Assembly (NCBI GenBank): GCA_020629835.1 | Contig: JAHDCO010000040.1 | Coordinates: 1 to 36,690, forward strand | DNA from: Granulosicoccaceae bacterium | GTDB taxonomy: Bacteria > Pseudomonadota > Gammaproteobacteria > Granulosicoccales > Granulosicoccaceae | DNA: 36,690 nt | Direction of reading: 5' to 3' | Shown: positions 1-36,690 of the stretch, piece after piece | Layout of the letters: each line of letters starts with the position of its first letter | How positions within the stretch are numbered: the first letter of the stretch is position 1 | The notes under the pieces: model-generated | Seen by the model: the letters and a program-made list of their open reading frames with translations, nothing else | Databases searched by the model: none | Told to the model about the DNA's origin: nothing | Translations under genes and position numbers: made by a program

Positions 1-2
1 CA

Positions 3-833
3 TCGGGCGCTGAATCACTGGCTAAGCAAGCATTGAAAGTCACACTACGAAGTAACCAGCGAACCAATATACAAGCGCTGTTAAATGATTTCTCATTGGT
101 CTTTAACGATGACTTTACCGGCACACAGCTTGATGCCAGTAAATGGAACACTCGATTGCCGTGGGGACCAGACACCATCATTAACGGCGAACAGCAGTAC
201 TTTGTAGACATTCAGAATTCACCCGATTTCGGCTACGACCCATTTAGCCTGACCGGTAATTCGTTAACTATTGAAGGCGTTGCAACCCCTGACACATTAA
301 GCAACGCGGCCGCTGGTCAACCGTTTCTATCCGGCGCCATTACCACTCGAGACAGTTTTAACTTTACCTACGGGTACGTCGAAAGCCGGGTCAAATTTGC
401 CGAAGGCGCGGGCATGTTATCGAGCTTCTTTCTGTTCCACCAATGGGCTGCGCTTAACGCCCCGGAAATCGATATTGTTGAATACTTAGGGGAACAACCT
501 AACCGAGCTTTTCAGACCTACCACTATCGTGACGAGCGTTTTAACGATGCACTGCATTCCACCCCAACCATGTCAGTGGCGTCTGATGGCAACCCTTTTT
601 CTGATGACTTCCATGTATTTTCCGTTCTATGGGAGCCGGATCTGGTGGTTTGGTTTATCGACGGTGAGGAAGTGTTGTCGATACAAGGGCCCGAGGTGGC
701 AAGGCAACGCAGCTACATAACGATGTACCTGGTACTGGGCAGTGAGTGGACACAAACCCCGGATATCAACTCAGGGATTTTTCCAGGCCAATTCGAAATT
801 GATTACGTTCGCGTGTACCAGCGTAACAATTGA
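3..833 (+). CDS. Glycoside hydrolase family 16 protein, 3' part (start outside window)
   Basis: The frame is open from the left edge, so the true start probably lies outside the window; the TTG at 33 has no clear ribosome binding site. The signature EIDIVEYLG (codons at about 465-491) is the GH16 active site ExDxxE, with two catalytic glutamates and an aspartate between them, in the form with the extra beta-bulge residue typical of laminarinase-like members. The segment NGEQQYFVD near the N-terminus and the ending FEIDYVRVYQ are typical GH16 strands. By family knowledge it is a retaining beta-glycanase acting on beta-1,3 or mixed-linkage glucans or marine galactans. The exact substrate and any signal peptide or carbohydrate-binding module cannot be judged from this part. 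It converges on ctaB, with 33 bp between their stop codons. Confidence 0.88.
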   Translation, partial: SGAESLAKQALKVTLRSNQRTNIQALLNDFSLVFNDDFTGTQLDASKWNTRLPWGPDTIINGEQQYFVDIQNSPDFGYDPFSLTGNSLTIEGVATPDTLSNAAAGQPFLSGAITTRDSFNFTYGYVESRVKFAEGAGMLSSFFLFHQWAALNAPEIDIVEYLGEQPNRAFQTYHYRDERFNDALHSTPTMSVASDGNPFSDDFHVFSVLWEPDLVVWFIDGEEVLSIQGPEVARQRSYITMYLVLGSEWTQTPDINSGIFPGQFEIDYVRVYQRNN

Positions 834-866
834 TGCACGGACGCACCGCCATACCAAACTGACTTA

Positions 867-1784
867 CTAGTAGTGAAAACCAAGCAGCGGTAAGTAGTGG
901 TCAACCAACATGACGCCAAACAACCACATCAGGTAGTTGATGGAAAACACAAAGGTTTTGATGGGCTGACGCTCTGCGGTGTCGTCAAACAGCTTCCACG
1001 CATGAAACAAGAACCGTGCGCCAAGGACTAACGCGCCAATGAGGTAGAACAGCCCATTCATTTGAATGAGGTAGGGAAACACCGTCACGATAACCAGCAG
1101 CACGGTGTACAACATGATTTGCACGCGTGTGAATGGGATGCCGTGAGTAACTGGCAACATCGGAATATCCACCTTGGCGTAGTCGTCGCGCCGATGGATA
1201 GCAAGAGCCCAAAAATGCGGTGGTGTCCATACAAACACGATCAAAAACAGTAGTAAGGCACCGGCAGTGACTTCGCCGGTTACAGCTGCCCAGCCGAGCA
1301 CCGGAGGCATAGCGCCCGCTGCGCCGCCGATCACAATGTTCTGCGGGGTAGCTCGTTTGAGATACACGGTGTAAACCACGGCGTAACCGATCAATGAAAA
1401 AAACGTGAGCACGGCGGTAAGCACATTAACGAAGGCAACCAACAGCACCATGCCCAGTGCGCCGATGAAAAATGCAAAGATCAAACACTGGCGAGTAGAG
1501 AGCGCACCCTGCGGAATGGGGCGGTTTTCCGTGCGTTTCATGATGGCGTCGGTGCGCTGGTCGATCACGTGATTGATTGCGGCAGCCGAGGAAGACGCCA
1601 ACCCAATGCCCACCAAACCAAAAAAGGTTTGTTGCAGCGGTAACCATCCCGGCACGGCAAGTGCCATACCCACAAGCGCAGTAAAGACCAACAACAAAAC
1701 CACTTTAGGTTTGGTTATTTCCAGGTAGTCCCGCCAGTGCGCTAACGCATGGCTGACCGGGTTGTTTAGGCTTGTTGAAGTCAT
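867..1784 (-). CDS. ctaB: Heme O synthase (protoheme IX farnesyltransferase)
   Basis: Inner-membrane prenyltransferase that adds a farnesyl group to heme B to make heme O, the precursor of heme A for cytochrome oxidase. The 305-residue product has the usual family length and about nine hydrophobic segments. The first aspartate-rich motif is visible as N71-H-V-I-D75-Q-R-T-D79, followed by MKRTENRP, the hallmark of the UbiA/CyoE family; a histidine-rich loop ([15 protein letters not shown]) follows at about residue 188. It lies 13 bp downstream of the SCO-like gene and is the last gene of the surf1 operon. The symbol cyoE is used for the same family, but the aa3 oxidase context favours ctaB. 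No strong ribosome binding site is seen, so translational coupling to the upstream gene is likely. Confidence 0.96.
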
Positions 1785-1797
1785 GACAGCCGCGAGG

Positions 1798-2502
1798 TTA
1801 ACCGATGCGGGACACCTTTAACAGGTGCTTGAGGTCTTTAAGCATTTTCCCGGGGTCAAGATCGGGAGAAAACCGCATCATAACGTTGCCAAACGGATCG
1901 ACGATGTAGATTGCATCACTCAATTCGCTCATGTCACGCTCACCTTCAGCGGACTTGATCTGGTTTCTTAGCGCAGCCACCTTATCGTCTGAACCACTCA
2001 GTACTCGCAAACCGAGATGCTGAGCCAAGAGTTCATCATCCAATTGCGCTGGCGATTCAAGTACCGCTACACGTTGCACGCGGTTCATTCGGTTATTCAG
2101 AGCCAGCCTGACTTGCCGCATGTGGTACAGATTCTTTTGGCAGGTCTCCTCGCAAGCGCCTTGAGGTAAGTACACCATTGACCAGATCTTTCGAAACTCT
2201 TCCAGCGTGAAATCGTCAGCAGGCTCTCGAAAAGCATCGGCCACATCCTGACTGTTGTTTTTCATAACGAACTGATTCAACGAAAATTCGCTGAGTGGCT
2301 GAGCTGGGTGAATGAGTTCACCCCACGATTTATCCCCCCAGGTGCCGCCTTGCATGCGCACAACCTGCAACCAGATAATGGCCAACAGCAAAGGGATGCC
2401 AAAGCAGGCAATGATGATTAAAAATCGCTTACGAGCCGCTTTTGCGTCCTGATCGCCCGTTGGGGCCTCATTGGGAGTAGCAGCGTTATCGGATGTTGTC
2501 AT
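1798..2502 (-). CDS. SCO1-like membrane-anchored thioredoxin-fold protein, probable cytochrome oxidase assembly factor
   Basis: The 234-residue product has a hydrophilic N-terminus, one membrane segment at about residues 27-47 and a periplasmic domain. The domain has a CxxxC pair (C117 and C121, ACEETCQKN) placed after WSMVYLPQG, as in SCO copper chaperones. The C-terminal [13 protein letters not shown] resembles the SCO strand that follows the copper-binding histidine, but I do not see a clear histidine ligand there. Its place between surf1 and ctaB fits a role in assembly of the copper centre or thiol reduction on subunit II. Similar poorly characterised proteins occupy this position in other gammaproteobacterial cox clusters. 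The specific function is inferred. Confidence 0.75.
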
Positions 2503-2517
2503 TCGAATTAATCTTGT

Positions 2518-3333
2518 CTATTTGGAGGCACGCGCCGGTCTTAGCCCGTACCAAAAATATAAAAAACACAGCGTTATCAAAAGCGCAAACCACTGCACGG
2601 CGTAACCCAGATGCCGAGACGGCCCGAAGGTTTCGGTTGGCTCCCAATTACCTTTTAGATGCCACGCTTCCGAAACCGGTGCATCAATTCCCCGAGCTTG
2701 CACCAGGGCTGGCACCAGACTCACACCCAATGCTTCGCCAAATACTGCGTAATCGAGGTACTGCACACGCTTGGGCCAACCCGTTGAAGGCTCGATAGCT
2801 GGCCCACTGGCAAGCCCTTTCGATGGTCGAGTTAACACCCCTTCAATGGTGATGGTCTGAGGCGGTTCGATCCCACTGTCTATGGTTGTGGCTTGCGGGT
2901 TATCAAATCCGGCAGACACGTCCGGCAACGTTGAGCGCGATTGCCCAACGGGCACCCAACCGCGGTTAACCAGAACCGTGAGCCCAGACAGGGTTTGGAA
3001 CGGAGTGAGCACTTCATACCCTGCCTTCCCTTCTGAGATTCTATTGTCCCAAAGCCATTGGTTTTTGGGTTTCCAAACACCCGTGATGGTGACTCGGGCA
3101 TATCGCTCAGCAGCATCAAACAGAGAGTCCTGGTATTCAATCAACGGAACGGCAGGTGCGGCTGCCGATGCTGCCGCGAGCTCTAGCATCGTCCGCTTTT
3201 CTTCTGCACGATTTAATTGCCAAACCCCAAGACTCAGCAACAACGCACTGACGATAAAAAACGCGCCATGAACAATGACCGTTCGGCCTGTGCTGCCACT
3301 GGTAGGGTGATTTTCTACAGATGCCTCGCTCAT
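2518..3333 (-). CDS. SURF1 family cytochrome oxidase assembly protein
   Basis: SURF1 proteins are inner-membrane factors that help insert heme A into subunit I of cytochrome c oxidase. The 271-residue product has the family layout: an N-terminal membrane segment at about 20-40 ending in LGVWQLNRAEEKR, a periplasmic domain with the conserved NRGWVP (near residue 123), and a C-terminal membrane segment containing LGYAVQWFALLITLC before FYFWYGLRPAR. It is the first gene of a minus-strand trio, with the SCO-like gene 15 bp downstream. Its start codon is only 27 bp from the divergent DUF2909 gene, so its promoter must lie in or next to that gene. Confidence 0.94.
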   Translation of the reverse strand: MSEASVENHPTSGSTGRTVIVHGAFFIVSALLLSLGVWQLNRAEEKRTMLELAAASAAAPAVPLIEYQDSLFDAAERYARVTITGVWKPKNQWLWDNRISEGKAGYEVLTPFQTLSGLTVLVNRGWVPVGQSRSTLPDVSAGFDNPQATTIDSGIEPPQTITIEGVLTRPSKGLASGPAIEPSTGWPKRVQYLDYAVFGEALGVSLVPALVQARGIDAPVSEAWHLKGNWEPTETFGPSRHLGYAVQWFALLITLCFLYFWYGLRPARASK

Positions 3334-3360
3334 AGTATTGAAGGTGGTACCCTGCCCGGC

Positions 3361-3582
3361 ATGTTATTAGTCAAACTCATCGTGTTGCTGCTGCTCGGGT
3401 TCACTGTGGTTAGCTTGTTTTCAGCCATGTTTTTTATGGTGAAAGATAAAGGGCAAACGCGGCGAACAGTCAACGCTCTATCTTTACGTATCGGCCTGTC
3501 CATTGTGATCATCGTAGTCATCATGATCGCCGGCGCTACAGGCGTTATTGAGCTGAATCCGAACCCGTCCTATTCCAACTGA
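3361..3582 (+). CDS. DUF2909 twin-transmembrane small protein
   Basis: This 73-residue protein has two hydrophobic helices (about 4-26 and 46-64) joined by a charged loop, KDKGQTRRTVNALSLRIG, which matches the DUF2909 (twin transmembrane protein) family found next to oxidase genes in gammaproteobacteria. The frame continues upstream to 3217, but that extension runs inside surf1 in antisense and looks like a chance extension; the ATG at 3361 begins the hydrophobic helix directly. It is divergent from surf1 and convergent with the LOG-family gene. A role in oxidase assembly or stability is inferred from context only. Confidence 0.82.
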   Translation: MLLVKLIVLLLLGFTVVSLFSAMFFMVKDKGQTRRTVNALSLRIGLSIVIIVVIMIAGATGVIELNPNPSYSN

Positions 3583-3614
3583 CGAGTGAACGTGTCAATA
3601 AGCCCGCTTACGGG

Positions 3615-4217
3615 TTAGAGCTTTGCCGCCGTTAGGGGTTTGGCACTGACCAAGCGCTCGATCAACGTATTAGGGTCGGACGCCACGTGCAATAAGTCGC
3701 GGTGGGCCAGCTTCATAAAACCTTGTGCAGCTGAGTGGTCCAGGAACGCCAGCAGAGAATCGTAAAACCCATTGACGTTCAACAGACCAATGGGTTTTTG
3801 GTGGTAACCCAGCTGAGCCCAGGTCAGCACCTCGAACAGCTCTTCCAGTGTGCCCAAGCCGCCAGGCAACGCAATAAAGGCATCACAACATTCGGCCATT
3901 TTCGCCTTACGTTCGTGCATACCATCAGTCACGTGCAGTTCCGTCAGACCCGGATGGGCAATTTCCACATCCACTAAAGATTTGGGTATCACGCCGATGA
4001 CTTTGCCGTCACCTGCTAGTACTCGATCGGCAACCGCACCCATCAGCCCGATGTCCGCGCCGCCGTACACGAGTGATCTTTCTGACTGCGCAATGCAATC
4101 GGCCAGCGCAAGGCTGGCCGAGAGGTAGTCAGGCTCTACCCCCGCGCTGGACCCGCAAAAAACACAGATCGAGCGCAGTGGTACATTCGTCACGTTAGAA
4201 GAGGTAGACAAAGACAA
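3615..4217 (-). CDS. LOG/TIGR00730 family Rossmann-fold nucleotide phosphoribohydrolase
   Basis: Predicted cytosolic enzyme that removes the base from nucleoside 5'-monophosphates (the 'Lonely guy' cytokinin-activating family, whose bacterial members often act on AMP or similar). The signature PGGLGTLEELFEVLTW begins at residue 118 and the upstream MHERKAKM at 100-107 supplies the usual catalytic arginine and lysine. The N-terminal VFCGSSAG is the family's first strand and turn. Length (200 residues) is normal. The chosen start overlaps the end of coxC by 23 bp; a GTG at 4193 would remove most of the overlap. Its presence within an oxidase cluster is unusual, since nothing links it to respiration. 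Confidence 0.93.
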   Translation of the reverse strand: MSLSTSSNVTNVPLRSICVFCGSSAGVEPDYLSASLALADCIAQSERSLVYGGADIGLMGAVADRVLAGDGKVIGVIPKSLVDVEIAHPGLTELHVTDGMHERKAKMAECCDAFIALPGGLGTLEELFEVLTWAQLGYHQKPIGLLNVNGFYDSLLAFLDHSAAQGFMKLAHRDLLHVASDPNTLIERLVSAKPLTAAKL

Positions 4218-5067
4218 ACAACCCTAGCCAAACCACATCAACAAAGTGCCAGTACCAAGCGGCTGCTTCGAAGGCAAAGTGGTTTTCCGCGGTGAAATGG
4301 CCCTTCATGCCGCGCAGCATGACCACGAATAGCATGACGGCACCCATGCAAACATGGAAACCGTGAAAGCCTGTGAGCATAAAGAACGTGGATCCGTAGA
4401 TGCCACTGGACATCTTCAGGCCAAGGTGCGCGTAGGCTTCGTAGTATTCGAAGGCCTGGCAGGCGACGAAGATGAAACCCAGAGCAACCGTTGCACCCAA
4501 CCAACGGACCATCTTTTTCTGATCACCGTCTTTGATAGCGTGGTGCGCGACCGTACAAGTGAATCCACTGGTCAGTAGCAGTAAGGTGTTGATTAGTGGC
4601 AACCCAAACCAGCCCATGGGTTGGAATCCGCCACCGACGTTAGCCGGTCCATCGGTTGGCCAGACGTAGTTGTAGCCTGACCAGAGCACGGCGTTTGTGA
4701 CATCAGCGCCGCCAGCGCCTTCACCGCCGAGCCACGGGCCTGAGAACTGACGTGCGTAGAAAAGCGCACCGAAGAATGCTCCGAAAAACATGACTTCAGA
4801 AAAGATGAACCAGCTCATGCACATGCGGAATGAGGTATCCACCTGGCCGTTGTAGGCGCCCGACTGGCTCTCTTTAATGACGGTTGCGAACCAACCAAAC
4901 AGCATGAACACCATGATGGCAAGGCCAGCATAAAACGTGATTTCGCCAACGCCCGAGCCGTTTAACCAGCTGCCCAGCCCCATAAACGTAACGAACAACC
5001 CAATGGAGCCCACGATGGGCCATTTGGCTTCATGCGGAATGTAGTAGCCGTCTGTCGCAGTACTCAT
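4195..5067 (-). CDS. coxC: Cytochrome c oxidase subunit III
   Basis: Structural subunit III of the aa3-type oxidase, an inner-membrane protein that stabilises turnover of subunit I. The 290-residue product starts with YYIPHEAKWPIVGS, has about seven hydrophobic helices, carries the conserved glutamate in FIFSEVMFFGAFFGAL, and ends in the typical HFVDVVWLGLFVFVYLF. Its ATG overlaps the cox11 stop codon (ATGA, 5064-5067), so the two are probably translationally coupled. It is the last core gene of the coxBA-cox11-coxC operon, before the overlapping LOG-family gene. Confidence 0.97.
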   Translation of the reverse strand: MSTATDGYYIPHEAKWPIVGSIGLFVTFMGLGSWLNGSGVGEITFYAGLAIMVFMLFGWFATVIKESQSGAYNGQVDTSFRMCMSWFIFSEVMFFGAFFGALFYARQFSGPWLGGEGAGGADVTNAVLWSGYNYVWPTDGPANVGGGFQPMGWFGLPLINTLLLLTSGFTCTVAHHAIKDGDQKKMVRWLGATVALGFIFVACQAFEYYEAYAHLGLKMSSGIYGSTFFMLTGFHGFHVCMGAVMLFVVMLRGMKGHFTAENHFAFEAAAWYWHFVDVVWLGLFVFVYLF

Positions 5068-5705
5068 TGGCTGATTTCCTGTGTAAATCCGGTAAGTGTC
5101 GGGCTCAGACTGGCCGTGCTGTTGGCGTCTGGGGAGTTAAAAAAGGTGTAGGACAACGTCACCCTGTCTACATTGAGCGGCAAGTCCGGATCAATGATAA
5201 AGATTAACGGCATATCCTTTGATGCTCTTGGCTCAAACAACTGTTGAGTAAAACAAAAGCATTCGGTCTTATTAAAGTACTTTGCCGCAGCCGAGGGTGT
5301 GACGCTAGGGGTCGCTTGGCCCACGGTGGTGCGGTCTGTCAGGTTTTCCGCGTAGTAGGCTGTTTGATAGGTCTGGCCTGGCTTCACGCGCATTTCGCGC
5401 GTCGTGGGACGAAACGTCCAGGAACCGGAGGCGTTGATGGTTGAGGTGAATTCCACAATGACTTCACGATCGGCAACCGCTTGAGCGGCCTCGGCTTCTG
5501 CAATGGATACGCGGCCGGTTTTTCCATTTAGCCCGGTGATCTCACAGATGATGTCGTACATCGGCACCATCGCGTACCCAAAGCCGAACATACCCACAGC
5601 CAGAGCCAGCATCTTGCCCGCCACCATGGCGTGTGCTTTGGACGTTGCCCGTGGGTGCTGTGCCGCCGAGGCTTGCTGTTCGTGACCCGCGCTGGAATCT
5701 GTCAT
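5064..5705 (-). CDS. ctaG: Cytochrome c oxidase assembly protein CtaG/Cox11 (copper delivery to CuB)
   Basis: Membrane-anchored copper chaperone that loads the CuB site of subunit I. With the start at 5705 the product has 213 residues: a cytoplasmic tail, one membrane helix (about 29-47) and a periplasmic beta-domain with the copper-binding CFCF motif at C149-C151 (TECFCFTQQ). The conserved cysteine of DIICEITGLNGKT is C54. The frame can be extended to 5759, but the ATG at 5705 overlaps the stop of the small upstream gene (ATGA) and has GGAAGGG about 10 nt upstream, so I chose it. In the Cox11 sense of the name; not the unrelated Bacillus CtaG. Confidence 0.95.
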   Translation of the reverse strand: MTDSSAGHEQQASAAQHPRATSKAHAMVAGKMLALAVGMFGFGYAMVPMYDIICEITGLNGKTGRVSIAEAEAAQAVADREVIVEFTSTINASGSWTFRPTTREMRVKPGQTYQTAYYAENLTDRTTVGQATPSVTPSAAAKYFNKTECFCFTQQLFEPRASKDMPLIFIIDPDLPLNVDRVTLSYTFFNSPDANSTASLSPTLTGFTQEISQ

Positions 5706-5842
5706 GCAATTTGGCCCTTCCCGAACATGATGTAAAGGATGCTGCCGCCGTACAGACACACCGCCAACAAGCCCAACAGCAATGGCAGCCGATAGCGCTT
5801 GAAGAAACCTGGCGATGTGTCATTCGACATAACGGTACTCAT
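5702..5842 (-). CDS. Small cytochrome oxidase assembly protein, 46 residues
   Basis: A short frame between coxA and cox11 encodes a 46-residue single-span membrane protein: a short polar N-terminus (SNDTSPGFFKRYR), a hydrophobic helix (LPLLLGLLAVCLYGGSILYI) and the ending MFGKGQIA. Proteins of this size and sequence sit between subunit I and Cox11 in other proteobacterial cox operons and are usually called cytochrome oxidase small assembly proteins. The start could be the ATG at 5842 or the in-frame ATG at 5830. Its TGA stop overlaps the cox11 start, which indicates coupling. It lies 28 nt downstream of the coxA stop. Function is inferred from context. Confidence 0.8.
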   Translation of the reverse strand: MSTVMSNDTSPGFFKRYRLPLLLGLLAVCLYGGSILYIMFGKGQIA

Positions 5843-5870
5843 AGATTCAGTGTTCCGGTCACTGCGACGC

Positions 5871-7481
5871 TTAGCGCGTCACAGTGTTCGGTGTAATAGT
5901 CGGAGACTCTTCGAACGTGTGGTACGGAGCAGGTGACGCCACTGTCCATTCCAGACCGCGAGCACCTTCCCATACTTCACCGGTGGCCTTTTCGCCGCCC
6001 TTGATGCACTTGAAGATGATGTACACAAACATCAGCTGGCTGAAGCCAAAGCCAAAGGCACCAATGGTTGCAATCATGTTCCAGTCAGCGAACTGCAGGC
6101 TGTAATCTGGAATTCGGCGTGGCATACCAGCCAAGCCCACGAAGTGCATTGGGAAGAACAGCACGTTTACGAAAATGGTGGAAATCCAGAAGTGCATTTT
6201 CCCGAGCTTTTCGTCGTACATATTGCCCGTCCACTTCGGTATCCAGAAGTAGCAAGCCGCCATCAGTGAGTAGATTGCGCCGGGTACCAGAACGTAGTGG
6301 AAGTGGGCTACCACGAAGTAGGTGTCGTGGTACTGGATATCCGCCGGCGTGATGGCCAACATCAATCCAGACAAGCCACCAATGGTAAACATGACCACGA
6401 ACCCGATAGCAAACAGCATCGGTGTTTCAAAAGTCATGGAACCGCGCCACATGGTGGACACCCAGTTAAACACTTTCACACCCGTCGGCACCGAGATCAT
6501 CATGGTGGAGAACATGAAGAAGAGCTCTGCCGCCAACGGCATGCCCGTAGTGAACATGTGGTGCGCCCAAACGATGAACGACAAGAATGCGATAGACGCG
6601 GTGGCGTACACCATGGAATCGTAACCAAACAGCGGCTTACGAGAGAAGGTTGGGATGATGTGCGAGATGATGCCGAACGCTGGCAAGATCAGGATGTACA
6701 CCTCAGGGTGACCGAAGAACCAGAAGATGTGCTGGTACATGACGGGGTCGCCACCACCTGCTGCACTGAAAAAGCTGGTTTCAAAAAAGCGATCAGTGAG
6801 CAACATGGTTACCGCACCCGCAAATACCGGGATGGTGGCGATAAGCAGGAATGCAGTGATCAACCAAGTCCATACGAACATAGGCATTTGCATCAACGTC
6901 ATGCCAGGCGCACGCATGTTGAAGATCGTGGCCACGATGTTGATTGAACCCATGACGGACGAGATGCCCATGAAGTGAATCGCGAACACAACGAACGCAA
7001 AGCTATCACCCATCTGCAGAACCAACGGCGGATACATAGTCCAGCCACCTGCCGGGCCGCCCGAATCCATAAAGAGAGTTGACAGCAGGATGGTGAATGC
7101 AAACGGCATGATCCAGAACGACCAGTTATTCAGTCGTGGCAGAGCCATATCCGGCGCACCCAACATCATTGGAATCATCCAGTTGGCCAAGCCCACAAAC
7201 GCTGGCATAACCACACCGAAGATCATGACCAGGGCGTGCATCGTGGTCATGGAGTTGAAGAACATGGGATCAACAATTTGAATACCCGGTGCCCAAAGTT
7301 CTGCACGGATAATCAGCGCCATACCACCGCCGATGAAAAACATGATGAGCGAGAACCACAGGTACAAAGTACCAATGTCTTTGTGGTTAGTGGTTGTTAT
7401 CCAACGCATCAAGCCTGGCGCAGGACCATGGTGGTCGTGGTCACCATGATGCGCGTCATGACTGGTATCCACTTGACTCAT
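5871..7481 (-). CDS. coxA: Cytochrome c oxidase subunit I (aa3 type, A1 heme-copper oxidase)
   Basis: Catalytic subunit that reduces oxygen to water and pumps protons. The 536-residue product has the full set of ligands: H82 (low-spin heme) in TTMHALVMIFG; H258, E260 and Y262 in FFGHPEVYI (CuB ligand, D-channel glutamate and the tyrosine cross-linked to histidine); H307 and H308 (CuB) in AHHMFTTG; H393 (high-spin heme) and H395 (low-spin heme) in VVAHFHYVL. D111 in GAPDMALPR is the D-channel entrance. E260 places it in the A1 subfamily. The N-terminus is rich in histidine. Its ATG overlaps the coxB stop by one base (TAATG at 7479-7483). Confidence 0.99.
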   Translation of the reverse strand: MSQVDTSHDAHHGDHDHHGPAPGLMRWITTTNHKDIGTLYLWFSLIMFFIGGGMALIIRAELWAPGIQIVDPMFFNSMTTMHALVMIFGVVMPAFVGLANWMIPMMLGAPDMALPRLNNWSFWIMPFAFTILLSTLFMDSGGPAGGWTMYPPLVLQMGDSFAFVVFAIHFMGISSVMGSINIVATIFNMRAPGMTLMQMPMFVWTWLITAFLLIATIPVFAGAVTMLLTDRFFETSFFSAAGGGDPVMYQHIFWFFGHPEVYILILPAFGIISHIIPTFSRKPLFGYDSMVYATASIAFLSFIVWAHHMFTTGMPLAAELFFMFSTMMISVPTGVKVFNWVSTMWRGSMTFETPMLFAIGFVVMFTIGGLSGLMLAITPADIQYHDTYFVVAHFHYVLVPGAIYSLMAACYFWIPKWTGNMYDEKLGKMHFWISTIFVNVLFFPMHFVGLAGMPRRIPDYSLQFADWNMIATIGAFGFGFSQLMFVYIIFKCIKGGEKATGEVWEGARGLEWTVASPAPYHTFEESPTITPNTVTR

Positions 7482-8677
7482 TAGTTCACCCCTTGAGTAA
7501 GATTAAATTGGTCTATATCAGCGTTGGTCTGCAAGAGCCCCTGCCGTAGTGATTTCATTTGGTACGGCTGCACTGTGTCGCCTAAATCGTTGCCAAACGC
7601 GTTGCGCTGGTAGGTAATAACGGCGGCCAGGTCGATATCGCTCAATGTGGAACCGTAGGCAGCCATAGGCGTATCCGCAACGCCCATCAATACCGTTTGA
7701 ACGTGCGTTTCAATATCGCCAGTGGCAATGGCGCTGCCAGCGATGGATGGGAACATACCGGGAATGCCCTGGCCTTCGGCCTGATGGCAACCCATGCAGT
7801 TAGCGCCGTATACCTTTTCGCCCTGTGCAACGAGTTCTTCCTTCGTCCACTGACGCTCACCTTGAGTGGCATTGGCCGCCATGAGTTCTTGCTGCTCTGC
7901 TACCCACTGGTCGTATTCTTCCTGGGGTACTGCGTGCACAACCACCGGCATAAAGCCGTGGTCACGACCGCATAATTCTGTGCATTTACCGCGGTAGATA
8001 CCAGGCTCATCAATCTTTGCCCAGTTTTCGTTAATAAAGCCTGGGTTTGCATCCTTCTTAACCGACAAGGCTGGCACCCACCAGGAGTGGATAACGTCGG
8101 CAGAGGTGTGCAGGAAGCGAATTTTCTTGCCTACCGGCACAACCAACGGCTTGTCCACTTCTTTTAAGTAGTTGTCAAACTGACTCAGATCGATGTCCGA
8201 CCCTTTCTGACGAGCCGCGTTGTGATCCGGGTGCAACTGGCTGTAGAACGAGATACCTTCATCCAGGTACTCGTACTGCCAACGCCACTGGTAGCCTGTG
8301 ACCTTGATAGACATTTCAGAATCACTGAAGTCTTCCATCTTGATCAGCACACGAGCTGCCGGGATAGCCATAGCGATCAAAATGATCAGTGGCACGACCG
8401 TCCACACAATTTCAACCGTGGTGCTTTCGTGGAAATCCGCCGCTACCGCACCTTTCGATTTGCGGTGCTTCAGGATGGAATAAAACATAACGCCAAACAC
8501 GAGCGCGCCGATCACACAGCAGATGTAGAAAATGGCCATGTGCAAGCCATAAACACGCCGGCTGATGTCAGTCACACCCTCCGTCATGTTTAACGCGCCC
8601 CAATCGGCTAGCGCAACGCTCGGCAATACAGCGGCGGCCAGTCCGAGAAGCATCCATCGAATGATGCCAAACCTCAT
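7481..8677 (-). CDS. coxB: Cytochrome c oxidase subunit II with C-terminal cytochrome c domain
   Basis: Electron-entry subunit of the caa3-like aa3 oxidase. The chosen start at 8677 has GGAGAG six bases upstream; an ATG at 8704 in frame lacks this. The 398-residue product has a signal sequence, two membrane helices (about 43-68 and 88-112), a cupredoxin domain with CuA ligands H197, C232, C236, H240 and M243 (CTELCGRDHGFM), then a cytochrome c domain with C294-M-G-C297-H298. Family length without the heme domain is nearer 280, so the fusion accounts for the extra residues. It is the first gene of the minus-strand oxidase operon. Confidence 0.97.
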   Translation of the reverse strand: MRFGIIRWMLLGLAAAVLPSVALADWGALNMTEGVTDISRRVYGLHMAIFYICCVIGALVFGVMFYSILKHRKSKGAVAADFHESTTVEIVWTVVPLIILIAMAIPAARVLIKMEDFSDSEMSIKVTGYQWRWQYEYLDEGISFYSQLHPDHNAARQKGSDIDLSQFDNYLKEVDKPLVVPVGKKIRFLHTSADVIHSWWVPALSVKKDANPGFINENWAKIDEPGIYRGKCTELCGRDHGFMPVVVHAVPQEEYDQWVAEQQELMAANATQGERQWTKEELVAQGEKVYGANCMGCHQAEGQGIPGMFPSIAGSAIATGDIETHVQTVLMGVADTPMAAYGSTLSDIDLAAVITYQRNAFGNDLGDTVQPYQMKSLRQGLLQTNADIDQFNLTQGVN

Positions 8678-8733
8678 ACGGTTCTCTCCAAAGTCAAAAC
8701 TCATGTCTTTTCGTATACCTGCAACGTTTCGCT

Positions 8734-8758
8734 GCCCCTAAGCCCATCAACTAGGGGC
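8734..8758 (-). promoter_or_regulatory. Hairpin in the leader between the DUF2244 gene and coxB
   Basis: GCCCCTA (8734-8740) pairs with TAGGGGC (8752-8758) around an 11-nt loop. It lacks a T-run on either strand, so it may be a weak terminator for the upstream gene or a leader structure of the cox operon. Three copies of ATCAAC on the plus strand (GTTGAT on the minus strand) lie at 8746, 8761 and 8774. Confidence 0.3.
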
Positions 8759-8779
8759 CAATCAACCAAGTCAATCAAC

Positions 8780-9250
8780 TTAAGGCAGCCAAACTTTCAA
8801 TTTGTTGTAGAGAATCCTTTTCTCATCTCGCCCCAGCGCCTTGCCGAGGGCATAACGACGTCCATGCGCCCCTACCGATAAATCACCCACTTCAAACTCG
8901 CTCTCGGGGCAGTCGTACTTCAAGCGAGACCAGTGCCGTGGCAAAGCAACTTGCCTGTCCGGCTGGGTTTCGCCCCATTCCAACTTCACCGCATCATCTG
9001 CAACGGTGATTACTTCTTTGCGAGCCAAACGCTTCACGGTGAGGTAAAGGCAGTACAAAACCAGAAGCACTTCCGCTCCGGCAAACGGAATAATCAGCCA
9101 AAGCCCTTGAGATGCCATCGCCAAAGCTATACCCATAATGACGACGCCAAGAGACCCCGCCAGCCAAAGGTTCGCTCGCCAGCTCATTGACTGGTTGCCT
9201 TGAACAACAAAACGAACCGCGTTTGGTGATAAAGATTGTTCACTGATCAT
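8780..9250 (-). CDS. DUF2244 domain-containing membrane protein
   Basis: The 156-residue product has two adjacent hydrophobic helices (about 27-45 and 49-70) followed by a soluble domain ending in VGAHGRRYALGKALGRDEKRILYNKLKVWLP, which matches the DUF2244 family (integral membrane proteins, function unknown). Members are often encoded beside oxidase subunit II genes, as here, where it lies about 100 bp upstream of coxB on the same strand. I assign no specific activity. The upstream gene on the same strand ends 57 bp before its start. Confidence 0.85.
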   Translation of the reverse strand: MISEQSLSPNAVRFVVQGNQSMSWRANLWLAGSLGVVIMGIALAMASQGLWLIIPFAGAEVLLVLYCLYLTVKRLARKEVITVADDAVKLEWGETQPDRQVALPRHWSRLKYDCPESEFEVGDLSVGAHGRRYALGKALGRDEKRILYNKLKVWLP

Positions 9251-9307
9251 GAGGATCTTTAACCTTAGCTGAGTACGCAGGACATCTCATAAAACAACCC
9301 TTCTAGT

Positions 9308-10234
9308 TTACCGTTTCCACGAACCTTTCAGGTTGTTAACAGGAAAAGCGAATTCGTCAACAGAGCTATTCCTTCTTGGGTTCAATTCTGCTTTCCACGC
9401 ATGACCGTGCACCAACTCAAGTCCAACCGTAAAACGAGACGTTTCACCACGTACTTGCGACGCCATTCTCGGGGTTAGCAATCCCTTTCTTCGACCATAA
9501 GCGCTGTTCACTAATCCAAACACTTGCAATTCGTTTTCCAATGCGGTGACCGACGGGTAGTCCAACTGCAAATTGTCGCGATCCAATACTGGATCGGCGA
9601 GGCCTGCGGCTAACATCGCATCGCCCAAGTCGTGCATATCGATCAGCCCAAACACATGAGGATAGTCATCAACCCTGGCCCATAACTGCCTGTATTCCAG
9701 CAAGGTGTCAGGGCCCAGGCTGCTAAACATAAACGCACCGCCGGTTTTTAAAACGCGAGCGACCTCGGCAAAAACCTCGCCTGGGTTTTGACAAAAAGGT
9801 AAACAGCAATTTGAAATAACCAAATCAAATTGTTCATTTTCAAAGGGTAGTAAATGTGGGTTACCCGTCACTATTTTTTGTCTTGTCGATTGACCAAATG
9901 AAGTGATGCGGTCTAACCACCCCACTCGGCCGTCGTCTTTTGCGTCTGCACTCTGTTCATCCGCCAGGCGCAACCCAGTCACACTGGCCTTTGGATACAG
10001 CGCCTTTAACGCTGAAAACTGCTCCCCATCGCGGCAACCCAAATCCAGTATTTGGTTCGGTTCCAACAGCAGCAATGGCAGCCGCTCAATCAGCTGTTTA
10101 CTGATGGCCTCAAACACGCCCATATCAGCCTGCAGGCCCTGAGCTCGCGCTCTGAGCTGTGCTTTTCTCTGGGCACGAGCAACCACCGGGAAATCGTCGG
10201 GTGCAAAACCGTCAACGCCCATCAATCGGTACAC
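9308..10234 (-). CDS. BioC-like SAM-dependent methyltransferase
   Basis: A class I methyltransferase with the SAM-binding motif ILDLGCRDG at residues 62-70 and a later FDLVISNCCLPFCQNPGEVFAEVARVLKTGG (written here in two parts: FDLVISNCCLPFCQNP and GEVFAEVARVLKTGG), typical motif II and post-II segments. The C-terminal ELVHGHAWK is the short motif shared by BioC (malonyl-ACP methyltransferase) and related NDUFAF5-like enzymes. No other biotin gene is nearby, so I do not call it bioC. The frame opens with GTG at 10234; an ATG at 10222 is an alternative. It is divergent from plsY with a gap of about 40 bp. Confidence 0.8.
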   Translation of the reverse strand: MYRLMGVDGFAPDDFPVVARAQRKAQLRARAQGLQADMGVFEAISKQLIERLPLLLLEPNQILDLGCRDGEQFSALKALYPKASVTGLRLADEQSADAKDDGRVGWLDRITSFGQSTRQKIVTGNPHLLPFENEQFDLVISNCCLPFCQNPGEVFAEVARVLKTGGAFMFSSLGPDTLLEYRQLWARVDDYPHVFGLIDMHDLGDAMLAAGLADPVLDRDNLQLDYPSVTALENELQVFGLVNSAYGRRKGLLTPRMASQVRGETSRFTVGLELVHGHAWKAELNPRRNSSVDEFAFPVNNLKGSWKR

Positions 10235-10274
10235 TCGCTGTCGATGTTGCTTTTCTCTACCAAGGATTACTCAC

Positions 10275-10862
10275 GTGCTAACCGCATTAGTTGCTAGTTT
10301 GCTGGCTTACGCCGCAGGTTCTGTGTCTGCTGCCATTTTAGTCTGTAGAGCGCTGGGTTTACCCGATCCACGTAGTGATGGCTCAGGCAACCCCGGCGCT
10401 ACCAATGTTCTTCGCATCGGCGGTAAGAAAGCGGCGGCAATGACTTTGGCTGGAGACTTGGCCAAAGGCTTAATACCGGTTGCTATTGCGAACGCACTAA
10501 GCGACAACACCGCGCTCATCGCGCTAACCGGCTTGGGAGCGCTTCTAGGTCATTTATATCCGGTGTTTTTTGACTTCAAAGGCGGTAAAGGGGTGGCGAC
10601 TGCATTTGGTGTTTGCTTTGGCTTGCACATACTGGCAGGTGTGGCAGCAGCACTTTGCTGGTTTGCATGCGCAGCCGTATTCAAACGCTCTTCACTGGCC
10701 GCGCTAATCACGTTCGTTTTGATGCCCGTTTACTGGCTGCTGATGGGGCAAACCACTTACGCTGTGCTGGCAGTGATGATGGCGGGGTTAATCGTTTATA
10801 CCCACCGTGAAAATATTCAACGCTTACTGCAGGGAACTGAACCCAAAATTGGTAAACGTTAA
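10275..10862 (+). CDS. plsY: Acyl phosphate:glycerol-3-phosphate acyltransferase
   Basis: Inner-membrane enzyme of phospholipid synthesis that transfers an acyl group from acyl phosphate to glycerol 3-phosphate. The 195-residue product has about five hydrophobic helices and the PlsY motifs GSGNPGATN (residues 36-44) and [11 protein letters not shown] (near residue 97). It starts with GTG at 10275, supported by AAGGA at 10262-10266 with 8 nt spacing. Its last four bases overlap the end of the convergent tsaD gene. plsY and tsaD are commonly neighbours in gammaproteobacteria. Confidence 0.96.
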
Positions 10863-11899
10863 ATAGGACTCAGCTCATGCAGCGGCCAACGCGGCTTGAC
10901 TGAGAAGCCTTCTCTACTGTCTCGCTGTCCGGCTTCGATCCGGAGCGCTCCGGCCAACGCGATCATGGCGCCGTTATCAGTACAAAATTCCAGCGCTGGG
11001 TAGAACGCATCTGCAGAGCGCGCTTCACAGAGTGCCTGCACCCGCTGACGCAGTTTCCTGTTGGCACTGACGCCACCGGATATCACCAATGTGCGGTGGC
11101 CCGTTGTGTCCAGCGCGCGCTCACATTTGCGCAGCAGCGTATCCACTACGGCTTCTTCGAAAGAGGCTGCCAAATCACTAAGCCAGGCCGCGCGGTCAGT
11201 TTCGCAGCCCGTTTGGCTGTCCTGCCATTGTCTGTGCTGCACGATGGCAGCGGTTTTTAAGCCACTGAAACTAAAATCCAGCCCGGGACGATCCAGCATG
11301 GGTCGCGGCAAACGCACCGCTTTTGCGTTGCCTTTTTCGGCCAGAGCAGCCAAATGCGGCCCGCCAGGGTATGGCAAGCCGAGTACCTTGGCAGTTTTAT
11401 CAAAGGCTTCACCGGCGGCGTCATCAATGGATTCCCCTAAGATTTCATAACGTCCAACGCCTTCCACATTGACCAGCAATGTGTGCCCTCCGGAGACGAG
11501 CAAACAGACAAATGGGTACGTGGGCGCAGGCGTTTCCAGCATGGGAGCTAACAAATGCCCCTCCATGTGATGCACACCCAAAGCCGGCACCCCAAGGCCA
11601 AAAGCCAGGGATGTGGAGAACTGAGCACCGGTCAATAGGGCTCCCGCTAAACCTGGCCCTCGGGTGTAGGCAACGCCGGCAATGTCCCGTCTGGCTACTT
11701 GCGTTTTCGTCAGTAAGGTATTGAAAAGTGGAACTAAACGCTTGATATGGTCACGTGATGCCAGCTCAGGTACCACACCGCCATACAACGCATGTTCGTC
11801 GATCTGACTGTGTAAAACGTGCCCCAAAAGACCGGCCTTTGTGTCGTACAAAGCCAGCCCGGTTTCATCGCAAGAGGACTCACATCCTAGGATAATCAT
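10859..11899 (-). CDS. tsaD: tRNA N6-adenosine threonylcarbamoyltransferase TsaD
   Basis: Transfers the threonylcarbamoyl group to A37 of tRNAs that read ANN codons, together with TsaB and TsaE. The 346-residue product begins [14 protein letters not shown], the usual N-terminus. The metal-binding motif is H111-M-E-G-H115 in [12 protein letters not shown], followed by CLLVSGGHT and SFSGLKTA, all typical of the Kae1/TsaD family. The frame extends upstream to 11977, but the start at 11899 matches the family and leaves room for the divergent rpsU promoter. Confidence 0.97.
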
Positions 11900-11905
11900 C
11901 AGTGA

Positions 11906-11935
11906 TTGAATTTCTGGACCATTAATCGCTATAAT
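11906..11935 (+). promoter_or_regulatory. Probable sigma-70 promoter of rpsU
   Basis: TTGAAT at 11906-11911 and a perfect TATAAT at 11930-11935 are separated by 18 bp and lie about 40 bp before the rpsU start codon, in the tsaD-rpsU divergent gap. Confidence 0.6.
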
Positions 11936-11976
11936 AACGGGCTTTTCGCGAACAATTTCCCTGAGTCCAGCAAGCA

Positions 11977-12192
11977 ATGCCGTCAGTTAAGGTTAAAGAA
12001 AACGAGCCGTTCGAAATGGCTCTGCGTCGATTCAAGCGCTCCTGTGAGAAAGCAGGTGTGCTGACCGAAACACGCCGCCGTGAGTTTTATGAAAAGCCCA
12101 CCGCCGAGCGTAAGCGCAAGGCAGCCGCGGCTGTAAAGCGTCACCAAAAGAAACTATCTAAAGAACAGTCTCGTCGAAACCGACTGTACTAG
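11977..12192 (+). CDS. rpsU: 30S ribosomal protein S21
   Basis: The 71-residue basic protein begins [20 protein letters not shown] and has the conserved family segment [19 protein letters not shown], then a lysine- and arginine-rich tail ending SRRNRLY. This is bS21, a component of the small subunit platform involved in initiation. It is divergent from tsaD, the classic arrangement, and precedes a YqeY-family gene. In many gammaproteobacteria dnaG and rpoD follow; here gltD and hemE do. Confidence 0.98.
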
Positions 12193-12199
12193 GGTCTTA

Positions 12200-12279
12200 G
12201 CCAGTTAGGTCCACCCTGACTGGCAGATCAACGACTCCCAGCAAACTAAGCACGCTGCACCGAACCGTTCGGGTTCGGT
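12200..12279 (+). other. Intergenic stretch with two hairpins between rpsU and the YqeY gene
   Basis: GCCAGTTAGG (12200-12209) can pair with CCTGACTGGC (12215-12224), including one G-U pair. A second stem is formed by ACCGAAC (12259-12265) and GTTCGGT (12273-12279). Neither is followed by a T-run, so they could be processing sites or partial attenuators between rpsU and the downstream genes rather than full terminators. Confidence 0.35.
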
Positions 12280-12352
12280 CGCTGGGCCCCATCGGTCGGC
12301 ATCCTGCTTGACCAGGCCCGATCACAACCAGACTATCTCTACGGACACGTTA

Positions 12353-15268
<2,916 letters not shown>

Positions 15269-15280
<12 letters not shown>

Positions 15281-15294
15281 GGCGTCGCTTTGTT
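15269..15294 (+). terminator. Probable terminator overlapping the hemE stop codon
   Basis: AGCG and ACGC (15269-15277, with one bulged G) pair with GCGTCGCT (15282-15289) around the loop TAAG, followed by TTTGTT. The hemE stop codon lies partly in the loop. Confidence 0.5.
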
Positions 15295-15492
15295 CAAACG
15301 GTATAAGCAGTAGCTGGAAGTACCCCACTTCCTGTCGTGCAACGTAACTCACAAAAAACAACACATCGACTGTAAACAACTGTGTCCAGTGCCGAAACAC
15401 TCTGTAAGCATTGCGATGGGTGTGTTGATCACGGATTGCGCACACCGTGGGTCGTCGGCCTTGAGGGGGGCCGGCGATTCTAAATAAAGTAG

Positions 15493-15534
15493 TTCTCAGG
15501 GTTAGTACTTCCGAGCGTTAGTACTTCTCAGGGT
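15493..15534. repeat. Short compound direct repeat downstream of the glycosyltransferase gene
   Basis: GTTAGTACTTC occurs at 15501-15511 and 15517-15527, and TTCTCAGGGT at 15493-15502 and 15525-15534, so the two motifs interlock in a 42-bp stretch between hemE and the glycosyltransferase stop. The role is unknown. Confidence 0.6.
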
Positions 15535-15572
15535 GAAGGTACTTTTAAAAAAGTTGATTGGTGATGAACTCG

Positions 15573-16835
15573 CTACGCAGCGCGACGATAGTAAACCGGT
15601 GCTTCCTGGCTGCAACTTTCATATACACCCAGCACTTGGTTGGTCACTTTTTCCCAGGTAAAGCGCTCCTGCACTGTGCCAAAACCTTCCTCGGCCAAGC
15701 GCGCGGCGAAAGCATCGTTACTCAATACGCGCTGCAAACCACGAGCAATCGCTTCGGGCGAATCGTCAACCAATAGCCCGTCCACTTCACTCTGGATAAC
15801 GCAACGACTCACCGGGCGGTTAAGCGCAATAACGGGTGTACCGCAGGCCATGGCCTCGATATAGACACCGCCTAAGCTCTCTCGTCGGGACGGAACGCAA
15901 AGTACTGCTGCCTCTTCCAACAACGCACGCTTCATAGGCTGAGAGACGTCTTGAATCAAATGCACGCGCTCGTGGCGCCGAAGCTCGGCCATCTCATCTT
16001 TGAACGCTGTGCTACTGCCCTCTGCCGGAATAACGACTACCAGTTGAGTTTCGTCATCGGTTTGTTTGAGCAGGTTGAACGCGGCAAGTAATGACGTATA
16101 GCCCTTTTCAGGAACCAAGCGGCCAAGAAAAAGTATGAACTTCTCAGACAACAGATGATTGTGTTGGCCCTGTTCTTCAATCGGGTTCCGGTCTTCCAAA
16201 ATCGGGGCATAAGGCACGATCGATATTTTCGAAGCCTCCACACCGTGAGCGCTTAGCCAGCTTGCCTCATGAGAGGTTAAGGCAATAATGGCATCAGCTT
16301 TACTGTACAACCAATGGAAACTGGGAGAATCCCAGGCGCTGCCCTGGTCGGATGTGTCCAGTATGTTGGGTGTAAATACAAACGGAATATTCCGCTGCTT
16401 CGCAATGATTGCAGCCAAACACGCCGCTTCAGTCAAGCCGTTGTATATGAAATGAATGCGATCGGCATCAGCCAGCGCGCTTTCTGCAGATGCTTTGAGG
16501 GCTTTATAAAAACACAGATGAAACAGACGGCTTGCCACTTTGCTGCGTGAGCGCTGGGAACCCAAGACGTGTAGCAGCCAGGACCACTGGGGGTCTGGAT
16601 CAAGCGTTGTTGTGCATACGGACTGATCCCATTTTTTGATGGGCTCGGCAACAGCTGCAGCCAGTGCTAACGGCAGGTGTAAGTCCTCTGTGCGCGTGCA
16701 GTGCGATACCACACTCACGGATTGATGCCGCGCCAGGTTTTGCGCAAGTTCGCGGGAGTGAAACTCAGTCCCACCAACGGCTGGCCAATAGCGAGGCACC
16801 CACAGCACAGTATGTGAATCGGATAAGGATTTCAT
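15573..16835 (-). CDS. Glycosyltransferase family 4 protein
   Basis: The 420-residue product is a GT-B fold retaining glycosyltransferase. The N-terminal half opens with VLWVPRYWPAVGGTEFHSRELA, a typical acceptor-domain start (glycine-rich loop GGTE). The C-terminal half has FILFLGRLVPEKGYTSLLAAF (as FLGRLVPEKG) and the sugar-nucleotide signature YIEAMACGTPVIALNRP. The family transfers sugars from NDP-sugars to glycans or lipids; donor and acceptor cannot be told. It is not in an operon with other polysaccharide genes: hemE converges from one side, and the lipoprotein/LruC module diverges on the other. A role in exopolysaccharide or glycoconjugate synthesis is inferred. Confidence 0.9.
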   Translation of the reverse strand: MKSLSDSHTVLWVPRYWPAVGGTEFHSRELAQNLARHQSVSVVSHCTRTEDLHLPLALAAAVAEPIKKWDQSVCTTTLDPDPQWSWLLHVLGSQRSRSKVASRLFHLCFYKALKASAESALADADRIHFIYNGLTEAACLAAIIAKQRNIPFVFTPNILDTSDQGSAWDSPSFHWLYSKADAIIALTSHEASWLSAHGVEASKISIVPYAPILEDRNPIEEQGQHNHLLSEKFILFLGRLVPEKGYTSLLAAFNLLKQTDDETQLVVVIPAEGSSTAFKDEMAELRRHERVHLIQDVSQPMKRALLEEAAVLCVPSRRESLGGVYIEAMACGTPVIALNRPVSRCVIQSEVDGLLVDDSPEAIARGLQRVLSNDAFAARLAEEGFGTVQERFTWEKVTNQVLGVYESCSQEAPVYYRRAA

Positions 16836-17135
16836 TGATTCATTGTTGTTCTTTTACATCGAACGCTAAACACACCATCTCCTCAGTATTTAAACGTTCT
16901 GATTCGGAAAATGATCCTGTCGGATATATCGGTACACATTGAGTTTCATTTAGCCAAAAAGCTAGGCCCCTACCTGCCTGAACTGTGAATCGGATCTGGT
17001 AACCGGTTCTCATCACCGTGCCAATGAGATTCTCGAACTTTAAATCGCTTCGCCCAAGGCCGTCCCTATACGTAATGCATGTCCTTATATAGCAGGGCAC
17101 GCAACCATGATCATTTTCGGAAAAGGGAAGCCTTG
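16836..17135. other. 300-bp divergent intergenic region with conserved motif GTTCTCATC
   Basis: This gap separates the glycosyltransferase from the first lipoprotein gene. GTTCTCATC at 17006-17014 recurs at the same distance (130 nt) upstream of the second lipoprotein gene. GCCAATGAG (17020) and GCCCAAGGCCG (17052) also have close counterparts there (GCCAACGAG at 20215, GCCCGTGGCCG at 20262) with altered spacing. I see no convincing -35/-10 pair. A minus-strand frame of 86 codons (16840-17100) crosses the region but I do not accept it as a gene. Confidence 0.5.
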
Positions 17136-17651
17136 ATGAACAAATGCAAATTTTCGACCGGTAGTGGCCTGGTCATTCTCTCTTCGCTGTTGGTGGCCTG
17201 CGGCTCACCCAGTAATACAGGCGACCAGCCACTGCTCGGCGCTGCTCAGGGCGTTGGCCCAGCAGTGCCAGCGGTAGCGGAATTACCCGCCACGTTTGTA
17301 GAACTCTCTAACGAAGAACTCACCGATTTAGCTGACGTTCCCGAAACAAAAACCTCCGACCTGTTAGTTGCGAGTGACTTCACATTCAGTACCTCGCGTC
17401 GTGTTGGCGTGTCTTTAGATATTCCAGAAGCGAGCGATATGCAGGCAGAGGCATCAATTTGTACTGACTACACGCTCTTGCCAGACGGAAGTTTTGACAT
17501 CAACTACGACAGTTGTGTGATGACAGCACCACTTGCCGGAGGCGTGTTTACCGACAAAGTCAATTTGGTTAACCAACACCAGAGCGCGGTGGCTGTGGTT
17601 TGGTTAGAAGACACAACTATGCAACCGATTTTTAGAGAATTCGAATTTTAA
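17136..17651 (+). CDS. Lipoprotein of unknown family, copy 1 of tandem lipoprotein/LruC module
   Basis: The 171-residue product starts at the ATG at 17136 (GGGAAG 5 nt upstream) rather than the earlier frame opening at 17079. It has a lipoprotein signal sequence with lipobox LLVAC, then CGSPSNTGDQPLLGAA. The mature part is mostly polar and acidic, with two further cysteines in CTDYTLLPDGSFDINYDSC that may form a disulfide, and it ends FREFEF. I do not recognise a family. A paralogue of identical length lies at 20323-20838; by eye they agree at well over half of positions, including LSNEELTDLADVPETKTSDL versus a closely similar segment. The LruC-domain gene follows 155 bp downstream. It is likely attached to the inner or outer membrane; the residue after the cysteine is glycine, which does not suggest inner-membrane retention. 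Confidence 0.85.
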   Translation: MNKCKFSTGSGLVILSSLLVACGSPSNTGDQPLLGAAQGVGPAVPAVAELPATFVELSNEELTDLADVPETKTSDLLVASDFTFSTSRRVGVSLDIPEASDMQAEASICTDYTLLPDGSFDINYDSCVMTAPLAGGVFTDKVNLVNQHQSAVAVVWLEDTTMQPIFREFEF

Positions 17652-17753
17652 TTAATACCAAGCAAACAGCCAGACGTTGACTTCACGAGCATCAGTTTGT
17701 ACTGAGGCTTAATCATCGTCAGTCAGTAGCTTGCCAAAGAACTGTTTCGTGCT

Positions 17754-17783
17754 TTGGCCAAAAAATTAAATAAAAAATATAAC
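17754..17783 (+). promoter_or_regulatory. Possible promoter of the first LruC-domain gene
   Basis: TTGGCC (17754-17759) and TATAAC (17778-17783) are spaced by an A-rich 18 bp, 24 bp before the ATG. Both hexamers are near consensus. A short stem (GCCAAAG 17733-17739 with CTTTGGC 17752-17758) overlaps the -35 region. Confidence 0.35.
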
Positions 17784-17806
17784 GTTGTAAAACGCAGAGC
17801 ACACAC

Positions 17807-19972
17807 ATGACTAGAGTACTCAAGCACTCCCTTGTTCCCTCCTGCTTGTTAGCAATTGGCCTGAACTTTTCTCCCGTGACCACAGCGGTTGCCGACCAGT
17901 TTGCTGGAAACGATTTTGCCCCCACAGCATTTACAGAATGCGCAGCCGAAGCGTTTTTAACGCAGGGCTCACAATCGATCACTTACGGTGTAAACCTGTT
18001 AACTGGTGACTACAGCGTGGCCAGCAGTAACCCAAATAACGATCCGGTCAAACTGAATGGCATGGGGTTTAATCCGCAGGATCGCTTTGCCTATGGGTGG
18101 AGCTACATCCACGGGCAACCCGCTCGCATACATTCTGACTGGTCGGTAGAGCCGTTTGGTACAAACACCAACATTACCAATTCAAATTTCTACGTGGGTG
18201 ATGTTTCGATTACTGACAATCGATACTACGTGTATCGCAATGGCAGTTCTTACGGGCTGTATTACTTTGAATTAGATCCGGATCACCCGAATTATCAAGA
18301 GATGCAGCTGGTACCTAACAGCAATACCATGAATATCGGTATTGCTGATTTTGCGTTTCATCCTTCCAACGGACTCGCGTATGCGGTTGATAGCTCAGGC
18401 AACCTCTATTCGATCAATGCCTCTGCCGGCACACGCTCGTTATTAGGCAATACGGGGGAAACCGGTACTTTCGGTGCCGCTTATTTTGATCCGGATGGTA
18501 ACTTGTATATAGGGCGTAACCAGGACGGTAAGATATTTCGAATCGCCATCGATGCAGGTTCCACAACAGCAGAAATTTTTGCCTCGGGTCCATCGGCATC
18601 ATTTAATGATGGATTTCGTTGTGCGATTGCCCCAGTTGGCTTAAGTGGCGGCGAATTACTTGATTTTGGTGATGCACCTGAAAGCTACGGTACATCCATT
18701 CAAACAAACGGCCCTCGACACGGCTTTTCTTCCGAACCTTCAAGTATTCGTTTGGGTAGCGTTGTAGACGGCGAATCCGACGCCTATGCACATCCGCTAA
18801 CCGATAACGACTCTGGCGTTGACGAAGACGGTATTACGTTTATCACGAACATTGTTCAACACCAAACCACGCGTGTGTCAGTTGATGCGCCCAATGGTGG
18901 ATTATTGAATGCCTGGATTGACGTTGATCGTAATGGAACGTTTGATCTGACTGATCAGGTGATCACAGATCAGGTACTGTCTGCCGGTCAGCAAATCGTA
19001 TCTTTCACCACACCATCCAACGTGGTAGAGGGTTCATCCTGGGCGCGTTTCCGCATCTCAAGCGTTTCAGGCGTTGAAGCAAAAGGTGGTGCGCCCGATG
19101 GCGAAGTGGAAGACTATCCGGTCAACCTGCTGCTAGACCCGGTCACGGTATCCCACTACCCCTCACGCACTGGTTTGGTAACCGTTGCTTTTGAGGATAA
19201 CTGGCCGTTTGAGGGTGACTATGATATGAATGATTTAGTAACCCAACTAAGAACAACCACCTACAAAGATTCTCGTGGCTTCACTCGCGTAGATATTACT
19301 GGACAAGTCAGTGCTGCCGGCGCCTTCTATGAAAATGGTTTCGCCATCCGGCTGCCTGGAGTAGCTAGGGCTGACATTGATGAAAACAATCTCGACTTTC
19401 AAATCAACACCGTAAGTCAGAATGAATCACCATTAGAAGCCGGTCGGCAGGAAGCGATTTTTATTGTTACCGAGAACGTGTTTGATCACGTCGCTAAAGG
19501 CCCCGATTGCGATTTTTATCGTTCGGAAGCAGGATGCGGTGCAGCCATTGAATTCACATTTAACTTAACCATCCCGTTTTCACAGCCTCAAAGCGTGCAG
19601 CTGTCAGGCGTATTTGATCCGTTCCTTTTTGCTACACCTGGCGCGTTCCACGGTGCTCACTTTACATCACCTCCAGGACGCAGTTACGAGATTCATGTGA
19701 AAAATCAGGCGCCCACAGAAGCGTTTGACATGAACTTGTTTGCCAACGTTGGGCAGGATGCATCGGATCCTGACAATGACCTGTACTACTTAACGAGTAA
19801 TGGTCTACCCTGGGCGTTGATTATCGGTGACGATTGGTTACACCCTAGAGAGCATGTGGAGATATCGGATGCTTATCCAAACTTCCAATCGTGGGCTACC
19901 AGTAACGGTGCGCTACACACTAACTGGTTTGAAGGTGAAAACGCGGATATGCCGTTGGTCTTTACTGAATAG
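17807..19972 (+). CDS. Secreted LruC/GEVEDY-domain protein, copy 1
   Basis: The 721-residue product has a signal peptide ending TTAVA (cleavage after A29). The mature N-terminal region (about 30-285) begins DQFAGNDFAPTAF, contains AFLTQGSQSITYGVNLLTGDY and repeated GAAYFDPDGNLYIGRNQDG-type strands, and resembles the beta-propeller-like DUF6923 family. A GEVEDY domain follows (about 286-440), with FGDAPESYGT at its start, a calcium-loop-like DVDRNGTFD, and GEVEDY itself at 432-437. The C-terminal region (about 459-721) is an LruC domain: FEDNWPFEGDYDMNDLV, and GDDWLHPREHVEISDAYP near the end. Cysteines are few and paired (FTECAAE, FRCAI, PDCDF, AGCGA). No membrane anchor or sorting tail is visible. 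LruC proteins have no established function. The neighbouring lipoprotein gene, also duplicated, is the likely partner. Confidence 0.85.
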   Translation: MTRVLKHSLVPSCLLAIGLNFSPVTTAVADQFAGNDFAPTAFTECAAEAFLTQGSQSITYGVNLLTGDYSVASSNPNNDPVKLNGMGFNPQDRFAYGWSYIHGQPARIHSDWSVEPFGTNTNITNSNFYVGDVSITDNRYYVYRNGSSYGLYYFELDPDHPNYQEMQLVPNSNTMNIGIADFAFHPSNGLAYAVDSSGNLYSINASAGTRSLLGNTGETGTFGAAYFDPDGNLYIGRNQDGKIFRIAIDAGSTTAEIFASGPSASFNDGFRCAIAPVGLSGGELLDFGDAPESYGTSIQTNGPRHGFSSEPSSIRLGSVVDGESDAYAHPLTDNDSGVDEDGITFITNIVQHQTTRVSVDAPNGGLLNAWIDVDRNGTFDLTDQVITDQVLSAGQQIVSFTTPSNVVEGSSWARFRISSVSGVEAKGGAPDGEVEDYPVNLLLDPVTVSHYPSRTGLVTVAFEDNWPFEGDYDMNDLVTQLRTTTYKDSRGFTRVDITGQVSAAGAFYENGFAIRLPGVARADIDENNLDFQINTVSQNESPLEAGRQEAIFIVTENVFDHVAKGPDCDFYRSEAGCGAAIEFTFNLTIPFSQPQSVQLSGVFDPFLFATPGAFHGAHFTSPPGRSYEIHVKNQAPTEAFDMNLFANVGQDASDPDNDLYYLTSNGLPWALIIGDDWLHPREHVEISDAYPNFQSWATSNGALHTNWFEGENADMPLVFTE

Positions 19973-20322
19973 CCAGCCTACTTCTTAAAGGCTGATTAGT
20001 ACCCAGCCGCAGCTTCTAACATTTAGAAGCTGCGGCTTTTTTATGCCCTGATGGTAGACCGACTCTACAAGAGTGTTAAAGCGCCTCATTATCTAAAGTA
20101 AGACAAAAAGTTTCACTTAAGCTGGTGCAAGGGCTTTGCGCTTGTCTTTAGCTGCACTCTATTACCAGTTTGAGAACTACGACTGCAAACCCGTTCTCAT
20201 CCTTTCTCACTTGCGCCAACGAGGGCTTCATATCCACCTGTATCAGGACGATTTACAGTTTGCCCGTGGCCGCGATACAAAAGTCTAGGCCATTTCTTTA
20301 ACCCTCAAGGGTGTAAGTCTTG
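19973..20322. other. 350-bp intergenic region between the two lipoprotein/LruC modules
   Basis: The first 70 bp hold the terminator of copy 1. The remainder is the upstream region of copy 2, with GTTCTCATC at 20193-20201 (130 nt before the ATG), GCCAACGAG at 20215 and GCCCGTGGCCG at 20262, matching the upstream region of copy 1. I see no gene or convincing promoter hexamers. Confidence 0.5.
20005..20042 (+). terminator. Strong intrinsic terminator after the first LruC gene
   Basis: A perfect 15-bp stem, AGCCGCAGCTTCTAA (20005-20019) with TTAGAAGCTGCGGCT (20023-20037), has the 3-nt loop CAT and is followed by a run of T to 20042. It ends copy 1 of the module. Confidence 0.92.
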
Positions 20323-20838
20323 ATGAAAAACCAAAAAATAAAATTAGGCACTGCCTTCATCGTTATGTCTTCATTACTTACTGCTTGCGGGTCACCCAGC
20401 AGTACGGGAGACCAGCCCTTACTAGGAGCCGCTGTTGGATCGGGAGAGCCGGTAAACAACGAACCTGCACCCGCGTCATTTGTCACTTTGGATAATGAAG
20501 AACTCAGTAACATCACGGACGTACCTGAAACAAAAACTGCTGACCTGTTAGTACAAGACGACTTTACCTTCAGCACAGCCCGCTTGGAAAATGTTTCTTT
20601 ATACATACCTGAAGCAAGCGCCATGGAAGCTGAAGCATCGTTTTGCACCGATTACACAGAGCAAGCAGACGGAAGCTTCGACGTGAACTACAACAGCTGT
20701 GTACTAACGGCTCCGTTAGTTGCAGGCGCACTGACCGAGGAACTGGACTTAGTTAACCAATTCAACAAAGCATTAGCGGTTGTTTGGTTTGAAGATACCT
20801 CTATGGCACCTGTGTTCAGAGAGTTCCAATTCGATTAA
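20323..20838 (+). CDS. Lipoprotein of unknown family, copy 2 of tandem module
   Basis: The 171-residue product starts at the ATG at 20323; a TTG just before it (20320) is in frame but less likely. Lipobox LLTAC is followed by CGSPSSTGDQPLLGAA, nearly the same as copy 1. The mature part carries the same pair of cysteines (CTDYTEQADGSFDVNYNSC) and ends FREFQFD. Conserved blocks between copies include LDNEELSNITDVPETKTADL and AVVWFEDTSMAPVF. The family is not recognised. AAGGG at 20307-20311 could act as a weak ribosome binding site. It lies 163 bp before the second LruC gene. Confidence 0.85.
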   Translation: MKNQKIKLGTAFIVMSSLLTACGSPSSTGDQPLLGAAVGSGEPVNNEPAPASFVTLDNEELSNITDVPETKTADLLVQDDFTFSTARLENVSLYIPEASAMEAEASFCTDYTEQADGSFDVNYNSCVLTAPLVAGALTEELDLVNQFNKALAVVWFEDTSMAPVFREFQFD

Positions 20839-21001
20839 ATCCGTTTGACAAAGAATTTTTTGATCCTTTACTACCAGAACCCGCTTCCGCTAGCGATCAA
20901 GAGTGAAACTCAATAGCGTGTACAAGACAGGTGGTTTGGAGGACCTTAAGTTTTTCCGTCAGCCACGCTAACCCTTAAAATAAAAAGCAAGAGTACGCAT
21001 C

Positions 21002-23185
21002 ATGAAAAAAGTACCTCAGCTCAGACTAGTCACCTCCTGCCTAATGGCGATTGGTCTAAACGCATCTCCCCTATCAACTGCCGTTGCAGACCAATTTGCA
21101 GGCAATGATTTCGCACCTACAGCCTTTAGCGAGTGTTCTTCGGAAGCGTTCCTGACACAGGGTCGGACGTCAGTCACCTACGGCATAAACCTGCTTACCG
21201 GCGACTATCACATTGCAGACGATGACAACGGTGGCGATGGAAGCGTACCTGTCGTTCAGTTAAACGGATTAGGGTTTAACCCTCAGGATCGATTCATCTA
21301 CGGTTGGAGTTACACACACGGCCAGCCTGCCAGAATTCATTCTGACTATTCTGTTGAGCCATTTGGCACTGACACAAACATTACTAACCAAAACTATTAC
21401 ATCGGTGATGTATCGATCACACACAACCGTTATTACGTCTATCGACAAGGGAGCAGCTATGGGCTGTACTTCTTTGAGTTAGACCCATCTAATCCTAACT
21501 ACCAGGTCATGCAACGAGTACCGAACAGTCAGAATATGAATGTTCGTGCCTACGATATCGCGTTCCATCCAACCAGCGGTGCAGCTTATATGGTGGACCG
21601 TTTTGGCATTCTGTTTATGATCGATGTTGATGCTGGTACTGCCACAAGAATGGGCGATACCGGGGAACCGGGCACTTACGGGGCAGCCTACTTTGATCCA
21701 AACGGCAATCTGTACGTGAGTCGTAACCAGGACGGTCAAATCTTCCGTATCGCTATTGATGCAGGCTCTACAACGGCTGAATTTTTCGCAGCGGGTCCTA
21801 AGTCGGGTATCAACGACGGCTATCGATGTGCGATTGCTGACTTACCGGTTGCTGCAGCCGACAGCATTGATTTCGGTGACGCACCGGACAGCTACGGAAC
21901 CACACTGGCAAACAATGGCGCGCGGCACGGCATATCCGACCCTAGTGCGACTAACACAGTACGTTTAGGCAGCCTTCTAGACGGTGAAACCGATGCGTAT
22001 CATTACCCGTTGAGTGACAATGACAACGGTGCGGATGAAGACGGCATTGTGTTCATCTCAAACATCGTTCAACACCAAGTTGCGCGTGTGTCTGTGGATG
22101 CACCGAACGGCGGTATCCTGAGCGCGTGGATTGATGTAGATCAGAATGGTAGCTTCGACAGTACCGAACAAGTTATCACAGACACCTTGTTAAATCCTGG
22201 TGAGCAGGTGGTTGCTTACACAGTACCGTCTAACCTAGTCGCAGGCGACTCCTGGGCTCGATTTAGAATCTCCAGTGTGTCAGGTGTAGAAGCCATTGGT
22301 GGTGCACCCGATGGCGAGGTTGAAGACTATCAAGTTACGCTGATCGAAGATCCGATTGTTGCTTCAACGTTTCCTTCACGTACGGGTTGGGCGACAGTGG
22401 CTTTCGAAGACAACTGGCCCTTTGAAGGTGACTACGACATGAATGATTTAGTCACACAGCTTCGCACCACGACTTATCGAGACTCTCGTGGCGCTCTGAA
22501 AGTGGACATCAGCGGGCGAGTCATGGCGTCCGGTGCATCGTACGAAAACGGTTTCGCCGTACGCTTGCCGGGTATCGAACGCGCATCGGTTGATGAAGCT
22601 AACGTAACCTTCACAATCAACGATCGCGCTGTGCCACAAAATCCACTGGAGGCTGATCGAAAAGAAGCCATCTTGATCATTACCGAAAATGTGTTTAATC
22701 ACGTAGGTACGGGTCAAGACTGCAGTTATTACCGAACCGAGCCTGGCTGTGGTGTACCTATTGAATTTACGTTCAAGGTAACCGTACCGTTCAACGAGCC
22801 GCAAACTACAAAGTTAACCGGTATCTTTGATCCCTTTTTGTTCGCAACGCCAGGTGCGTTCCACGGTGCACACTTTACCTCTGCACCAGGTCGTGCTTAC
22901 GAGATTCATCTTAAGAATCAAGCGCCAACTGAAGCTTTTGATACAAGCTTTTTCGCTAGCGTGGGTCAAGATCGATCAAGACCAGAAGAAGATCTGTATT
23001 ACCTGACCGGTAATGGCCTACCCTGGGCATTAGTCATCGGTGACGATTGGCTACACCCAAGAGAGCATGTGGAAATCTCGGATGCGTATCCAAAGTTTAG
23101 AGACTGGGCAACCAGTAACGGTCAACAAGACGCTGACTGGTTCACTTTGGAGAATGCGGAGCTACCACTGGTGTACACCGAGTAA
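21002..23185 (+). CDS. Secreted LruC/GEVEDY-domain protein, copy 2
   Basis: The 727-residue paralogue of the first LruC protein has the same layout: signal peptide ending STAVA (cleavage after A29), an N-terminal DUF6923-like region starting DQFAGNDFAPTAF, a GEVEDY domain from about residue 290 (FGDAPDSYGT, DVDQNGSFD, GEVEDY at 438-443), and an LruC domain from about 465 (FEDNWPFEGDYDMNDLV) to GDDWLHPREHVEISDAYP near the C-terminus. The extra residues relative to copy 1 are mostly an acidic glycine-rich insert near residue 73 (DDDNGGDGSVP). The cysteine pairs are conserved. The C-terminus, LPLVYTE, matches LPLVFTE-like MPLVFTE of copy 1. It is followed by a terminator and converges on ponA. 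Function is unknown; surface or periplasmic location is inferred from the signal peptide. Confidence 0.85.
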   Translation: MKKVPQLRLVTSCLMAIGLNASPLSTAVADQFAGNDFAPTAFSECSSEAFLTQGRTSVTYGINLLTGDYHIADDDNGGDGSVPVVQLNGLGFNPQDRFIYGWSYTHGQPARIHSDYSVEPFGTDTNITNQNYYIGDVSITHNRYYVYRQGSSYGLYFFELDPSNPNYQVMQRVPNSQNMNVRAYDIAFHPTSGAAYMVDRFGILFMIDVDAGTATRMGDTGEPGTYGAAYFDPNGNLYVSRNQDGQIFRIAIDAGSTTAEFFAAGPKSGINDGYRCAIADLPVAAADSIDFGDAPDSYGTTLANNGARHGISDPSATNTVRLGSLLDGETDAYHYPLSDNDNGADEDGIVFISNIVQHQVARVSVDAPNGGILSAWIDVDQNGSFDSTEQVITDTLLNPGEQVVAYTVPSNLVAGDSWARFRISSVSGVEAIGGAPDGEVEDYQVTLIEDPIVASTFPSRTGWATVAFEDNWPFEGDYDMNDLVTQLRTTTYRDSRGALKVDISGRVMASGASYENGFAVRLPGIERASVDEANVTFTINDRAVPQNPLEADRKEAILIITENVFNHVGTGQDCSYYRTEPGCGVPIEFTFKVTVPFNEPQTTKLTGIFDPFLFATPGAFHGAHFTSAPGRAYEIHLKNQAPTEAFDTSFFASVGQDRSRPEEDLYYLTGNGLPWALVIGDDWLHPREHVEISDAYPKFRDWATSNGQQDADWFTLENAELPLVYTE

Positions 23186-23222
23186 CTGCTAAACGTATCC
23201 CGGTTTAACAGCCGGTGCACAC

Positions 23223-23261
23223 AAAGCCGTAAGTTCGCAAGTAAGCGGGCTTACGGCTTTT
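23223..23261 (+). terminator. Probable terminator after the second LruC gene
   Basis: AAAGCCGTAAG (23223-23233) pairs with CTTACGGCTTT (23250-23260), followed by T and TGTCGTTT. The 16-nt loop contains GTAAGC, which can alternatively pair with GCTTAC (23249-23254), giving two mutually exclusive stems. It lies in the convergent gap with ponA. Confidence 0.7.
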
Positions 23262-23307
23262 GTCGTTTCAAAAAAAAGATAAAGAACCCTCGAGCTAACA
23301 GACGCTT

Positions 23308-25917
23308 CTAAAAGAGTTCTTCAACCGCTTCTTTTTGATCTTGCCGACTGGCGGGAGCGGCAACAACACCGTTACTGGATGCCGTGGTGGCTCGTGGCGC
23401 AGCTTGTGTCTTGGTGACTTCGGGTTGGTTCTCGGCGTAGAAGTATTCCAGCAAGGTTTCACCGCCACTGTCTCCAGCAGATGGCTGACCTGACTTCCAG
23501 TCGATACGTACACGTTCTAAACCTTCAGGCTCAGGCAGCGGTTCGTCTTCAACCCCTTGCAACATGGTTTGCATGTACTCGGTCCAGATCGGCAACGCGG
23601 CTACACCACCGGCCTCTCCTCGCCCTAAAGGATCGAGCCCATCTGAGCCAATCCAGGCCGCAGCCACGTGGTCTTTGCTAAACCCGGAGAACCACGCGTC
23701 CAATTGGTTATTGGTTGTACCCGTTTTACCGCCTAAGTCGGATCTACCCAGCGCTTCTCCCGCCCGTCTGGCGGTGCCGCGGCGAACCACATCGCGCATC
23801 ATGCTGTTCATGATGTAGGCGTTGCGAGGGTCCACAACCAACGGGGCGTTTACGATATCCAGTTGCATGACTGCCTCGCGCGGGTCGTAGTCCGAACTGA
23901 TTTCACCGGTGTCGGGGTCAACTTCAGCCACTAAAGTCGGTCGGGTACTCAGGCCCAGTGTCTCCGCGCGCATTTCTTCAACCATGGTGCTTTTCACAGC
24001 CGGGTCGCAATCGTCGCAGAGCACCACTTTCGGTGCGGTATAGATCACGTTACCGCGGGGGTCTTCAATACGTTCAATAAAGTGCGGTTCAATTTTGTAT
24101 CCGCCATTGGCAAACACACCAAACGAAGAAGCCAACTCCATGGGCGTCACACTGGCGCTGCCTAAGGACAATGACAAGTCAGGCGGCATGTGCTGCTCTT
24201 CAAATCCAAAACGCTTGGCGTGATCGATGGCGAAGGGCACAGTAATTTCTCTGAGTACTCGAATGGAAACCAGGTTACGACTTTTCACCAGCGCTTCTCT
24301 GAGGCGCGTGGGGCCGAAAAAACGTCCACTGTAGTTTTGTGGCCGCCATTCACCCTCCAACGCTGCATCGTGGAAAACCACAGGGGCGTCGTTGTAAATG
24401 GTGGCCGGCGTATCGCCGTATTCCAATGCAGCGGAGTAAATGAACGGTTTAAAGGTGGAGCCAGGTTGCCTGCGCGCCTGTGTTACGCGATTGAACTTAC
24501 TGCGGTAATAATCAAAACCGCCCACCAAGGCCTGGATTTGCCCCGTGGTAGGAGACACCGACACAAACGCGCCTTCTACGCTGGGTTCCTGTACAAAGCG
24601 GGCTGTGCCGTCGTTCCGCATTTGAATGTTGATGACATCACCGACGTTGAGTACCTCATTAACCGCGGTAATCTCATCACCCCGTTCATCCACGCTGATG
24701 CGCTCTCTGGCCCATTCCACGGCAGCCAAATCAAAACTAAACTCCGCGCCTTCCCGGGTAATTACCACAGCCTGCTCTGGCGAGACAGCCACGACCGCGG
24801 CCGGCATGAGGTCACCGTATTCGGGGTAGGTATCCAACTGTTCGAACAATAGATCGGCATCGGCGAGGATTTCCGGGTCCAAAGTATCCACAGGGCCTTG
24901 ATAGCCGTGACGCAACTCGTAGTTATACAACGCGTTGCGAAGCGCCAGATTAGCCGCTTCCTGGGCCTTGGAATCAATGGTGGTGAACACCCGGTACCCG
25001 GCCGTGGCCCAGGTATCTCCAAACAGGTTCTTGATGCGCGTGCGCGCCATTTCACCGACGTAGTTGGCCTCCACATCGGGTTTCACCACATATTGACTGG
25101 CGGTAACCGGGGCATTTTTGGCTGACGTGTAATCAGTGGCGCTGATCATGCCCAAATCCAGCATACGACCGAGCACATAGTTTCTTCGAATCGTGGCCCG
25201 CTCGGGGTTGACGATTGGATTGAACGTCGATGGGGCTTTGGGCAAGCCGGCCAGCATGGCCGCCTCGGGCAGCGTCAGATCGCCGATGTCTTTGTTGTAG
25301 TAAACCCGTGCGGCGGCCGCAAATCCGTACGCTCGTTGGCCTAAGTAAATTTTATTAATGTAGAGCTCAAGGATTTGGTCTTTGGCCAGTTCCCGTTCGA
25401 TTTTCAGTGACAGGAAAATCTCAGTGAGTTTTCGTGCGTAGGTACGATCACGGGTTAAGAAGAAGTTTCTGGCCACCTGCATGGTGATGGTACTGCCGCC
25501 CGGCCCTTTTTTACCGGTTTTGACCAAGTGCAAACCGGCGCGAGCCAGACCTTGCCACGCCACACCAGGATGAGAATAAAAGTGCTGATCTTCAGACGCG
25601 ATGATGGCGTTTGACAGAATGTCGGGCACTTCAGAAATAAACACCGGCTCACGCCGTTTCTCGCCGTATTCAGCCACCAACTGACCATCGCTGGTAAACA
25701 CGCGCATGGGCATTTGCAACTGCACCTCGCTGAGGTGAGCCACGTCAGGCAGCGTGGGAGAGATTTTTGAGTACAGGTAGCCCGCACCAGCCACGACGAT
25801 TAATGCTGCACAAAAACCGAATATGGCAAGCCATTTGAATGTTATTCGCCACCAGCTGGTTCCAGTGCGCTTGCTACGGCGGCGTCTATGGTGGCGGCGG
25901 GATGATGATCTAGGCAT
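23308..25917 (-). CDS. ponA: Penicillin-binding protein 1A (bifunctional glycosyltransferase/transpeptidase)
   Basis: Class A PBP that polymerises and cross-links peptidoglycan in the periplasm, anchored in the inner membrane. The 869-residue product has a basic cytoplasmic start (RRHHRRRRSKR), a membrane helix at about 28-50, a GT51 domain with catalytic E109 in SEDQHFYSHPG, GGSTITMQVARNFFLT and ELYINKIYLGQRAYG, and a transpeptidase domain with S487-TFK (PGSTFKPF), SRN (about residue 538) and K731-TG (GGKTGTTNNQ). An OB-like insert between them is typical of PBP1A. The symbol mrcA is used in enterics. It is divergent from pilM, the conserved order in Pseudomonas-like genomes. Confidence 0.97.
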   Translation of the reverse strand: MPRSSSRRHHRRRRSKRTGTSWWRITFKWLAIFGFCAALIVVAGAGYLYSKISPTLPDVAHLSEVQLQMPMRVFTSDGQLVAEYGEKRREPVFISEVPDILSNAIIASEDQHFYSHPGVAWQGLARAGLHLVKTGKKGPGGSTITMQVARNFFLTRDRTYARKLTEIFLSLKIERELAKDQILELYINKIYLGQRAYGFAAAARVYYNKDIGDLTLPEAAMLAGLPKAPSTFNPIVNPERATIRRNYVLGRMLDLGMISATDYTSAKNAPVTASQYVVKPDVEANYVGEMARTRIKNLFGDTWATAGYRVFTTIDSKAQEAANLALRNALYNYELRHGYQGPVDTLDPEILADADLLFEQLDTYPEYGDLMPAAVVAVSPEQAVVITREGAEFSFDLAAVEWARERISVDERGDEITAVNEVLNVGDVINIQMRNDGTARFVQEPSVEGAFVSVSPTTGQIQALVGGFDYYRSKFNRVTQARRQPGSTFKPFIYSAALEYGDTPATIYNDAPVVFHDAALEGEWRPQNYSGRFFGPTRLREALVKSRNLVSIRVLREITVPFAIDHAKRFGFEEQHMPPDLSLSLGSASVTPMELASSFGVFANGGYKIEPHFIERIEDPRGNVIYTAPKVVLCDDCDPAVKSTMVEEMRAETLGLSTRPTLVAEVDPDTGEISSDYDPREAVMQLDIVNAPLVVDPRNAYIMNSMMRDVVRRGTARRAGEALGRSDLGGKTGTTNNQLDAWFSGFSKDHVAAAWIGSDGLDPLGRGEAGGVAALPIWTEYMQTMLQGVEDEPLPEPEGLERVRIDWKSGQPSAGDSGGETLLEYFYAENQPEVTKTQAAPRATTASSNGVVAAPASRQDQKEAVEELF

Positions 25918-25949
25918 GAGGTGCCGTGAAATCCTGATGTGAGGGTCGA

Positions 25950-25976
25950 ATTATATCAACTGAAACAACGCGTCAA
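25950..25976 (-). promoter_or_regulatory. Possible promoter of ponA
   Basis: On the minus strand TTGACG (25976-25971) and TATAAT (25955-25950) are 15 bp apart, a short but usable spacing, about 33 bp before the ponA start. Confidence 0.5.
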
Positions 25977-26168
25977 TGCGATGTTTTGGTGGTTTTCAAC
26001 TTCGACACAAACCGTCAGTATTCTGCCGCTTTTACGCCCGGATCGCAGCTGAACACTCAAGGCCCTTGACCCGGCCAACGGAGGACTGCAGCACGAATTA
26101 GCCAAGCACTGTGAGCGAATTCACTCGCGAAACTAAAGCTTTGTCTCAGTTCGGGCGCTAAACACGAC

Positions 26169-27227
26169 ATGGCACTCAAATCTAGAAAACCTGGCCTCGT
26201 AGGCTTAGATATCACCGCAACATCGGTCAAATTGCTTGAACTAAAGCTGACCGGTAAGAAACCAAAAGTGGTGAGCTATACCGTTGAGCCTTTACCGGCT
26301 AATGCGGTCAACGAGAAAAATCTGCAAGACGTGGAAGCCGTTGGTGAGGCTATTCGACGTGCAGTAAAGCGCTCAGGCACCAAAACCAAAACTTGCGCGG
26401 TAGCGGTACCCAGCGCCATGGTTATCACCAAAGTCATTCAGATGCCCGAAGGGCTGAAAGAATACGAAATGGATGCACAGATTCAGCTTGAAGCGGATCA
26501 GTACATTCCCTATGCGCTTGAGGAAGTTAATCTCGATTTTCATGTAATCGGTCCTTCCAGCGATGCCGATGGCTACGTTGACGTATTGCTCGCTGCCTCA
26601 CGCAGTGAAAACGTTGAAGACCGAACCGCAGCTGCACAAATTGGCGGATTGGACGTACGAATCGTAGACGTTGAACCGTACACGATGGAAAGCGCGTTTC
26701 AGCTAATCAAACATCAAGTGCCCAACGATGGCATGGAACAGACCGTTGCCATTCTTGACGTGGGTGCCAGCATGACCAGCTTATCTATCCTGCGCGATCA
26801 GAAGCTGGTCTATACCCGCGAACAACCGTTTGGCGGAAAACAACTCACCGAAGAAATCATGCGCCGTTACGGCCTGTCTTACGAAGACGCAGGCCGGGTT
26901 AAGCGAGTCGGTGGTTTACCTGACAACTACGAACCCGAAGTTCTGGCGCCGTTCCGAGACCTCATGGTTCAGCAAGCTAACCGCTTCTTGCAGTTCTTCT
27001 TCTCTGCCGACAAGAACGACTATGTGGATCAGATCGTTTTAGCTGGCGGTTGTACGGGTATTCCCGGTATCGCAGAACTGATTGAGCAGCGCATCGGCAC
27101 ACCAACCACCATTGTTGATCCGTTCGCGCACATGGCGGTCGGTTCTGACATTCCATCACAACGTTTAAAAGACGACGGACCTGCAATGATGATTGCCTGT
27201 GGGCTCGCACTGCGAGGAGCCGACTGA
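26169..27227 (+). CDS. pilM: Type IV pilus assembly protein PilM
   Basis: Cytoplasmic actin-like ATP-binding protein that binds the N-terminus of PilN and forms the inner-membrane alignment complex of the type IV pilus. The 352-residue product starts with LVGLDITATSVKLLEL (phosphate 1 loop), and has VAILDVGASMTSLSIL and LAGGCTGIPGIAELIE, the other actin-like nucleotide-binding motifs. It has no membrane segment. Its TGA stop overlaps the pilN start codon. The ponA-pilM gap (about 250 bp) should hold the promoter of the pil genes, but no convincing forward hexamer pair is seen. Confidence 0.97.
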   Translation: MALKSRKPGLVGLDITATSVKLLELKLTGKKPKVVSYTVEPLPANAVNEKNLQDVEAVGEAIRRAVKRSGTKTKTCAVAVPSAMVITKVIQMPEGLKEYEMDAQIQLEADQYIPYALEEVNLDFHVIGPSSDADGYVDVLLAASRSENVEDRTAAAQIGGLDVRIVDVEPYTMESAFQLIKHQVPNDGMEQTVAILDVGASMTSLSILRDQKLVYTREQPFGGKQLTEEIMRRYGLSYEDAGRVKRVGGLPDNYEPEVLAPFRDLMVQQANRFLQFFFSADKNDYVDQIVLAGGCTGIPGIAELIEQRIGTPTTIVDPFAHMAVGSDIPSQRLKDDGPAMMIACGLALRGAD

Positions 27228-27805
27228 TGTCGACAAAGATCAACTTACTGCCCTGGCGTGAGGCGCACCGAAAGACCAAGAACACGGAGTTCTTTGTGGT
27301 GCTCGGTATATGCAGTGCGCTGGTGGGCTTACTCGGATTCGGCGGGTTTAAATACGCCGAGGACAAAGTTAACTTTCAGAACGAGCGCAACGGTCGACTA
27401 AACAACGAGATTGCGTTGTTGGCTGAAGAGCTAAAAGAGATCAAAGAGTTGGAGCAAACCAAAGCCAACTTGCTGGCTCGTATGGAAATCATTCAGCAAC
27501 TGCAAAGCCAGCGTCCGCAAATTGTTCATACCTTTCACGAAGTGGCTACGCGCATTCCTGATGGTGTGTTCTTACAGAACTTAAAGCAGTCCGATAACAA
27601 GCGCATGATTATCGAAGGCCGAGCAGAATCGAACGCTCGTGTATCAGCGCTGATGCGAACGCTTGACCGAAGTGACTACTTCAGCAATCCGAAGCTAGAA
27701 GTTATTGAGGCTGATCAGGACGACGGCGTTAGTACGTTTCGCCTGGTGATGAGCCAGGTATCACCGCACGCAGAAACTACGGAGGAAGAAGACAATGGCC
27801 TCTAG
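27227..27805 (+). CDS. pilN: Type IV pilus assembly protein PilN
   Basis: Inner-membrane protein of the alignment complex. The 192-residue product begins with MSTKINLLPWREAHRK, the conserved INLLPWR motif that docks on PilM, then one membrane helix (about 24-42), a coiled-coil segment rich in E, K and L (about 50-90) and a periplasmic ferredoxin-like domain. GAGGAG at 27214-27219 is its ribosome binding site. It overlaps pilM by one base and pilO by 11 bases. Confidence 0.96.
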   Translation: MSTKINLLPWREAHRKTKNTEFFVVLGICSALVGLLGFGGFKYAEDKVNFQNERNGRLNNEIALLAEELKEIKELEQTKANLLARMEIIQQLQSQRPQIVHTFHEVATRIPDGVFLQNLKQSDNKRMIIEGRAESNARVSALMRTLDRSDYFSNPKLEVIEADQDDGVSTFRLVMSQVSPHAETTEEEDNGL

Positions 27806-28439
27806 TAGCGCGATTGAAGAACTCAAGAACATCAATTTTGAGGAAGACTTAGTCAAGCGCATTGGTACGGCACCCATCATCGCCAGAATACTGGTGGTGG
27901 TACTGGCCGCCCTAACCATTCTTGGCTTGATGTGGCATTTCATGATCACACCTCAGTTCGATGCGCTTAAAACCGCTGAGATGAAAGAGATTGAGTTAAG
28001 AACCATATTCGATCATGAGTCAGCCAAAGCAGCCAACCGTGGCGCGTACGTCGAACAGCTGGAAGAAATGAAGAAGACGTTCAACGTCATGCTTCGTCAG
28101 CTACCAAACGAAACCGACATTGAAAGTCTGCTCGTGGATTTGTCTCAAACCAGTGTAGCCAGTGGCTTGGACGTTGAATACTTCAAACCAGAACTTGAAG
28201 TACCCAGAGAGTTCTACGCGGAATATCCGATCAAAATCAGTGTGACTGGCGGGTATCACCAGTTCGGTCAATTTGTTAGCGGCCTTGCAGCTCTACCCCG
28301 AATCGTTACGTTATCGAACATCGAAATCCGAGATTCAACCGAGAGTGAGCGCCAACGAAACGGCCAAGACATCCCCATTGGTAAGAAGCTAAAGATGGAT
28401 CTTACCGCAACCACCTACCGCTACATTGAAGAGGAATAA
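27795..28439 (+). CDS. pilO: Type IV pilus assembly protein PilO
   Basis: Partner of PilN in the inner-membrane complex. The 214-residue product has a short cytoplasmic part, a membrane helix (about 32-53), a coiled-coil and the periplasmic domain with FNVMLRQLPNETDIESLLVDL (as LPNETDIESLL) and YHQFGQFVSGLAALPRIVTL (as FGQFVSGLAALPRI), typical of PilO. A strong ribosome binding site GGAGGA lies at 27781-27786. It starts inside the end of pilN. Confidence 0.96.
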   Translation: MASSSAIEELKNINFEEDLVKRIGTAPIIARILVVVLAALTILGLMWHFMITPQFDALKTAEMKEIELRTIFDHESAKAANRGAYVEQLEEMKKTFNVMLRQLPNETDIESLLVDLSQTSVASGLDVEYFKPELEVPREFYAEYPIKISVTGGYHQFGQFVSGLAALPRIVTLSNIEIRDSTESERQRNGQDIPIGKKLKMDLTATTYRYIEEE

Positions 28440-28443
28440 CACC

Positions 28444-28968
28444 ATGGCACGCTTGAAGCTGTTACCGCTGCTTGGCCTCGCCTCTGTGCTGAGTGCTTGC
28501 GGCGGCGACATGAGCGATCTTGAGCAGTTCATCGAAACCACCAAGGGTAAACACCATGGTTCGGTTGAACAACTGCCCGACTTTCCACCGTACCAGATGT
28601 TTGAGTACACCTATGTCGATGTTCGAGATCCGTTCCGCCCACAAACAGACATTAACGTGTCGATTGCGCAGTCCGCTTACGACGGCCCGCGCCCCGAGAC
28701 GCAACGTTTGAAAGAACCTTTAGAGAGCTACCCGGTTGATGCCTTGAAGATGGTCGGCTTATTGCAACAAAAGTCACAGACCTGGGGCTTAGTACGAGAC
28801 CCGGACGGCACCATTCACCGGGTTCAGCCTGGAAATTATGCGGGACAGAATCACGGCAAGATCGTATCTGTTTCCGAGTCACGAATAGATATTGTTGAGC
28901 TCGTTCCTGACGGATTGAGTGGCTGGGTCAATCGCGATGCAATGCTCGCGATGGCTGAAGAGAATTGA
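28444..28968 (+). CDS. pilP: Type IV pilus lipoprotein PilP
   Basis: Lipoprotein linking the PilNO complex to the secretin PilQ. The 174-residue product has a signal sequence with lipobox LSAC (cysteine 19), a flexible region, and a beta domain with YVDVRDPFRPQTD, VDALKMVGLLQQ and WGLVRDPDGTIHRVQPGNY, all characteristic of PilP. The ATG at 28444 has GAGGA 8 nt upstream; a TTG at 28426 is an alternative opening. It follows pilO by 4 bp and its stop is close to the pilQ start. Confidence 0.95.
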   Translation: MARLKLLPLLGLASVLSACGGDMSDLEQFIETTKGKHHGSVEQLPDFPPYQMFEYTYVDVRDPFRPQTDINVSIAQSAYDGPRPETQRLKEPLESYPVDALKMVGLLQQKSQTWGLVRDPDGTIHRVQPGNYAGQNHGKIVSVSESRIDIVELVPDGLSGWVNRDAMLAMAEEN

Positions 28969-28985
28969 TTGGAGACATGGTAAAA

Positions 28986-31166
28986 ATGTACGTCAGCGAA
29001 AAAACGCAACGACTCAGCCAAGCCGCGAAACAGTGTCGCAAAGGGTTGCTTCGAATTGCCCAATTAATCACCGTTACAGGAATGGCGCTTGCTGCACAAA
29101 CAGCGATGGCTGCCAATTCCTTAGTGGATATCAGTCACGTTACGCTACCGGGTAACAAGCAGCAATTGGCGCTTACGTTAAGCGGCCCTGCTTCAGATCC
29201 CAAAGCGTTTACCATCGACAACCCAGCACGAATTGCGCTGGACTTGGCCGACACCACGAATGGTTTAGACCAACGCAACATTCGGGTGAGCGCAGGCTTA
29301 CTGCAAAACATCACAACCGTTGAAGCCGGTGGCAGAACTCGCGTGGTAATCAACCTCGCCGCCATGGTGCCCTACAGTACTGCGGTACAAGGCAATCAAC
29401 TGTTAGTCACTTTGGATGGCGATCAGAATTCTGGCCCTGCCCCATCAAACTTACTGGCCCAAAGCTCAGCACCGAGCGCCGGTCTAGTAACGGCCGATGG
29501 CTTATCAGGTTCTGAACGTTCAATTAAGAGCATCGACTTCCGACGGGGCCCCCTGGGTGAAGGCCGAATCTTATTTGAATTATCCAGCCCGGGCATTGTT
29601 ACCGACATGCGCGAAGAAGGCGGTCGAGTGGTTGTCGAATTTCCTGACACAGGCTTAGCATCAGAACTTCAGCGTCGCCTCGATGTTATGGACTTCGGTA
29701 CACCAGTACAGTTCATTGACACCTTGTCTAACAAGCGCGGTACTCGCGTCATCATTCAACCAGCTACTGCTGAATTTGAACAACTGGCTTATCAGTCCGA
29801 CACACTATTCACTGTTGAATTGAAGCCAATGACGCGCGATGAAATTGAAGAGAATCGCAAAAAGAAATTTGGTTACGTTGGCGAGAAGCTGTCACTGAAC
29901 TTCCAGGACATTGAAGTGCGATCCGTGTTGCAGCTATTGGCTGACTTCACCGACTTGAATATTGTTGTAAGTGACACCGTTCAAGGCAAACTCACGCTAC
30001 GTTTGAAGAACACGCCATGGGATCAGGCACTGGACATCATCCTGCAGACCAAAGCGTTGGATAAGCGTCAGTCTGGTGGTGTCATTATGGTCGCCCCAGC
30101 AGAAGAGATCGCAACACGCGAACGTATCGAACTGGAAGGTTTACGCCAGAAGATCGAGCTGGCTCCAATTCGTACGGAGTTCTTTCAAGCTAACTACGCC
30201 AAAGCATCGGAGCTTGCCGAACTACTGCAAACTGACGAAGGTGGCGGCATGTTAACGGATCGCGGCAGTGTGACAGTTGACGATCGAACCAACACCCTAT
30301 TGATTAGTGATACCGCTGATCAACTGGCTGAGATTCGTGCCTTAGTACATCGCTTGGACATCCCTATTCGTCAGGTATTGATCGAATCACGCATCGTTAT
30401 CGCAACCGATGACTTTAACCGAGATATCGGTGTACGTTGGGGCGTTAACCGCAATACCGCAAACCCGGGCGGCTTGGAAGATCCCGACGGTGGTTTCGCG
30501 TTATCCGGTAGCTCTGACGGTCTGACCGACTTACTCAACAACGATGAGTTATCCGCACCGGGTCGCTGGAACGTTAATCTGGGTGCAAACAACGCTGCGG
30601 GTTCTTTAGGCGTCGCACTGGCTAAACTGCCCTTTGGTACCTTGTTAGAGCTGGAACTGTCAGCCATGCAAGCAGAAGGCATTGGTGAAGTTATCTCAAG
30701 CCCTCGTGTAATCACGGCCAACCAGCGTGAAGCGTACATCGAGCAAGGTGTTGAGATACCGTATCTTGAAGCAGCTTCCGGTGGTGGCGCTACGGTTTCA
30801 TTCCGTAAGGCTGTACTGGCACTGAAAGTAACGCCACAGATTACACCTGATGATCGAATCATTATGGATCTGACGATTAATAAAGACACCGTCGGTGAGA
30901 TCTTCGGCGCCGGTAACCTGCAGGTACCTAGTATTGATACTCGCGAAGTAGCTACCCAGGTGTTGGTTGACAACGGTGAGACGGTTGTTCTTGGCGGAGT
31001 TTATGAACAGCAAAAGCTTGACAAGACAGATTCGGTACCCTTCTTTGGCAGCTTACCGCTAATCGGCAGCTTGTTTAAGCACACGATCAAAGACGATGAC
31101 AAAACTGAGTTACTGGTATTTGTCACACCAAAGATCGTAAAAGAGAATGCTTCACTGTCCTACTAA
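28986..31166 (+). CDS. pilQ: Type IV pilus secretin PilQ
   Basis: Outer-membrane channel through which the pilus passes. With the start at 28986 the product has 726 residues: signal peptide (ending about ALAAQTAMAA), two AMIN domains for peptidoglycan binding (starting VDISHVTLPGNKQQLALTL and again at IKSIDFRRGPLGEGRI), a secretin N-terminal domain (LSLNFQDIEVRSVLQLLADF; as QDIEVRSVLQLLADF), an N1 domain with RTNTLLISDT, and a C-terminal secretin domain with EVISSPRVITANQREAYIEQ (as SSPRVITANQREA) and ending TELLVFVTPKIV. An in-frame ATG at 28977 is too close to GGAG (28971); the TTG at 28965 overlaps the pilP stop. Confidence 0.97.
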   Translation: MYVSEKTQRLSQAAKQCRKGLLRIAQLITVTGMALAAQTAMAANSLVDISHVTLPGNKQQLALTLSGPASDPKAFTIDNPARIALDLADTTNGLDQRNIRVSAGLLQNITTVEAGGRTRVVINLAAMVPYSTAVQGNQLLVTLDGDQNSGPAPSNLLAQSSAPSAGLVTADGLSGSERSIKSIDFRRGPLGEGRILFELSSPGIVTDMREEGGRVVVEFPDTGLASELQRRLDVMDFGTPVQFIDTLSNKRGTRVIIQPATAEFEQLAYQSDTLFTVELKPMTRDEIEENRKKKFGYVGEKLSLNFQDIEVRSVLQLLADFTDLNIVVSDTVQGKLTLRLKNTPWDQALDIILQTKALDKRQSGGVIMVAPAEEIATRERIELEGLRQKIELAPIRTEFFQANYAKASELAELLQTDEGGGMLTDRGSVTVDDRTNTLLISDTADQLAEIRALVHRLDIPIRQVLIESRIVIATDDFNRDIGVRWGVNRNTANPGGLEDPDGGFALSGSSDGLTDLLNNDELSAPGRWNVNLGANNAAGSLGVALAKLPFGTLLELELSAMQAEGIGEVISSPRVITANQREAYIEQGVEIPYLEAASGGGATVSFRKAVLALKVTPQITPDDRIIMDLTINKDTVGEIFGAGNLQVPSIDTREVATQVLVDNGETVVLGGVYEQQKLDKTDSVPFFGSLPLIGSLFKHTIKDDDKTELLVFVTPKIVKENASLSY

Positions 31167-31200
31167 CGACCCATCGCTGCAACCGCAGCGTTGAAGTACC

Positions 31201-31232
31201 CAAAGGGCTTCGTCATACGACGAAGCCCTTTG
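31201..31232. terminator. Perfect 14-bp hairpin between pilQ and aroK
   Basis: CAAAGGGCTTCGTC (31201-31214) pairs with GACGAAGCCCTTTG (31219-31232) around the loop ATAC. No T-run follows, so termination would be partial; it may instead protect the pilQ message end. Confidence 0.6.
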
Positions 31233-31264
31233 TCGTTGGGCACTCGAAAGGTTATGATTGCGGC

Positions 31265-31783
31265 ATGGCCAATTTGATTTTGATCGGACCGATGGGGGCC
31301 GGAAAGACATCGGTCGGTCGAGCGCTGGCCAACCGCTTGCAGCGCACTTTCTACGACAGTGATCGCGAGATCGAAGCACGCTGTGGTGTCGATATCCCCA
31401 CCATTTTCGAATTTGAGGGTGAAGAAGGCTTTCGCGAGCGTGAAACCCGCATTATCGACCAGCTTACGTCCGAGACCGATATCGTCCTGGCGACTGGCGG
31501 GGGTGCGGTGCTGCGCGAGGAAAACCGGCAGTACCTATCCAGCCGCGGCCATGTGATTTTGTTGTCGGTGGAACTCAAAGAGCAGATCCGTCGCGTAAGC
31601 CGAGACAATAAGCGCCCGCTTCTTGCCGATGTTGATCCTGAGGTTCGATTGCAGCAGCTCTGGGAAGCACGTGGCCCCCTGTACAAATCGGTTGCAGACG
31701 TGGAGATCTCCACCGACTCCCGACGTATGTTGCACGTGGTTAACCGCATCTTGCGGCACCTGAAATCACACTCTTTAATCTAG
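31265..31783 (+). CDS. aroK: Shikimate kinase
   Basis: Phosphorylates shikimate at the 3-hydroxyl in the aromatic amino acid pathway. The 172-residue product begins [19 protein letters not shown], with the Walker A loop GPMGAGKTS at 8-16, then [11 protein letters not shown] (shikimate and magnesium binding), [11 protein letters not shown], and [13 protein letters not shown], all standard family motifs. It lies between pilQ and aroB, the conserved gammaproteobacterial order, and is followed by aroB after 20 bp. Confidence 0.98.
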
Positions 31784-31803
31784 CCAACCACCAAAGCGGC
31801 TTT

Positions 31804-32877
31804 ATGCACACCTTACAAATTGAACTTGGCGCGCGCAGCTACCCCATCGTCATTGGGCACGATTTGCTAACGGCGGACAATCTGCTGCCGAACGTTACGC
31901 ACCAAATAATGGTGGTAACGAACCAGACCATTGCACCGCTGTATTTGGATAAGGCGTTGGCTGCGTTATCGACTCGATCTGTGCAGCACGTGATACTGCC
32001 CGATGGGGAGCAGCATAAAAGCACACAAACGCTGGACCTCATCTATGAGGCATTACTCACGCACCGCTTTGATCGGGGGTGCACAGTGCTCGCCTTAGGC
32101 GGAGGCGTCATCGGCGATATGGCAGGCTTTGCCGCAGCCAGTTATCAACGTGGGGTCAATTTTGTGCAAGTACCCACCACCCTACTGGCTCAAGTGGACT
32201 CATCAGTAGGCGGTAAAACCGCGGTGAATCATCCATTAGGTAAAAATATGATCGGGGCGTTTCATCAGCCCAAAGCCGTCTTCGCCGACATGAACGTTCT
32301 GCAAAGCTTGTCCGACCGAGAGTTCAAGGCGGGTTTGGCCGAAGTGATCAAATACGGCTTCATTCTGGATGCTGAGTTTTTTGCCTGGTTAGAAGACAAC
32401 ATTGAGCCCCTGTTGGCGCGCGACAGCGATGCCATTGCGTGGGCGGTGCGCCGCTCGTGCGAGGTCAAAGCCGCCATTGTGGCCGCCGACGAGCTCGAAC
32501 ACGGCCAACGTGCATTGCTAAATTTTGGCCACACGTTTGGCCACGCCATAGAAGCCGGTATGGGATATGGAGTTTGGCTTCATGGTGAGGCCATCAGTGC
32601 CGGCATGGTCATGGCACTTGATATGTCTGAACGCACAGGCAGAATCGGAAATAACACGGTACAGCGCGGTGTTCATCTTCTTGAACGCGCTGGCCTGCCG
32701 ATTGCCCCGCCCAGCAGTATGACGCCCGAGCAGATGCTGTCGTACATGGCGCGCGATAAAAAGGTCAGTGCAGGGCAGCTGAAACTGATACTGGCGCGCG
32801 CCATTGGTGAGACCGAAGTGACTACCGAATTCACCGAACAGGAACTCAATGCAACCTTGGGTAAGTTCTTAGGCTAG
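31804..32877 (+). CDS. aroB: 3-dehydroquinate synthase
   Basis: Converts DAHP to 3-dehydroquinate, the second step of the shikimate pathway, using NAD and a divalent metal. The 357-residue product has the NAD-binding [37 protein letters not shown], the metal ligands in [12 protein letters not shown] and [11 protein letters not shown], and [11 protein letters not shown]. Length is typical. It sits 20 bp after aroK and probably shares its transcript. No clear ribosome binding site is visible. Confidence 0.98.
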
Positions 32878-32939
32878 ACGCATGAGCGCCGGTTCAATGG
32901 TGTACTATCGGCGGTTAATTGAACCCCGCGACTGCGCCA

Positions 32940-34751
32940 ATGACAGGCTCTGAAGCCCTCCTCGATAACCAAGGTTTACTGTCCCACGCCTCAATGGAGG
33001 CGCTGGCGCTGGAACATCAACCTTTCGCCGCTGCGACCGCCGGTGGCGAGTTATTCGAAGACGATGCCACCCGAGCGCTAATCGCAGATATAAACAGCGC
33101 GCTGTACGGCAACGATGATGTATTACTGATCCTGGGTACACCAGGTAGCGGGCGCAGTACCTTACTGCGGCAACTGGCCGCAAACTCCCAGTCACGAATC
33201 GCTTGCTTCAGCGTTAAGGGCACAGCCAGATTCGACACAGCACATCTGTTCGGCAGCATATTAGACGCCTTCAAAACGCCCGTACCTACCGATTTGAAAG
33301 ACGCTCTGGATGCGTTAGTACCCAACCTGCATGGCACGTTTGAACGTTACAACCGTCTCAGCACTATCGTGCTGGACGATGCCGATCAAGTACCGGTAGA
33401 CGAATTGACCAAGCTACTGAGCAGCGTGCTCTACCTGAACGGCCAGGAAGAGCCCCTGCTGCGAGTACTCCTGAGCGGCTCTGCAGAGTTTGAAGACCGT
33501 TTGCCAGATGCCTTACCAGAGGGCGCGGAAATTCGGTACGCCTCCTTAGTCATTGAGCCGTTGGATTTTGAACGCACAGAAAACTATCTGGAATTTCGTT
33601 TGAATCAGGCGGGCTATTTCGAAGAATTCCCGTTTACCGACTCAGATACCCAGTCCATCATTGATGCTTCCGGCGGCTTCCCCGGTACCATTAATGTTGC
33701 TGCGGCGCTAAATCTTAATGAACAGAACGGATCGGTTCACGAGTCGTTACTGCCGCCGGAGTTGGTCGAAAAACGACGCAGCGGCAAAGCGATCAAAATG
33801 CTGCTAGGTGGGATGGCCTGCCTGATGATTGTGGCCGGCTTATTCATGTTCACTCAAAGCGAGGGCGAACGCAGCCCTGCCGCACAAGCTGGCAACGAAT
33901 ACCGCACGGTAGAAACGGTTGCCGTTACCCCCGCCAGCTCGCAACCGCAAGCCGCGGCTGAACTGCAGTTAGTGGACGAAGCGGATAACTCGGCAACGCA
34001 GCTGGCCAGTGGCACAGCGATCACTACCCCACCCAGCACAGATGCTTCCACCGCATCAACGGACACCTCAACGGCCAGCGGATCCGGCACAGGCAATAGC
34101 GCATCGAATACAGCGGCCAACGCCACAGGAACCGCAGAGAGCGGCACCAGAACAGCTTCAGCAGCTGTACCCGCGGCCGTACAGGCACCTGCCAGCGCGC
34201 TTGAAGCCGATTCTTCAGATGAAGGAACTGCAGCTGCACCCGCAACTGCGTCCGCAAGCGAAGCGACTAACACTGCTGCGGCCGCGCCCTCTACTGAGAC
34301 GGCTTCTGAATCAAACTCGGCCACCGAGCTAGCCTCGGCAGCCACCACTGCCACCAGCACCTCAGCTGCTGCACCGAACTCTGATGAGGATCTACTGGCG
34401 GATACAACCAATAGCAGTCCAAATACAGCCACAGCCGGAGTTACCGGGGTTCTGGAATCACCAAACTGGATTTTGGTGCAGGACGCGTCCGCGTTTACGG
34501 TGCAAATGAGCGCTTCGACCGACCGCGCTTCGGTCGAGTCATTTTTCACTCGCAACGAGTTACCCGGCCCCAGCAGTATATTTTCATTCAATCGCAACGG
34601 CGCTACGTGGTATGCGCTGGTTTACGGGTTGTTTGAGGATGTGCCCGCTGCGCGGGAAGCACTGCGTGCCCTGCCCGAAGGCGCCCTACGAAACCAGCCA
34701 TGGATCCGCCGGGTTGGGCAGGTACAGTCCGCACTGAAAGAGCAAAATTGA
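32940..34751 (+). CDS. DamX-like AAA-ATPase/SPOR-domain membrane protein
   Basis: Cell-division-associated protein of the DamX type. Using the ATG at 32940 (a TTG at 32919 is in frame), the product has 603 residues. An ExeA-like AAA domain has Walker A GTPGSGRST at 66-74 and a Walker B-like TIVLDDADQV. One membrane helix lies at about 284-306. A linker of about 190 residues made largely of A, S and T follows, then a C-terminal SPOR domain (about 508-600) with WILVQDASAFTVQMSA and WYALVYGLFEDVPAAREAL. SPOR domains bind denuded glycan strands at the septum. The gene follows aroB, as damX-like genes do in gammaproteobacteria. Confidence 0.9.
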   Translation: MTGSEALLDNQGLLSHASMEALALEHQPFAAATAGGELFEDDATRALIADINSALYGNDDVLLILGTPGSGRSTLLRQLAANSQSRIACFSVKGTARFDTAHLFGSILDAFKTPVPTDLKDALDALVPNLHGTFERYNRLSTIVLDDADQVPVDELTKLLSSVLYLNGQEEPLLRVLLSGSAEFEDRLPDALPEGAEIRYASLVIEPLDFERTENYLEFRLNQAGYFEEFPFTDSDTQSIIDASGGFPGTINVAAALNLNEQNGSVHESLLPPELVEKRRSGKAIKMLLGGMACLMIVAGLFMFTQSEGERSPAAQAGNEYRTVETVAVTPASSQPQAAAELQLVDEADNSATQLASGTAITTPPSTDASTASTDTSTASGSGTGNSASNTAANATGTAESGTRTASAAVPAAVQAPASALEADSSDEGTAAAPATASASEATNTAAAAPSTETASESNSATELASAATTATSTSAAAPNSDEDLLADTTNSSPNTATAGVTGVLESPNWILVQDASAFTVQMSASTDRASVESFFTRNELPGPSSIFSFNRNGATWYALVYGLFEDVPAAREALRALPEGALRNQPWIRRVGQVQSALKEQN

Positions 34752-34788
34752 ACCGCGAAAACACTGATTCACAAGGGTTTTCCACGGT
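34752..34788 (+). terminator. Weak terminator-like hairpin after the SPOR-domain gene
   Basis: ACCG and GAAAAC (34752-34762) can pair with GTTTTC and CGGT (34777-34788) with a small internal bulge, followed by only two T. Confidence 0.35.
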
Positions 34789-34828
34789 TTAGTCAGGCTT
34801 TCGAATTTTTGAAATAATTTCTGTCTCG

Positions 34829-34834
34829 TATAAT
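34829..34834 (+). promoter_or_regulatory. Probable -10 element of gltB
   Basis: A perfect TATAAT lies 31 bp before the gltB ATG. The best -35 candidate, TTGAAA at 34809-34814, is only 14 bp away, so the -35 partner is uncertain. Confidence 0.4.
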
Positions 34835-34864
34835 GTCAGACCGCCGCTCGCGTGATGACTTTAT

Positions 34865-36690
34865 ATGAATAATTACCTCGACAATCTCGCCGAACAGGGC
34901 CTGTACCAGCCTAACTTCGAACGTGACAACTGCGGCTTCGGCCTCATTGCCCAGATGGATGGCAAAGCCAGCCACTGGTTGGTGAAAACGGCTATTACCG
35001 CCCTGGGCCGGATGACCCACCGCGGTGCGATCGGCGCTGATGGTAAAACCGGTGACGGCTGCGGTTTGCTTTTACGCAAACCCGAAGCGTTCCTGCGCAG
35101 TGCGGCAGCGGAAGTCGGCATCAACCTTCAAGGCGAATTCGCGACCGGTTTGGTATTCATGAGCCATGATGAAGCGATTGCCCAACAAACCCGCGAAACC
35201 CTGGAAACCGAACTTAAAAGACGTGGCCTGACGTTTAATGGCTGGCGTGCGGTGCCGGTAGACATTAGCGCTTGCGGGGAAGAAGCGAAATCCACAGTGC
35301 CGCGTATCGAACAGTTATTCGTTACTGCCACCGAAGATATGGATACCGCTGAATTCAATCGGCATCTGTTTGTGGCGCGGCGCCGCTCGGAAATTGCACT
35401 GGCCGACGTCTGTGACGACTTTTACGTCTGCTCCTTGTCCAGCGATGTGGTGCTGTACAAGGGCTTGGTGATGCCGGAGTATCTGTCGTCGTTCTATACC
35501 GATCTGGAAGACGACCTACTCGAATCATCCATCGCGGTTTTCCACCAACGCTTCTCTACCAACACCTTGCCTCAGTGGCGACTGGCTCAGCCGTTTCGTT
35601 ACCTTGCGCATAACGGTGAAATCAACACAATCCAGGGTAATCGAAATTGGGCAAACGCCCGAGCGCCGAAGCTTCGCTCGGACATCCTGCCAGAGATACC
35701 TGAGCTGCTGCCTTTAGTGAGCCAGAGTGGTTCGGATTCAATGTCGCTGGACAACATGCTGGAATTATTGCTGGCTGGTGGAATCGATATTTTCCGCGCC
35801 ATGCGCATGTTGATGCCGCCGGCTTGGCAGAACACATGGGAACTGGATTCTGACTTACGCGCGTTCCTGGAATACAACTCCATGCATATGGAACCGTGGG
35901 ACGGACCCGCAGGCGTCGTCATGAGCGACGGCCGGTATGCCAGTTGTGTATTAGACCGTAATGGTTTGCGTCCAGCGCGTTATGTCATCAGTAAAGATCG
36001 CCACATCACCTTAGCGTCCGAAGTCGGTGTGTACGATTACACCGCGAGTGAAATCACCACAAAAGGCCGGTTAAAGCCGGGCGATATGTTGGCTGTTGAT
36101 ACGCAATCCGGTCGACTGATGTTGTCAGACGACATCAGCGATTTACTAAAACAACGCCAACCCTACGCAAAGTGGTTACAAAAGAATAAGCGCCAGCTGC
36201 GTTCACGCCTACGCGATGCGGCACCTGCAAGCCCTGCATTCTCAGATGATGTCTTAAGCACTCATGAAAAGCTGTTCAACGTAACCTTCGAAGAGCGCGA
36301 TCAAATCATTCGCGTGTTGGCTGAAGGTGGGCAAGAAGCCATTGGTTCAATGGGTGACGACACACCGTTCCCGGTTATGTCTGAACACGTTCGCTCGTTG
36401 TACGACAGCTTTCGTCAACAGTTCGCGCAGGTAACTAACCCACCCATCGATCCATTGCGTGAAACCATTGTCATGTCGTTGGAAACGTGTCTGGGGCGTG
36501 AGAAGAATCTGTTTCGTGAAACACACCATCATGCGAACCGTTTACTGGTTCGTTCACCGGTATTATCGCGTGAGAAGTTTCAAACACTGATTGCAATGGA
36601 CGATGAGCCCGGGTATTCCAACGAGCACATCAGCTTGCAATACGACCCCACAGAACGTTCGCTTAAAGAGGCCATCGACGGTATCTGCAA
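34865..36690 (+). CDS. gltB: Glutamate synthase (NADPH) large subunit, 5' part (runs off right edge)
   Basis: The first 608 codons of the large subunit, which takes the amide nitrogen from glutamine and makes glutamate from 2-oxoglutarate. It begins MNNYLDNLAEQGLYQPNFER followed by DNCGFG; C23 is the expected N-terminal nucleophile after removal of a short propeptide. Class II amidotransferase motifs follow: MTHRGAIGADGKTGDGCG, FHQRFSTNTLPQW, and HNGEINTIQGNRNW. The central segment starts near the window end (ETCLGREKNLF). The frame stays open to the last base. No clear ribosome binding site precedes the ATG. gltD is not in the visible part downstream but lies far upstream at 12816-14225. Confidence 0.97.
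   Translation, partial: MNNYLDNLAEQGLYQPNFERDNCGFGLIAQMDGKASHWLVKTAITALGRMTHRGAIGADGKTGDGCGLLLRKPEAFLRSAAAEVGINLQGEFATGLVFMSHDEAIAQQTRETLETELKRRGLTFNGWRAVPVDISACGEEAKSTVPRIEQLFVTATEDMDTAEFNRHLFVARRRSEIALADVCDDFYVCSLSSDVVLYKGLVMPEYLSSFYTDLEDDLLESSIAVFHQRFSTNTLPQWRLAQPFRYLAHNGEINTIQGNRNWANARAPKLRSDILPEIPELLPLVSQSGSDSMSLDNMLELLLAGGIDIFRAMRMLMPPAWQNTWELDSDLRAFLEYNSMHMEPWDGPAGVVMSDGRYASCVLDRNGLRPARYVISKDRHITLASEVGVYDYTASEITTKGRLKPGDMLAVDTQSGRLMLSDDISDLLKQRQPYAKWLQKNKRQLRSRLRDAAPASPAFSDDVLSTHEKLFNVTFEERDQIIRVLAEGGQEAIGSMGDDTPFPVMSEHVRSLYDSFRQQFAQVTNPPIDPLRETIVMSLETCLGREKNLFRETHHHANRLLVRSPVLSREKFQTLIAMDDEPGYSNEHISLQYDPTERSLKEAIDGIC

What the first reader, a model, noticed from the sequence alone, without database searches (positions are those of the whole stretch)
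17006..23261. Tandemly duplicated two-gene module: unknown lipoprotein plus secreted LruC/GEVEDY protein
Two complete copies of the same gene pair lie side by side, each with a lipoprotein of 171 residues followed by an exported protein of 721 or 727 residues. Copies have diverged in DNA but kept signal peptides, cysteines, domain order and length, which suggests both are under selection as pairs. LruC-domain proteins have no established function, and I do not recognise the lipoprotein family. The pairing suggests a lipid-anchored partner for a secreted protein, forming a surface or periplasmic assembly.
Basis: partly seen in the sequence, partly recalled or inferred. Interest (0 to 1): 0.75.

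Follow-up and report, generated by a model that had tools for sequence, protein, structure and literature searches.

The report
Split surface protein with separate anchor
Two neighbouring genes, found side by side in many marine bacteria, appear to encode a secreted protein and the small fat-tailed protein that may hold it on the cell, two parts that some other bacteria make as one single protein.

Summary
In detail: two copies of a lipoprotein (171 aa) plus LruC-protein (721/727 aa) pair lie in tandem at 17136-23185, with synonymous sites saturated. The LruC protein has DUF6923 (beta-propeller), GEVED and DUF4842 domains. The lipoprotein has a lipobox, a linker and an Ig-like domain, and matches no curated family above cut-off. 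The pairing is general in the Gammaproteobacteria sampled: 105 of 107 distinct close LruC genes have the lipoprotein homologue adjacent, and the 2 misses end at contig ends. Elsewhere the usual order is LruC then lipoprotein; the window's order most simply derives from a LruC-lipo-LruC ancestor. Among 28 more distant DUF4842 proteins, the 10 with their own lipobox have no small lipoprotein neighbour, while 16 of the 18 without one do. Eight of those ten carry, after their lipobox, a region homologous to the partner domain (hhalign 95%, controls at most 1.4%). Best reading: the lipoprotein is the lipid-anchor domain of an LruC surface protein, encoded as a separate chain. Lipidation, surface exposure, binding and ligand are inferred, not shown.

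The parts
17136..17651 (+). Lipoprotein A (partner): signal peptide, lipobox Cys22, linker with PLLGAA, Ig-like domain about 72-171 with Cys109/Cys127
   Evidence: no Pfam or NCBIfam family above cut-off
17807..19972 (+). LruC protein A: signal peptide, beta-propeller (DUF6923, residues 69-273), GEVED (367-440), LruC/DUF4842 (459-709)
   Evidence: fold of a relative
20005..20037 (+). Terminator-like hairpin after LruC A
   Evidence: 15 pairs, 8 G-C, T-rich tail
20323..20838 (+). Lipoprotein B (partner)
21002..23185 (+). LruC protein B, same domain order
23223..23260 (+). Terminator-like hairpin after LruC B
   Evidence: 16 pairs, 8 G-C
15573..16835 (-). Divergent neighbour: GT4-type glycosyltransferase, also beside the module in 8 related named loci; possible functional link, not part of the core pair

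Best explanation
The module is a split surface protein. LruC (signal peptide, beta-propeller, GEVED, DUF4842) is exported, probably to the outer surface, and works as a binding or matrix protein. The small lipoprotein is exported and lipidated, inserts in the outer membrane, and holds LruC there by docking its Ig-like domain on LruC, most likely on the LruC/DUF4842 part, because a partner accompanies DUF4842 proteins with or without a propeller. It does in trans what a homologous lipid-anchored N-terminal domain does in cis in other LruC/DUF4842 proteins. In this genome the locus was duplicated, giving two anchored variants. Shown by sequence: adjacency, domain make-up, lipobox pattern, cis-fused homologues, purifying selection, duplication. 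Inferred: lipidation, outer-membrane and surface location, docking, ligand binding.
For: (1) 105 of 107 distinct close LruC genes (101 of 600 aa or more, 6 fragments) have a partner-domain ORF adjacent; the 2 others end at contig ends (102 of 104 in the earlier). Across 79 named loci the largest neighbour clusters apart from the pair are clade-specific or small. Adjacency survives order changes. (2) Of 28 more distant DUF4842 proteins, 10 of 10 with their own lipobox have no small lipoprotein neighbour and 16 of 18 without one have it: Fisher p 5e-6, or 0.002 in Pseudomonadota alone; lineages are not independent, and the classes were read by eye. (3) Cis fusion: the partner profile matches the post-lipobox region of 8 self-lipidated LruC proteins, hhalign 95.3%, E 2.4e-8, 94.0% with a larger overlapping alignment; partners of propeller-less LruC match it at 96.7%; nine control comparisons give at most 1.4%, and that region against whole LruC 0.7%. 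(4) All 87 partner rows match a loose lipobox pattern and 79 have Gly at +2 (two rows were later dropped, one spurious, one truncated). (5) The other two Cys are both present (72) or both absent (13) in 85 of 85 rows, allowing 2 columns of slip, fitting a disulphide in an exported domain. (6) Polysaccharide genes beside the pair in some clades. (7) A Leptospira DUF4842 protein, predicted lipidated, is reported as an outer membrane protein that binds laminin, plasminogen, fibrinogen and fibronectin (PMC8280789, abstract and passages).
Against: No interface was computed with a usable error estimate: the read-through model reports only pTM and pLDDT, and the lipoprotein linker with its PLLGAA-type motif stayed disordered. 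Plesiomonas has a partner-like neighbour without a lipobox, and G124 has a secretin gene there instead. Of the 16 small lipoproteins beside propeller-less LruC, only 3 match the partner profile at E<=0.01 one by one, two (L228, L278) do not match at all (E 2.8 and 1.1), and L278's lipobox has an unusual Asn before Cys. 8 of the 10 self-lipidated proteins went into the fusion test; the other two did not match (E 0.23 and 2.1). A cis form of the propeller type itself was not found: Persicobacter has propeller-like repeats, but homology to the DUF6923 region was not supported (11%). Vibrio neighbours that were annotated are not polysaccharide genes. Surface exposure was not tested.
Confidence: 0.6

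Rival explanations
1. The lipoprotein is an export or assembly helper (pilotin- or chaperone-like) that escorts LruC across or to the outer membrane and then lets go; LruC ends up free or in the matrix.
For: A tight operon with a small outer-membrane lipoprotein is typical of pilotins (recalled). One distant LruC gene follows a secretin gene. The Foldseek list for the partner includes TssJ/SciN, an outer-membrane lipoprotein of a secretion machine, but weakly (E 0.057).
Against: A homologous domain is permanently fused to self-lipidated LruC proteins, which favours a structural part over a transient helper. No secretion genes were seen among the neighbour families shown (one search shows 25 of 176 families).
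Confidence: 0.2
2. Both proteins are periplasmic: the pair forms a sensing or envelope-stress assembly under the outer membrane and never reaches the surface.
For: A lipobox with Gly at +2 points to outer-membrane sorting but not to surface exposure (recalled rule). Histidine kinase or response-regulator genes lie near some loci.
Against: Signalling neighbours are found at some loci only. The GEVED domain was defined in surface fibrillar adhesins (PMC10952558, passages), and a DUF4842 protein is reported at the Leptospira outer membrane (PMC8280789, abstract).
Confidence: 0.12
3. The two genes act in one pathway (for example polysaccharide binding) but do not touch; adjacency reflects co-regulation only.
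For: Polysaccharide genes adjoin the pair in some clades. No computed interface is available.
Against: Cis fusion of the homologous domain, and the own-lipobox versus partner complementarity.
Confidence: 0.08

Closest known systems
LruC-domain / DUF4842 lipoproteins (Leptospira LruC and LIC13086; Bacteroides ovatus BACOVA_00967, PDB 3oqq)
   Same: Same C-terminal domain: TIGR04456 E 3e-75, PF16130 E 3e-56; 3oqq matches a close relative at Z 23.7 over 248 residues.
   Different: Those are described or predicted as lipoproteins themselves (PMC9901810 abstract, PMC8280789 passage, PDB title; lipobox also seen in the Leptospira plasmid copy). The window's LruC has no lipobox and is paired with a separate lipoprotein.
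Self-lipidated LruC proteins of Granulosicoccaceae, Persicobacter and Emticicia (L230-L233, L298, L300-L302)
   Same: Lipobox, linker and an N-terminal domain homologous to the partner, in one chain with DUF4842 (L231 is split into two frames); three of the four Granulosicoccaceae ones also carry a PxLGAA motif after the lipobox (by eye).
   Different: Single chain; DUF4114 or other middle regions instead of DUF6923 plus GEVED.
CshA-type fibrillar adhesins with GEVED domains
   Same: GEVED domain in an exported protein (PF20009 E 2e-15; PMC10952558 passages).
   Different: No CshA ligand-binding domain appears in the Pfam scan; a propeller stands in front, and the proposed anchor is a separate lipoprotein.
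V. campbellii DS40M4 plasmid gene pair WP_010648878.1 / WP_005532939.1
   Same: Same LruC-then-partner layout with an 11-nt gap; annotated 'LruC domain-containing protein' and 'hypothetical protein'.
   Different: 36% identical LruC; plasmid-borne; single pair.

Membership tests
LruC_dom (TIGR04456) / DUF4842 (PF16130) | C-terminal LruC/DUF4842 domain above the curated cut-off | tested here: met
   253 bits against a cut-off of 36; 191 bits against 22
Self-anchored LruC lipoproteins (Leptospira LruC type) | own N-terminal lipobox in the LruC protein | tested here: not met
   A strict lipobox pattern in 1 (ambiguous, L134) of 104 close LruC proteins, not in the window's copies; pattern only, no signal-peptide predictor was available
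GEVED proteins (PF20009) | GEVED domain above cut-off | tested here: met
   57.8 and 58.7 bits against 24.4
CshA fibrillar adhesins | CshA NR2 ligand-binding domain before GEVED | tested here: inconclusive
   No such family among Pfam hits at E<=1; remote homology was not tested
Partner lipoprotein family of this report | lipobox, linker and Ig-like domain next to a LruC gene | tested here: met
Any curated family for the lipoprotein | Pfam or NCBIfam match above cut-off | tested here: not met
   Best Pfam hit DUF6325 15.1 bits against 23.4; no NCBIfam hit at E<=1
Outer-membrane surface lipoprotein | exposure on the cell surface | not testable with these tools
   Needs protease shaving or antibody labelling

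The most novel reading that the evidence does not exclude
The pair is a widespread two-chain display system of Gammaproteobacteria: a family of lipoprotein anchors, each matched to its own LruC protein, that arose by splitting (or gave rise by fusion to) the single-chain LruC lipoproteins. Anchoring in trans would let cells swap, tune or shed the displayed protein. The window's two old pairs would then be two matched, non-interchangeable versions, perhaps holding a cell-surface polysaccharide made by the neighbouring glycosyltransferase.
Probability: 0.3. Interest if true: 0.78.

Novelty: new variant of a known kind. Interest (0 to 1): 0.62.

Why it matters
LruC/DUF4842 proteins occur in many marine Gammaproteobacteria, in Bacteroidota and in Leptospira, where LruC is a vaccine candidate (PMC9901810, abstract). 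Apart from binding studies in Leptospira I found no function for them. A tightly linked partner homologous to a domain that is present in cis elsewhere gives a concrete mechanism to test, and defines a lipoprotein family that the curated libraries searched here lack. It predicts that many LruC proteins of Vibrio, Colwellia and Thiothrix that look freely secreted are in fact membrane-tethered, and which gene to delete to find out.

Tried and rejected
Lipoprotein found widely without LruC: the first class-wide count (147 of 369 genomes) looked like that, but most listed hits cover only signal-peptide and linker positions; I dropped them as artefact. A few listed weak hits reach into the domain and were not examined. 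Domain hits without LruC that I did examine: G340 and G098.

Mobile cassette: two phage records match the C-terminal domain only. 28 plasmid records match, 7 of them over 80% of the query, all Vibrio. I fetched 10 of the 28. Not a general mobile element.

Riboswitch or other known RNA: no Rfam match at the gathering score in the window or in 10 related loci.

PLLGAA as a general lipoprotein sorting motif: 0 of 23 other lipoprotein-like ORFs in 0.63 Mb of the own genome have it (the detector missed lipoprotein A, so it is not complete). It occurs in 18 of 25 Granulosicoccaceae partners by pattern and in 3 of 4 self-lipidated LruC proteins by eye. The corresponding linker did not become ordered in the read-through model.

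Known fold for the partner: Foldseek best E 0.02 (PmoD), VIA Z at most 6.5 (gingipain Ig domain, ushers), so only a common Ig-like arrangement. PDB sequence searches gave weak hits, mostly over signal peptide and linker, or none.

Polysaccharide operon as a rule: of 94 neighbour genes the families shown (25 of 176 in Pfam, 25 of 809 in NCBIfam) are mostly unrelated housekeeping genes, with one sugar transferase. The link holds only in some clades.

pTM arithmetic suggests the partner domain is placed relative to LruC, but it rests on assumed values; I give it little weight.

Automatic lipobox calls gave errors both ways (the conserved first Cys of mature LruC was flagged; some partners were missed; an overlapping 87-aa frame beside L230 was flagged), so the 28 distant proteins were classed by eye. 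The 305-aa hit beside L111/L062 entered the iterated profile by drift and was dropped, as was one truncated row.

Literature: no paper on a LruC-lipoprotein pair came up in the held open-access library; subscription papers are not held.
Full report
WHAT IS THERE. The window is contig 77 of a 4.34-Mb assembly; near relatives are named Granulosicoccaceae. Two lipoprotein-LruC pairs lie in tandem on the + strand at the stated coordinates. The LruC proteins are 70% identical, the lipoproteins 65%. Synonymous sites are saturated while dN is 0.23-0.27. A long terminator-like hairpin follows each LruC gene, so each lipoprotein-LruC pair reads like its own transcription unit (inference).

ANATOMY. Each LruC protein has DUF6923, GEVED and DUF4842/LruC domains. 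An AlphaFold model of a close relative (61-row alignment) shows a beta-propeller (about residues 56-297; VIA Z 13-14 to propellers such as LRP4 and kelch) and a C-terminal region matching the Bacteroides putative lipoprotein 3oqq at Z 23.7, 2.4 A, 248 residues. Invariant in 27 diverse sequences: Cys45, Cys272, Cys568, Cys577 and Asp471, Asp473, Asn475, Asp476 of the GDYDMND motif, which looks like a calcium site (my inference). The lipoprotein has a lipobox, a linker of low confidence (pLDDT 53-59 up to residue 70) and an Ig-like beta domain (residues 91-171 at block means of 85-97). All 87 partner rows match a loose lipobox pattern and 79 have Gly at +2 (two of the rows were later dropped), which by the recalled Lol rule points to the outer membrane. 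The two other cysteines are both present in 72 and both absent in 13 of 85 rows, never single (2 columns of slip allowed).

THE PAIR IS GENERAL. Among 192 related genomes, every full-length LruC relative seen has a lipoprotein homologue next to it unless the contig ends. A scan of named genomes with a LruC alignment, blind to the partner, gave 79 loci (best 80 of 455 relatives kept) in Granulosicoccaceae, Thiothrix, Leucothrix, Colwellia, Thalassotalea, Marinomonas, Spongiibacter, Aliikangiella, Grimontia, Enterovibrio, Vibrio and others: 77 have the partner adjacent, and 2 (L091, L098) stop at the contig end. A pooled recount without duplicates gave 135 distinct DUF4842 proteins. Of the 107 close ones (101 of 600 aa or more and 6 fragments; called propeller-type by length and profile, not scanned one by one, and including L279, which has GEVED but no DUF6923 hit), 105 have a partner-domain ORF adjacent; the two misses are the same contig ends (L074 and L079 there; 102 of 104). 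In a class-wide sample, 3 of 369 genomes have full-length LruC and the same 3 have the full-length partner. An automatic lipobox pattern finds a small lipoprotein beside 64 of 83 LruC genes and 10 of 402 other genes. Beyond the pair, the neighbour clusters are clade-specific or small.

ORDER AND HISTORY. Of 88 distinct junctions, 79 run LruC then lipoprotein, mostly within some tens of nucleotides or overlapping by the longest-frame starts; one of the 79 is the window's own 347-nt gap between its two pairs. Among these loci, lipoprotein-then-LruC is the layout of the window, G008 and two Marinomonas loci. G021 has LruC1-lipo-LruC2. In the tree, LruC1 (G002, G021, G025) and LruC2 (window A and B, G021 second copy, G008) are sister clades (joint support 99/95), and window A and B are sisters (100/99); the lipoproteins form one clade (99/98). 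In G021 the divergent GT4 gene lies beside LruC1, while in the window and G008 it lies beside the lipoprotein. The simplest history: an ancestor with LruC1-lipo-LruC2 lost LruC1 in the lineages of the window and G008, and here the remaining lipo-LruC2 pair was duplicated in tandem. Not everything fits neatly: within the lipoprotein clade G008 is the outer branch (95/92), whereas its LruC2 pairs with G021 (100/98). G002's contig ends just after the lipoprotein. Tandem pairs also exist in G015 and in Enterovibrio.

THE KEY EVIDENCE ON MECHANISM. More distant DUF4842 proteins were collected from genomes holding the module, from class and phylum samples, and from plasmids (10 of 28 matching plasmid records were fetched). 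Of 28 distinct ones, 10 have their own lipobox (4 Granulosicoccaceae, 3 Persicobacter, Phocaeicola, Emticicia, Leptospira) and none of these has a small lipoprotein next to it. Of the 18 without, 16 have one, upstream or downstream. One of the 16 (L278) has an unusual lipobox. The exceptions are Plesiomonas, whose neighbour has a partner-like domain behind a Pro/Ala-rich stretch and no lipobox, and G124, which has a secretin gene instead. I classed these by reading the N-termini, because the automatic pattern erred in both directions. Fisher p is 5e-6, or 0.002 without Bacteroidota and Leptospira; lineages are related, so these are indications. Homology of these 16 to the partner is weaker: 3 match its profile alone at E<=0.01, two not at all, but as a group (13 sequences, including Plesiomonas) they match at 92.0%. 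The self-lipidated proteins carry after the lipobox a region homologous to the partner: hhalign 95.3%, E 2.4e-8 over 85 columns; 94.0% with a larger overlapping alignment, and 96.7% from the partners of propeller-less LruC. GEVED, DUF4842 and propeller segments as controls give at most 1.4% in nine comparisons, and the region against whole LruC 0.7%. The fusion test used 8 of the 10; Phocaeicola and Leptospira did not match the domain profile. Thus a domain that is a separate lipoprotein here is covalently joined to LruC proteins elsewhere: a Rosetta-stone argument that the two chains work together, with the small one as anchor.

READ-THROUGH MODEL. No multimer tool was available. I modelled a G021 LruC-lipoprotein pair that lies in one frame, reading the stop between the genes as Gly, with 14 paired and 47 unpaired rows; in 16 of the 20 unpaired lipoprotein rows the N-terminal 38-73 residues were aligned into LruC columns. 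pTM was 0.79 and the lipoprotein domain had block means mostly above 90, but residues 743-800, its signal and linker, were below 50. Arithmetic on pTM favours a placed domain, but it rests on assumed values and there is no PAE, so this is weak.

CONTEXT. A GT4 glycosyltransferase homologous to window 15573-16835 is the divergent neighbour in 8 named Granulosicoccaceae loci (L085-L091, L103), not in L092 or the other loci of that family; a homologue also sits in a distant LruC locus with a Wzx-like gene. A GT2 gene lies directly upstream in 8 Leucothrix and Granulosicoccaceae loci, a PMT-like gene near 9, and a Wzz-like gene downstream in 10 Colwellia/Thalassotalea loci. Another distant LruC sits beside a Wza-like exporter and a GT2 gene. 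The Vibrio neighbours annotated are housekeeping genes. A polysaccharide ligand is therefore a reasonable but unproven guess.

KNOWN WORK. The library holds five papers with the term 'LruC domain', all on Leptospira by title (listing). DUF4842 is also reported as a C-terminal domain on ice-binding proteins (PMC9957290, passages). The GEVED domain was defined in work on CshA adhesins (PMC10952558, passages). LIC13086 is described as a predicted lipidated outer membrane protein that binds host matrix and plasma proteins (PMC8280789, abstract and passages). PMC9901810 (abstract) calls LruC a conserved lipoprotein. None of what I saw mentions a separate lipoprotein partner.

VERDICT. A real, conserved two-gene module that I found described nowhere in the library searched; not unique to this genome. 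The new part is the partner family and the evidence that it is a detached lipid-anchor domain. Confidence that the pair is a functional unit is about 0.95; that it works as a trans anchor, 0.6; that the displayed protein binds a surface polysaccharide, about 0.3.

Noticed in passing
L224:5972-6526 (-) and L225:6050-6562 (+): The partner's Ig-like domain (E about 1e-11) in a short protein with a membrane segment and no obvious lipobox, beside genes that look like a polyamine-type ABC transporter and a glutamine-synthetase-like gene (neighbours read by eye); no LruC match in those genomes.
   Followed up: partly
L229:2748-5535: A 443-aa DUF4842 protein directly follows a secretin gene; LruC-type proteins may also serve a pilus or secretion-like system.
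   Followed up: no
L236 (Vibrio campbellii DS40M4 plasmid): The LruC-partner pair sits on this 77-kb plasmid, and LruC also on four similar V. campbellii plasmids (74-94 kb; partner checked only in L236); there the partner's Cys pair is absent.
   Followed up: partly
L230-L233 after the lipobox: A PxLGAA motif shared by the trans partner and by three of four self-lipidated LruC proteins of the same family, but by none of 23 other lipoprotein-like ORFs sampled; purpose unknown.
   Followed up: partly
L231:4328-7129 (-): A self-lipidated LruC gene split into two frames (both pieces match the intact L232 protein).
   Followed up: partly
window 23308-34751: Ordinary neighbours: a class A penicillin-binding protein gene on -, then a pilM-to-pilQ type IV pilus cluster on + (PilM and secretin by Pfam); the genes in between and the following aroK/aroB/damX-like genes are named from recall.
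   Followed up: no
G000:C5:3250-3762: A further stretch matching the GEVED part of the LruC profile (578-aa frame) elsewhere in the same genome; DUF4842 was found only in the window's two genes.
   Followed up: no
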